From IMG/VR virus record IMGVR_UViG_3300036800_000149, positions 1-37,448 of that record: a stretch of 37,448 nucleotides of DNA; one strand, written 5' to 3'. The notes below the pieces were generated by a model, which did not search any database, was not told the DNA's origin, and saw only the letters and a program-made list of their open reading frames with translations. This DNA comes from a virus. The translations under genes and the position numbers were made by a program. Positions within the stretch are counted from its first letter, which is position 1; each line of letters opens with the position of its first letter. Positions 1 through 37,448 of the stretch are shown here, piece by piece.

Positions 1-69
1 AGCGTCGCGTTGCGAGCATCCAGGACCAGCGGCACGCCATCCCTCCCTTCACCACACAAAGGTCATTGT

Positions 70-1065
70 ATGTCCGACACCACGGACCACGCCAGCATTG
101 GCGGCGGCAGCAGCGTTGCCGGGGGCGTCACGCTCGCCGCGGCTGCCGGTGCCACCACCGGCGGGGCAACCCAGCCCGGCGGCTCCGGCACCGTGTCCGG
201 CGGCGCCCGCACCGCGCTCGATGGGGGCACCGTCACCGGGGCAACCAACACCACGGCCGCTTGGCGCGACGACTGGCGCCAGGCCTTCGCCACCGTGGAC
301 GGCGTGGTGGATCCCAAGCTGCTCCGCCAGGTCGAACGCTACGACAGCCCGGAGGCCTTCGCCCGCGCGCATTTCTCCCTGCGCACGCGGATGGACGGCG
401 GCGACTACACCACGAAGCTGCCGGCCAACGCGACGCCCGACGAGGTCACCGCGTGGCGCGCGCAGAACGGCATTCCTGCAACAGCCGCGGACTACCTGAA
501 GACGCTGCCGGACTCGGTCAAAATCCCCGAGGCGCAGAAGGGCGACATCAACAAGTTCCTGGAAGCGCTGCACGGCCAGAACGCGCCGCCGGGCACCGCG
601 AACGCCGCGCTGGCAAGTTATTATGCCATCCTCGCCGACAACCAGGCGACGCGCGCCGAGGCAGACGCCGCGCTCGCGCAGAAGACAACGGACGCGCTGA
701 ACGTCGAGTGGGGCGCTGACTTCCGCGGCAATCTCAACGCGATCAGAGGGCTGCTGGACGCGGCGCCGGAAGGTGCCCGGGGCATCGCGGAGGCGCGTCT
801 GGCCGACGGGACGCCGGTCATGTCGCATCCGGACGTGCTGCGCTGGCTCGGCTCGCTGGCGCGCGAACTCAACCCGGCGGCATCGATTATTCCGGGAAGC
901 GGGGCGGGCGCCGAGAAGGGGATCGATGCCCGGATCGGCGAGATCGAAGGAATTATGAAGACCGATCCTAACAAGTACTTCAAGGGCGACGCTGGCGAGC
1001 GGATGCAGAAGGAATACATGCAACTTATCGACGCGCGGCTAAGAATGCAGGGGCGGGCTGGGTAG
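70..1065 (+). CDS. Capsid scaffolding protein (podovirus type)
   Basis: 331 aa. The first 60 or so residues are Gly/Ala/Thr-rich and probably disordered; the rest is acidic, Ala-rich and helical, ending in a charged helix (around EKGIDARIGEIEGIMKTD). This layout and the place two genes before the major capsid fit a head scaffolding protein like T7 gp9 or its relatives, which assembles inside the procapsid and leaves before DNA entry. The start is chosen at position 70 because AAAGG lies about 7 bases upstream; an in-frame ATG at 10 has no such signal. The portal and terminase genes normally upstream are not in the window. The role is inferred from composition and gene order, not from a catalytic motif. 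Confidence 0.7.
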   Translation: MSDTTDHASIGGGSSVAGGVTLAAAAGATTGGATQPGGSGTVSGGARTALDGGTVTGATNTTAAWRDDWRQAFATVDGVVDPKLLRQVERYDSPEAFARAHFSLRTRMDGGDYTTKLPANATPDEVTAWRAQNGIPATAADYLKTLPDSVKIPEAQKGDINKFLEALHGQNAPPGTANAALASYYAILADNQATRAEADAALAQKTTDALNVEWGADFRGNLNAIRGLLDAAPEGARGIAEARLADGTPVMSHPDVLRWLGSLARELNPAASIIPGSGAGAEKGIDARIGEIEGIMKTDPNKYFKGDAGERMQKEYMQLIDARLRMQGRAG

Positions 1066-1070
1066 CACGC

Positions 1071-1169
1071 TCACGGGATGTAGCGGTGCCCCAACCATGC
1101 TGCCACGCCGCCGAGCGCGACAACCGCGATTGGCAGGATGACGAAGGCGAACCACTGCACGTCTGTCAC
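1071..1169 (-). CDS. Micro-ORF C, 32-aa single-helix membrane protein
   Basis: The GTG start overlaps the stop of the preceding micro-ORF (GTGA). The product begins MTDVQWFAFVILPIAVVALG and ends HRYIP: a short polar start, one hydrophobic helix of about 20 residues, then a basic tail. It resembles micro-ORF B in length (32 aa), in starting MT and in ending with -IP after a basic stretch, so the two look like duplicates. The gene lies just past the convergent stop of the scaffold gene. No function is known; holin-like, toxin-like or chaperone-like membrane peptides are possible. Confidence 0.55.
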   Translation of the reverse strand: MTDVQWFAFVILPIAVVALGGVAAWLGHRYIP

Positions 1170-1264
1170 GGGATGCGCCGCGACAGCCACACCGCGCCGC
1201 CGCCGATCACGATCGAGCCGACCAACGGCATGACGATCCACACCAGTACCTGATCCCAGGTCAT
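1166..1264 (-). CDS. Micro-ORF B, 32-aa single-helix membrane protein
   Basis: The ATG start overlaps the stop of micro-ORF A (ATGA), and its own stop overlaps the start of micro-ORF C (GTGA). The product begins MTWDQVLVWIVMPLVGSIVI, then GGGAVWLSRRIP: one membrane helix with a positively charged end. It is similar in size and plan to micro-ORF C. The two translational-coupling overlaps are the best evidence that the three short frames are real genes. Function unknown. Confidence 0.55.
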   Translation of the reverse strand: MTWDQVLVWIVMPLVGSIVIGGGAVWLSRRIP

Positions 1265-1353
1265 GACCGCGTGAGCCACCGCGTCAGCCGGCCGACACCG
1301 GACAGGCTGATCCCGATCGGTGGCACGAGCAGCCAATAGGTTTCCAGGCTCAC
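1261..1353 (-). CDS. Micro-ORF A, 30-aa membrane-type peptide
   Basis: Starts with GTG five bases after a strong Shine-Dalgarno sequence (CCGGAGG), the only clear ribosome site of the trio. The product begins MSLETYWLLVPPIGISLSGV and ends with an Arg/Trp-rich tail (GRLTRWLTRS). It is the first of three overlapping micro-genes and downstream, on the minus strand, of two pentanucleotide blocks. Function unknown; the hydrophobic start and basic tail suggest membrane insertion with the C-terminus inside. Confidence 0.5.
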   Translation of the reverse strand: MSLETYWLLVPPIGISLSGVGRLTRWLTRS

Positions 1354-1375
1354 CGAAGCCTCCGGTAGAAAGTTG

Positions 1376-1400
1376 GAGCGGGCGCCCGAAGGCCCCGCTC
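1376..1400 (-). repeat. UUCG-loop hairpin, copy 1
   Basis: On the minus strand GAGCGGG pairs with CCCGCTC, followed by GCC/GGC around a TTCG loop, with a single bulged G on the 3' side. Copy 2 at 1513-1537 has the same loop, the same bulge and the same stem length, but its lower stem is GGAGGGG/CCCCTCC. The compensatory changes support a conserved RNA or DNA fold. There is no T-tract, so it is not a standard terminator. Confidence 0.65.
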
Positions 1401-1402
1401 AC

Positions 1403-1482
1403 CCGTGCCGCGCCCTGCCGAGCCGCGCCTAGCCTAGCCAAACCATGCCGTGCCACGCCGAACCAAGCCGCGCCGCACGACG
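1403..1482. repeat. Pentanucleotide-periodic array, block 1
   Basis: About 15 consecutive pentamers of the form CCNNN in strict 5-bp phase (CCGTG, CCGCG, CCCTG, CCGAG, CCTAG, CCAAA, CCATG and so on). On the minus strand this is a run of NNNGG units that ends in hairpin copy 1. The units share phase and leading CC but are otherwise degenerate, so this is not a simple microsatellite. Confidence 0.75.
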
Positions 1483-1512
1483 TCACTCGTTGAACCTCTA
1501 TTGCGCGCGGCG

Positions 1513-1537
1513 GGAGGGGCGCCCGAAGGCCCCCTCC
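1513..1537 (-). repeat. UUCG-loop hairpin, copy 2
   Basis: Same 25-base architecture as copy 1: 7-bp lower stem (GGAGGGG/CCCCTCC), bulged G, GCC/GGC and TTCG loop, read on the minus strand. It sits at the end of pentamer block 2, exactly as copy 1 sits at the end of block 1, so hairpin plus pentamer block forms a repeated composite unit. Confidence 0.65.
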
Positions 1538-1539
1538 AC

Positions 1540-1644
1540 CCATACCGAGCCCTGCCGCACCGCGCCTAGCCCAACCCGACCTCGCCGTACCGGGACACAC
1601 CGCGCCGCGCCTAACCTGACCCGACCAAGCCGAGCCGGACCGCG
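1540..1644. repeat. Pentanucleotide-periodic array, block 2
   Basis: About 21 pentamers with CC at nearly every fifth base (CCATA, CCGAG, CCCTG, CCGCA, CCGCG, CCTAG and so on), with one break near 1595. It abuts the stop codon of the 188-aa minus-strand gene at 1645. The phase fades into the last codons of that gene (SVA and stop). Confidence 0.75.
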
Positions 1645-2211
1645 TCACGCGACGCTAAACCGACCAAACCGCGGACGCCAATCCATGATCCCGATTTGCT
1701 CCCCGGCCGTTTCCAGGAAGCTCCGAACATCCTTCGCGTTCAGCAGCGAAGGAAAGAACTTGACGACGATCTCCGCGCTCCAGGCATTGAACCGCGGCCG
1801 GGTGCGGATGACCCGGCTCGTGCCGATCTTCGCCGGGATGCGCAGGCGGAACTTCTCGTCGGCCCACAGCGCGTCGCAGTCATGCGGCCCCTCGTAGTCG
1901 AGGCGCGCGTTATTTTCGACGATCATGCCTGCCTTCGCGGCGGGCCCTCGTTTCTCCTTCATCGCGCCACGAACTAGCGCAGCCTCCATCACCTCGCCGG
2001 GGATGCACGGCTCGCCGTTTGTCAGGTAGAGGCCGGCAAAGAACTCCCGTTTCGCGATCTCCAGGTGGTCGGCTTCAGTCTTCTTCCGCTTGCTGGTAAT
2101 TTCGGCGATGCTCAGTGAGTGGGGGTTCAACGGGTCGGCGGTCTGGCCATTGTGCATTAACAGCGGCGACATTCCGGTGATCTTGAACGTCAACGATTTG
2201 TAGCTGGACAC
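1645..2211 (-). CDS. Phage protein of unknown function, possible RAMP/Cas7-like fold
   Basis: 188 aa. GTG start six bases after GGAGG. The N-terminus (FKITGMSPLLMHN) is a beta-strand followed by a short loop; the middle has REFFAGLYL and EPCIPGEVMEAALVRGAMKEKRG; the end is IGIMDWRPRFGRFSVA. A first strand reading 'I-x-G-x-x-PLLMHN', a 'P-G-E' helix start and a Gly/Arg-rich C-terminal loop are reminiscent of RAMP-type (Cas5/Cas7) RNA-binding proteins, but this is an impression from motifs, not a match. I recall similar phage proteins annotated only as hypothetical. It follows the HNH gene (137-nt overlap) and is itself followed by two structured repeat blocks. High confidence that it is a gene, low confidence in any fold. 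Confidence 0.7.
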   Translation of the reverse strand: MSSYKSLTFKITGMSPLLMHNGQTADPLNPHSLSIAEITSKRKKTEADHLEIAKREFFAGLYLTNGEPCIPGEVMEAALVRGAMKEKRGPAAKAGMIVENNARLDYEGPHDCDALWADEKFRLRIPAKIGTSRVIRTRPRFNAWSAEIVVKFFPSLLNAKDVRSFLETAGEQIGIMDWRPRFGRFSVA

Positions 2212-2518
2212 GGACGACCTCCGTTGCTGGGATGACGCGGACGGTATCGGGCACGGCGTGCACGACCGCGCTGTACCGCTTGGCGCGCTGGTGGGACGTG
2301 TGCAGATCGTGGCACTCGACGCAGAACGTGGTCAGGTTCTCGACGCAATCGAGATGCCACTCGCCGCGCGGCGGGTAGCGTGCGTGGTGCACCTCAAGCG
2401 GCAGGCCGCCGATGTTCGGGCACCCGCGACACATGCCGCCGTCGCGTTCGATCGCCAGGGCGCGCAGCTTTCGCCACTGCGGCGAGGCGATGTATTCCTC
2501 GTACGTCATCGCGGCCAC
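2075..2518 (-). CDS. HNH endonuclease
   Basis: 147 aa. The HNH core is clear: CRGC, then LEVHHARYP, then NLTTFCVECHDLHT, giving the two Cys pairs for zinc and the His-His/Asn/His catalytic arrangement at about residues 30-75. The N-terminus (YIASPQWRKLRALAIERDGG) is typical of phage HNH proteins that often work with terminase during DNA packaging or act as nickases. The last 45 residues overlap the start of the next gene in another frame and are probably not conserved. The start could be the GTG at 2518 or the ATG at 2509; neither has a strong Shine-Dalgarno site. It is the first gene of the minus-strand island. Confidence 0.8.
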   Translation of the reverse strand: MAAMTYEEYIASPQWRKLRALAIERDGGMCRGCPNIGGLPLEVHHARYPPRGEWHLDCVENLTTFCVECHDLHTSHQRAKRYSAVVHAVPDTVRVIPATEVVRVQLQIVDVQDHRNVAAVNAQWPDRRPVEPPLTEHRRNYQQAEED

Positions 2519-2967
2519 GCGCCGACGCGCGCGTAGCGGTTGAACGCGGGGAATCGATTCGATATGGTGGTTTCAGCCGACACGGATCACACCACTCCGT
2601 CGAGGTCAGGGTCGGAGCGACGCTACGAACGTCGCTTCGATCCGAAAACTATCGTTCCCAGCGGCAAAGTCAAGCCGCCACGCTGCGCGCAAACGACTCG
2701 CGCTATGACGTCGTGAAGCTATGAAGCTACGAACGCGCCAACACACGCACGTAGCTACGCACGCATCCATCGCCGCTTGAGCGCATCGCTCGCGGCCTGA
2801 TCCCATACGCCACCCGGACATCCCGCTCAGCGGCCCCGGCGTAGACGTTGTAACCCGCCCCGACCAAGCCCTTGCAACCGTACGCGGACCCTCGCGATAG
2901 CGGGGCACCTTCGCGTCCCTAAGCGAGACATCCAGACGTCGTCAGGCACCGAACAATAGGTGCTCAA
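2519..2967. other. 449-bp intergenic region between HNH gene and capsid gene
   Basis: No convincing gene: open frames here lack start signals and look like shadows. It holds a candidate minus-strand promoter (2646-2673), short dyads such as GAATCGATTC near 2552, a repeated GAAGCTAYGAA motif around 2714-2731, and the weak ribosome site of the capsid gene (AATAGG at 2955-2960). Confidence 0.5.
2646..2673 (-). promoter_or_regulatory. Candidate promoter for the minus-strand island
   Basis: On the minus strand TTGACT (2668-2673) is followed after 16 bases by TAGTTT (2646-2651), in the gap upstream of the HNH gene. The -35 matches 5 of 6 and the -10 matches 3 of 6 consensus bases. It would give a leader of about 120 nt and let the island be expressed independently of the opposing virion operon. 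Confidence 0.4.
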
Positions 2968-3822
2968 GTGCCCGATACCGCATTCCAAGTTACCTACCGC
3001 CAGGAATTCATCACTGGCTTCGAACAGCATGCCTCCCTCCTGCGAACCTGCTGCACCACCGAGGCCGTCATCAAGGGCAACCAGGCGGTGTTCCTGGTCG
3101 CAGACTCCGGTGGTGCGACCGCGACCACGCGCGGCACCAATGGCCTGATCCCCGCGCGCGCCGACGATCTGAACCAGTACACCGCGACGCTGGCGGAATG
3201 GCACGACCTGGTCCGCAAGACGTCGTTCAACATCTTCGCGTCGCAGGGCGACCAGCGTCGCATCATGCAGATGACGTCGGGCGGTGTGATCAACCGCAAG
3301 ATCGACAACGACATCATCAGCACGTTGGACGCCAACGTGACCAACCACGCCGGTCCCGCGACCACGGCATCGATCAACCTGGTGGTGCGCGCCAAGACGA
3401 TCCTGGGCAACAACGCGGTGCCGCTGGGGTCCAACATCTTCGGGGTCATCACGCCGGCCTTCGAAGGTTATCTGATGCAGACCAAGGAGTTTGCATCGGC
3501 CGAGTACATCCGCCGGACCAATCCCTTCGAGGACCCGCCGGACTACGCCGATCGTTTCACGGTATTCCTGTGGAACGGTGTCGCGTGGGTGGTGCACCCC
3601 AACCTGACCGGCGTCGGGACTGCTGCCGAGCAATGCTACCTGTTTCACCGCGCTGCCATCGGGCATGCGGTGGACAGCAAGGGATTGCAGGCCTTGGTCG
3701 GGTATTTCGAGGAGCAGGACTATTCCTGGGCGCGCACGTCCGTGTTCATGGGAACCCAGGTGCTGCAGACCAAGGGTATTGTTCAAATGATCCATGACGG
3801 ATCGGCCTACGTCGCGACCTGA
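2968..3822 (+). CDS. Major capsid protein
   Basis: 284 aa, starting with GTG; AGG lies about 8 bases upstream. The length, absence of a signal peptide, mixed alpha/beta composition and the run of conserved-looking elements (YRQEFITGFEQ at the start, LVRKTSFNIFASQGDQRR, RKIDNDIISTLDAN, an Asn/Gly-rich loop, then EDPPDYADRFTVFLWNGVAWVVHP) fit an HK97-fold coat protein of the kind found in podovirus-like prophages. It follows the scaffold gene and precedes a small head protein and head-tail adaptors, the usual order. The C-terminal QVLQTKGIVQMIHDGS resembles the end of other phage coat proteins. No protease gene is visible, consistent with a separate scaffold. Confidence 0.8.
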   Translation: MPDTAFQVTYRQEFITGFEQHASLLRTCCTTEAVIKGNQAVFLVADSGGATATTRGTNGLIPARADDLNQYTATLAEWHDLVRKTSFNIFASQGDQRRIMQMTSGGVINRKIDNDIISTLDANVTNHAGPATTASINLVVRAKTILGNNAVPLGSNIFGVITPAFEGYLMQTKEFASAEYIRRTNPFEDPPDYADRFTVFLWNGVAWVVHPNLTGVGTAAEQCYLFHRAAIGHAVDSKGLQALVGYFEEQDYSWARTSVFMGTQVLQTKGIVQMIHDGSAYVAT

Positions 3823-3892
3823 TCGCTGACGTCCGGCTGAACGTGTTGGGGCGGCCTGCGAGGGCCGTTCCTCCAACCAAAAGGACACCGCA

Positions 3893-4165
3893 ATGGCCTA
3901 TGTTTCGAGCGCGTTCAACCTGACCAGCACGTCGCCGCTGGAGAGCAACTTCAAGCAATGGAACTACGTCACCACCGACTCAGAGGCGACGGTGAAGGGC
4001 GCCGGCTACATTTCGGACGCCGGCAAGAAGGGCGTCTCCAAAGGCGACATCGTTTTCGTCGTCAATCAGTCGACGCCCGCCGCCTACATACTCCAGGTCG
4101 CATCGCTGACCGGCGCCGGATACGCCGCAACCGCGACGCTGGGGGCATCCGTCCTCGTGACCTGA
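3893..4165 (+). CDS. Small head protein, possible capsid decoration protein
   Basis: 90 aa, with AAGGA seven bases before the ATG. Predicted to be beta-rich: an N-terminal arm (MAYVSSAFNLTSTSPL), then DAGKKGVSKGDIVFVVNQST and a final hydrophobic beta stretch. A small beta-rich protein directly after the coat gene is often a head decoration or stabilising protein. The phrase with 'D-A-x-x-x-x-V-S-x-G-D-I' also recalls the plan of the partial protein at the right end of the window (DAADMLTAGDLLMIS). The function is inferred from position. Confidence 0.55.
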   Translation: MAYVSSAFNLTSTSPLESNFKQWNYVTTDSEATVKGAGYISDAGKKGVSKGDIVFVVNQSTPAAYILQVASLTGAGYAATATLGASVLVT

Positions 4166-4170
4166 CCGGG

Positions 4171-4200
4171 CGCCCGGCGGGGGACTTCTCCTGCCGGGCG
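4171..4200 (+). terminator. Strong GC hairpin after the small head gene
   Basis: CGCCCGGC (4171-4178) pairs with GCCGGGCG (4193-4200), with further G-C pairing inside. There is no T-tract, so it is more likely an attenuator or mRNA-stabilising stem, raising the level of upstream coat mRNA relative to tail genes, than a full terminator. Confidence 0.5.
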
Positions 4201-4232
4201 ATCGGCGTTCAAACCACCGACAAGGACCGCAG

Positions 4233-4715
4233 ATGAGCGAGACCAAAACCGCGCCGGCCGGCCCGGCCAAGCCCAACCGCAAGCTGCTGGAGACCCAGTT
4301 CGCCAACGCGGAGACCTGCCGGCGCGACGTGGTTGTCACGCCGGAAGCCGGGACGACGCTGGAGGAGATGGTCAATCCGCTGTACTGGTCGCACGTCGCC
4401 AAGGGGCTGAAGGCGTGGGACCGGATCGAGGTGCGCCCGGCGGACGGCACGTGGTGGGCGGAGTTGCTCGTTCGCGTGGTGCAGCCGTTCGCGGTTCGGG
4501 TCCATGTGCTGCGGCACGCCGAGTTCCGGCGCGGTGGCGGGATCGAGGCCGGCGAGGTGCCGGCGGGCTACGAGGTCAGGAACCGCGGGCGCGACGGCTG
4601 GGCGGTGATCCGCAGCGACGACAAGGCGGTGCTGAAGGAGAAAGAGCCGTCGCGCGAGCATGCGCTGGCGTGGCTGGCGGCGTCGCTGCGCTCGTTGGGG
4701 CTGGAGGCGGCGTAG
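4233..4715 (+). CDS. Phage structural-region protein of unknown function
   Basis: 160 aa with AAGGA upstream of the ATG. The first 20 residues are Pro/Ala/Lys-rich; then come ANAETCRRDVVVTPEAGTTLEEMVNPLYWSHVAKGLKAWDRIEV and a compact alpha/beta domain rich in Trp and Arg. The C-terminal half (DGWAVIRSDDKAVLKEKEPSREHALAWLAA) looks like a small DUF-type module. It sits between the head protein and the tail tube gene, so a minor head or connector role is likely, but nothing in the sequence proves it. Confidence 0.6.
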   Translation: MSETKTAPAGPAKPNRKLLETQFANAETCRRDVVVTPEAGTTLEEMVNPLYWSHVAKGLKAWDRIEVRPADGTWWAELLVRVVQPFAVRVHVLRHAEFRRGGGIEAGEVPAGYEVRNRGRDGWAVIRSDDKAVLKEKEPSREHALAWLAASLRSLGLEAA

Positions 4716-4718
4716 CCC

Positions 4719-5381
4719 GTGGCGATCACCACCACGCAGCAGCTCGGCCTCTACAACGGCGCGCTCCGGCTGTGCGGCAACACGCGGCTGGCGTCGCTGA
4801 CCGACAACCAGGAAGCGCGCTACCTGCTGGACGACGCATGGAACGACGGCAACGGCGCGCCGCAGGCCTGTCTGGAGGAGGGGTACTGGTTCTTCGCCAC
4901 GCGGACGTCGATGCTGGGCTACGACGCGACGATCACGCCCAACTTCGGCTACGCGTATGCGTTCGAAAAGCCGACCGATTGGGTGCGCACCTGCATGGTG
5001 GCGCAGGACGAATACTTTCAAATCCCGCTGACGCAATTCACCGACGAAGCCGGCTACTTCTACACGCTGTTGCAGACGATCTATTTCTCTTACATTTCGA
5101 ACGCCCAGGATTACGGGTTGAATTTCCTGGTCTGGCCGCAGTCGTTCGTCGAGGCCGTCGAGGGTTACCTGGCGCGCAAGGTCGTCCGCAAGCTGTGTGC
5201 TGGCGACGAGGCGAAGATCGACAAGGTCGAGAAGGCCGCCGAGAAGCTGATGCTAAAGGCGAAGTCCAAGGCGGCGATGAACGAGTCGGCGAAGTTCCTG
5301 CCGGCCGGGACCTGGCTGCGCGCGCGCTGGGGCGCCGGGCAGTGGGGCAACGGCGGGAACGCGAGTTCGCTCTACGGGTAG
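4719..5381 (+). CDS. Tail tubular protein A-like adaptor (T7 gp11 type)
   Basis: 220 aa, GTG start just after the previous stop, with GGAGG about 12 bases upstream. The sequence is typical of podovirus head-to-tail adaptor proteins: NGALRLCGNTRLASLTDNQEARYLLDDAW at the start, an aromatic middle (EEGYWFFATRTSM, FEKPTDWVRTCMV) and a Lys/Ala-rich helical C-terminus (RKVVRKLCAGDEAKIDKVEKAAEKLMLKAKSKAAMNES). Such proteins form the ring that joins portal to tail nozzle. The next gene on the plus strand is the nozzle-like protein, as in T7-like genomes. Confidence 0.75.
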   Translation: MAITTTQQLGLYNGALRLCGNTRLASLTDNQEARYLLDDAWNDGNGAPQACLEEGYWFFATRTSMLGYDATITPNFGYAYAFEKPTDWVRTCMVAQDEYFQIPLTQFTDEAGYFYTLLQTIYFSYISNAQDYGLNFLVWPQSFVEAVEGYLARKVVRKLCAGDEAKIDKVEKAAEKLMLKAKSKAAMNESAKFLPAGTWLRARWGAGQWGNGGNASSLYG

Positions 5382-5674
5382 GCCGACTCACTCCCCGCTG
5401 CGTCGATCATCGCCTGGTAAATATTGGTCGCTTCGACGTTGATTTCGTCCGGCACAAGGTAGTCATTGCCGGAGTGGTGGTCGCCACCCACCGCGCGCAT
5501 CGCCGCCGTCGGCTCGCGCATCGCGGCGATCACTACCCGCGCATCGTCGGTATAGCTGCGCCAAATCCCATCGATCCTCTCGGCTTGGCCCTCAGACAGC
5601 TCCGCCGCATCGCGCGGATGGTTAAAGTCGATCGCGACCAGAAGGCGCGCAACACGCTCGACCATCTCGTTCAT
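5372..5674 (-). CDS. Minus-strand 100-aa phage protein (moron-like)
   Basis: Starts at an ATG five bases after GGAGG and ends 10 bases inside the convergent tail-adaptor gene. It begins MNEMVERVARLLVAIDF, continues with AAELSEGQAERIDGIWRSYTDDARVVIAAMREPTAAM, and ends acidic (DEINVEATNIYQAMIDAAGSE). I recognise the pattern 'MVERVA-L... A-R-VIAAMREPT-AM' from many small hypothetical phage proteins of alphaproteobacteria. It faces against the virion operon and has its own ribosome site, so it was probably added as a separate cargo gene. Much longer antisense frames through this region are shadows. Confidence 0.65.
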   Translation of the reverse strand: MNEMVERVARLLVAIDFNHPRDAAELSEGQAERIDGIWRSYTDDARVVIAAMREPTAAMRAVGGDHHSGNDYLVPDEINVEATNIYQAMIDAAGSESAYP

Positions 5675-5800
5675 TCGTCCCTCCGAAGTGCTGCGGCCGC
5701 GAGGTTGGGCAGACCATTCCAGGGCCGGCGCTGATCCTCGCCAGAGACCGCGAACTCCGGGTTCCACGCGCGACCGCAGCTCACGAAGGATGGTTGCTGA

Positions 5801-8668
5801 ATGCCCACCACGCAACCCGCGATTTTTGCCTTGAACAGGGGCCTTATATCCCAGCTCGGCCTCGCCCGCACCGACCTGAAGCGGATGGCGCTGTCGGCCA
5901 GCGTGCAAACGAACCTGATGCCGCGCATGCTCGGCTCGGCGATGTTCCGGCCGGGCCTGCAATACCTGCTGGCCACGCTGAACAATGCCCGGGCGAAGTA
6001 TTTCCCGTTCATCTTCGCAACCACCGACGTCGTGCTGATCGAGGCAACCGACAGCACGCTGCGCTTCGTCTACCCCGACGGAACCGGCATGCCCGGTGAG
6101 ATCCTCACCCGTCCGGCCGTCACCACGGCGATCACCAACGGCACGTTCGCCGGCAGCCTGTCCGGTTGGACCAACAACGATGGCGGCGGGTGCGTTTCCG
6201 AGTGGATCGCCGGCAACTTCATGGAGCTCACCGGCAACGGGGTGAACGCCGCCGACGAATACCAGGCGGTCGCGCCTGGCTCCGGTGACACGGGCATCGA
6301 GCACGCGGTGCGGATCGTCGTCGCTCTCGGTGTCATCACCTTGAACATCGGCACGGCGCATGGGGACGGGACATACGCCCGCAACCTGTCGCTTGGTCCC
6401 GGCACCCATTCGATCGCGTTTACACCCACCGGGACGTTCTACGTCGATATCTCCAACGCGACACAGGTGCGCGCCCTGGTGCAGTCGGTGTCGATCGACC
6501 CGGCGGGCGCCTTGACCCTGCCGACGCCGTGGCCGCTCTCGTCGCTGCAAACGCTGCGGTGGTTCCAATCCGCGGACGTGGTCTACGTCGCCAACCAGGG
6601 TATTCAGCAGCAGAAAATAATCCGGTGGGGCCAGCTCGGCGAGAACGGCTACCATTCGTGGTCGATCGCCCTCTACCAACCATCGGACGGGCCGTTCGGC
6701 CTGGAGAACATCACCGCGATCACGATGGCGGTCAGCGGCCTGTCGGGCAACGTCGCCCTCACCGCATCGGCGAACTACTTTCAGCCCGGCCATGTCGGCG
6801 CATTGTTTCGGCTCGCTTCCCAGGGCGGCACGGACGCCACGATCAACGCGGCCGGCGCCGATCAGTGGTCCTCCGCCGTCGAGATCGCCGGGGTTGGCAC
6901 CCAACGGTATTTCACCGTCCGGATCACCGGCACCTGGTCGGGGACGGTCGTGCTGCAGCAATCGGTCGGCGCAGTGGGCGCCTGGACCGACGTGGGGACC
7001 GTCACGCCGGGGACGTCCGGGATCCCGACCAACGCCAACTGGAGCGGCGTGGGCAACGTCAGCTTGTGGGGCGGCAACATCTACGGGAACGTCTACGACG
7101 GCCTCGATAACCAGATCATCTTCTACCGCATTGGCTTTGAATCGAGCTATGCGTCGGGCACCGCGGTGTGCACGCTGGCCGCGGTCGGCGGCAGCATCAC
7201 GGGCATCGTCCGGATCAACGCGGTGGGCAGCCCCACCGCTGCAACAGCGGATGTGCTGATCCAGCCGAACAACACCGGCACGCTGTCGGGCATGGGCAAC
7301 GTCCAGCCCACGAATCAATGGTGGGAGGGCATCTGGTCGGGCGTTCAAGGCTTTCCCAGCGCGGTCGGATATTTCCAAGGGAAACTCTGGTGGCACGGCA
7401 ACAACTGGAGCGCCGGTTCGGTGTCGGACGCGTATGAGAGTTACGACGACACAGTGACCGGTGCGAGTGCGCCGATCATCCAGCAGATCGGTTTCGGACC
7501 GGTAGACACGATCGAGTGGTGCCTGGGTCTGGCCGACATGCTGATCGGCTCGCCCGGTGCCGAGCTGGTGATACGCTCGGCGGATTTTTCCGGGATTGTC
7601 AGCGCGACCGATTTCGCGATCAAGCCGTGCTCGACGCAAGGCAGCGCGCCATGCCCGGCGCTGCAAATCGATTTCGACGCGATCTTTCTTCAGCGGTCAG
7701 GCCGGCGCATCTACATGCTGACCTACACGCCGTCGTTCTTCCTGGTCGATTACAAAGCGAGCGATTTAACGAACTTCGTGCCTGACATCGCCATCATGGA
7801 GAACGGTGCACCCCTCTCCGCCGGCGGGTTCTCGTGGATCGCGGTGCAGAGACAACCTGACACACGCATCCACGCGCTGCTGAACGACGGCACGACGCGG
7901 GTCATGGTGTTCGATAGCGCGGAGGACGAGCACGCCTGGATCAAGGTGCAGATGGGCGCGTCGCTGGCCGGTGCTGCCGTGATCGAGGACGTGGTGGTAC
8001 TGCCTGGCCAGGGGGGCACCACGTCGGCTGAGGACCTGGTGTATTACGTGGTCCGCCGCACGGTGAACGGGCAGACCCTCCGCTCGCTGGAGCGCTGGGC
8101 GCGCGAGGACGAGTGCATCGCCGGGCAGTTGAGCAAGTGCGTGGATTGCCACGTGTCCGGCACCAACGGATCCCCGACGGCGACGATCGGCGGCCTGTCG
8201 CACCTGATAGGCGAGCAGGTGGCGTGCTGGGCGGACGGGACCGACCAGGGCGGCCCGTTCACGGTGTCGGGCGCCGGCACGATCACGCTGCCGGTTGCGG
8301 TGACCAATTACTGCGCAGGGCTGGCCTACACCTGGCAGTTCCAATCAACCAAATTGGCCTACGCATCGCAGTTGGGCACCGCGCTGCTGCAAAAGAAGCG
8401 CGTCGCGCGGATCGGCGTGCTGACCGCGAACATGGCGTACCAGGCGCTGCAATATGGCCGGGACTTCGACTCGTTGCAGGATTTGCCGAGCGTCTACAAG
8501 GGCGCGGTGGTCGCGCCGGGCACCGTGTTCACCGCGTGGGATGACGAGACGTTCGCCTTCGACGGCGCGTGGGACACTGACAGTCGGGTGTGCCTGCAAG
8601 GCCAGTCGCCGCGTCCCGTCATCGTGCTGGGCATCGTCATCGATATGGAATTGCGCGAGAGGTCCTGA
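5801..8668 (+). CDS. Tail nozzle / tail tubular protein B-like protein
   Basis: 955 aa, with AAGGA 11 bases before the ATG. The N-terminus (LNRGLISQLGLARTDLKRMALSASVQTNLMPRMLGSAMFRPGL) is characteristic of phage tail 'stabilisation' or nozzle proteins that begin with a set of beta-propeller strands. The middle (residues 110-490) holds Gly/Thr-rich beta domains that look like carbohydrate-binding or jelly-roll insertions. The C-terminal third (GKLWWHGNNWSAGSVSDAYESYDD, AELVIRSADFSG, GRRIYMLTYTPSFFLVDYKASDLT) again matches podovirus nozzle proteins. It would form the lower tail and may contact the host surface. It follows the adaptor gene and precedes the internal virion proteins. Confidence 0.75.
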   Translation: MPTTQPAIFALNRGLISQLGLARTDLKRMALSASVQTNLMPRMLGSAMFRPGLQYLLATLNNARAKYFPFIFATTDVVLIEATDSTLRFVYPDGTGMPGEILTRPAVTTAITNGTFAGSLSGWTNNDGGGCVSEWIAGNFMELTGNGVNAADEYQAVAPGSGDTGIEHAVRIVVALGVITLNIGTAHGDGTYARNLSLGPGTHSIAFTPTGTFYVDISNATQVRALVQSVSIDPAGALTLPTPWPLSSLQTLRWFQSADVVYVANQGIQQQKIIRWGQLGENGYHSWSIALYQPSDGPFGLENITAITMAVSGLSGNVALTASANYFQPGHVGALFRLASQGGTDATINAAGADQWSSAVEIAGVGTQRYFTVRITGTWSGTVVLQQSVGAVGAWTDVGTVTPGTSGIPTNANWSGVGNVSLWGGNIYGNVYDGLDNQIIFYRIGFESSYASGTAVCTLAAVGGSITGIVRINAVGSPTAATADVLIQPNNTGTLSGMGNVQPTNQWWEGIWSGVQGFPSAVGYFQGKLWWHGNNWSAGSVSDAYESYDDTVTGASAPIIQQIGFGPVDTIEWCLGLADMLIGSPGAELVIRSADFSGIVSATDFAIKPCSTQGSAPCPALQIDFDAIFLQRSGRRIYMLTYTPSFFLVDYKASDLTNFVPDIAIMENGAPLSAGGFSWIAVQRQPDTRIHALLNDGTTRVMVFDSAEDEHAWIKVQMGASLAGAAVIEDVVVLPGQGGTTSAEDLVYYVVRRTVNGQTLRSLERWAREDECIAGQLSKCVDCHVSGTNGSPTATIGGLSHLIGEQVACWADGTDQGGPFTVSGAGTITLPVAVTNYCAGLAYTWQFQSTKLAYASQLGTALLQKKRVARIGVLTANMAYQALQYGRDFDSLQDLPSVYKGAVVAPGTVFTAWDDETFAFDGAWDTDSRVCLQGQSPRPVIVLGIVIDMELRERS

Positions 8669-8671
8669 CCA

Positions 8672-9187
8672 ATGTCCTCCGCGAGCCTCGCAACCACGGC
8701 GCTGTCTGCCGCGGGCACCGGCATGGCGGCTGGCGGCCAGCTTGCCGCCGGCGCACAGGCCGCGGCACTCGGTCGGGCACAAGCTGCGTCGCTGGGCGTG
8801 CAGGCCGGGCAGGAGGTCGCCCAGGGCACGCAGGACATCGCCAACGCGGCGCTGAACACGAAATACGTCATCTCGCAGACCCGCGGCGCGGCGGCGGCAT
8901 CCGGCGGCGTGGCGACCTCGCCGACCGTGGTCGGCCTGGAAGGCCAGATCGCCGCGCGCGGTTCGTATAGCGCGCTGGCGCAGATGTATGAGCAGCGGGA
9001 AAAGGCCAACGCGCTGAACTACCAGGGCGCGCTGGATATCTATTCCGGCAAGGTCGAACAGACCGCCGACCAGGTGAAGGCGTTCTCGACCGTGCTGTCA
9101 GGCGCGGGGTCGCTGGCGTCGAAATACGGCAATCCGGGCGGGGCGCAATCCGACGCTGTCCTGTACGGCGGCGAGCCCGGACCGTAA
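8672..9187 (+). CDS. Small internal virion protein (T7 gp14-like)
   Basis: 171 aa, GAGAGG about 9 bases before the start. Very Ala/Gly/Gln-rich and helical, with an N-terminal low-polarity stretch (AATTALSAAGTGMAAGG region) that could enter a membrane, and a central coiled-coil segment (SYSALAQMYEQREKANALNYQ). In podoviruses the gene directly before two very large internal proteins encodes the small injection protein that forms the outer-membrane part of the DNA ejection channel. The assignment rests on size, composition and order. Confidence 0.6.
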   Translation: MSSASLATTALSAAGTGMAAGGQLAAGAQAAALGRAQAASLGVQAGQEVAQGTQDIANAALNTKYVISQTRGAAAASGGVATSPTVVGLEGQIAARGSYSALAQMYEQREKANALNYQGALDIYSGKVEQTADQVKAFSTVLSGAGSLASKYGNPGGAQSDAVLYGGEPGP

Positions 9188-9190
9188 CCG

Positions 9191-11410
9191 ATGGCCGTTC
9201 AACTCCCCTCGCCGGAGAGCGTTCCGCTCGTTACGCCACAAGCAGCGGGGGGCGTCCCGTCGTTCGGTGGGGCGGAAGCGGCAACGCAGGAGCTGGCGGG
9301 CGCAGTCAGCGGACTCGGCGAGGGCCTGACGAAACAGGCTGATTTCATCCAGAGCCTTCGCAACGAGAACAACGCGCGGGATGCCTCGGTGCAACTCAAT
9401 GCGCAGATGGGGGCAATCACGAGCGCCTATCTCCAGAAACAGGGCAAGGCGGCAGACGACGGCTACGACGATTACACCGCGCAGTTGCAGGCGGCCCGAT
9501 CGAGCGCGGTTTCCGCGATGCCGAATCTCGAGGCGGGAAAGATGCTGGGCGATCAGGCCGCCTACATGGTGGACCGCTTTCAGCAAGAGGGTGTCCGCCA
9601 CCGTGGCGAGGCGATGACGCAATGGACCCGGCAGTCCTATGTCGGGAAGCTAGCCGATGCCGCGACCACGGCGGCGCAGAATTGGGGCAATCCCGAGCTG
9701 GTCGGCGGCCAAGTTGCGGTCGGCCAGGACGCGGCCAAAAGCCTGTTCGCGATCGACGGCGGCGACCCATCCAGCCCTGATGGCGCCGCCACGCTGAGGT
9801 CCGATATCGCCGGAGCGACCGACAAGGTGGTGGTGCCGGCTGTGCGGGTGGCCGCCGCATCGAACCCGGCGGCGGCCCAGGCGCTGGTGGATAAGTACGG
9901 GCCGAGCATGTCGGCGGCGGGGCTTGAGGAGGTCACCAGGGAACTGCACGTGAGCGCATCGAACGCGCAGGGCGTGTCGGTCGCGCAGCAAGAGCTGGCG
10001 AGGGCCGCGCAGCCGGGTGGTGGTGTGGCGCCGTCGAACGCAACGCCTGACCAGCTCAACGCCGCTTTCGAAGGCCAGGAAGGCACCGGAACCTCAGTGC
10101 AGGGCGCGGTTGCCGGCCTCATGCCGGGAACTTTCAAGCAGTTCGCACAACCCGGCGAGGACATCAACAATCCGACCGACAACGCCGTGGTGCGGCAGCG
10201 GATCATCGCGAAGTATTCCAGCGACTATCCGGGCGACCCGGCGCGCGTCGCGGTGGCGCTATTCTCCGGTCCGGGAAACGTGGCGCCGCCGGACAGCCCG
10301 GTGCCCTGGCTCCGCGACCCGAAGGATGGCAACGGCACCAGCACGTCGCAGTATGTGTCCGGCTTCCTTGGCCGGCTCACGCCGGGGCAGCCCGCGGCGG
10401 CTACGCCCGCGGAGGGCACGCCAGCAGCGGGCACACCGGCGACGGGCACGCCAGCGCCGCCATCCCGGTCCGATATCCTCATGCGCACCATCCAGGCGAC
10501 TGCGGGTAACCCGCTCGCGCAGGAGGCCGCGGTGCGCCATCTCGACATGGTGTTCCGCGCGCAGGACGCCGACCGGGTGGACGCCGAGCACGGCTATCAG
10601 GTGCAGCAGCAGGTCGCCAAGGCGGCGAGCGAGTCGGACGAAACCAAGGTGCTCGGCGCGCTGGGCAGCAATCCCGCCAGCGTCACGGCGCGGGACATTC
10701 TCAACCCGGCGGGGCCATACCCGCATTTACTGCCGGCCGCGCGCGAGAACATGGTCGCCTTCGTGGAACGGCAGACCAAGCCGGACCCGGCCGCTGCGGT
10801 GTCAGCGGCAACGGTGCAGGGCCTCGTCTCTGACGTTCGCGCCGGCAAGATCACCGACATGGGGCCGGTGTATGACGCATTCACATCCGGGCGGATGAAC
10901 CGCGCCGGCTTCGACTTCGTGCAGCAGCAGTTCAAGGATTTGCAAACCGACGCCGGCCAGCGGCTCGATCAGGAGCAATCGAAGTTCCTCGCCGCGGTGA
11001 GACCGTCGATCGACAAAAGCAATCCGCTGATGGGCAGTCTCGACATGAGCGGCGGCGTGAATTTCTTCCGGCTGCAACAGGATATTGCGAAAGACATCGA
11101 CGATTACCGCAAGGCCGGGAAGAACCCGCACGACCTGTTCGATCCGTCCAAGCCGGATTACCTCGGCAAGCCCGAGGCGCTGGAGCCTTACCAGAACTCC
11201 ATCGTCGAATCGATGGACGACATTTCCCGGCGCATGCACACCGGCAAGTACGCTCCAGCTGCACAACCCGCCTCACCGTCCCCGCCGCCGGCGACCCGCA
11301 CACCGGATCGCACAGTCGATGAGGGGTTCGGGCCAGCCCTCGTCCAGGGCGGTCCGGTCACGGCGCTGCCGCCGCTGCCACCGTTGCCGCCGATCCCGCG
11401 GCGGCACTAG
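9191..11410 (+). CDS. Internal virion protein with SLT-like transglycosylase domain (gp15/gp16 role)
   Basis: 739 aa. The first 280 residues are long Ala/Gln-rich helices. Around residues 286-400 is a transglycosylase-like region: AAFEGQEGTGTSVQGAVAGLMPGTFKQFA, then NNPTDNAVVRQRIIAKYSSDYPGDPARVAVALFSGPGNV, which follows the Slt pattern of a catalytic Glu, a 'S-x-x-GA-x-GLMP-T' motif and an 'A-x-x-x-GPG-V' end in place of AYNAGPG. The Glu near 291-294 is the probable catalytic residue. A Pro/Ala/Thr linker follows, then more helices and a Pro-rich tail. It probably digests peptidoglycan locally during DNA ejection. The usual Asn in AYNAGPG is replaced by Ser here, so activity is uncertain. Confidence 0.65.
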   Translation: MAVQLPSPESVPLVTPQAAGGVPSFGGAEAATQELAGAVSGLGEGLTKQADFIQSLRNENNARDASVQLNAQMGAITSAYLQKQGKAADDGYDDYTAQLQAARSSAVSAMPNLEAGKMLGDQAAYMVDRFQQEGVRHRGEAMTQWTRQSYVGKLADAATTAAQNWGNPELVGGQVAVGQDAAKSLFAIDGGDPSSPDGAATLRSDIAGATDKVVVPAVRVAAASNPAAAQALVDKYGPSMSAAGLEEVTRELHVSASNAQGVSVAQQELARAAQPGGGVAPSNATPDQLNAAFEGQEGTGTSVQGAVAGLMPGTFKQFAQPGEDINNPTDNAVVRQRIIAKYSSDYPGDPARVAVALFSGPGNVAPPDSPVPWLRDPKDGNGTSTSQYVSGFLGRLTPGQPAAATPAEGTPAAGTPATGTPAPPSRSDILMRTIQATAGNPLAQEAAVRHLDMVFRAQDADRVDAEHGYQVQQQVAKAASESDETKVLGALGSNPASVTARDILNPAGPYPHLLPAARENMVAFVERQTKPDPAAAVSAATVQGLVSDVRAGKITDMGPVYDAFTSGRMNRAGFDFVQQQFKDLQTDAGQRLDQEQSKFLAAVRPSIDKSNPLMGSLDMSGGVNFFRLQQDIAKDIDDYRKAGKNPHDLFDPSKPDYLGKPEALEPYQNSIVESMDDISRRMHTGKYAPAAQPASPSPPPATRTPDRTVDEGFGPALVQGGPVTALPPLPPLPPIPRRH

Positions 11411-11413
11411 CGC

Positions 11414-14400
11414 ATGGCCGATCCAGCCGCCGCTGCCGCGGGCGCCGAGCCGTCCGCGCCGCCGTTCGCGCCCGCGCCCGCGGCAGCGCCGCCGGCCCTG
11501 TCCTACCCCGACCAGGCGCGCGCGGCCGGCTACAGCGACGACCAGATCAATCAGTGGCTCGCGCCATGGATGGCCGATGCGCGCGCCAAGGGCTACTCGC
11601 AGGACCAGATCAACGCGCACCTGGGCATCGTGCCGCCGCCCGCGTTCGATGATGGCCCGGTGCGGTCCCAGATCAGCAGCAACCTCGCCGCGGCGGCCAA
11701 GCCGGTCACGTCGTTCGGCGATGCGCTGGAGGCTGGCTGGCAGCTCGGCAACGTCGGCATGGGAATACGCGGCGCGCCACCCTCCAAGACGGTCTCGCCC
11801 GACGCGCCCTGGGCGTCCCGCATCGCGGCGCAGACCGCGGAGCTGGCGGGCGATCTGCCGTCGATGCTCGGTGGGTTCTTCGTTGGCGCGGCGGGAGGCG
11901 CAGAGGGTGGTCCCCCGGGTATGGCGATCGGCGGAACGGCCGGCGCCATGGCGCTGCCGACGGCGCTGCGCGAGTTGATGATGGACAGCTACGCCAAGGG
12001 CCAGTTCACCAATTTCCGGGATTTCTGGTCGCGCGTTGCGCCGGTGATGATCGACACGGCGAAGTCGTGGGTCACCGGGGCTGCCACGGGAGCTGCCGGC
12101 GCCGGCGTCGGCGCGGCCGCGGGCACGGTACCGGGCGCGATCGCGGACTGGGCTCTCCCGGGTTCGATGCAGGCGGCCAAAACGGCCGCCGAAGTGGCGA
12201 CGATGACCACGGTCGGCGCGGCGATGGAAGGCCATGCGCCGGCCGCGATGGATTTCGCCAACGCCGCGATCGTGCTGGGCGGCGTGCACTTTGCCGGGGT
12301 TGGCGCGGTCAAGCTGCGTGATCTTTATGCACAGACCGGGATTACGCCGTCCGCGGTGGTCGCCGATGCTGCGCGCGATCCGACGATCGCGCAGGACATT
12401 CTGAGCGACAAGGCGATACCGGACGCCTACGCGGCGGCGGGGAAGGCGGCCGCGACGCCGGAACCCGAGGCGGCCAGGTCCGCTGCGGGCGAAGACGCTG
12501 GCGGCCAAGCCCCGCCCGGAGAGGCTGCTGCCACAACATCGGCCCGCACACCTTTCACTCCCAATTTTCCCGACGTGGTGATCCAGCGGCCGTACGGCTC
12601 GCCGGTGCGCTACATCGGTCATCCCGACTATGCCGCAGCGAAGGCGGGTGACCCGGAAGCGGCGGACCGCTTCGTTGATGACATGGTGGACCCGGCGAAG
12701 GTCAGCGAGCTACGTGCCGCGATCGGGGACAGCAAGCCAACCGTGGTTGCCGTGCATGCCGAAGAAGCGGCGGGCCGGAACGCGATCCCGGAAACCTACG
12801 CCAAGAAGTTGTCGGGCGACCTTGGGTTGCCGCTGGACGATGGCATTGTCCAGGCGAACAAGCCGCAGCGCACCGGCCAAAGCGCCGAATACCGCATCAG
12901 CGTGCATTCAGAGTTTGACGGTCCGGTAGAGCCGGGGCGCGATTACCTGATCGTGGACGACAACGTGACGCAAGGCGGCACGCTGGCCGACCTGCGGTCC
13001 TATATCGAAAGCCGTGGCGGGCGGGTGGTCGCCGCATCGACATTGACCGGCTCGCGGCAGAGCGAGATATTGGCGCCACGAGCCGGAACGATCGCGGCGT
13101 TGCGAGAGAAGTTTCCGGACCTCGAATCACGATGGCAAGGGACTTTTGGCCATGACCTCAGCGGGCTCACAGAAAGCGAGGCTGGCTACCTTCTCCGCTC
13201 CCCAACGGCTGACGCCCGCGGAGATCGAGTCATTGCGCGCGGACAAGCGGGAACTGCATCGCAAATTAGACGAAATCCACGCCCGCAAGGCGGCGGAGAA
13301 GGCTACGACGGAGAAGACGACGACGGAGAGCCACGCGGCGGAGACGGCGGCGGCGGAGTAACCCAGCCGCCTGGATCGGGCGGTCCTGGGCCTGCTGGCG
13401 GCGGCATGGGCGCGGCCGCCGAGGTTCTTGGCAAAGGCGATCTCTGGCGGCTTCCGCCCGAACAGCTCGACGCGATGCTGGAGGAAAAAGGCGCCTCCAA
13501 CCACGACAAGCTGGTACGCGCGCTCGGCAGTGAAGAAGCAGCAGCCGAGTTCAACCGGCTGGACCGCAAGCAGAACAGCAGCATCGGGAGCCGCGCCGAT
13601 GAAGGCGCCCGAGAGTTCGACGCCAAATTCGGCAATCTGACACCCGAGCAGGAACGGCTGATCTACGGCTTCGGCGAGACAGATGCCGCTGCGGACGACA
13701 TCAAGGCCGTGCTCGATGCGCACGGCAACCGGTCCGACGATCCCACCGATGCAGCCTATGAAGCGGCGATCGCCATCCGCCGGGTGCCGGCGGCCGACAT
13801 CATGGCCGTCCCCGAAGGGCATTCAACGGCAACGGCACAAGCCGCGTACGTTCGCCTGTCCAACGCCTACGAGGATATGCGAGCTGCCGGCATTCCCGGT
13901 GATCAGATTGGCCACGCCATCGCCGGCGCGCTCGTTAACCGCGGCGGCTGGAGTCCCGGTGACGCCGCGGAGGTCGTCGGAAGCTTCATGGAGAGAGTGG
14001 CGGCATCGCAGCCCGCCGCGCCGCGAGCGCCCCAGGCGATGCTGCCCGCGCCGGCCTCAGAAGGAGTGGCGCCGGCTGCCGTGTCCGTCACCACGCATGA
14101 GGTCTTGGACCGCCCGACATCGCGTCCGGACGAGGCGCCGACAGCCGGCGGCGTAGGCGGCGCGCCAGGAGCTCCCGGCACGCAAGGGCTGCTTCCTCTT
14201 CCGGAACCCGGCGCCGGCCCTCCCGCCACGCTCGCCGACGCGCAAAATCGCATCCTGGCGCATATCAGCATCGGCGAGCAGCCGCCGGCGCGCGGCTGGA
14301 GCTGGCGCGGCCTCTACACCAACCTGGTTGACCGGCTCTACCCGCTGGCGGCGGCCGTGAAGTCCGCCTCCGGTGGCGAGGGGCTGCCGGCGGCGCAGAA

Positions 14401-17233
14401 TGCCTACAAGCTGGCGCGGCTGATGTCTGGGGTCGCGGGCAAGGCCGACCGCATGCTCAACGGCGCCGGCACGTTTGATTTCAACAGCTACCAGGACACC
14501 GGCCCGTCTCTGAAGGCGATCCTGGCGCCGGTCGCCGACGATCTCGACGGGTTCCGCGCCTATCTCACCAGCGCGCGGGCGATCGAGCTGGAGGGCCGCG
14601 GCATCGCCACGGGCTTCGACATGCCGAGTGCGCAGCGCGTGGTCGCCGAGAGTGCCGATCGGTATGCCGAGCACGCCGCCAACCTGTTCGGTTTCCAGGA
14701 CCGCGTGTCGCAATACCTGCGCGACAGCGGCGTGCTGTCGGCGAGTGGCTATGCCGCCATGCGCGAGGCAAACCAGCTGTACGTTCCGTTCCAGCGCGTG
14801 ATGGATGACGTCGACGGCTTGGGCATCAAGCTGGCCGGCGGCGGTTCCCTGCAAGCGCGCAACCCGATCCACGCCATCCAGGGTTCGCAGCGCGTGGTGA
14901 TCGACCCGCTCGAGTCGATCATCCGCAACACCTTCCTGTTCACCCAGATGGCCGAACGGAACGCCGTCGGCACGCAGATGGCCGATATGCTGCTGCGCTC
15001 GTCCGCACACGAAGCAGCACCGGCCGAGACGCCGGCCGCGTCGGCTGCGGAGGTCGCGGCACTGCGCGACGCCGGGGTCGCGCATCCCGAGGACCTGGAG
15101 CCAATGATCGCCGGGGCCGCTCCACCGCGCGAGGGCGAGATCCGCATATTCAGGGACGGCAAACCGGAAACCTACCAGGTCGATGCCGACCTGGCCCGGG
15201 CCGTGAAGGGCTTGGACGGCGACACGATGAGCAACCTTGAGCGCATGCTGCGGCCCTTCGCGTCCGCGTTGCGCGCCGGCGCCGTGCTTCAGCCGGATTT
15301 CGTCCTGCGACATTCCCTCCGCGATTTCCTGTACGCCGCGGTCACCTCGCCAAGCGGGCTGTTCACCCCGGTTGACATGGCGCGCGGCTTCCTCGGCCTG
15401 GCGCGGCAGGACGCCGACTATCAGGAATGGCTGAAGACGGGGGGCGCGCAGGTTTCGATGGTCGCGCTCGATCGCCGCTACCTACAGCATTCGATCGACG
15501 ACCTGGCCGGCACGGGTTTGCTGGAACGGGCCTGGAACGTGATGCAGGATCCCGACGCATCAACCGCAGCGAAGGCGCGCGCGGTAGGCATGACGTTGCC
15601 GGCCGACGTGGCGCGCAAGTTCCTCATCTCGCCGATGCAGGCCGCGGTGACGTTCGCCGAAAGCGCGTCGCATCTCGGCGTGTTCAAGCAGCAGCTTCGC
15701 AGCATGGAGGCCGGACAGGAGGGCGGCGCGCCGCTGAGCAAGGCGCAGTTGCAGGAAGCCGGCTTCGTCTCGCGTGATACCGCAGTGGACGCCTCGCGCA
15801 TGGGCGCCAAGATGCGCACCTGGAACGCAGTGGCGGCGTTTTCGAATATTGCGATCCAGGACAGCGACCGGGTGATCCGCGCGTTCCGCGAAAGCCCAAT
15901 GAGCACGGCGATCAAGGTGGCCGGTGCGATTTCCCTCCCATCAGCGTTGACTTGGTGGAACGGCCACGGCGACAGCCGGTATGATGATGCGCCGAATTGG
16001 GAGCGCGACCTGTTCTGGGTGATCCCGACCGATCGGTGGCAGGATATCTCCAGCGAAGACTACGCCAAACAAACCGGCTCCGGGCGGCCAGCCGATCAGC
16101 TTCGTGTTGTTGATGGGCAGTATCAGGCGAATAACGGAATCACCGTCCGCATCCCGAAACCGTGGGGCATGGGCCTTGTGTTCGGCTCCGGGGTCGAGCG
16201 CACGCTGGACGCTTTCGTAGCGCACAAGCCCGATGCCTACGCCGAGTTCGCCAAGTCGATGGGTCAGGTCTCCGTGCCGAACCTGCTGCCGAACGCTCTG
16301 GTTCCGATGATGGAGCAATTCGCCAACCGCAGCACGTTCACCAATCGCACGCTTGTCCCGGACGAAATGGAGAAGTGGCTGCCGGAATACCAGTACACGC
16401 CTTACACAACGCAGACCGCGCGGGCACTTGGTCAGGCGCTCGGTGCGTTTCCCGGCATCAAGGATGCGCGGCTCGATCAAGGCGGCATGGGCGGCGTGGC
16501 GCGTGCTCTCACCTCGCCGATCCTGTTGGAGAATTACCTGCGCGGGTGGACCGGCAATCTCGGCATGTATGCATTGCAGCTCGCCGACGCCGGCTTGCGT
16601 AATGCCGGCATCGTTCCTGATCCCCCGATGCCAGCCTCGACGCTTGCAGACATTCCGATCGTCAAGGCGTTCGTCGTGCGCTACCCGTCGAGTTCGGCAC
16701 AGTCGATCCAGGATTTCGAAGACCAATACGCCGGCAATAAGGTATTTCTCGACACATGGCGGGCGATGGCGCGCAACGGCGACGCCGGCGCGATGGCGCG
16801 GATCAGCGCTGGCGCTCCTCCTGCCGCGCAGGCCGACATGAGTGGCGCCAACGCGCAACTGCTGCGGCTTGGCGTGACTCCTCCAGGTGCGGACAAGCGC
16901 ACCATGGGCAGCCTCTCGTCGCAGCAGACGCGCGCCACGACGGACGTGGAAACGCAGTCGCAGCTCGCCGGGATGCAGGTCGCGGCGATCCGGGCGAAGG
17001 CAACCGGCTTCGGTTCGCAGGTGACGGTTTCCCAACTGGACGACATCCACCAGGCGATCGGCGAGAATTCGCAGCTGGTGCGAGACATCAGCAAGAACCC
17101 AAACATTCCGCCGGACGAAAAACGCCAGCTCATCGACACGGCGTACTGGCGCATGGCCGAATTGGCACAGATCGGCAAGGCGTCGCTCGCCCAGGCATTG
17201 GGCAGCCCGACGGCACCAGGCGCCTTGCACTAA
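11414..17233 (+). CDS. Giant internal/injection protein with phosphoribosyltransferase-like domain (polyvalent protein)
   Basis: 1939 aa. Residues 30-75 contain two copies of a GYS-DQIN motif; residues 150-280 hold Gly/Ala-rich hydrophobic helices. Residues 388-580 look like a type I phosphoribosyltransferase: the PRPP-loop motif is YLIVDDNVTQGGT at about 510-523, preceded by a strand-helix region (PTVVAVHAEEAAGRNAIPETYA). A low-complexity acidic/Gly linker follows, then helical regions; residues 1280-1500 (VLRHSLRDFLYAAVTSPSG, AVAAFSNIAIQDSDRVIRAF) resemble a large polyvalent-protein associated domain of the LPD38 kind. Such proteins travel in the virion, form part of the ejection machinery, and deliver enzymatic domains into the host. 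The single open frame is intact. Confidence 0.75.
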   Translation: MADPAAAAAGAEPSAPPFAPAPAAAPPALSYPDQARAAGYSDDQINQWLAPWMADARAKGYSQDQINAHLGIVPPPAFDDGPVRSQISSNLAAAAKPVTSFGDALEAGWQLGNVGMGIRGAPPSKTVSPDAPWASRIAAQTAELAGDLPSMLGGFFVGAAGGAEGGPPGMAIGGTAGAMALPTALRELMMDSYAKGQFTNFRDFWSRVAPVMIDTAKSWVTGAATGAAGAGVGAAAGTVPGAIADWALPGSMQAAKTAAEVATMTTVGAAMEGHAPAAMDFANAAIVLGGVHFAGVGAVKLRDLYAQTGITPSAVVADAARDPTIAQDILSDKAIPDAYAAAGKAAATPEPEAARSAAGEDAGGQAPPGEAAATTSARTPFTPNFPDVVIQRPYGSPVRYIGHPDYAAAKAGDPEAADRFVDDMVDPAKVSELRAAIGDSKPTVVAVHAEEAAGRNAIPETYAKKLSGDLGLPLDDGIVQANKPQRTGQSAEYRISVHSEFDGPVEPGRDYLIVDDNVTQGGTLADLRSYIESRGGRVVAASTLTGSRQSEILAPRAGTIAALREKFPDLESRWQGTFGHDLSGLTESEAGYLLRSPTADARGDRVIARGQAGTASQIRRNPRPQGGGEGYDGEDDDGEPRGGDGGGGVTQPPGSGGPGPAGGGMGAAAEVLGKGDLWRLPPEQLDAMLEEKGASNHDKLVRALGSEEAAAEFNRLDRKQNSSIGSRADEGAREFDAKFGNLTPEQERLIYGFGETDAAADDIKAVLDAHGNRSDDPTDAAYEAAIAIRRVPAADIMAVPEGHSTATAQAAYVRLSNAYEDMRAAGIPGDQIGHAIAGALVNRGGWSPGDAAEVVGSFMERVAASQPAAPRAPQAMLPAPASEGVAPAAVSVTTHEVLDRPTSRPDEAPTAGGVGGAPGAPGTQGLLPLPEPGAGPPATLADAQNRILAHISIGEQPPARGWSWRGLYTNLVDRLYPLAAAVKSASGGEGLPAAQNAYKLARLMSGVAGKADRMLNGAGTFDFNSYQDTGPSLKAILAPVADDLDGFRAYLTSARAIELEGRGIATGFDMPSAQRVVAESADRYAEHAANLFGFQDRVSQYLRDSGVLSASGYAAMREANQLYVPFQRVMDDVDGLGIKLAGGGSLQARNPIHAIQGSQRVVIDPLESIIRNTFLFTQMAERNAVGTQMADMLLRSSAHEAAPAETPAASAAEVAALRDAGVAHPEDLEPMIAGAAPPREGEIRIFRDGKPETYQVDADLARAVKGLDGDTMSNLERMLRPFASALRAGAVLQPDFVLRHSLRDFLYAAVTSPSGLFTPVDMARGFLGLARQDADYQEWLKTGGAQVSMVALDRRYLQHSIDDLAGTGLLERAWNVMQDPDASTAAKARAVGMTLPADVARKFLISPMQAAVTFAESASHLGVFKQQLRSMEAGQEGGAPLSKAQLQEAGFVSRDTAVDASRMGAKMRTWNAVAAFSNIAIQDSDRVIRAFRESPMSTAIKVAGAISLPSALTWWNGHGDSRYDDAPNWERDLFWVIPTDRWQDISSEDYAKQTGSGRPADQLRVVDGQYQANNGITVRIPKPWGMGLVFGSGVERTLDAFVAHKPDAYAEFAKSMGQVSVPNLLPNALVPMMEQFANRSTFTNRTLVPDEMEKWLPEYQYTPYTTQTARALGQALGAFPGIKDARLDQGGMGGVARALTSPILLENYLRGWTGNLGMYALQLADAGLRNAGIVPDPPMPASTLADIPIVKAFVVRYPSSSAQSIQDFEDQYAGNKVFLDTWRAMARNGDAGAMARISAGAPPAAQADMSGANAQLLRLGVTPPGADKRTMGSLSSQQTRATTDVETQSQLAGMQVAAIRAKATGFGSQVTVSQLDDIHQAIGENSQLVRDISKNPNIPPDEKRQLIDTAYWRMAELAQIGKASLAQALGSPTAPGALH

Positions 17234-17246
17234 GGATTCAAGCCCG

Positions 17247-18428
17247 ATGGCATCCACGCAAATCGACCGCCTGGGTTCGATCCCACTGGCGCCGGTCAGG
17301 CTGACTGCGACCGCGGTCGCCGGCGGCTTCACGCTGAACTGGACGGGGAGCGCCGATCCGGCGATCGGCAGCTACCAGGTCTCCGTGGCGCCTGGCAGCG
17401 GCCAGCCGTTTTCCGAGGCGCTCGCAGTTTCGACCCTCGCCGCACCGGCGACGACGACGACGTTCACACCGGGTTACGGTGCGGCGCCGTTGACGGTGTT
17501 CCTGCAAGCCGTGGGGACCGGTGGCGCGAGCGCGGCAACGAGTGTGGGCGTGACGCCGCTGTTTCCTTTGACGCTGTTGCTGGGCGCCGCACCCGGCGAT
17601 TGGACCAATACGGCACCGCGATACCCGTTCCTGTTCACCGTCGGGGGCGCCGATCCTACCGCGATCCTCGGACGGGCGCCGGGCCTTTACAACGAGGACG
17701 CGCTCGCCGGCGCGATCCTCGCACCTGTCGGATCGACACAATACCAAGTCAACGGCGTTGCAGGATACGCGGTTTCGAATTCTGCCGCCACCTTCGCGGT
17801 CGGGCTGTTCTCGGCGGCGGGGTGCGGCGCAAATGGCGTCTATGCGTGGGGCTGCAATCCGGGCGTCAATGACTACGGCTTTGCTTCCCCGTTAATCCAA
17901 GGCGTCGAAGTCGATTGCGTCACCACCAACGGCGCCACCAACTGTAACGGGCTGTCCCTCAACATCGCGGCGTCCGCCCGGTCATCCGGACTGTTGAACG
18001 GCATTGTGGTTGCCTGCGCTGGCGGCGGCGTCCTTAGCACCGCTTTCCAGTCGGCGGACGGCGCTGCCATAGACGCCTTCTTCGCCGGACGAGCGTCGCA
18101 AAGCGCCAATAGTAACAGCCAATTAGTAGTCTTCAACACGGCCGACAGCACCAACACGGCGCATGAGGCCATTATAAATGGCTTCCCTACGCCGGGAGGC
18201 GCCGGTCTCTATCTACAAGGCACGGGCACAGGGGCTGTGGTGGAGTGCGGCAGCCCCTTCCGCACGCAGCAGTTCACCGTCGCCACCTTGCCGTCCGCGT
18301 CGCTCTACGCGGGCGCAGAGGCGTGGGTGACGGATGCGGTAAGCCCAGCCTACCGCGGCGCCCTGACCGGCGGGGGCGCCACGTACTGCAAGGTCTTTTC
18401 GACCGGCGCCGCCTGGCTGACCTGCTGA
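17247..18428 (+). CDS. Tail fibre / receptor-binding protein
   Basis: 393 aa. Residues 15-110 form a fibronectin type III-like domain (VRLTATAVAGGFTLNWTGS... GSYQVSVAPGSG... TTFTPGYG... VFLQAVGTGGASA). The middle is Gly/Ala/Asn-rich beta structure with no catalytic motif seen. The C-terminus (TVATLPSASLYAGAEAWVTDA, YRGALTGGGATYCKVFSTGAAW) is a common ending of phage tail fibres. It lies right after the injection proteins and before lysis-type genes, the usual fibre position. The final residues WLTC give a terminal Cys, which may be incidental. Receptor unknown. Confidence 0.65.
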   Translation: MASTQIDRLGSIPLAPVRLTATAVAGGFTLNWTGSADPAIGSYQVSVAPGSGQPFSEALAVSTLAAPATTTTFTPGYGAAPLTVFLQAVGTGGASAATSVGVTPLFPLTLLLGAAPGDWTNTAPRYPFLFTVGGADPTAILGRAPGLYNEDALAGAILAPVGSTQYQVNGVAGYAVSNSAATFAVGLFSAAGCGANGVYAWGCNPGVNDYGFASPLIQGVEVDCVTTNGATNCNGLSLNIAASARSSGLLNGIVVACAGGGVLSTAFQSADGAAIDAFFAGRASQSANSNSQLVVFNTADSTNTAHEAIINGFPTPGGAGLYLQGTGTGAVVECGSPFRTQQFTVATLPSASLYAGAEAWVTDAVSPAYRGALTGGGATYCKVFSTGAAWLTC

Positions 18429-18455
18429 AAGCCTGAAATCAAAGGAGACCCCGCG

Positions 18456-18869
18456 ATGTCGATCGTATCGCCGGACGGCGGCGACGCGTCGTGGTTGCAG
18501 TGGGCAGTCACGAGCGCGCTCGGCCTCTTTACCGTCGCCTACGGTGGCGCGCTGGCGCACCTGTGGCAGGAGATCGCGAAGGTGCGCGACCGGCAGGACA
18601 CGGCCGCCAATGCCGCGCGCGAACGCGCTGAGAAGGGCGACGACGCGCTCCGGGCCACGATCGACGAGCTGCGCCGAGCCGTGGAGCAAATGGCGAGCCG
18701 CGACGAGATCGAGCGGCTGCGCACGATGATGGAGCAGGACCGCCGGCTGGCGGCAATCGACCGCGCGAACATCGCGGCGGCCATGGTCACGCGAGCCGAG
18801 CTGGAGCGGCAGATCGACCGCGTGGTCGGCGCTTTCTCGCAGCAGGCCAGACTGAACTCGCCGGCCTGA
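18456..18869 (+). CDS. Membrane-anchored coiled-coil protein of the lysis region
   Basis: 137 aa, with AAAGGAG before the ATG. One membrane helix at residues 13-35 (LQWAVTSALGLFTVAYGGAL) is followed by a long charged coiled coil (about residues 37-130: WQEIAKVRDRQDTAANAARERAEK..., ELRRAVEQMASRDEIERLRTMMEQD). This layout is that of an inner-membrane spanin (Rz) or an accessory holin-type protein in a gram-negative phage. No lipobox. The neighbour downstream carries hydrophobic helices and a lipobox, so together they may form a lysis cassette. Exact role not proven. Confidence 0.55.
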   Translation: MSIVSPDGGDASWLQWAVTSALGLFTVAYGGALAHLWQEIAKVRDRQDTAANAARERAEKGDDALRATIDELRRAVEQMASRDEIERLRTMMEQDRRLAAIDRANIAAAMVTRAELERQIDRVVGAFSQQARLNSPA

Positions 18870-18973
18870 CTGCGGACGGCCCGGCGATCGTTCGATACCG
18901 AACGGCCTCATTACACCTCGGAAAAACGGACACGCACACCGATCCGGCGCGGTCTCGCCGGCAGGAGACGGAC

Positions 18974-19597
18974 ATGCTGGACCTGTTGAAATTCGCGGAC
19001 GCCCGCCTGGGCGAGCCGTCGACCTGGGCGTCGATCGCCCTGCTGCTGGCGACGGCGCATGTCAGTGTCGATCCGGGCGTGCTGCACCAGGTCACGCTAT
19101 GGGCCTCAATCGCGTCGGGCGTGTTGGGCGTGGTACTGACCGAGGTGGGCACGAAGCCGGCGGCGCAGATCGCCAGCGACGCGGTGACGGCGCTTCTCGC
19201 CGCGGCCAAGGCGATGCCGGTCCCGGTGAAGACGCTGGGGCTGCTGCTGGCCGTGGGCCTGGGGGCTCTGCTGGCGGCGTGTTCGGCGCCGAAGATCATC
19301 GCGGCCCTGCAATCGCCGCCCGGGCAGTTGTTCTGCGCCATCCAGACGAGCGGCGGCGGCACCATCGTCGCCGGGCTGATCTCCACCGCGGTAACGGGAG
19401 TGGCGCCAGGAGCCGGGCCGATCGCCGTTCTGGCAACCAATGCGACCGTGGCCGACGTGGACGGCGACTGTGCCAAGGCGGCCATGGCGACGGGTGGGGT
19501 GTCGGCCGTGCCGGTATCGCCGCCGGCCGTGCCGTCTGCCGCGCCGCAGGTGGCGATCCCGTCGCCGGCGTCACCCGTGACCGGGGGTGCAGCGTGA
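18974..19597 (+). CDS. Holin-like protein fused to a lipoprotein-like segment
   Basis: 207 aa, AGGAGA before the ATG. Residues 1-70 contain two hydrophobic helices (STWASIALLLATAHV and LWASIASGVLGVVLT) and read like a small phage holin. From Met81 the frame restarts as a lipoprotein signal: MPVPVKTLGLLLAVGLGALL then AAC, a lipobox with Cys103, followed by an Ala/Gly/Pro-rich tail. In related phages I would expect two separate genes. Either the fusion is real or an internal start at 19214 makes the lipoprotein separately; an AAGG lies only 2 bases before that ATG, which is too close for an ideal ribosome site. Probable lysis function. Confidence 0.55.
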   Translation: MLDLLKFADARLGEPSTWASIALLLATAHVSVDPGVLHQVTLWASIASGVLGVVLTEVGTKPAAQIASDAVTALLAAAKAMPVPVKTLGLLLAVGLGALLAACSAPKIIAALQSPPGQLFCAIQTSGGGTIVAGLISTAVTGVAPGAGPIAVLATNATVADVDGDCAKAAMATGGVSAVPVSPPAVPSAAPQVAIPSPASPVTGGAA

Positions 19598-19917
19598 AGG
19601 TCGGCGACCGCGTGCTGCTGCCGGTCGTCGTCACCAGCACGATGCCTGACGCGCACGGATTGACGGTGGTGGCTGTCGCCGATGACGTCGGGCAGATCAC
19701 CGGGCGCGACGAAATCTGGGTGATCACCCGGAACCTGGTCGAAGCTCCTGCCGAGACTCCCGGGCCGTCAGTGTTTATCGCCGGCCATGTGCGCGTGCTG
19801 CTGGGCGACGCGCACCTGCCGGACCTGGTGGTCAATGGGTACGTGCTGAGCGATGCCGAACACCGGGCGGTGCAGGACGGCAGGAGGACCGGGCACCGCG
19901 TCGAAGTGGTGGTCTGA
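19594..19917 (+). CDS. Conserved-looking small phage protein, unknown function
   Basis: 107 aa, GTG start overlapping the previous stop (GTGA), so probably translationally coupled. It begins MKVGDRVLLPVVVTSTMPDAH and continues VTVVA-type beta strands, then VNGYVLSDAEHRAVQDGRRTGHRVEVVV: a small beta-barrel-like protein with no signal peptide or membrane helix. It is the last plus-strand gene before the convergent 122-aa gene and the terminator. The role is unknown; its position suggests a lysis-region accessory protein. Confidence 0.55.
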   Translation: MKVGDRVLLPVVVTSTMPDAHGLTVVAVADDVGQITGRDEIWVITRNLVEAPAETPGPSVFIAGHVRVLLGDAHLPDLVVNGYVLSDAEHRAVQDGRRTGHRVEVVV

Positions 19918-20286
19918 CTAGGCCGCCTTGGTTTCGGGGTACGCGTCGATCAGGATCGCTTCGGCGTATTTCAGCCAGCCCGCGCGCTGATCCGGCGGGA
20001 AGCGCGTGCCCGCCGGCGGCAGCGTCTGTCCGAGCGCGAACAACCGGGACGGCATGACGCCGGCAGCCTGCGAGACCAGCGTCTGCGACATGTTTCTGGG
20101 CAGGGTGCGCGTGGCGGTGGTGGGGGCGCTGGCCGGCTGCTTGCGGGGCGTTCCCCCGATTGCGGGTGCCGGCATCTTCCGTGCCGTGCGTGCGATGCGC
20201 CGGCGCTTGCGGGTCGTGCGCGTCGTGGTTGCCGTCTGGCCGTTCGATGGCTGCGGCTGGGCGGCCGGCTGCGTGGTGGCGGACAT
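19918..20286 (-). CDS. Basic Ala/Thr/Arg-rich protein of unknown function
   Basis: 122 aa; AGGAG lies about 10 bases before the ATG at 20286, and the stop directly abuts the convergent neighbour. Residues 1-60 are low-complexity and strongly basic (TTTRTTRKRRRIARTARK), suggesting nucleic-acid binding; residues 65-122 form a compact helical segment (NMSQTLVSQAAGVMPSRLFALGQTLPPAG... WLKYAEAILIDAYPE). It lies between the lysis cassette and the late terminator on the opposite strand. No family recognised. Confidence 0.5.
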   Translation of the reverse strand: MSATTQPAAQPQPSNGQTATTTRTTRKRRRIARTARKMPAPAIGGTPRKQPASAPTTATRTLPRNMSQTLVSQAAGVMPSRLFALGQTLPPAGTRFPPDQRAGWLKYAEAILIDAYPETKAA

Positions 20287-20386
20287 CCTGTTGCTCCTGG
20301 TCGTCGTGCGTCGGCGACGGGCGCCATTTGCCGCAGATCGCCGGGCTGCGTAAAGCCGGGGCGGACGTTTCCTCCTCAAAACTTGA

Positions 20387-20418
20387 CCGGCGCTCCTGGC
20401 AGGGGCGCCGGTCTTTTT
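20387..20418 (+). terminator. Rho-independent terminator of the late operon
   Basis: CCGGCGCTCC (20387-20396) pairs with GGGGCGCCGG (20402-20411), with one G-T wobble, followed by TCTTTTT (20412-20418). It is oriented to stop rightward transcription from the virion/lysis module before the attachment site. Confidence 0.85.
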
Positions 20419-20502
20419 GCGTGTGGGGGCCGCGTGCTTGGCGGGGGCGAATCGGCAACCTATGATTCGCCGGGGCGAGTCGGAGGCGTGGATTTGCGGC
20501 AC

Positions 20503-20512
20503 GGTTTGGGCA
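20503..20512 (+). promoter_or_regulatory. Possible integrase arm-type site, left
   Basis: GGTTTGGGCA, 59 bp left of the tRNA fragment. The same core recurs at 20710-20719 (CGTTTGGGCA) and, one base shorter, at 20699-20708 (GGGTTGGGCA) on the right side. Such repeats flanking a core are expected for tyrosine-integrase arm binding; unproven. Confidence 0.3.
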
Positions 20513-20570
20513 ATCGGGTGTGCCGGGCGGGAAAATAGGTGATGGCAGCAGTAGGTTTCGCGTCAGGCGC

Positions 20571-20620
20571 CTGCCTCGACACGGCAGGGGCCACAGGTTC
20601 AATCCCTGTCGCGCCCACCA
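20571..20620 (+). other. attP-like core: 3' half of tRNA-Val(GAC)
   Basis: The 50 bases reproduce a tRNA from the anticodon arm to CCA: anticodon stem CTGCC/GGCAG around loop TCGACAC (anticodon GAC), variable region, T-arm ACAGG-TTCAATC-CCTGT, acceptor 3' strand CGCGCCC and ACCA. No 5' acceptor strand (GGGCGCG) or D-arm occurs upstream, so this is not a full tRNA. Position 33 is C in place of the near-universal T. A tRNA 3' fragment next to an integrase gene is the normal signature of a phage attachment site, here for a host tRNA-Val gene. Confidence 0.8.
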
Positions 20621-20698
20621 TCCGCCAAGGGTTTCCTGGGATTCGGGGGCCGGACAGACCCGGACAAAGCCGGCCATTTAAGGCAATGGGTGCTAGGC

Positions 20699-20719
20699 GG
20701 GTTGGGCACCGTTTGGGCA
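20699..20719 (+). promoter_or_regulatory. Possible integrase arm-type sites, right (pair)
   Basis: Two near-copies of GTTTGGGCA in tandem, GGGTTGGGCA and CGTTTGGGCA, 11 bp apart, just downstream of the integrase operon and right of the attachment core. Candidate integrase arm sites by repetition and place only. Confidence 0.3.
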
Positions 20720-20721
20720 GC

Positions 20722-21036
20722 CTAGCCCCGCCGGGTCGCAACCTTTGGCAGCTCGCCGGTCGTCGCAAGCTTGTCCAGGTCCTCCAGCATTTCGGTCCGC
20801 ATCTCCTGCACGTTGTATTCCCAGCCGGGCAGCAGGGTGTGCGTATAGGTCCGGCGCCCCAGATCCAGGATGAGACCGGGTAGGTTGGGCCATGTTGCGA
20901 GCCACACCCCGCGTCGCGGGCGAGCCATGTCGACGTGCATCACACACCGCTCTCCGGCGGACTCTGGCTCGCGGAGCGCGAGGCGGATCGCGACGACCGC
21001 CGTGGGGGCGCCCGTGCGCTCTGCCGAGTTGCTCAC
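20722..21036 (-). CDS. Small protein coupled to integrase, unknown function
   Basis: 104 aa; the GTG start overlaps the integrase stop (GTGA). The N-terminal third (TAVVAIRLALREPES) and the middle (CVMHVDMARPRRGVWLATWPNLPGLILDLGRRTYTHTLLPGWEYNVQEM) look folded; the C-terminus is a charged helix (RTEMLEDLDKLATTGELPKV). Last gene of the long leftward operon, next to attP. No family recognised. It could modulate integration by position, but that is speculation. Confidence 0.55.
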   Translation of the reverse strand: MSNSAERTGAPTAVVAIRLALREPESAGERCVMHVDMARPRRGVWLATWPNLPGLILDLGRRTYTHTLLPGWEYNVQEMRTEMLEDLDKLATTGELPKVATRRG

Positions 21037-22073
21037 GCCAGCCTTCTGATTGCCTGTGCCATCCGGTCGTCCGACGTGGTGGCGTAGCGCTGCACCGACC
21101 GCAGTGAGGTCCACCCGCCAAGCTGCATCAGCGTCGGCAGGTCGGTCCCGGCCCAGACCATCCGGGTTGCCCAATCGTGCCGCCAGTCATGCACACGAAA
21201 GCCGGTGATCCGTGCAAATTTGCATGCCGTCGCGTGCGCCGTGGTCAACGGATTGCCGCCCTGCTGGCGGCCGTCGCGGCCGCGCGTGTCGGCGTAGGGG
21301 ATGCCCTTGGCGCCGCGGAACACCCGGCCGAATTCCGGCTTGCCGACTGCCGACCATAGGCCGAACAGCAGCGCGTCCACCCGAGGGTGCATGGCGATCG
21401 TCCGTCCCCGCGCCGACTTCGTCTCCCAGGCAGGCAGGTTGATCGTGCGCCGGTCGAAATCCACCCGCCGCCAGTCCAGTTGCAACGCTTCCTGGGTACG
21501 CATGCCCTGGTAGGCGAGCAGCAACACGGGGCAGGCGGCGTGAGGGTTGTACGCGGCCAGGAGGCGGCGGCGCGGCGCGTCGGGCAGGTAGATCGCGCGG
21601 ACTTCGCCGTTGGCACCCTTCACGGCCGGAAGCTTCACCGCAGGAACCTCGTGCGCCGCACACCCGTGGTTCAGCGCGGCCTGCAAGACAGCGCGCCAGC
21701 GGGCGGTGGTGGCGGGCTTGCCCCTTCGGCCGTCCAGCCAGGTCCGCCACGCGAGAGTGGCCTCGGTCAGTGGGCGGTCGCCGATCGCCTCGTTGAATTC
21801 GGCCACTCGCACCGTGTCGTAGGATTTCACACCGCCGGACCTGGACAGGTAGGCTTCGAGGCAGTCGCTTATTGTGAGGCGGCGTTGCCGCCCCGCCGTT
21901 CCGTCAAGGAGATCACCGCGGATTTCCGCTTCGCGCGCGCTCCCAATTGCTTCTGCGTCAACGCGCGCACGCGCTCCTGTGGTGAACTCGGGGACGATGA
22001 CCGTTTGCGTCCCGACCCGGACGCGCCCCCGCGCGTGCCAGACTTTCCCGCGCCGGCGGTAATGTAGCGGCAC
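21033..22073 (-). CDS. int: Tyrosine integrase
   Basis: 346 aa. The start is the GTG at 22073, seven bases after a perfect GGAGG; the frame is open further upstream but without a ribosome site. The N-terminus (PLHYRRRGKVWHARGRVRVGTQTV) is an arm-binding-like domain, followed by a SAM-like core-binding domain (about residues 60-150). The catalytic domain shows the first Arg in YQGMRTQEALQLDW, HDWRHDWATRM for the His-x-x-Arg box, GGWTSLRSVQRYAT with the Trp/His-box position and the nucleophilic Tyr. It would integrate the phage at the host tRNA-Val gene, using the fragment at 20571-20620. It lies at the distal end of the leftward early operon and overlaps the upstream HTH gene by 205 bases. Confidence 0.92.
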   Translation of the reverse strand: MPLHYRRRGKVWHARGRVRVGTQTVIVPEFTTGARARVDAEAIGSAREAEIRGDLLDGTAGRQRRLTISDCLEAYLSRSGGVKSYDTVRVAEFNEAIGDRPLTEATLAWRTWLDGRRGKPATTARWRAVLQAALNHGCAAHEVPAVKLPAVKGANGEVRAIYLPDAPRRRLLAAYNPHAACPVLLLAYQGMRTQEALQLDWRRVDFDRRTINLPAWETKSARGRTIAMHPRVDALLFGLWSAVGKPEFGRVFRGAKGIPYADTRGRDGRQQGGNPLTTAHATACKFARITGFRVHDWRHDWATRMVWAGTDLPTLMQLGGWTSLRSVQRYATTSDDRMAQAIRRLA

Positions 22074-22243
22074 CGCATCGCCTCCCGGATTTTCGCCACG
22101 TCGGTCTTGGAGAAGGTCACCTTGCGACCGATCCGATTGCATTCCAGATCGGGTATCCGAGGCAAGTACCGACGCAGCGTGCGTTCCGACACGTCGAGTT
22201 CGGCCGCCACCTGCGCGCGGGTCAGGTCAGGCACCGGCCTCAT
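21869..22243 (-). CDS. HTH protein, probable excisionase or operon regulator
   Basis: 124 aa. Residues 7-60 form a MerR/excisionase-type winged helix: TRAQVAAELDVSERTLRRYLP, then LECNRIGRKVTFSKTDVAKIREAM. The remaining tail (from about residue 57) is Ser/Arg-rich and lies over the integrase start in another frame, so it is probably under little constraint. A short HTH protein directly before an integrase gene is typical of recombination directionality factors. ATG at 22243 with AAGG beside it; an in-frame GTG at 22234 is also possible. Confidence 0.65.
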   Translation of the reverse strand: MRPVPDLTRAQVAAELDVSERTLRRYLPRIPDLECNRIGRKVTFSKTDVAKIREAMRCRYITAGAGKSGTRGGASGSGRKRSSSPSSPQERVRALTQKQLGARAKRKSAVISLTERRGGNAASQ

Positions 22244-22529
22244 CCTTGATAGCGACGATCCGCAGCTGGTAGCCGAGTGCGTTCAGCACCGCTTCGAAGG
22301 TGACGAGCTGCGGAGATTTCCGCGAGCGCCAACTGTTCATCGCCTGCGAGTCGACCCCGCTGCGCGCTGCCAGCTCTTCCAGTGTGCAGCCTTCCTGATT
22401 GATGATCTCGAACATGCGCCGGACGAACGGGTGTGCACGCTCTGGCACGATGTGCTTCCCGCGCCACCTGCCGCCGCGCACGCGACCCATGCTGTCCGCG
22501 AGCGGGGGATGCCAGCCACGCGGCTTCAT
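22227..22529 (-). CDS. XRE-type helix-turn-helix protein
   Basis: 100 aa, GGAG before the ATG. After a basic N-terminus comes HPFVRRMFEIINQEGCTLEELAARSGVDSQAMNSWRSRKSPQLVTFEAVLNALGYQLRIV, a clear XRE HTH domain (residues 34-92) with recognition helix near SQAMNSWR. Such small phage proteins often bind operators or modify host regulators. It starts in an ATGA overlap with an 11-codon frame and overlaps the next HTH gene by 17 bases. Part of the leftward early operon. Confidence 0.7.
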   Translation of the reverse strand: MKPRGWHPPLADSMGRVRGGRWRGKHIVPERAHPFVRRMFEIINQEGCTLEELAARSGVDSQAMNSWRSRKSPQLVTFEAVLNALGYQLRIVAIKDEAGA

Positions 22530-22561
22530 CGGCTCAGCTCCGGATGGGTCAGGTCAGCCAT
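22526..22561 (-). CDS. 11-codon leader-type ORF
   Basis: Encodes MADLTHPELSR and ends in an ATGA overlap with the XRE gene, while its own ATG lies within the last codons of the preceding 54-aa gene. Its first residues echo the start of that gene (MAELTRPE). It may be a coupling leader or a duplication scar rather than a functional peptide. Confidence 0.3.
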   Translation of the reverse strand: MADLTHPELSR

Positions 22562-22718
22562 CGCTGCGTTCCAGTTCGACACCCCACTCGGCCGCCACGG
22601 CCTTCCGCAGCGCGTCGATCTCCTGCCAGTCCACCGGTGTCCCGCGCACGACGCACCGGAGGAGCCGCATCAGCCCACGTTCAGCGTCTGTCGGCTCGGG
22701 GCGGGTCAGTTCAGCCAT
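22554..22718 (-). CDS. Small early protein, 54 aa
   Basis: Begins MAELTRPEPTDAERGLMRLL and ends WQEIDALRKAVAAEWGVELE-RSDG; mostly helical and charged, with no membrane segment. The start overlaps the stop of the preceding gene by 8 bases. Function unknown; one of a run of tiny coupled early genes. Confidence 0.5.
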   Translation of the reverse strand: MAELTRPEPTDAERGLMRLLRCVVRGTPVDWQEIDALRKAVAAEWGVELERSDG

Positions 22719-22932
22719 TGCGCACCACCCGCAAGTGCCGCCGTTGATCCCTGCATGCGCGTGCCCGCGTCGCCGCGTCCTCGGCGATCGCCGCTTGTTC
22801 CATCGCGTCGTTGGCGATGTCGTCCAGCGCCCGCTCGATGCGCGCGACCTGGAGGGCGACGCGGGGCAGTTCGGCGAGCGCGGCCGGCGTCGGGGCAGCG
22901 GCGATCGCGCGGATGCGGTCGGCGAGGGTCAC
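22711..22932 (-). CDS. Small helical early protein, 73 aa
   Basis: GTG start overlapping the previous stop (GTGA). Product VTLADRIRAIAAAPTPAALA, then a long Ala/Arg/Asp-rich helix (RIERALDDIANDAMEQAAIAEDAATRARACRDQRRHLRVV). Probably a coiled coil. Function unknown. Confidence 0.5.
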   Translation of the reverse strand: MTLADRIRAIAAAPTPAALAELPRVALQVARIERALDDIANDAMEQAAIAEDAATRARACRDQRRHLRVVRNG

Positions 22933-23252
22933 GGCATGCGCTCCAGGTCGGCGTTGCGCACCCACGAATTCTGCGGCGAGCGGGATGCCGCGAGGGCCGC
23001 TTGCGCGCAGTAATCCGCGAGCAGCCGGCGCTCCTTCAGCACGGCGAGGGTATTGTACTCGGCCGCGCTGATCTCTTTGGTTGCGAAGGAGTCCGGGTGC
23101 CACGGTAAAGTCACGACGAAGCTGATGGAACCGACCAGCGACCAGCCGCGCGTCATCAGCTCGCTGCGGAAGTCCGCCGAGCGGAATACGTCGTGGCGCG
23201 ACTGCCGGAACACCGTCACCTGGCCATCGGTCGCCTTGAAGTAGCGGGTCAT
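22929..23252 (-). CDS. Early protein of unknown function, 107 aa
   Basis: Starts with ATG in an ATGA overlap with the preceding gene. MTRYFKATDGQVTVFRQSRHDVF opens the protein; the centre (SFVVTLPWHPDSFATKEISAAEYNTLAVLKERR) contains a beta strand and helix. The 'YFK-ATDG-VTVFR' opening recalls small phage proteins that carry a short SH3-like sheet. No family assigned. Confidence 0.5.
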   Translation of the reverse strand: MTRYFKATDGQVTVFRQSRHDVFRSADFRSELMTRGWSLVGSISFVVTLPWHPDSFATKEISAAEYNTLAVLKERRLLADYCAQAALAASRSPQNSWVRNADLERMP

Positions 23253-23524
23253 CGCACGCCTTCCGGGTATCCCCATCTTGCGCGCTGGCGCGCTTCAAAT
23301 TTGGCGCGGACGGCCGGGTCGCGGCCCCACACGTCGAACCCTGAGCCTGTGATGTCGACGCAAACGTCGGGTTCGAGCGACCACATCGCGACATCGACAA
23401 GCCAGTCCTCCAACTTCCCGATCCTGGCTTGGAGTTCGGAGTCCCCTTCCGTTGGATAAGGCGGCTCCGGCACGCGGCCGTCGTATCGGGCCGGGTCGCG
23501 CCCTGGCATTGAGTCTCTCGCCAT
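23249..23524 (-). CDS. Early protein of unknown function, 91 aa
   Basis: MARDSMPGRDPARYDGRVPE opens it, then an amphipathic helix (SELQARIGKLEDWLVDVAMWSL) and DITGSGFDVWGRDPAVRAKFEARQRARWGYPEGVR. It overlaps both neighbours by a few bases. Acidic/aromatic centre, basic tail. Possible small host-takeover protein; nothing specific is seen. Confidence 0.5.
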   Translation of the reverse strand: MARDSMPGRDPARYDGRVPEPPYPTEGDSELQARIGKLEDWLVDVAMWSLEPDVCVDITGSGFDVWGRDPAVRAKFEARQRARWGYPEGVR

Positions 23525-23781
23525 CACGCACCGCCTTCCGGGACCTGGCGCACGGCGACGATGGCGGGGTTGTTGTCGACCATCACCTGCACCGGGAACG
23601 GCCGGTTGGTCTGGTCGCTCCCCCATTTCACGAACGCCGATATGTCGCCGAGCTCGCCGGCGAGGATCAGCCCGACGAGGTTACGTGCCGCCGCTTCGGT
23701 CTTCGGCCCCTGGAAGCGCAGCGTGGTGCGTATGCGCAGCTCAGCGTCGATTTCCCAGGACGGGAGGGATTGGGTGTCCAT
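23524..23781 (-). CDS. Early protein of unknown function, 85 aa
   Basis: ATG at 23781, eight bases after GGAGG. MDTQSLPSWEIDAELRIRTTLRFQGPKTEAAARNLVGLILAGELGD is followed by a beta-strand region (PFPVQVMVDNNPAIVAVRQVPEGG). It shares TGATG and similar overlaps with its neighbours, which points to coupled translation. Family unknown. Confidence 0.5.
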   Translation of the reverse strand: MDTQSLPSWEIDAELRIRTTLRFQGPKTEAAARNLVGLILAGELGDISAFVKWGSDQTNRPFPVQVMVDNNPAIVAVRQVPEGGA

Positions 23782-24077
23782 CACCCGACCCTCCGGAATG
23801 TTCGCAGCTCAATCCGGATGAGCCGGTCACTGCGGTGCATGGCTTCGCGCTGGATTTTCCGCGCGAGACAGGCGAAAGGCTCGGCCCTCTCTCGCATTGA
23901 GTGCATCAGCGGCATGTGCCGCGTGACCCACGTGCCGTCCGAATGCTGTATGGGCAGATCAGCGCTGATGATCGTCTCGCTGCCATCGACATGAATGCCG
24001 ATCCAGATGGACACCTCGTCGAGGCGGTGGCCCGGCGTGGTCGGCGGAAGGTCCTGGAAATCGAAGTTCTCCACCAT
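23781..24077 (-). CDS. Early protein of unknown function, 98 aa
   Basis: MVENFDFQDLPPTTPGHRLDEV begins the protein; then SIWIGIHVDGSETIISADLPIQHSDGTWVTRHMPLMHSMRERAEPFACLARKIQREAMHRSD, a beta sheet followed by a basic helix. TGATG-type overlap with the previous gene. Function unknown. Confidence 0.5.
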   Translation of the reverse strand: MVENFDFQDLPPTTPGHRLDEVSIWIGIHVDGSETIISADLPIQHSDGTWVTRHMPLMHSMRERAEPFACLARKIQREAMHRSDRLIRIELRTFRRVG

Positions 24078-24268
24078 CACGCGGCCCCCTCGAGCTCGGT
24101 CAGCAGCCCGCGCGTTTCCGTCAGGAATCGCTCGATTGCATCGTGGGACACGGGTTCGTTCACCTCGTCCGCGTGCTGGAAGGGGTGCAGGGTGTCCGCA
24201 CCCCAGGTCGCGGCGACAGAGGCGATGCGGACAAGGTGAGCCGCAAACTGTGCGTGGGTGAGGCTCAT
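24077..24268 (-). CDS. Small early protein, 63 aa
   Basis: GGAGG ten bases before ATG. MSLTHAQFAAHLVRIASVAATWGADTL, then HPFQHADEVNEPVSHDAIERFLTETRGLLTELEGAA: two helices with a polar loop. Tightly packed between neighbours. Function unknown. Confidence 0.5.
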   Translation of the reverse strand: MSLTHAQFAAHLVRIASVAATWGADTLHPFQHADEVNEPVSHDAIERFLTETRGLLTELEGAA

Positions 24269-24270
24269 GG

Positions 24271-24879
24271 TTACGCGGCCTCCAGCTCGGCGGCGTGCTC
24301 GGCATCGCGTTCGGCGACGACGCGCCCGAGGCCGGCCAGCGCGGCGTCCAGCGTGACGGACGGCACGGGGCCGGGCACGGCGTGCGAGGCGGCGATCGCC
24401 GCCTCGGGCGTGCGCAGCCGGCGCGGTGCTTTCGGGCGCCTTGCGTTGGCCTGGGCGATCACGTCGCGCAGGGTGGCGAGGCAGCGGGTGGCGACAAGCA
24501 CCTCCAGCTCGAGTTCGTGCTCCCGCTCGCGCAGCAACTCCAGCGTGGCGTCGGGCGGGGTGATGATGGCAGTGTCGGACATGGTCGGCTCCTGTTGAGG
24601 GGTTGCGGGGGCGTTCTCGGCGGCGAGGCGGCGTGCCTCCGCCATCAGGTCCACCCTGTGTTTGGTTTCGAACGTGCGGCGTCCGGTGGTGTGCAGCGCC
24701 CGGTGATGGAGCGCGCAGAGGCCCACGGCGGCGGAATTTGGCGGCTTCATGCCCATCCCGCTGTTGGCGGCGGTGCGGACGTGGTGCGCCTCGATCGGCC
24801 CGAAGCAGGGCGTCGCGGCGCTTCCACGCACCACGCAACCCTGCGAACGGACGAAGGTAAGGTGGTCAGAAGTCCGCAT
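24271..24879 (-). CDS. HNH nuclease (DUF968-like) fused to a helical C-terminal region
   Basis: 202 aa. Residues 1-80 resemble DUF968 phage nucleases: SDHLTFVRSQGCVV, IEAHHVRTAANSGMGMKPPNSAAVGLCALHHRALHT, with the His-His and CxxHH metal-binding pattern. Residues 100-202 are a separate Ala/Glu/Leu-rich helical region whose internal Met (24582) has a good Shine-Dalgarno site (AGGAG), so a second product may be made from the same frame. DUF968 proteins are found beside phage recombination and Holliday-junction genes. It overlaps the exonuclease gene by 14 bases. Confidence 0.7.
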   Translation of the reverse strand: MRTSDHLTFVRSQGCVVRGSAATPCFGPIEAHHVRTAANSGMGMKPPNSAAVGLCALHHRALHTTGRRTFETKHRVDLMAEARRLAAENAPATPQQEPTMSDTAIITPPDATLELLREREHELELEVLVATRCLATLRDVIAQANARRPKAPRRLRTPEAAIAASHAVPGPVPSVTLDAALAGLGRVVAERDAEHAAELEAA

Positions 24880-25534
24880 CGGCCATCTCCAGCTCGGCCG
24901 TGAGCGCGCGCTCTTCGAAGAACCCGCTGGCCCGTGCCTTGACCAGCATCGCGTCCTTCATGTCGCAGAACTCGGCGAGCGCGGCCCGCATCTTCGCGAT
25001 ATAGGGTTCGTCACGAACGGTGCGGATGAGTGCCGGCGGCAGTTCCGGATGAAACGAGTAGAGGTCGATCCATTCGACTTCGCAGACCAGCAACTGCATT
25101 TGCACCTGCGGCCTGTAATTGTCGCCGGGGCCATCGAGCAGGTAACCCACATGCGTCGCGGGCATCGGGCACTTGATTTCCTGCGCGCCGGACTCTGCGG
25201 CCGCCAGCCGGTCCGGGCTGCACCCCATGCGGCCGTCGTTCGTGGTGATAAAACCGACCGGCAGCGTCTCGATGTCCGTCGAGAATTCGTATTGCTGCAC
25301 GGCCTTCGGTTCCAGCGCCTTGCCACGGGCAACCCATTCGAGGTTGCCGATCGGCGGCTCGGTGAGCCTGCCAAGCAACGTGTCAGCTACGAGCTGGTGG
25401 GCGTATTTACGAGCCGACTTCGACAAGTCGCCCTTTACCGCGGTGATGATCTGATCGGCGTTCGATGCGGTAGGGATACCCAGGCGCGCGGCAAGCCAGC
25501 CGGGAGTGCCCTGGACGCAATCGACGATCTTCAT
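24866..25534 (-). CDS. YqaJ-type viral recombinase / 5'-3' exonuclease
   Basis: 222 aa; the ATG at 25534 follows AAGGAG. The domain runs through the whole protein: CVQGTPGWLAARLGIPTASNADQIIT at the start, then EWVARGKALEPKAVQQYEF, then TTNDGRMGCSPDRLAAAESGAQEIKCPMPATHVGYLL, carrying the acidic residues and Glu-Ile-Lys of the PD-(D/E)XK nuclease site. It degrades one strand of double-stranded DNA ends, producing 3' single strands for the annealing protein encoded next to it. The start overlaps the ERF stop (ATGA). The pair forms a Red-like recombination module. Confidence 0.9.
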   Translation of the reverse strand: MKIVDCVQGTPGWLAARLGIPTASNADQIITAVKGDLSKSARKYAHQLVADTLLGRLTEPPIGNLEWVARGKALEPKAVQQYEFSTDIETLPVGFITTNDGRMGCSPDRLAAAESGAQEIKCPMPATHVGYLLDGPGDNYRPQVQMQLLVCEVEWIDLYSFHPELPPALIRTVRDEPYIAKMRAALAEFCDMKDAMLVKARASGFFEERALTAELEMADADF

Positions 25535-26343
25535 GCTGCGACTCCTTGGGTTTGAGTTTGGGCGCGCTTCGCCATCGCCTCGCGCTTGGTGCGCAGCGCG
25601 TTGCGCAGGCGGGGAAAGTCGGCGCCGGGGGCCTGCTCGATCGCGGTCAGGCCGGGGCACATCGCCGCGAGGAACTTCGACTCAAGCGTGAAGGTCTCGC
25701 GCATCAGTGCATTGAGTTCCTCGCACTGCGCGGGGGTTAAAAGAATCGCGCTGCCGCGCCAGTTGCCGTCGTTGTCCTCGCTGCGCAGGACGACGTTGAA
25801 GATCATGCGGGTGAGGTAGCGCTGGAGATACGAAACGGCCGAGCCAAGCCCGTGCAGCGGCGTCTTGTTGACGGTACCCTTGGGGCCGGCGACATCGAGC
25901 ACGGCTTCGAGGGAATACGCGGCCGAATGGCCACCGGCGTGCGCAACATCGCAGGCAATCTTGATGCCGGGCCGTTCGATGGGGACCTCGTTGAACGACA
26001 GCGAGAAGCCGTGGCGGGAATAGATCGGCCGGATCACCGCATCGATCGTTTCCAGCCGGGCGTATTTGCTTTTCGTCTCGCTGTTCTCCGCATCACGCAC
26101 CACGGGTTGCATCTCGCTCTGCACCAGGCTCATGGCCCGGTTGAACTGCAGCCTGGCGTCGTCGGCGACGATCTCGCGCTGCATGCGCAGCAGGGTTTCG
26201 AGCTTGGCAACGTCGGTTGCGGGATCGCGCACCGCCATCGCCACGAAGTTCAGCAGTGAGTCGGGGGCATAGACCGGGCCGGCGCTGACCGTCGCCACTT
26301 GTGTCGCGCGGGGGCGCCCGAAGTAGCGGGTGATGGCGTTCAC
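25531..26343 (-). CDS. ERF-family single-strand annealing protein
   Basis: 270 aa, GTG start overlapping the previous stop. The ERF signature is clear at about residues 60-200: DDARLQFNRAMSLVQSEMQPVVRDAENSETKSKYARLETIDAVIRPIYSRHGFSLSFNE, then GGHSAAYSLEAVLDVAGPKGTVNKTPLHGLGSAVSYLQRYLTRMIFNV. ERF proteins anneal complementary single strands during phage recombination, often circularisation or replication restart. The C-terminal tail is basic and Gln/Thr-rich. It works with the downstream YqaJ-type exonuclease. Confidence 0.92.
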   Translation of the reverse strand: MNAITRYFGRPRATQVATVSAGPVYAPDSLLNFVAMAVRDPATDVAKLETLLRMQREIVADDARLQFNRAMSLVQSEMQPVVRDAENSETKSKYARLETIDAVIRPIYSRHGFSLSFNEVPIERPGIKIACDVAHAGGHSAAYSLEAVLDVAGPKGTVNKTPLHGLGSAVSYLQRYLTRMIFNVVLRSEDNDGNWRGSAILLTPAQCEELNALMRETFTLESKFLAAMCPGLTAIEQAPGADFPRLRNALRTKREAMAKRAQTQTQGVAA

Positions 26344-26582
26344 GGCTGCGTCTCCTCGGTTGTCGTTGTGACCCGCGCGACTTCCCTGCCGACGATCCGC
26401 AGCGCCGCGCGCAGCTTGCGTTCGATCGCCGCGACGTGGTCCTCGGTGCCGTCCAGCTCGTATGCGGCGGTAGCGGTCGGCAGCACGGCGCCCAGGCTGC
26501 GGCGCAGCACGGCGGTGGCGGCGAGCGAGCGCTCCAGGTTGGCCACGGCGGCGAACACGGCGTTGTCGTGTGCGGCGCTCAT
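26340..26582 (-). CDS. Small helical early protein, 80 aa
   Basis: MSAAHDNAVFAAVANLERSL begins a nearly all-helical Ala/Leu/Arg-rich protein ending in a Thr-rich tail (RVTTTTEETQP). The stop overlaps the GTG of the ERF gene. Composition suggests a coiled-coil partner protein; function unknown. Confidence 0.5.
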   Translation of the reverse strand: MSAAHDNAVFAAVANLERSLAATAVLRRSLGAVLPTATAAYELDGTEDHVAAIERKLRAALRIVGREVARVTTTTEETQP

Positions 26583-26585
26583 GGC

Positions 26586-26996
26586 TCAGGCCGCCCGGTA
26601 GGTGGCGTAGGGGATGGGATCGCCGGCAGGGTCCGCGTCGCCGGCCTCGATGGCGTCGGCGCGCGCGTCGGCGGCCGCGGTCTCGGCGAACGCCAGCAGC
26701 GTCTCCGCCAGCCCGCGCAGCACGTCGCGCGCGGCGAGCACCAGCTCGGGGGCGACGGTGCCGGGCATGTCGCCCGCCGCGTCTTCCCAGATCTCGGCGG
26801 CCTGGTCGGCGTAGTCGGCGGCGTGCGCCAGCGTGTCGGTGGCGGGCGTCAGGTCGCCGAGAAAGTCGGTATCGGCGACGGCGCGCGCGACCAGTTCGGC
26901 GACGGAGGGTTGCGGGATGCAGGCGGCCCGGCGGCGCGCCGCGGCGGCCAGCGTGGCGAGCGGGTCGCTGCTGAGGATGGTCGGCGGGGTGAGCAT
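26586..26996 (-). CDS. First gene of the leftward early operon, Ala-rich helical protein
   Basis: 136 aa. The ATG at 26996 is preceded by AGAGGA and lies about 40 nt after the predicted transcription start, so it is preferred over the in-frame start at 27065, which lies within the promoter. MLTPPTILSSDPLATLAAAARRRAAC is followed by long acidic Ala-rich helices (TDTLAHAADYADQAAEIWEDAAGDM, LVLAARDVLRGLAETLLAFAETAAADARADAIEAGDA). No family recognised. Confidence 0.5.
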   Translation of the reverse strand: MLTPPTILSSDPLATLAAAARRRAACIPQPSVAELVARAVADTDFLGDLTPATDTLAHAADYADQAAEIWEDAAGDMPGTVAPELVLAARDVLRGLAETLLAFAETAAADARADAIEAGDADPAGDPIPYATYRAA

Positions 26997-27041
26997 CGGG
27001 CTTGGTCCTCTCGCATCGGGGCCGGGGGTTCGATGGAGGGG

Positions 27042-27070
27042 AGTATCCAACAATACGTTGGGCATGTCAA
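27042..27070 (-). promoter_or_regulatory. Leftward early promoter
   Basis: On the minus strand a perfect TTGACA (27065-27070), 17-bp spacer and GATACT (27042-27047). It points into the early operon starting at 26996. One operator covers the spacer and another abuts and overlaps the -35, so repressor binding would block polymerase. Confidence 0.75.
27047..27061. promoter_or_regulatory. Operator OL1 (CCAAC-N5-GTTGG)
   Basis: Perfect dyad CCAAC-AATAC-GTTGG lying between the -35 and -10 of the leftward promoter. The same 15-bp site occurs at the rightward promoter. Confidence 0.75.
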
Positions 27071-27084
27071 CAACAAAATGTTGG
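27070..27084. promoter_or_regulatory. Operator OL2
   Basis: ACAAC-AAAAT-GTTGG: one mismatch to the CCAAC-N5-GTTGG dyad, overlapping the edge of the leftward -35. Its centre is 23 bp from that of OL1. Confidence 0.6.
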
Positions 27085-27171
27085 ACAAACGGATTCCGTT
27101 GACCACTTATCTATCCGGCCCCGTGATACCCTGGCGCAGCCCCGCCGGAACGCCGGGCGGGGAGAACATCG

Positions 27172-27837
27172 ATGAGATGGCTGATGATTGCCGCTGCGCT
27201 GCTGCTGTCCGGATGCAGCCTTCCCACGCACCCGATAGCGTGTGCCCTGGGGACGTACCTCGACATGCCCGGCGTGGTTCCGAGCGACTGCCTGCCAGGA
27301 ACGTTAGGCTACAAGCTGTATATGGCGGGCAAGCCGAGCTGGCCGGATCATTTGCAAGCAAGCGAGTCGAGCCATCCGGCGGTGACAGATAGCGATTACA
27401 ACGCCAATGTAGCGAGGGACGCAGAAACCGCAGCGTCGCGCGCAAGCTTCGAAAAACAGCGAGCGATAGCCGATGCGCAGGCTGCAGAAGACAAAGCGAA
27501 ATTGAAGGCGGCAGAGCCGCCTGTTTTTGCCAACTATCGCAACTGCATATTCGGCAATGCCGCCCGTCTGGCCCTGATTTCCAACGAACCCGCGGAAACC
27601 GTGGCGCGGGCGTCCTACGCGGCCTGTCGGCCGCAGCGGGTGCTCCTGCTGGAACTTCACAAACGTTACGGCGATCCGGGCTTCGACGATGATAGGATGA
27701 ACAGAATTGAGGACAGGGTAGTCGGCGCCCTGATGCTGACCGTGATAAAGGCGCGAGCGACCAAGGACGGGCTGCCGCCGACTTCAGTTCCCGCTCCCGT
27801 GGGGGCGCCGGCTGTTCCGAAAGGCGACGCGATTTGA
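27172..27837 (+). CDS. Lipoprotein 1 (prophage accessory)
   Basis: 221 aa. The signal peptide MRWLMIAAALLLSGC has a lipobox (LSGC), so the mature protein should be lipid-anchored. The middle region is a charged, probably coiled helix (SRASFEKQRAIADAQAAEDKAKLKAAEPP) with several Cys in the flanking parts (CALGTYLDMPG, SDCLPGT, YRNCIFGN, YAACRPQ). The C-terminus is Pro-rich. GGGGAG precedes the ATG. It heads a plus-strand cluster between the leftward promoter and the repressor operon, a typical place for lysogenic conversion or superinfection-exclusion genes. No homologue recognised. Confidence 0.6.
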   Translation: MRWLMIAAALLLSGCSLPTHPIACALGTYLDMPGVVPSDCLPGTLGYKLYMAGKPSWPDHLQASESSHPAVTDSDYNANVARDAETAASRASFEKQRAIADAQAAEDKAKLKAAEPPVFANYRNCIFGNAARLALISNEPAETVARASYAACRPQRVLLLELHKRYGDPGFDDDRMNRIEDRVVGALMLTVIKARATKDGLPPTSVPAPVGAPAVPKGDAI

Positions 27838-27859
27838 CGGCCCGCGCTACCCTCCTGCC

Positions 27860-27919
27860 ATGAGCGACACCGCCGAGTTCACGCTGCTGTCCGGCCTGGT
27901 GCAGGAGAGCGCCCGATGA
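27860..27919 (+). CDS. 19-codon leader ORF before lipoprotein 2
   Basis: Encodes MSDTAEFTLLSGLVQESAR and overlaps the start of lipoprotein 2 (ATGA). A coupling leader or a remnant of a longer gene; weak evidence. Confidence 0.25.
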   Translation: MSDTAEFTLLSGLVQESAR

Positions 27920-28341
27920 GATGGCTGGGGATCGCCGTCGTGCTGCTGCTGTCGGCGTGCGAGAGCTATCCGTTCTCGCCGTACAACTTGGCGCGGGCGG
28001 GTTGCGTCTGGCACCACGGGAATGACCCGCGGTGCGAGTACCCCAACCACCTGGCTGATGGGAGCTGGCAAGCGCCGGCAATACCGGCGTCGGACTACAC
28101 GCCATTTCTGCACGATAACTGCCCCGGTCAGTTCCCGTGTGGTGGCGGTGCGATGCCGGTCTATGAACCAGACTATGGCGCGATGCGGGCGCCGCAACTC
28201 CCCGCATCGGACCTGGAGCCGGTGCATCTCCCCATCGATCCCAGCGGACAATTCGACGGCAGGCGGGCGAACGGCTGCCCTGGCATTTCGCTGGCCGGCA
28301 CCAATAACTGTCTCATCCCCGTTGGACCTGACGGGCGTTGA
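27916..28341 (+). CDS. Lipoprotein 2 (prophage accessory)
   Basis: 141 aa. MRWLGIAVVLLLSAC gives a lipobox (LSAC) and nearly repeats the signal peptide of lipoprotein 1, so the two were probably built on the same export signal. The mature part is Pro/Tyr-rich with six Cys (GCVWHHG, RCEYPNH, DNCPGQFPCGG, GCPG, CLIPVGPDGR) and no catalytic motif. A small Cys-rich surface lipoprotein made from a prophage could mask a receptor, but that is inference. The terminal IPVGPDGR recurs downstream at 28552-28578. Confidence 0.55.
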   Translation: MRWLGIAVVLLLSACESYPFSPYNLARAGCVWHHGNDPRCEYPNHLADGSWQAPAIPASDYTPFLHDNCPGQFPCGGGAMPVYEPDYGAMRAPQLPASDLEPVHLPIDPSGQFDGRRANGCPGISLAGTNNCLIPVGPDGR

Positions 28342-28541
28342 CCGACGACGAAGAACGCGACCTGAAAGGCAGGTTGATGATGGCAGAGATAGCCAACAAG
28401 GAAGCCGACACCTGGCTCAAGCGCGAACAAGCCCGCTGGGAACCGTGGAAGGCGCTGTCGGCCGCCTTCGGTGCCGGCGTCGCCGTGGCATCCGGGCTGA
28501 TCGCGCTCGCCGCCTACATCATCGCGCACGTCGCCCGGTAG
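28338..28541 (+). CDS. Small W-anchored single-helix membrane protein (paralogue 1)
   Basis: 67 aa; the TTG start overlaps the lipoprotein 2 stop (TTGA). MTDDEERDLKGRLMMAEIAN, then LKREQARWEPWKALSAAFGAGVAVASGLIALAAYIIAHVAR: charged helix, a RWEPWK collar and one membrane helix. The collar and helix recur in the genes at 28862 and 29800 (RWEPWK / KWETRK). Cytoplasmic N-terminus likely. Function unknown. Confidence 0.55.
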   Translation: MTDDEERDLKGRLMMAEIANKEADTWLKREQARWEPWKALSAAFGAGVAVASGLIALAAYIIAHVAR

Positions 28542-28542
28542 G

Positions 28543-28578
28543 GTGCGCGGCATCCCTGTCGGACCCGACGGACGCTGA
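28543..28578 (+). pseudogene. 11-codon echo of the lipoprotein 2 C-terminus
   Basis: A GTG-initiated frame encoding VRGIPVGPDGR and stop. The last nine codons match the end of lipoprotein 2 with five differences, all synonymous third-position changes, so the peptide (not the DNA) was conserved. Probably the surviving 3' end of a former lipoprotein gene copy. Confidence 0.5.
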
Positions 28579-28587
28579 TCTGCCGCC

Positions 28588-28860
28588 ATGAACGCCGTTC
28601 CCTTCGACACGCTGAAACTGGCCGATCGGCTGCAGGCCGGCGGCTTCACCGCGGAACAGGCTCACGCTGCCGCGTCGGCTCTGGCGGACGTTGTCAGCGG
28701 GGCCGAGCTCGCGACCAAGCAAGACCTTCTGGTAACCAGGGGGGAAGTGAAGCGTGACCTGGTCGAGCTCGAGCAGCGCCTAACCATCCGGCTCGGCGGT
28801 ATGCTGGTGATCGCCGTTGGCGTGATCCTCGCCGCCAGCCGGTATCTTCCGGCGCACTGA
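28588..28860 (+). CDS. DUF1640/CCDC90-like membrane coiled-coil protein
   Basis: 90 aa. MNAVPFDTLKLADRLQAGGFTAEQAHAAASALADVVSGAELATKQDLLVTRGEVKRDLVELEQRLTIRLGGMLVIAVGVILAASRYLPAH has the pattern of DUF1640 proteins: an EF-like N-terminal helix pair, the 'ELATKQDL' start of a coiled coil and a C-terminal membrane helix. Bacterial members are of unknown role and frequent in alphaproteobacterial mobile elements. It lies among other small membrane genes on the plus strand. Confidence 0.65.
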   Translation: MNAVPFDTLKLADRLQAGGFTAEQAHAAASALADVVSGAELATKQDLLVTRGEVKRDLVELEQRLTIRLGGMLVIAVGVILAASRYLPAH

Positions 28861-28861
28861 C

Positions 28862-29059
28862 ATGACCCAGATCGAGCTGTACAAGGCGCAACTCCGCTGG
28901 GAGCCGTGGAAGGCTCTCGCCGCGATGGTCGCTGCTGCTGCGGTGTTCATGGGCGGTGTGCTCGCGGTGTCGACCTGGGCGACACGGCAGCCGGCGCCGC
29001 AGGTCATTACCGTGCGCCTCGATGCGCCGCTGACAGTGCGGCCCGCGCCGGCCAAATGA
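28862..29059 (+). CDS. Small W-anchored single-helix membrane protein (paralogue 2)
   Basis: 65 aa. MTQIELYKAQLRWEPWKALAAMVAAAAVFMGGVLAVSTWATRQPAPQ then VITVRLDAPLTVRPAPAK. It has the RWEPWKAL collar of the 28338 gene and a tail like that of the 29800 gene (VIQLPAPAK). Starts one base after the previous stop. Function unknown. Confidence 0.55.
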   Translation: MTQIELYKAQLRWEPWKALAAMVAAAAVFMGGVLAVSTWATRQPAPQVITVRLDAPLTVRPAPAK

Positions 29060-29063
29060 TCTC

Positions 29064-29237
29064 ATGAGCGGCGAACCGCAGAGCGTTGACCCGTCGAGCC
29101 TGGCTACGAAAGCGGACCTTCAGATTGGCCTGGCCGAAGTGAAGGCCGAGCTCCTCAAATGGGTGCTGGGGGCGATCGGCTTTCAGACGCTCGTTATCCT
29201 CGGCGCGGTGATTGCCTTGGTGCGGATGGGACGGTGA
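29064..29237 (+). CDS. Short DUF1640-type tail-anchored protein
   Basis: 57 aa: MSGEPQSVDPSSLATKADLQIGLAEVKAELLKWVLGAIGFQTLVILGAVIALVRMGR. The SLATKADL coiled-coil start and terminal helix mirror the gene at 28588, without its N-terminal domain. The stop is two bases from the stop of the convergent minus-strand gene. Confidence 0.6.
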   Translation: MSGEPQSVDPSSLATKADLQIGLAEVKAELLKWVLGAIGFQTLVILGAVIALVRMGR

Positions 29238-29657
29238 TCAGCGGCGGCGCTTCCTGATTTGCTCCCTGACTCGCGCCTTTACGTCGGGCTGCTGCACGAT
29301 GTCATCGACCATGGCCCGTATGGCGCGGAGGTCAGTGGTCGCGCCGTCGATGTTCGCCGCAATCGCGCGGAGCACGCGCATCTGGGCGGCCGGATCGTTC
29401 TCCGTGCCGGTGTCCTCAAGCACCGCCCTGATCTTGTTTTCCGGTTCCAACGTCCCGCTCGTCCCGCCCCGCGTGTAATCCGGTCTGCCTGTGAGGAGTT
29501 CCGTCCCGTATGGCCGTCCGGGGATAGGGCCAAAATCCTTCAGGGCGCCCCGGAGTTGCCGAACCTCTCCCCGCAATTTGTCGGCGTCAAGCGAGAGGCG
29601 AGACAATGCCTCCGGGATTGGCCGGGTGATCGGCGGTCTTGTTCGTCTGTCGCTCAC
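29238..29657 (-). CDS. Protein of the repressor operon, unknown function
   Basis: 139 aa; the GTG start overlaps the stop of the 47-aa gene (GTGA). A helical N-terminus (PIPEALSRLSLDADKLRGEVRQLRGALKDFGP) is followed by a polar linker and a second helical block (AAQMRVLRAIAANIDGATTDLRAIRAMVDDIVQQPDVKARVREQIRKRRR). Basic tail. No family assigned; last gene transcribed with the repressor. Confidence 0.5.
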   Translation of the reverse strand: MSDRRTRPPITRPIPEALSRLSLDADKLRGEVRQLRGALKDFGPIPGRPYGTELLTGRPDYTRGGTSGTLEPENKIRAVLEDTGTENDPAAQMRVLRAIAANIDGATTDLRAIRAMVDDIVQQPDVKARVREQIRKRRR

Positions 29658-29731
29658 TCGGCCGCCCGCAACTGCCGCACGTTCACCGCACACCCTGGCC
29701 TAACCCGATTTTCTGCGACGCGGCCTCCCAC
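29654..29731. repeat. 78-bp direct repeat, copy 1
   Basis: Matches 30092-30169 at 77 of 78 positions. It encodes the last 25 residues of the 47-aa gene and overlaps the start of the 139-aa gene. Confidence 0.9.
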
Positions 29732-29797
29732 CCGAGGGTGCGGTGGGGGTTCCGGTCCCTTGGCCTGGGGTGACGCGAGTCCCCGCGATTCGGCCAT
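29654..29797 (-). CDS. 47-aa protein sharing its C-terminus with the repressor
   Basis: ATG two bases after the stop of the 75-aa gene. MAESRGLASPQAKGPEPPPH, then PRVGGRVAENRVRPGCAVNVRQLRAAE; the last 24 residues equal those of the repressor at 30092-30508, and the preceding residues (AKGPEPPPHPRV versus RPKGPDPTRPIV) are diverged but alignable. It may be a remnant of a duplicated repressor gene or a small antagonist made from its tail. Confidence 0.5.
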   Translation of the reverse strand: MAESRGLASPQAKGPEPPPHPRVGGRVAENRVRPGCAVNVRQLRAAE

Positions 29798-29799
29798 CG

Positions 29800-30027
29800 T
29801 CACTTTGCGGGCGCCGGCAGTTGGATGACGATCGGCGCCGGCGGTTCATGGTGCGCCCAGATCAGGTTGCCGATGCCGACCCCCGCACCGACCGCTGCGG
29901 CCGTGGCGAGGATGGCGGAGACGACGAACTTCCGGGTTTCCCACTTCTGGTCGTTGCGCAGCTTCTCGATGTTGATCGTCATCTGATCGATCCGGAGATC
30001 CTGTTCTTCCTGGTCGCGCGTGGTCAC
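29800..30027 (-). CDS. Small W-anchored membrane protein (paralogue 3)
   Basis: 75 aa, GTG start. MTTRDQEEQDLRIDQMTINIEKLRNDQKWETRK is a charged coiled coil, followed by one membrane helix (FVVSAILATAAAVGAGVGIGNLIW) and a tail PPAPIVIQLPAPAK. It shares the collar-helix-Pro tail plan with the plus-strand genes at 28338 and 28862. It lies between the two 78-bp repeats, so it looks inserted into the repressor operon. Confidence 0.6.
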   Translation of the reverse strand: MTTRDQEEQDLRIDQMTINIEKLRNDQKWETRKFVVSAILATAAAVGAGVGIGNLIWAHHEPPAPIVIQLPAPAK

Positions 30028-30091
30028 CGTCGCGCCTGGTTACGCCGGCACCCACGGGTCGCCCGCTCATGTTGGGCGACGCTCCCCTCCG

Positions 30092-30169
30092 TCACTCGGC
30101 CGCCCGCAACTGCCGCACGTTCACCGCACACCCTGGCCTAACCCGATTTTCTGCGACGCGGCCCCCCAC
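30092..30169. repeat. 78-bp direct repeat, copy 2
   Basis: Second copy of 29654-29731 (77/78). It encodes the C-terminal 25 residues and stop of the repressor. Confidence 0.9.
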
Positions 30170-30508
30170 GATAGGGCGCGTCGGGTCAGGTCCTTTCGGC
30201 CGGCGCGGTTGGGTGTGCTCCTGATACAGGCGACGGCCAGCCGGGAGTTGAGCGATCAGGTCGTCCAGGGAAAAGCCGGTGACCCGGCGCAGCGCCGCCA
30301 GGATCCAGAGCGGTGGCTCGCGCTTACCCATCTCATACAGGCGGTACCGTTCTTCCGGCCGGTCGCCGCTGATGCCGAGCATCTTGGCGAACTGCTTTTG
30401 CGTGAGGCTTCCCTGGCCCGTTTCCGTGCCGTAACGCGCGCGCGCGTCCCTTAGCGCAGCAGCGAACAGGCGCAGAGCTTCTTGTGTCGTGTGAGGGTCA
30501 TCGTCCAC
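30092..30508 (-). CDS. XRE-family phage repressor
   Basis: 138 aa, GTG start. After a charged N-terminus comes GSLTQKQFAKMLGISGDRPEERYRLYEMGKREPPLWILAALRRVTGFSLDDLIAQLP, a clear XRE HTH domain with an unusual insert (GDRPEE) in the recognition region. The C-terminus (GPDPTRPIVGGRVAENRVRPGCAVNVRQLRAAE) has no peptidase-like site, so induction would not follow the LexA/CI self-cleavage route. It is divergent from the Cro-like gene with two operators between, as in lambdoid switches. Likely binds CCAAC-N5-GTTGG. No clear ribosome site is seen. Confidence 0.8.
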   Translation of the reverse strand: MDDDPHTTQEALRLFAAALRDARARYGTETGQGSLTQKQFAKMLGISGDRPEERYRLYEMGKREPPLWILAALRRVTGFSLDDLIAQLPAGRRLYQEHTQPRRPKGPDPTRPIVGGRVAENRVRPGCAVNVRQLRAAE

Positions 30509-30521
30509 CGGGGCAGTCTTG

Positions 30522-30536
30522 CCAACAAATAGTCGG
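30522..30536. promoter_or_regulatory. Operator OR2
   Basis: CCAAC-AAATA-GTCGG, one mismatch to the dyad CCAAC-N5-GTTGG. Lies just upstream of the repressor start, so it may serve autoregulation. Its centre is 45 bp from OR1. Confidence 0.55.
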
Positions 30537-30557
30537 GCGACACCCTACAATGTGTCC

Positions 30558-30586
30558 TTGACTTGTCCAACATATCGTTGGATGGT
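30558..30586 (+). promoter_or_regulatory. Rightward early promoter
   Basis: TTGACT (30558-30563), 17-bp spacer and GATGGT (30581-30586), in the same geometry as the leftward promoter. The spacer holds the perfect operator at 30567-30581. The predicted start (about 30593) is at the ATG of the Cro-like gene, so the transcript may be leaderless. Confidence 0.6.
30567..30581. promoter_or_regulatory. Operator OR1 (CCAAC-N5-GTTGG)
   Basis: Perfect dyad CCAAC-ATATC-GTTGG in the spacer of the rightward promoter, the same position relative to -35/-10 as OL1. Confidence 0.75.
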
Positions 30587-30593
30587 CGCGAAG

Positions 30594-30854
30594 ATGGCGA
30601 TCGCGGCATACCTAACCGAGCACGGTCTTACCGACGCTGAGCTGGCCAACCAGGTCGGCGTGAGCGCCGAACTCGTGCGACTTTGGCGCCACGGGCGCCG
30701 CACCATCTCAGCCAAGCGCGCAGTCGTAGTCTCGCGAGTCACCGGCATCCCTCGGCACGAATTGCGGCCCGACCTGTGGGAGCCGCCCGAATCCGCCCCC
30801 ACTCCCGAATCCGCCCCGAGGCGCCGCAAACGCGTGACGGCAGCAGCCGACTGA
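30594..30854 (+). CDS. Cro-like (YdaS-type) regulator
   Basis: 86 aa. MAIAAYLTEHGLTDAELANQVGVSAELVRLWRHGRRTISAKRAVVVSRVTGIPRHELRPDLW follows the YdaS/Cro pattern almost throughout: HTH at residues 11-32, then 'I-S-A-K-R-A' and the 'TGI-RHELRPDLW' ending. The tail is Pro/Arg-rich. No ribosome site precedes the ATG, in keeping with a leaderless start. It is the first gene of the rightward operon, divergent from the repressor, and should shut off the repressor promoter. Confidence 0.8.
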   Translation: MAIAAYLTEHGLTDAELANQVGVSAELVRLWRHGRRTISAKRAVVVSRVTGIPRHELRPDLWEPPESAPTPESAPRRRKRVTAAAD

Positions 30855-30903
30855 AACAAGAACCCCCGGCGCGGCGTTGCGACCGGCCGGGGGCCAAGGA
30901 GAA
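30852..30903 (+). repeat. Repeated hairpin/SD leader element, copy 1
   Basis: Begins at the Cro-like stop with TGAAACAAGAAC, then an 8-bp stem CCCCCGGC/GCCGGGGG, then CCAAGGAGAAA and the ATG of the next gene. Same order as copies 2 and 3. Links a stop codon, a hairpin and a Shine-Dalgarno site into one module. Confidence 0.7.
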
Positions 30904-31062
30904 ATGTCTGTGAGAGAAATGTCGCGCCCCGCCTCCCAACGACCACGCCCCAAACAGGGTGGTTGCAACATGATCCGTTGCGCTTCCTGGCGGTTGCCGC
31001 GGTGCGAAACCGTCGAGGCGCACGTGTGTGGCGACGACAGCCGGCTGGTGCGGACACCATGA
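30904..31062 (+). CDS. Cys-containing small early protein, 52 aa
   Basis: MSVREMSRPASQRPRPKQGG then CNMIRCASWRLPRCETVEAHVCGDDSRLVRTP. Four Cys in a CxxxxC / C / C arrangement may bind metal. The strong GGAGA ribosome site lies in the repeat just upstream. Function unknown; next gene starts in an ATGA overlap. Confidence 0.45.
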   Translation: MSVREMSRPASQRPRPKQGGCNMIRCASWRLPRCETVEAHVCGDDSRLVRTP

Positions 31063-31094
31063 GCGCCGCTGTCCACAACCCCGCCGCCGACTGA
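31059..31094 (+). CDS. 11-codon ORF
   Basis: MSAAVHNPAAD, ATGA-overlapped with the previous gene and ending at the TGA that begins leader copy 2. A coupling remnant is as likely as a real peptide. Confidence 0.25.
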   Translation: MSAAVHNPAAD

Positions 31095-31130
31095 AACAAC
31101 AACGGCCCGACCGTGAGGCCAAGGAAAACC
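31092..31130 (+). repeat. Repeated hairpin/SD leader element, copy 2
   Basis: TGAAACAACAACGGCC, short GGCC/GGCC stem, then CCAAGGAAAA and ATG at 31135. The shortest stem of the three copies, but the flanks are conserved. Confidence 0.65.
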
Positions 31131-31134
31131 TACT

Positions 31135-31260
31135 ATGGAAGCAGCGCTACCGCATTCGAAACCACCAAGGCCGGAACTCGATGTTTGCAATGCGCGACGT
31201 CACGTGAGCGACCGCGGGGACGCTGTCGCGCTGCGGCCAGGCCCCGAAGCGGTCGGTTGA
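31135..31260 (+). CDS. Small early protein, 41 aa
   Basis: MEAALPHSKPPRPELDVCNA, then RRHVSDRGDAVALRPGPEAVG. Bounded on both sides by copies of the leader element, so it is the cargo between repeats. No family recognised. Confidence 0.4.
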   Translation: MEAALPHSKPPRPELDVCNARRHVSDRGDAVALRPGPEAVG

Positions 31261-31311
31261 AACAACAACGGCCCTGCCCAGCGGCAACCGGACAGGGCCA
31301 AGCGGAGAAAC
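31258..31311 (+). repeat. Repeated hairpin/SD leader element, copy 3
   Basis: TGAAACAACAACGGCCCTG pairs as GGCCCTG (31270-31276) with CAGGGCC (31293-31299), a perfect 7-bp stem, then AAGCGGAGAAA and the GTG of the GcrA-like gene. It starts at the stop codon of the 41-aa gene. Confidence 0.7.
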
Positions 31312-31315
31312 GCAC

Positions 31316-32209
31316 GTGTTGCAGGCCGCCATATCGCCCCGTTCCTCATCCGTTTCCAGTGCCAAGTCCGTGTCCGCGGCGCAGGCCAACAGCCCCTGGC
31401 CGGAGCGCGTGCCCGACCTCGTCCGGCACCACGTCGCGGGACTGTCACCGTCCAAGATCGCAGCAACGATGGGCCTGACGCTCGGCCAGGTGTGCGGCCA
31501 GGTGCACCGGCTGAGACAGCAGGGCCGGTTGCTGGAGCGCGCCGTCCTGCCAACGCGCGGCGGTCCTGGCGTGGCGTCGTCGCCCGACGCCGAAGCGCAA
31601 CGCCGCGCGAAGCTCCGCGCGCGGGCGCTGGCGCGCAAGGCTGTGCCCTCGTCGGCAGCCGCCGTCGAGTCGGCTGCCCCCGAGTCCCCTGCCCCCGAAT
31701 CCCCTGCCATTGTCGCCGCCACCCCACCGTTGCGGCCCGACCAGGTCAACCCGCAATGGATCACCCCGGAATGGCCGCGCGAGAGGATCGTCCGGCTATG
31801 GAATCTCTGGACGGCGGCATCGCCGGTACTGGCCATCGCGCGCGAGCTGCGCACGTCGAAGAACGCCGTCGTCGGCACAGCCGGGCGCATCGGGCTGCCG
31901 TCGAGGCCGTCGCCGATCCGTCGGACCGACGCCCAGGCTGCCCCGAGTTCGCGCCCCACCGTCTCCATCGGCGCCGGCGCGACCCTGCCGCCCCTGGCCT
32001 CTGTCGTAGCGATCGACCAGACCCCCGCGCCGGCCGCGCCACGCCCCCGCCTCCCTGGGCAACGCGTCATCACCTGCTGCTGGCCGATCGGCGAGCCCGG
32101 CACGCGCAGCTTCCGCTTCTGCAACACCGAGTCCGAAGCCGGAAAGCCGTACTGCCCCGATCACGTCAAGATGGCCTACCGGCGGCTGCGGCCGGCGGAG
32201 GCGGCGTGA
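31316..32209 (+). CDS. GcrA-like cell-cycle regulator with two HTH regions
   Basis: 297 aa, GTG start after a GGAG site. Region 1 (about residues 23-62): PWPERVPDLVRHHVAGLSPSKIAATMGLTLGQVCGQVHRLRQQG; region 2 (about 150-190): EWPRERIVRLWNLWTAASPVLAIARELRTSKNAVVGTAGRIGLPSR. Both follow the GcrA HTH pattern 'W...R...L..L...G.S...IA..LG..T..AV.G...R.G'. The C-terminus (CCWPIGEPGTRSFRFCNTESEAGKPYCPDHVKMAYRR) matches the GcrA zinc-binding end. GcrA acts with RNA polymerase at CcrM-methylated promoters in alphaproteobacteria. The phage copy has a duplicated HTH separated by an Ala/Pro linker; it may redirect host transcription during early growth. Confidence 0.8.
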   Translation: MLQAAISPRSSSVSSAKSVSAAQANSPWPERVPDLVRHHVAGLSPSKIAATMGLTLGQVCGQVHRLRQQGRLLERAVLPTRGGPGVASSPDAEAQRRAKLRARALARKAVPSSAAAVESAAPESPAPESPAIVAATPPLRPDQVNPQWITPEWPRERIVRLWNLWTAASPVLAIARELRTSKNAVVGTAGRIGLPSRPSPIRRTDAQAAPSSRPTVSIGAGATLPPLASVVAIDQTPAPAAPRPRLPGQRVITCCWPIGEPGTRSFRFCNTESEAGKPYCPDHVKMAYRRLRPAEAA

Positions 32210-32625
32210 TGCACGCGCTCCGTTCCAGCCCGGCACTCCCCGCCGCGATCCCTGCCGGCCGCCTCGATCCCGTCGCGGCCTGGCGGGCGCTCCCTCTTCG
32301 TGCGCAGGAGGAGGTCGGCGCCGCGGCGATCGCGCTCACGATCGGCGTCATCGGCACCGACCTGACCGCCGCCCAGCCGTACCTCACCGCGATGCAGGAG
32401 GCGGCCGACTGGCTGCGTGCCCTGATCGAGGTCGCCGTGCTGGGCAACGCCGACGTCACGCAGCCGCCGCCCGTGCCGGATCTGAGTCCGTTCGGGATCC
32501 GCCAGTGCACCGGCTGCGGCTGCACCGACCACCACGCCTGCGCGGGCGGCTGCACGTGGATCGAGATCGACGGGGACCGGTGCACCGCGTGCGGGCCGGA
32601 AGCGGCGCGGGAGGCTCGGGCATGA
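32209..32625 (+). CDS. Zinc-ribbon phage protein
   Basis: 138 aa, start overlapping the GcrA-like stop (TGATG). The N-terminal 85 residues are helical (RAQEEVGAAAIALTIGVIGTDLTAAQPYLTAMQEAADWLRALIEVA). The C-terminus has the zinc pattern common in phage early proteins: IRQCTGCGCTDHHACAGGCTW then DRCTACG, about eight Cys/His. Often found beside replication genes; possible single-strand DNA binding or protein docking. Exact role unknown. Confidence 0.65.
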   Translation: MHALRSSPALPAAIPAGRLDPVAAWRALPLRAQEEVGAAAIALTIGVIGTDLTAAQPYLTAMQEAADWLRALIEVAVLGNADVTQPPPVPDLSPFGIRQCTGCGCTDHHACAGGCTWIEIDGDRCTACGPEAAREARA

Positions 32626-34097
32626 GCTGGGCAGCACTTCTCGATGCGCACGCTTTCGGTGACCTGCAAGCCGACCTCCAAGGCGTGCCCGCCCGCGCCG
32701 GGATAGCGTACGTGCATCTGATGGCGCGCCTGGGCCGCGTCGGCCCTGTGCCGTTTGAGGACGTCGTACTCGCGGCCGTGGCGGGAGTCGGCCTCAAGAC
32801 CTGGACCAACAGGATTTGGCCGATGATCCGGCACCTGTTCGACGTCGAGGACGGCTATCTGTGCCATCCCGGCATCGATGGCGCGCATGCCGTCCCGGCC
32901 GGCCCGACCGCCCGGCAGGCGTCGGCCAGCCACGCCGCCAGGACGCGCCACGAACGGGACCGCGAGCGGCGGCGCCAGCAGCTCAGCCTCATCACGGGCG
33001 ACGCTGCGCAGGATGCGGAACCCACCGCTGCGCATGCGCTGCGCACTGCGGAAGCGGGGTCTCCGCATGCGCTCCGCACTGCGGAGGAGGGGTCTGCGCA
33101 TGACCAAAACCCTGCGATTTCAATGCGCGGCGCAGAAATTTTTCGTGCGGAGAGCGCTGCTGCGCATGCGCCGCGCAGTGCGGAGGCGCCGGCTGCGCAG
33201 GCTCGCGTCGCGCTCGCGCGCACACACACGCACACACCCCTTTCTTCTGATTCTTCCCTTCAGTCTGGAGAATCTTCAGGGGTGGGTGAGTCTGGGAGGG
33301 GGTCCGGGGGAGGGATCGCCGCGTCCGCTCCGCAGGCTGCGCAGCGTGCGGAAACCCCTGCGCAGCTTCCTGCGGAGACCCCTGCGCACAGCCCTGCGCA
33401 GGTGCGCACGTTCGCCGCGCCGCGTGCGCCCAGGCCGGCTGCGCAGGCGCCAACGGCGCTGGCGCCGATCCCCGCCGACTGGCAGCCGAGCGAGCAGGAC
33501 CAGCGGGAGGCGCGCAAGCGCGGCTACGATCCGGACGAGGCGGCCGAGCGCTTTCGCGACGTCTACATTGCGAGCGGCCGGCGCGAAGCGAACTGGTCCG
33601 CGAAATTCCGCACTTTCGTGCGGCAGGGGATCAGCGGCCTGACGCCGCAGCAGTCGCCGCAGCGCGGCATGATGATGCCGATCGCCGGCGGCGCGGCGGG
33701 ATCCTCGGCCGCCATCCCCGCCGAGACCGCCGCCAAGGACCGCGCCACGGCGGCCTGGGTGGCGGCAGCCGAGGCGTGGCTCGCGGGTACTCCCTACGCC
33801 GCTGGCTGGGCGCGCGTGCGTGCGGTGATGCAGGCGGAGGTGGGCGACGTGGAATACCGCGCGTGGCTCGCCCCGATGGCGCTGGTGGGCGCCGCCGGCG
33901 ACGCGGTGACGATCGGGCTGCAGACCCGCTTCACGCGCGATCAGGTACAACGCCGCTTCGGCGCCCGGCTGGCGGCGCTATGGCGGGCCGAGAACCCGGC
34001 GGCCGACCGGATCGACTTCGTGTTCCAGGTGCTGGCGGAGGCGTCTCCGGCGGCATCGGAGCGGGCGCGGGGGCCGCCGGACGCCCTGGCGGGCTGA
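32622..34097 (+). CDS. Replication initiator with DnaA-N-like C-terminal domain
   Basis: 491 aa, ATGA overlap with the previous gene. Residues 1-95 form a winged-helix-like domain (LMARLGRVGPVPFEDVVLAAVAGVGLKTWTNRIWPMIRHLFDVEDGYLCHPG), like phage O-type initiators. Residues 105-125 are basic and coiled (HAARTRHERDRERRRQQLSLI). Residues 133-266 are low-complexity and come from the repeat-rich DNA. The C-terminal part (about 375-465: TAAWVAAAEAWLAGTPYAAGWARVRAVMQ... YRAWLAPMALVGAAGDAVTIGLQTRFTRDQVQRRFGARLAALW) fits a DnaA N-terminal domain, which binds helicase and DnaA partners. The gene holds candidate origin iterons within its coding sequence, as lambda O does. Confidence 0.75.
   Translation: MSWAALLDAHAFGDLQADLQGVPARAGIAYVHLMARLGRVGPVPFEDVVLAAVAGVGLKTWTNRIWPMIRHLFDVEDGYLCHPGIDGAHAVPAGPTARQASASHAARTRHERDRERRRQQLSLITGDAAQDAEPTAAHALRTAEAGSPHALRTAEEGSAHDQNPAISMRGAEIFRAESAAAHAPRSAEAPAAQARVALARTHTHTPLSSDSSLQSGESSGVGESGRGSGGGIAASAPQAAQRAETPAQLPAETPAHSPAQVRTFAAPRAPRPAAQAPTALAPIPADWQPSEQDQREARKRGYDPDEAAERFRDVYIASGRREANWSAKFRTFVRQGISGLTPQQSPQRGMMMPIAGGAAGSSAAIPAETAAKDRATAAWVAAAEAWLAGTPYAAGWARVRAVMQAEVGDVEYRAWLAPMALVGAAGDAVTIGLQTRFTRDQVQRRFGARLAALWRAENPAADRIDFVFQVLAEASPAASERARGPPDALAG
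33028..33184. other. Candidate origin of replication: five 33-bp units
   Basis: Inside the initiator gene, near-identical 25-bp sequences start at 33028, 33061 and 33160 (each 23/25 to the first; core CGCATGCGC then CGCA-TGCGGA). Two degenerate units fit the same 33-bp step at 33094 and 33127; the latter carries an A/T-rich core (AAATTTTT). In protein they encode 11-residue repeats (AHALRTAEAGS, PHALRTAEEGS, AHAPRSAEAPA). A helically phased iteron array inside an initiator gene is the arrangement of the lambda origin. Confidence 0.6.
33331..33410. repeat. Second repeat cluster in the initiator gene
   Basis: CCCTGCGCA occurs at 33356, 33380 and 33392, with related CTGCGCA words between. Shares the TGCGCA core of the iterons; it encodes Ala/Pro/Glu-rich protein. 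May extend the initiator-binding region. Confidence 0.45.
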
Positions 34098-34102
34098 CGT
34101 GC

Positions 34103-34336
34103 GTGCGCCGGATCGTGCTGGGGACCGCGGTGATGCTGTGCATCACGGTCCAGGGCGATCCGGCCGGCCCGCGGATGGTGGAGGGCGTGGTGATCGAGAT
34201 CGTCGGGAAGGGACGCCTGCCGCGCACGCTCCGGGGCACCCGGGCCGCCCGGGCGCAGGCGACCCGCTACGTGGTGCAGTGCGCCGGCTGGCGCTGCCTG
34301 CTGCGCGGCTGTCGCCTGGTGGTGGTAAGCCGGTGA
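34103..34336 (+). CDS. Small replication-region protein, 77 aa
   Basis: VRRIVLGTAVMLCITVQGDP, then MVEGVVIEIVGKGRLPRTLRGTRAARAQATRYVVQCAGWRCLLRGCRLVVVSR. The frame starts at GTG 34103; an in-frame ATG at 34133 is an alternative. A small beta-rich, basic protein with three Cys near the end. Function unknown; a GTGA overlap leads into the next gene. Confidence 0.5.
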   Translation: MRRIVLGTAVMLCITVQGDPAGPRMVEGVVIEIVGKGRLPRTLRGTRAARAQATRYVVQCAGWRCLLRGCRLVVVSR

Positions 34337-34620
34337 CACGCGATCCCCCCGCGCCGCTCTTGGGTGCCCGGTTCGGGGTGCCCCGTCTCTACCCCTGGCA
34401 GCGCGTCATCCTGCGCCTGGTGATCGCCATGCCAGGCGCGACGGCGCGGGAGATCGGCGAGCGGTACTACCCGGCCGGCAACGCGACCCTGCGCCAACAG
34501 GCGGCGCTGCACGAACTGCGGATCCTGGAGCGCGGCAACCTGGTGCAGCGGCATCGCGGCTGCTGGTCGCCGGCGCTGCTCGCGTCCGAGGCGCTGCGAC
34601 AAAACGGGCGGCGCGCGTGA
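34333..34620 (+). CDS. Winged-helix DNA-binding protein
   Basis: 95 aa, GTG start overlapping the previous stop. YPWQRVILRLVIAMPGATAREIGERYYPAGNATLRQQAALHELRILERGNLVQRHRGCW has the helix-turn-helix-wing order of a small winged-helix regulator: helix 1 at VILRLVIA, recognition helix near AALHELRILE, wing at LVQRHRGCW. Probably binds phage or host DNA. Coupled to the following gene by GTGA. Confidence 0.6.
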   Translation: MTRDPPAPLLGARFGVPRLYPWQRVILRLVIAMPGATAREIGERYYPAGNATLRQQAALHELRILERGNLVQRHRGCWSPALLASEALRQNGRRA

Positions 34621-34910
34621 CTTCCCGCGACGCCTGGATCACCCGTCTGGACCACGTGGCGGCGACGTCCGACTGGCAATTGATCGCCCTGCTGGCGGCG
34701 TTGCTGGCGCGGGACGTGAGTTCGGACCTGCTGTTCGTTGTCGGAGACGGGCTGGTTGCGGTGGCCGACGAGGTGGCGATCGATGGCGCGGTGCTGGCGG
34801 CGGCCGAGCTGCGCGCGCTGGCCGGCCTCGTGGCCGACGAAGCAGCGCGGCGCCGCCCCGCTCACGCGGGCGTGAGCGGCGCTGGTAAAACCGTCACGAA
34901 TAGGGTATGA
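34617..34910 (+). CDS. Small early protein, 97 aa
   Basis: MTSRDAWITRLDHVAATSDW then QLIALLAALLARDVSSDLLFVVGDGLVAVADEVAIDGAVLAAAELRALAGLVADEAARRRP: Ala/Leu-rich, helical, possibly peripheral to membrane. The GTG overlaps the previous stop, and its own last codons lie within the operator-like dyad at 34896-34921. Confidence 0.5.
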   Translation: MTSRDAWITRLDHVAATSDWQLIALLAALLARDVSSDLLFVVGDGLVAVADEVAIDGAVLAAAELRALAGLVADEAARRRPAHAGVSGAGKTVTNRV

Positions 34911-34921
34911 TACCTATTCGT
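34896..34921 (+). promoter_or_regulatory. Perfect 9-bp inverted repeat with embedded -10-like TATGAT
   Basis: ACGAATAGG (34896-34904), 8-bp spacer, CCTATTCGT (34913-34921). The spacer holds TATGAT, a good -10, though the -35 region (TGGTAA) is weak. This suggests a regulated promoter for the gene at 34960, possibly needing an activator. Confidence 0.6.
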
Positions 34922-34959
34922 CTCGACCGGCCGCGCTGAGGAATGCCCTCCATGCCCAG

Positions 34960-35550
34960 ATGAGCCGGCGGTCGCGTCCCACGACCGCTGCCGTGCCGGC
35001 TCGCGCGGATGACGCTGCCCCCGCTGCCCGCTGGACGCACGGCCAGGAGATCGACCCCCCGGTCGCGCCCCGCATGCCGTCATGCGTCGCATCGGGTGTC
35101 TGGCTGCTGCGCCACGCCGACCCGCCGGCGATCGGCGATGCGGAGGTGGTCGCGGCCGACCGCTTCCGGGTGGACTACATCCGCGGCGTCGAAGGTGTGC
35201 GCGAACCGAGCCTGGCGCAGCGCAGCGGGAGCGCGGACCACCACGACGTCCAGATCATGCGCGCCGAAGCCGTCACCCGGCACCGCGAGATCAGCGAGGT
35301 GATCGGCCCGCGGATGACCGATTGGCTGGTGGATTTCCTGGTGCTGGATCTGTCGTTCGTGGCGATGGCCGACCGGCACTGGCCGGGCGACGCGGGACGG
35401 AAGGAGATGCGCGGGGCGATGGCGACGATGCTGCTGCTGCTGTCGCGGTTGTATGCGGCGATCGACCGGCGCAAGCCCAAACCGGGCGATGGCGGGTTGC
35501 GCGCGGTCGCGGTCGCGGTGCTGACCGAGCCGGAGGGTGCGGCCGACTGA
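34960..35550 (+). CDS. DUF6456-like phage regulator (tentative)
   Basis: 196 aa. The first 40 residues are Arg/Pro/Ala-rich. The core, VAADRFRVDYIRGVEGVREPSLAQRSGSADHHDVQIMRAEAVTRHREISEVIGPRMTDWLVDFLVLDLSFVAMADRHWPGDAGRKEMRGAMATMLLLLSRLY, resembles DUF6456-type proteins of alphaproteobacteria in its 'RF/LR-DY-RG', 'R...I-E-VIGP' and 'WP...K' elements. It follows an inverted-repeat promoter and ends the rightward early block, the position where phages often carry late-gene activators or antiterminators. Function inferred. Confidence 0.5.
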   Translation: MSRRSRPTTAAVPARADDAAPAARWTHGQEIDPPVAPRMPSCVASGVWLLRHADPPAIGDAEVVAADRFRVDYIRGVEGVREPSLAQRSGSADHHDVQIMRAEAVTRHREISEVIGPRMTDWLVDFLVLDLSFVAMADRHWPGDAGRKEMRGAMATMLLLLSRLYAAIDRRKPKPGDGGLRAVAVAVLTEPEGAAD

Positions 35551-35556
35551 GCGGCC

Positions 35557-35787
35557 TTACGCGGCTGCTCCGCGTCGCCCGGGCCGCACGCCATTCCATC
35601 CGACGGGCTGCGAATCCGCGGATGCCATCGCGGTGGCAACGTCAGCGAGCCATGCCAGGACTTCCGGCGGCGGGGCACGTCGGCCGCGTGCCCACTGGTT
35701 GGTGGTGTCGGGTGACACATCCAGCCGTATGGCCAACTCGCCCGTGGTCCAGCCGATGCGGGCGAGAAGGCTGGCGACCGGGTTCAC
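35557..35787 (-). CDS. XRE-family regulator
   Basis: 76 aa, GTG start nine bases after GGAGG. VNPVASLLARIGWTTGELAIRLDVSPDTTNQWARGRRAPPPEVLAWLADVATAMASADSQ is a compact HTH (residues 10-40) like small prophage or toxin-antitoxin regulators. It is second in a leftward pair whose upstream region holds a perfect 8-bp inverted repeat at 36038-36060, a likely operator for autoregulation. Confidence 0.65.
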   Translation of the reverse strand: MNPVASLLARIGWTTGELAIRLDVSPDTTNQWARGRRAPPPEVLAWLADVATAMASADSQPVGWNGVRPGRRGAAA

Positions 35788-35791
35788 CCGA

Positions 35792-35989
35792 TCAACCCTC
35801 CTTGGTCTGCGCGAGCGCAATCGAATAGGCCATCCACCACTGACTGTCGCGCAGGGCGATCGTGGCCTCGCGCGACAGTCCCAAGTCGGTCAGATGGTTG
35901 GACATCGCCTTGTAGAGCCGGCCCGCGTCTCGCGCTTTGGCCGGCGTCATAAGGGGGATCGGCGGCAGCAGGAACGGTTCGTCGCTCAT
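35792..35989 (-). CDS. Small protein paired with the XRE regulator, 65 aa
   Basis: GAGGAG precedes the ATG. MSDEPFLLPPIPLMTPAKARDAGRLYKAMSNHLTDLGLSREATIALRDSQWWMAYSIALAQTKEG: a polar start and helical end with a WW pair. Translated just before the HTH gene. A partner protein, possibly an anti-repressor or toxin-like product, but no catalytic feature is visible. Confidence 0.5.
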   Translation of the reverse strand: MSDEPFLLPPIPLMTPAKARDAGRLYKAMSNHLTDLGLSREATIALRDSQWWMAYSIALAQTKEG

Positions 35990-36037
35990 CCGAGTTGCTC
36001 CTCGTTTCCGCCGGGCCATCCCCGGCGACAGACGCAC

Positions 36038-36060
36038 AATGACCGTGATTGCCGGTCATT
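36038..36060 (-). promoter_or_regulatory. Operator-like dyad with candidate promoter for the XRE pair
   Basis: AATGACCG (36038-36045), 7-bp spacer, CGGTCATT (36053-36060). On the minus strand TTGCAA, 17 bp, CATTGT overlaps it. Placed for autoregulation of the pair at 35557-35989. Confidence 0.55.
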
Positions 36061-36151
36061 GCAAACGGTGTCTTGCGCGCGGCCGATTATTATTCCGGCA
36101 GCACGACCGCCGTACCGCTTGCGCGCTGGTCCAGCGACACCACCTGTCCGG

Positions 36152-36418
36152 TTATGTCGGCTCGCTGCGCCCGCTCCCGTTCGGTGGCGGGCGTTTTGCT
36201 GTCTGGCGTCCGCGCTTGTCCCAGACGATCCCGTAAACCGGGCCGTGGTCATTCATCGCGGCGCGGCTGATACGCTCCACGGTCAGCACGTGCAGCCCGG
36301 CGCCCCTGTCGTTCACGGCGATGATCAGGTAGGCGCCACGCCCGCGCGCAGACGCCAGGACGCACCCGTGCATCGGCGCCTCGGCCAGCGGGCCGTGCCA
36401 ACGGTAGCGGATCTTCAT
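36152..36418 (-). CDS. Phage protein of unknown function, 88 aa
   Basis: MKIRYRWHGPLAEAPMHGCV, then LASARGRGAYLIIAVNDRGAGLHVLTVERISRAAMNDHGPVYGIVWDKRGRQTAKRPPPN. The beta-strand pattern 'GAYLIIAV... L-VLTVERI' and 'YGIVWD' suggests a small sheet protein seen as a hypothetical protein in other phages. It lies between the XRE pair and the serine recombinase. No ribosome site of note. Confidence 0.5.
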   Translation of the reverse strand: MKIRYRWHGPLAEAPMHGCVLASARGRGAYLIIAVNDRGAGLHVLTVERISRAAMNDHGPVYGIVWDKRGRQTAKRPPPNGSGRSEPT

Positions 36419-36473
36419 CGCGACCCCTGTTCCAACGGCCGATACGTCCAATAGCGGATAGGACGCCCGTAGA

Positions 36474-37256
36474 ATGCCCCGTCCGCGGTCTCAGATGGCC
36501 GCTGGCGACGCGTCGCGGGCACCTTCGTTCGTCGCGTATTATCGGGTTTCCACTGCGGCACAGGGTATTAGCGGCCTTGGGCTTGAGGCGCAGACGGCGA
36601 CGGTCGGGGCTTACGTTGCGTCGGCGCACGGAGAAATCGTCGCCAGCTACCGCGAGGTCGAATCGGGCAGCCGCAGCGACCGGCCGCAACTCGCGCTGGC
36701 GCTGGCCGCGTGTCGGGCCCGGCATGCCATCCTGGTCATCGCGAAACTCGACCGGCTGGCGCGCGACACGGCGTTCCTGCTGTCGGTGGTGCGCGGCGCG
36801 GAGTCGGGGGTCGTATTCTGCGACCTGCCGCAGCTCCCGCCCGGGCCCGCGGGCGCCTTCATTCTCACGATGTTCGCCGCCGTCGCCGAGCTCGAGCGCG
36901 GCCTGATCAGTCAGCGCACCACGGCAGCGCTTGCTGCGGTCAAGGCGCGCGGCACCTGGACTTCAAAGGCAGGTCGCGTCTGCACCAGGCTCGGCAGCCC
37001 GGCGCTGTCGCGCGGGTTCGACGCGGACATGAGCCGCGCTGGCCGCCAGGCGCAAACCGATCGCGCGGCGCGGCATTCGTCCGACGTCCTGCCTTATATC
37101 GATGCGGCAATTAGAGCCGGTGCAACCTCGTATCGTCAAATCGCCGCGGCACTGACCGCGCGCGGCATCCGGCCGCCGTCTGGCGGCGACGCCTGGCACG
37201 CCAGCCAGGTGCACCGCATCGCCGCCGGCCGCCGCGCCGCCCTTCCCCCTCCTTGA
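36474..37256 (+). CDS. Serine recombinase (resolvase/invertase family)
   Basis: 260 aa. The catalytic domain is clear: FVAYYRVSTAAQGISGLGLEAQ has the nucleophilic Ser in YRVST; ESGSRSDRPQLALALAACRARHAILVIAKLDRLARD provides the LDRLAR motif; AFILTMFAAVAELERGLISQRTTAAL is the dimerisation helix. The C-terminal part (QIAAALTARGIRPPSGGDAWHASQVHRI) is a DNA-binding HTH region as in site-specific recombinases of the resolvase-like group. A second recombinase type beside the tyrosine integrase; it may invert DNA or resolve multimers. No flanking inverted repeats for inversion were recognised. Confidence 0.85.
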   Translation: MPRPRSQMAAGDASRAPSFVAYYRVSTAAQGISGLGLEAQTATVGAYVASAHGEIVASYREVESGSRSDRPQLALALAACRARHAILVIAKLDRLARDTAFLLSVVRGAESGVVFCDLPQLPPGPAGAFILTMFAAVAELERGLISQRTTAALAAVKARGTWTSKAGRVCTRLGSPALSRGFDADMSRAGRQAQTDRAARHSSDVLPYIDAAIRAGATSYRQIAAALTARGIRPPSGGDAWHASQVHRIAAGRRAALPPP

Positions 37257-37285
37257 CTTCGCACCACGGCAACAAGGACCCCCGC

Positions 37286-37448
37286 ATGGCCTTCTCCATT
37301 CGCAATCTGTCCGTGCTCGCCTACGCCAACGGGTTCACGCTGTGGCACTACAAGGCCGGCCTGGACCGTCTGCAGTCGGTCGTGGCGCGCGATTTCTTCG
37401 CCGATGCCGCGGACATGCTGACCGCGGGCGACCTGCTGATGATCTCGG
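37286..37448 (+). CDS. Partial phage protein, small structural-type family
   Basis: Runs off the window after 54 codons; AAGGA eight bases before the ATG. MAFSIRNLSVLAYANGFTLW then HYKAGLDRLQSVVARDFFADAADMLTAGDLLMIS. The opening and the 'FF-DAADM-x-GDL' phrase are familiar from small proteins of alphaproteobacterial prophages, where they lie near head genes. If the genome is circular, this gene would be close to the missing terminase/portal region left of the window. Confidence 0.6.
   Translation, partial: MAFSIRNLSVLAYANGFTLWHYKAGLDRLQSVVARDFFADAADMLTAGDLLMIS

Follow-up and report, generated by a model that had tools for sequence, protein, structure and literature searches.

Early operon of the phage

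The virus record analysed here is a stretch of 37448 bases, which we refer to as the window. Its gene content points to a temperate phage of alphaproteobacteria, including a GcrA-like protein (PF07750, 2.4e-27) and a serine recombinase (PF00239), and its structural genes match a tail protein (phrog_376) and an internal virion protein (phrog_418). A 1939-aa ORF (11414-17233) lies behind an endolysin-like protein (9191-11410, phrog_10475).

Three copies of a short leader element lie at the start of a rightward early operon, behind a Cro-like gene and before the gene for the GcrA-like protein (Table 1). The order is minus-strand HTH gene, Cro/YdaS-like gene, copy 1, small ORF, copy 2, small ORF, copy 3 and GcrA-like gene. 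The ORF of the Cro/YdaS-like gene opens at 30519, the portion from 30582 onward having been used for the searches, and its stop codon supplies the first bases of copy 1. The GcrA-like protein joins the cell-cycle regulator domain to a separate N-terminal part, within a phage early operon. Positions 29654-29731 and 30092-30169 form a 78-bp direct repeat (98.7% identical) that encodes the common C-terminus of two otherwise unlike minus-strand ORFs adjoining the immunity region.

The preliminary description had placed the copies between small genes. This is likely but not proven, since the coding evidence for two of the small ORFs is weak (GC3 of 0.71 and 0.57, compared with 0.77-0.90 for the HTH-like, GcrA-like, DnaA_N and tail genes and for 32206-32625). 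The start of the 11-aa ORF overlaps the stop of the preceding 50-aa ORF (ATGA), and the frame upstream of copy 2 may be either this 11-aa frame or, alternatively, a 43-aa frame with a TTG start. A PHROG search with the 41-aa ORF gave no match. The small frames around the copies may not all be genes, and their coding status is weakly supported.

Table 1. Leader copies and neighbouring genes in the window, with the comparable array of viral contig L197 (record positions)
Feature	Positions	Strand	Details
HTH gene	30092-30508	minus	
Cro-like/YdaS-like HTH gene	30582-30854	+	PF15943 2.1e-08, PF01381 7.6e-06, phrog_35 repressor 1.8e-11
Copy 1	30852-30909	+	stop TGA 30852-30854; A-rich spacer; 8-bp hairpin 30863-30893 (arms 30863-30870 CCCCCGGC, 30886-30893 GCCGGGGG); CC; SD AAGGAG 30896-30901; start GTG 30910
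Small ORF after copy 1, 50 aa	30910-31062	+	GTG start; GC3 0.71; putative coding
11-aa ORF ending in the stop of copy 2	31059-31094	+	read from sequence; GC3 0.83 over 12 codons; putative coding
Copy 2	31092-31134	+	stop TGA 31092-31094; CAACAAC spacer; 4-bp hairpin 31104-31120 (arms GGCC 31104-31107, GGCC 31117-31120); SD AAGGA 31121-31125; start ATG 31135
41-aa ORF, copy 2 to stop of copy 3	31135-31260	+	GC3 0.57; weak coding support
Copy 3	31258-31315	+	stop TGA 31258-31260; CAACAAC spacer; 7-bp hairpin 31270-31299 (arms GGCCCTG 31270-31276, CAGGGCC 31293-31299); AAGC; SD GGAG 31304-31307; start GTG 31316
GcrA-like regulator gene after copy 3	31316-32209	+	PF07750 GcrA 2.4e-27
L197 six-copy stop-hairpin-SD array	57988-61034	minus	

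Anatomy and folding of the leader copies

Each copy consists of TGAAACAA(C/G)AAC, a GC hairpin, and GGCCAAG with a Shine-Dalgarno (SD) site, and all three share one order: an in-frame stop codon comes first, then 8-9 nt of A-rich spacer, the GC hairpin, the SD and finally the start codon. The 12-mer TGAAACAASAAC has three exact matches in the window, all of them in the copies (shuffle mean 0.00); when two mismatches are allowed, four matches are found where 1.37 are expected. The three stop-hairpin-SD copies of the preliminary description are therefore real, as are the perfect 8- and 7-bp stems that it reported for the two longer hairpins. The stem of copy 2 has 4 bp, or 5 bp if a bulge is allowed. 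The description of unlike hairpins between similar flanks held for the upstream side, where the 12-mer is constant while the stems differ in sequence and keep their pairing, but the flank that carries the SD varies among the copies (AAGGAGAAA, AAGGAAAAC and AAGCGGAGAAA). Bases upstream of the stop are also common to copies 1 and 2.

The hairpin begins 8, 9 and 9 nt past the stop in copies 1, 2 and 3, respectively, and the SD follows within 0-4 nt of the stem in each case. By the size of the ribosome footprint, a terminating ribosome reaches approximately 8-9 nt past the stop codon with its leading edge. The gaps from stop to start are 55, 40 and 55 nt and the hairpins occupy 31, 17 and 30 nt of them. 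For copy 1 we took the GTG at 30910 as the start; the alternative ATG at 30904 has an SD spacing of only 2 nt.

Minimum free energy folds of the three copies show the described hairpins. Copy 1 folds at -25.9 kcal/mol (5 of 200 shuffles as good), copy 2 at -8.5 kcal/mol (20 of 200) and copy 3 at -21.4 kcal/mol (2 of 200), and the z-scores for the leaders alone are modest at -1.91, -1.42 and -2.45. When the 40 nt after each stop were compared with dinucleotide shuffles, the z-scores were -2.86, -1.50 and -2.35. Elsewhere in the window, we applied the same measure to 18 tight junctions (<25 nt), where it averages +0.28, and to 10 other wide junctions, where it averages -1.02; all of them were called roughly, with a crude selection of ORFs and starts chosen by us. 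Good folds also occur at two of the tight junctions (28341, z -2.45; 24271, z -1.92), and the mean of the other wide junctions owes most to a single strong hairpin, located behind 4165 (z -6.16). This hairpin (4166-4205, between two structural-module ORFs) has a 13-bp stem right after the stop and a 40-nt fold of -33.7 kcal/mol; it is a candidate for another structure that ends either translation, like those considered below, or transcription.

Among 1012 background 40-mers from the window, those at least as stable amount to 0.1% for copy 1, 11% for copy 3 and 77% for copy 2. Copy 2 is a weak, marginal member of the set, since a larger share of its shuffles fold as well as it does. A covariation test within the window would need more than three stems. 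A search of the window with 4227 Rfam families at the covariance-model gathering score gave no match.

Translation at the junctions and competing readings

The closest parallel to this anatomy is the ribosome termination structure (RTS). Chemla et al. (2020) describe stable folding of the mRNA immediately after stop codons, which lowers re-initiation and is proposed to act as a translation separator, on the basis of a genome-wide statistical signal and of experiments with a synthetic E. coli operon, in which stronger structure behind the stop led to less re-initiation; such structure is enriched at gaps of at least 25 nt and depleted at shorter ones (PMC7518266). The three gaps at the copies, with the starts chosen here, are all longer than 25 nt. 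The 40 nt behind the stops fold at -25.2, -8.5 and -17.0 kcal/mol, in each case below the RTS value of -6 kcal/mol per 40 nt, which we applied as a plain cut-off in place of the statistical model of the original report (PMC7518266). Folds present at the three wide gaps and mostly absent at tight junctions agree with the published rule of enrichment and depletion, against which the tight junctions at 28341 and 24271 stand as a counter-point. The copies would thus partly match RTSs in behaviour, with the addition of an SD; their predicted membership is partial because copy 2 is not unusually stable and because an RTS is defined by its effect on re-initiation.

Given this likeness, we put at roughly even chances the reading that the leader is a reusable separator, an RTS fused to an SD, that ends the translation of one gene and restarts it at the next. 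A ribosome terminating at the TGA would cover roughly the 8-9 nt of unstructured, A-rich sequence that follow it, and its leading edge would run into the GC hairpin. This hairpin would impede scanning and re-initiation and so favour release, and the SD right after it, with the start codon 8-9 nt further on, would allow initiation by fresh ribosomes. Adjacent small early genes could in this way be transcribed together yet translated independently. We infer the block of re-initiation and the de novo initiation from the anatomy, and likewise a history of duplication in which the phage would have copied the leader to successive gene junctions, the stems later diverging with their pairing kept. Among the functions proposed in the preliminary description, a role at the level of translation is the best supported, but a constitutive separator plus ribosome-binding site of the RTS type is to be preferred to a regulated switch.

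We also considered whether the hairpin might insulate the SD by keeping it open. Partition-function folding with the hairpin pairs forbidden, which among the copies of L197 covered the first one, left the computed SD accessibility undiminished, so exposure of the SD is not a role that we ascribe to the hairpin.

The same anatomy could serve an effect of opposite sign, translational coupling, in which the extruded hairpin would bring stop and SD within about 10 nt of each other and the terminating ribosome would be passed on. With the hairpins excised, the stop-to-start distances are nearly constant at 24, 23 and 25 nt (copy 1 with the GTG at 30910), although this arises largely from the conserved flanks, and a review reports coupling, at lower efficiency, over distances of as much as about +40 nt (PMC12548453). 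We nevertheless regard coupling as unlikely, as the structure effect measured in the synthetic E. coli operon runs the other way (PMC7518266) and such folds are missing at most tight junctions of the window.

On sequence grounds, the strongest rival to the separator is a set of putative intrinsic terminators on the minus strand. Read leftward, the copies resemble terminators in that a GC hairpin is followed by GTTGTTGTTTCA or GTTSTTGTTTCA, and they would stop stray leftward transcription before it reaches the repressor region. A scan of 29600-32600 flagged copies 2 and 3 on this strand; it returned seven terminator-like sites, four of them in these two copies, compared with 1.5 in shuffles. 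Several chance matches of GAAACAACAACGGCC in IMG/VR also resemble bidirectional terminators by eye (L031, L035 and L043). However, G or C bases break up the T runs, the region to the right has no recognised minus-strand gene with a transcript in need of stopping, and the analogous leader of L197 lacks a T-rich flank on both strands. Terminators would also leave unexplained why each copy starts at a stop codon and finishes in an SD, and on balance we consider them improbable. On the sense strand, the likeness to intrinsic terminators is confined to the GC hairpin: there is no U-tract, an SD and a start codon follow directly, and the scan detected no plus-strand terminator at the copies.

A further proposal of the preliminary description was that the copies are junctions for the exchange of early gene cassettes. 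In its strict form, the flanks would be recombination joints and the hairpin incidental. The invariant columns of the flanks beside unlike genes, and the similarity of copies 1 and 2 that extends upstream of the stop, are in line with this proposal, and short boundary sequences have been put forward as joints in phage mosaics (PMC3029335). Against it, the flanks measure merely 12 and about 7 bp, the stems keep their pairing despite sequence change, and the searches turned up no other genome in which the cassettes are swapped; we judge this strict form to be quite improbable. As an origin of the copies, a cassette junction is possible, and it is compatible with the separator rather than exclusive of it.

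Cleavage of the A-rich spacer, with the hairpin shielding either the freshly made 5' end or the 3' end on the upstream side, would make the leader an element of mRNA processing or stability. An unstructured A-rich spacer does adjoin a GC hairpin here in an apparently polycistronic region, but the hairpin of copy 2 is weak, and we regard this as a remote prospect. In lambda, nutR lies just behind cro, and copy 1 likewise lies immediately behind a Cro-like gene. The antitermination site suggested in the preliminary description, a nut/put-like element recognised by a phage factor, is nonetheless scarcely credible, since no octamer within one mismatch of the BoxA consensus occurs between 30631 and 34354 (the nearest are at 30623, within the HTH gene, and at 34355), the hairpin sequences are unlike and an SD adjoins each of them. 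A nut-type site would combine a BoxA with an adjacent, conserved BoxB hairpin.

Published relatives and occurrence in other genomes

The preliminary description knew of no standard element of this form, but the literature holds close relatives in kind. The likeness to RTSs lies in a stable fold right after the stop, gaps of at least 25 nt, depletion at tight junctions and separated translation of neighbours, whereas RTSs as described by Chemla et al. are statistical, unspecific in sequence and found in bacterial genomes (PMC7518266), and the leader here is conserved in sequence, abuts an SD and recurs three times in a phage operon. The SAS and ESAS of cluster K mycobacteriophages (Pope et al. 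2011) are likewise repeated at the starts of non-structural phage genes, and about half have an upstream inverted repeat at a variable spacing; their authors see little support for an RNA hairpin (PMC3203893), whereas the stems here change and still pair. The 13-bp SAS core GGGATAGGAGCCC, which in those phages lies a few nt from the start, gave no match here with up to two mismatches allowed. The 17-bp dyad repeats of cluster O phages such as Corndog are also short inverted repeats, many of them intergenic, that are repeated within one phage, but as reported their arms are invariant and not linked to starts (PMC4351075), whereas here the arms vary and are linked to a stop and an SD. A search of the open-licence literature found no description of repeated stop-hairpin-SD modules in phages. 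The separator principle is known from bacterial genes; its repeated phage version would be new.

The preliminary description had suggested a pattern search in other phages, and the scans that we ran found no exact-sequence relative. The pattern GAAACAACAACGGCC occurs in 89 stretches of IMG/VR, where the inspected sites are largely coding or terminator-like and appear to be chance matches, the distant case of L059 being the only one with a hairpin-plus-SD form. The pattern GAAACAAVAAC...GGCCAAGG matched 51 stretches, again chance-like; three of the matches (L125, L138 and L144) have a short hairpin ahead of an SD. By eye, none of the 15 stretches of genome_contigs with GAAACAASAACSSCC...GGCCAAG has the form of the leader, and ACRRCCC...GGGCCAAGGAG matched four of 385 genomes of the alphaproteobacterial class, with a reversed control no lower. 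Homology searches found no relative of the GcrA-like protein or of 34960-35550 and 35537-36454, and a search of the 385 genomes with 32622-33800, run without a positive control, found none either. Over all the scans run, the early region thus yielded no relative. L093 (tail protein 95% identical) and G082:C158 (41%) have only the structural module in common with the window.

The architecture recurs in other sequences. A scan of IMG/VR with AACGGCCC...GGGCCAAGGAG returned nine stretches, seven of which (L187, L188, L190, L191, L193, L194 and L195, with L191/L194 and L188/L195 as pairs) carry hairpin, SD and start in that order by eye. The clearest recurrence in unrelated viral contigs is L197, a 62.8-kb contig whose own leader, AATCA-hairpin-CAGCAAGGAACGA, is unrelated in sequence and stands in six copies before six consecutive ORFs of 91, 165, 93, 89, 150 and 465 aa. 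Covariation among these six is weak (one compensatory change, two mismatched cells; equalled in 146 of 500 shuffles). Hairpins with varying stems also abut the SD, by eye, at several starts in L250 and two in L253. These contigs and L197 were retrieved by hairpin patterns and form a biased sample.

Across phage starts as a whole, hairpins that abut the SD are not in excess (25 of 3896 positions vs 208 of 18884), so a general rule is rejected and the arrangement would be a device of some phages. A pattern with matched arms followed by SD and ATG occurs in 106 stretches of IMG/VR vs 76 for a control arm, a difference that is no more than suggestive, since background frequency is not the same for the arms; 18 of the 86 distinct sites parsed have stems of at least 7 bp, three of these being near-identical by eye.

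It is possible, if doubtful, that unrelated phage lineages independently built a part combining a termination hairpin with a ribosome-binding site and spread it by copying across the junctions of operons made up of small early genes. If so, genes could be gained or lost without disturbing the translation of their neighbours, and the part would be a natural counterpart of insulated ribosome-binding-site parts. With conserved flanks and changing stems at three junctions (six in L197), this natural repeated module offers a compact test case that would allow direct measurement of what a fold after a stop codon does and how it contributes to turnover among small phage genes. In another stretch, L285, promoter-like leaders with a ribosome-binding site are repeated at four minus-strand starts.

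Follow-up and report, generated by a model that had tools for sequence, protein, structure and literature searches.

Early Genes and the Domains of the Initiator

The window, meaning the whole stretch of DNA analyzed here, comprises the 37,448 bases of an IMG/VR virus record. Among its genes are those for the major head protein of a phage, for tail proteins, for an integrase, and for recombination; its virion region also holds an ORF of 1939 aa (11414–17233) that matches phrog_9854 and phrog_22413, neither of known function. The divergent early region begins with a CI-like repressor gene on the minus strand (30092–30508; phrog_8/2328, E 3e-4 and 3.5e-3). The rightward early operon follows on the plus strand in the order Cro/YdaS-like regulator (30519–30854; PF15943, E 3e-8, above the cut-off), GcrA-like cell-cycle regulator (31316–32209; PF07750, E 2e-27), small ORF, and initiator gene. 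The phage-borne GcrA-like regulator has an additional HTH region at its N-terminus. The initiator gene (32622–34097, plus strand), recognized from its ORF and its Pfam and phrog matches, starts at an ATG that overlaps the stop of the upstream ORF and encodes 491 aa. It stands where lambda has O, beyond the repressor and Cro genes among the early genes read rightward, in line with the lambda O layout claimed from the letters alone.

The initiator protein matches the replication initiation protein families phrog_1408/1032 (E 8.5e-6 and 7e-5), and its AF2 model comprises a confident region at residues 8–90, a long helix (97–125), a disordered linker (126–276), a small helical domain (280–340), and a C-terminal domain (367–470). 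The N-terminal winged helix (residues 8–90; 32643–32891, plus strand; pLDDT mostly 86–93), the presumed iteron binder, is of the DUF1376/YdaU type: its top fold matches in the predicted-structure library BFVD are DUF1376 phage proteins (E 4e-7), and by alignment it is homologous to viral DUF1376 proteins and to gp330 of Acetobacter phage phiAX1 (BCZ75893), itself a PF07120 match (E 1.8e-19). Because the domain alone scores 14.5 bits against PF07120, below the gathering threshold of 30.1, it is named DUF1376-like here and not a PF07120 member. The model and the fold matches together uphold the initial annotation's claim of a winged helix at this end of the protein.

Beyond the linker lies a DnaT-like domain that the initial annotation had not listed (residues 280–340; 33459–33641, plus strand); it is a high-confidence helical domain in the AF2 model, is matched by phrog_1408 (E 8.5e-6), aligns with phiAX1 and viral relatives, and matches PF17948 (DnaT) below the gathering cut-off (E 0.035; 14.3 bits versus 25). 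The C-terminal DnaA-N-like domain proposed earlier is confirmed as DnaA domain I (residues 388–470; 33783–34031, plus strand) by a PF11638 (DnaA_N) match well above the cut-off (E 4.8e-13; 49 bits versus 24.6) and by a fold match to 4tps (Z 9.9 over 82 residues). The initiator is not a full DnaA: domain I alone matches, the AAA+ domain III and DNA-binding domain IV are absent, and the TIGR00362 match covers positions 1–81 of 437, far under the cut-off. The window's domain I resembles that of bacterial DnaA in sequence, fold, and the residues W6, E21, and F46 (E. coli numbering), but it lies at the opposite, C-terminal end of its protein and has Q in place of W50. Searches of PDB sequences gave no relevant match. 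The domain make-up of the protein is thus established by computation.

Iteron Arrays and A/T-Rich Segments in the Linker-Coding DNA

The linker-coding DNA carries two arrays that share a hexamer, TGCGCA or TGCGGA, or its complement. The left array (33005–33199), the densest cluster of short-range repeats in the window, is built of 33-bp units with TGCG[C/G]A boxes at +0, +11, and +18; in the good units the box at one of these positions is once CGCGCA. The earlier description of three 25-bp copies and two degenerate ones in a 33-bp step was accurate: the copies at 33029, 33062, and 33161 match the consensus TGCGCATGCGCTGCGCACTGCGGAG at 24, 23, and 23 of 25 positions (pairwise identities 22, 22, and 21), and degenerate units at 33095 and 33128 hold the register. 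No exact match to the consensus occurs in any other viral contig searched, and conservation of the iterons among close relatives is thus not traceable. The repeats translate as 11-residue units (HALRTAEAGSP / HALRTAEEGSA / ... / HAPRSAEAPAA) within the disordered linker, a further point on which translation and the disorder predicted at 126–276 agree with the initial annotation. The right array (33329–33445), which that annotation did not list, has TGCG[C/G]A boxes spaced mostly 9–12 bp apart. Counting both orientations there are 22 boxes in 33000–33449; in 33001–33450 TGCGCA occurs 12 times and TGCGGA seven times, versus 0.3 and 0.2 predicted from the rest of the window.

Between the arrays lies an A/T-rich segment (33234–33281), which is followed by a G-rich run (33279–33313). 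Its A/T fraction is 0.52, versus 0.33 ± 0.03 expected from its codons (z 6.0; 0 of 5000 recodings), and we regard it as the best candidate for an unwinding element. The A/T-rich core noticed earlier does exist in units 3–4 of the left array (33102–33149; A/T 0.48, z 3.8 versus synonymous recoding), but it is not the strongest such element, the one at 33234–33281 having gone unlisted. Similarly, the candidate origin proposed inside the gene was given too small an extent, 33028–33410; with the second array it covers about 33005–33445.

Most boxes share one codon phase, which could mean that a protein repeat had dragged the DNA along, and recoding nulls were run for this reason. Synonymous recoding with the phage's codon usage gave 2.7 ± 1.2 boxes and permutation of the region's own codons 5.3 ± 1.9, versus the 22 observed (0 of 5000 in each case); when the best hexamer was re-chosen for every shuffle, the observed 19 exceeded a null mean of 7.5 and maximum of 14 (0 of 2000). 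A looser measure allowing one mismatch per box stayed within the synonymous null (55 versus a mean of 46 and maximum of 60), so the signal sits in the near-exact boxes. Box counts and A/T excess beyond the synonymous nulls therefore show selection on the DNA itself. The repeats are constrained as DNA beyond what the protein requires, as in the lambda ori inside gene O, and the codon tests on boxes and A/T segments support the view that the in-gene iterons are a DNA feature.

These tests bear most directly on the idea that the repeats are a by-product, with no function as DNA, of a low-complexity Ala/Glu/His linker expanded by codon-level slippage. The single codon phase of most boxes, the predicted disorder of the linker, and the ease with which recent duplication could give 33-bp tandem steps all fit it. 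Box count and repeat identity nevertheless exceed the recoding nulls, the boxes at 33040, 33073, and 33403 stand in another codon phase, the A/T excess of 33234–33281 falls outside the repeats, and relatives with another winged helix have unrelated repeats at the same place; we consider this explanation very improbable indeed.

Initiators often autoregulate, and the boxes might instead form an operator for the early operon, bound by the initiator or another phage regulator, with replication starting elsewhere. Palindromic sites such as CTCCGCACTGCGGAG, found in the left array at 33072, are typical of dimeric regulators. An operator role is nonetheless hard to square with arrays that begin at least 380 bp into coding sequence, where, as throughout 30000–34500, no sigma-70-like promoter was found; it leaves the A/T-rich segment between the arrays unexplained, and two multi-copy arrays would be unusual for an operator. 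We rate it as improbable.

The second densest repeat cluster in the window lies between convergent genes at 1380–1651 and consists of two blocks of ~130 bp, 77% alike over 95 nt, each of which opens with GGGCGCCCGAAGGCCCC and follows a 5-bp beat of NNNCC (GTGCC GCGCC CTGCC GAGCC ...). It is conceivable that these blocks are a rival origin or a structural element. GC skew is uninformative at 37 kb in a temperate phage.

We read the layout of the initiator gene as an iteron array, an unwinding element, and a second array, and the pattern of the DNA makes it likely that the arrays function as an origin. The lambda ori likewise lies midway within O and combines iterons with an A/T tract (PMC7466680). 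The window's initiator shares with lambda O and its ori the mid-gene iterons, the A/T-rich tract, and an N-terminal winged helix; it differs in its DUF1376-type N-terminus, in the two arrays that flank the A/T segment, in the additional C-terminal DnaA domain I, and in having no recognized P-type loader nearby.

Fused Relatives and the DnaA Domain

Relatives of the initiator exchange its modules. Searches with exact peptides from the whole initiator found nothing in viral or genome contigs, and a profile of DnaA_N only found no viral relative; profile searches recovered DUF1376 relatives that lack DnaA_N, and none of forty relatives of the capsid protein, many of them fragments, matches the initiator. 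The phiAX1 protein gp330 is of the former kind: it has the same winged helix followed by a DnaT-like domain, but at 283 aa it has neither DnaA_N nor clear linker repeats. Four fused relatives were found, one from a cellular genome (L180; genome G336, the one fused relative in profile searches of 299, 348, and 385 genomes) and three from viral contigs (L181–L183). Like the window's initiator, they have a linker with repeats, a DnaT-like domain, and DnaA_N at the C-terminus; in contrast to it, their winged helix belongs to another family (HTH_36, PF13730) and their repeats, at the same linker position, are palindromic (GGTGC...GCACC). A synonymous test of these palindromic repeats was uninformative, since GAxSAP residues nearly force them.

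The HTH protein of Roseomonas marmotae plasmid p1318-7 (NZ_CP061098; L187) has the same lambda-O-like build, with a winged helix, palindromic repeats in the linker, and a DnaT-like part, but its winged helix is of the HTH_36 type and another C-terminus replaces DnaA_N; the domain is therefore swappable. This exchange of modules among relatives is a plain result of the comparison. In the linkers of L180, L181–L183, and L187 the palindromic repeats give way at once to conserved tandem AACCACCAAAG-like repeats and then to a G-rich run, and the plasmid carries a CRISPR-Cas locus (4632–13884) annotated partly as type I-D. A serine recombinase gene lies downstream in both architectures: that of the window (36474–37256) is 62% identical to the one downstream of the L181 initiator and ~50% identical to those of Roseomonas plasmids. 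Similarity between the window's gene at 34960–35547 and the gene after the Roseomonas plasmid initiator was looked for and not found. In ~18 of 57 O-like initiator genes, the internal repeats surpass every one of 300 synonymous permutations, so in-gene repeats are common in the class. What is exceptional in the window is the DnaA fusion, not the lambda layout.

A search with DnaA_N gave matches at E < 1e-10, mostly over residues 390–470, in 232 of the 249 genomes covered from Acetobacteraceae, the family of Roseomonas sp. SXEYE001; among 385 genomes sampled across the entire class, only four matched a related profile at E < 1e-18. The best local identities, ~50–60%, are to Acetobacteraceae DnaA. 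The top matches were considered as fused initiators and rejected: every one of the 30 loci inspected resembles chromosomal DnaA, and 29 of them have a Walker A motif (the exact pattern is missing in one, L141). Because of the difference between family and class, the phage domain is, judged by its sequence, of Acetobacteraceae type, and the phage host probably belongs to that family.

In E. coli DnaA, W6 serves dimerization, E21 and F46 contact DnaB, and W50 contacts DiaA (PMC5448010). The window's initiator has W396, E411, W415, and F437 as equivalents of W6, E21, W25, and F46, and Q441 at the W50 position; the conserved DnaB-contact residues are thus a matter of observation. In the W50 column, 55 of 56 chromosomal DnaAs have W, the window's initiator has Q, and its four fused relatives have H; since one chromosomal DnaA (L126) shares that H, the loss of W50 does not count as wholly independent evidence. 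In a DnaA_N tree (91 columns) the window's domain, a long-branched and unresolved row, falls apart from those of L180–L183, which suggests two separate captures of DnaA_N. It is possible, and is put forward only tentatively, that Acetobacteraceae phages and elements fused DnaA domain I at least twice onto lambda-O-like initiators with in-gene origins, that DnaB is recruited directly so that a loader gene is not needed, and that loss of W50 lets the fused domain escape a brake exerted by the host.

A Possible Route to Replication Initiation

The reading we favor, as somewhat more probable than its competitors taken together, is that the initiator gene holds its own origin and that the DnaA domain I of its product loads host DnaB without a phage loader. 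We infer initiator binding, melting, and helicase recruitment in the following form. The N-terminal winged helix would bind the TGCG[C/G]A boxes of both arrays in the linker-coding DNA; the resulting complex would strain and open the A/T-rich segment at 33234–33281, and perhaps also that at 33102–33149; and the DnaT-like domain would handle the exposed single strand. The C-terminal DnaA domain I would then bind host DnaB, pair initiator molecules, or do both, so that loading of the host helicase would not call for a phage-encoded counterpart of lambda P or DnaC.

That the DnaA module recruits the helicase is plausible on the strength of its sequence, the more so because the DnaB-contact residues are conserved and no loader is recognizable. 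No ORF of the window makes a convincing helicase or Walker-A loader, and none of the three ORFs directly downstream of the initiator gene was recognized as a loader, although a P-like protein without a Walker motif could escape detection; the downstream ORFs, mostly of no known function, could hide a loader, and the viral contig may be incomplete. Counting against this part of the reading, phiAX1 has the same type of initiator without DnaA_N, clear in-gene repeats, or an annotated loader; the group can therefore do without DnaA_N, and lack of a loader does not set the fusion apart.

The same observations can be accommodated if the origin lies in the gene but the DnaA domain only self-associates or contacts host DnaA or regulators, DnaB being loaded by host DciA. 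All five fused proteins retain the equivalent of W6, phiAX1-type relatives do without the DnaA domain, and most bacteria, Caulobacter among them, load the helicase by the DciA route (PMC12547741). Set against this are the equivalents of E21 and F46, the DnaB-contact residues of E. coli, which are also kept, the replacement of W50, the contact for DiaA, and the finding that no DnaA box with one mismatch or fewer lies near the arrays. On balance we think this arrangement unlikely, if a good deal less so than an operator or slippage. DciA itself (DUF721), a helicase loader that binds DnaB, has a KH-like fold that matches the same part of the window's model, and the lower fold matches of the DnaA_N part include a structure of DciA bound to DnaB (8a3v, Z 6.1). 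This likeness is only suggestive, as ribosomal KH-like proteins score the same; no sequence similarity to DciA was detected, and weak fold likeness of this sort is common to unrelated KH-like proteins.

In-gene origins and DUF1376 initiators are already known kinds. No paper on a phage initiator carrying DnaA domain I was found in open-access full text; one phage entry in BFVD bears the name 'DnaA N-terminal domain containing protein' (A0A6J5SN45), so such proteins have already been annotated. The fusion bears on the question of how DnaB reaches the origin of phages that lack a DnaC- or P-like loader in hosts that use DciA. It offers a minimal natural system in which a single protein and its 1.5-kb gene may combine recognition of the origin, melting, and recruitment of the helicase, and the contact between DnaA domain I and DnaB becomes testable away from oriC. 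The exchangeable modules, namely a winged helix with matching iterons, a DnaT-like domain, and DnaA_N or another tail, show how these initiators evolve.
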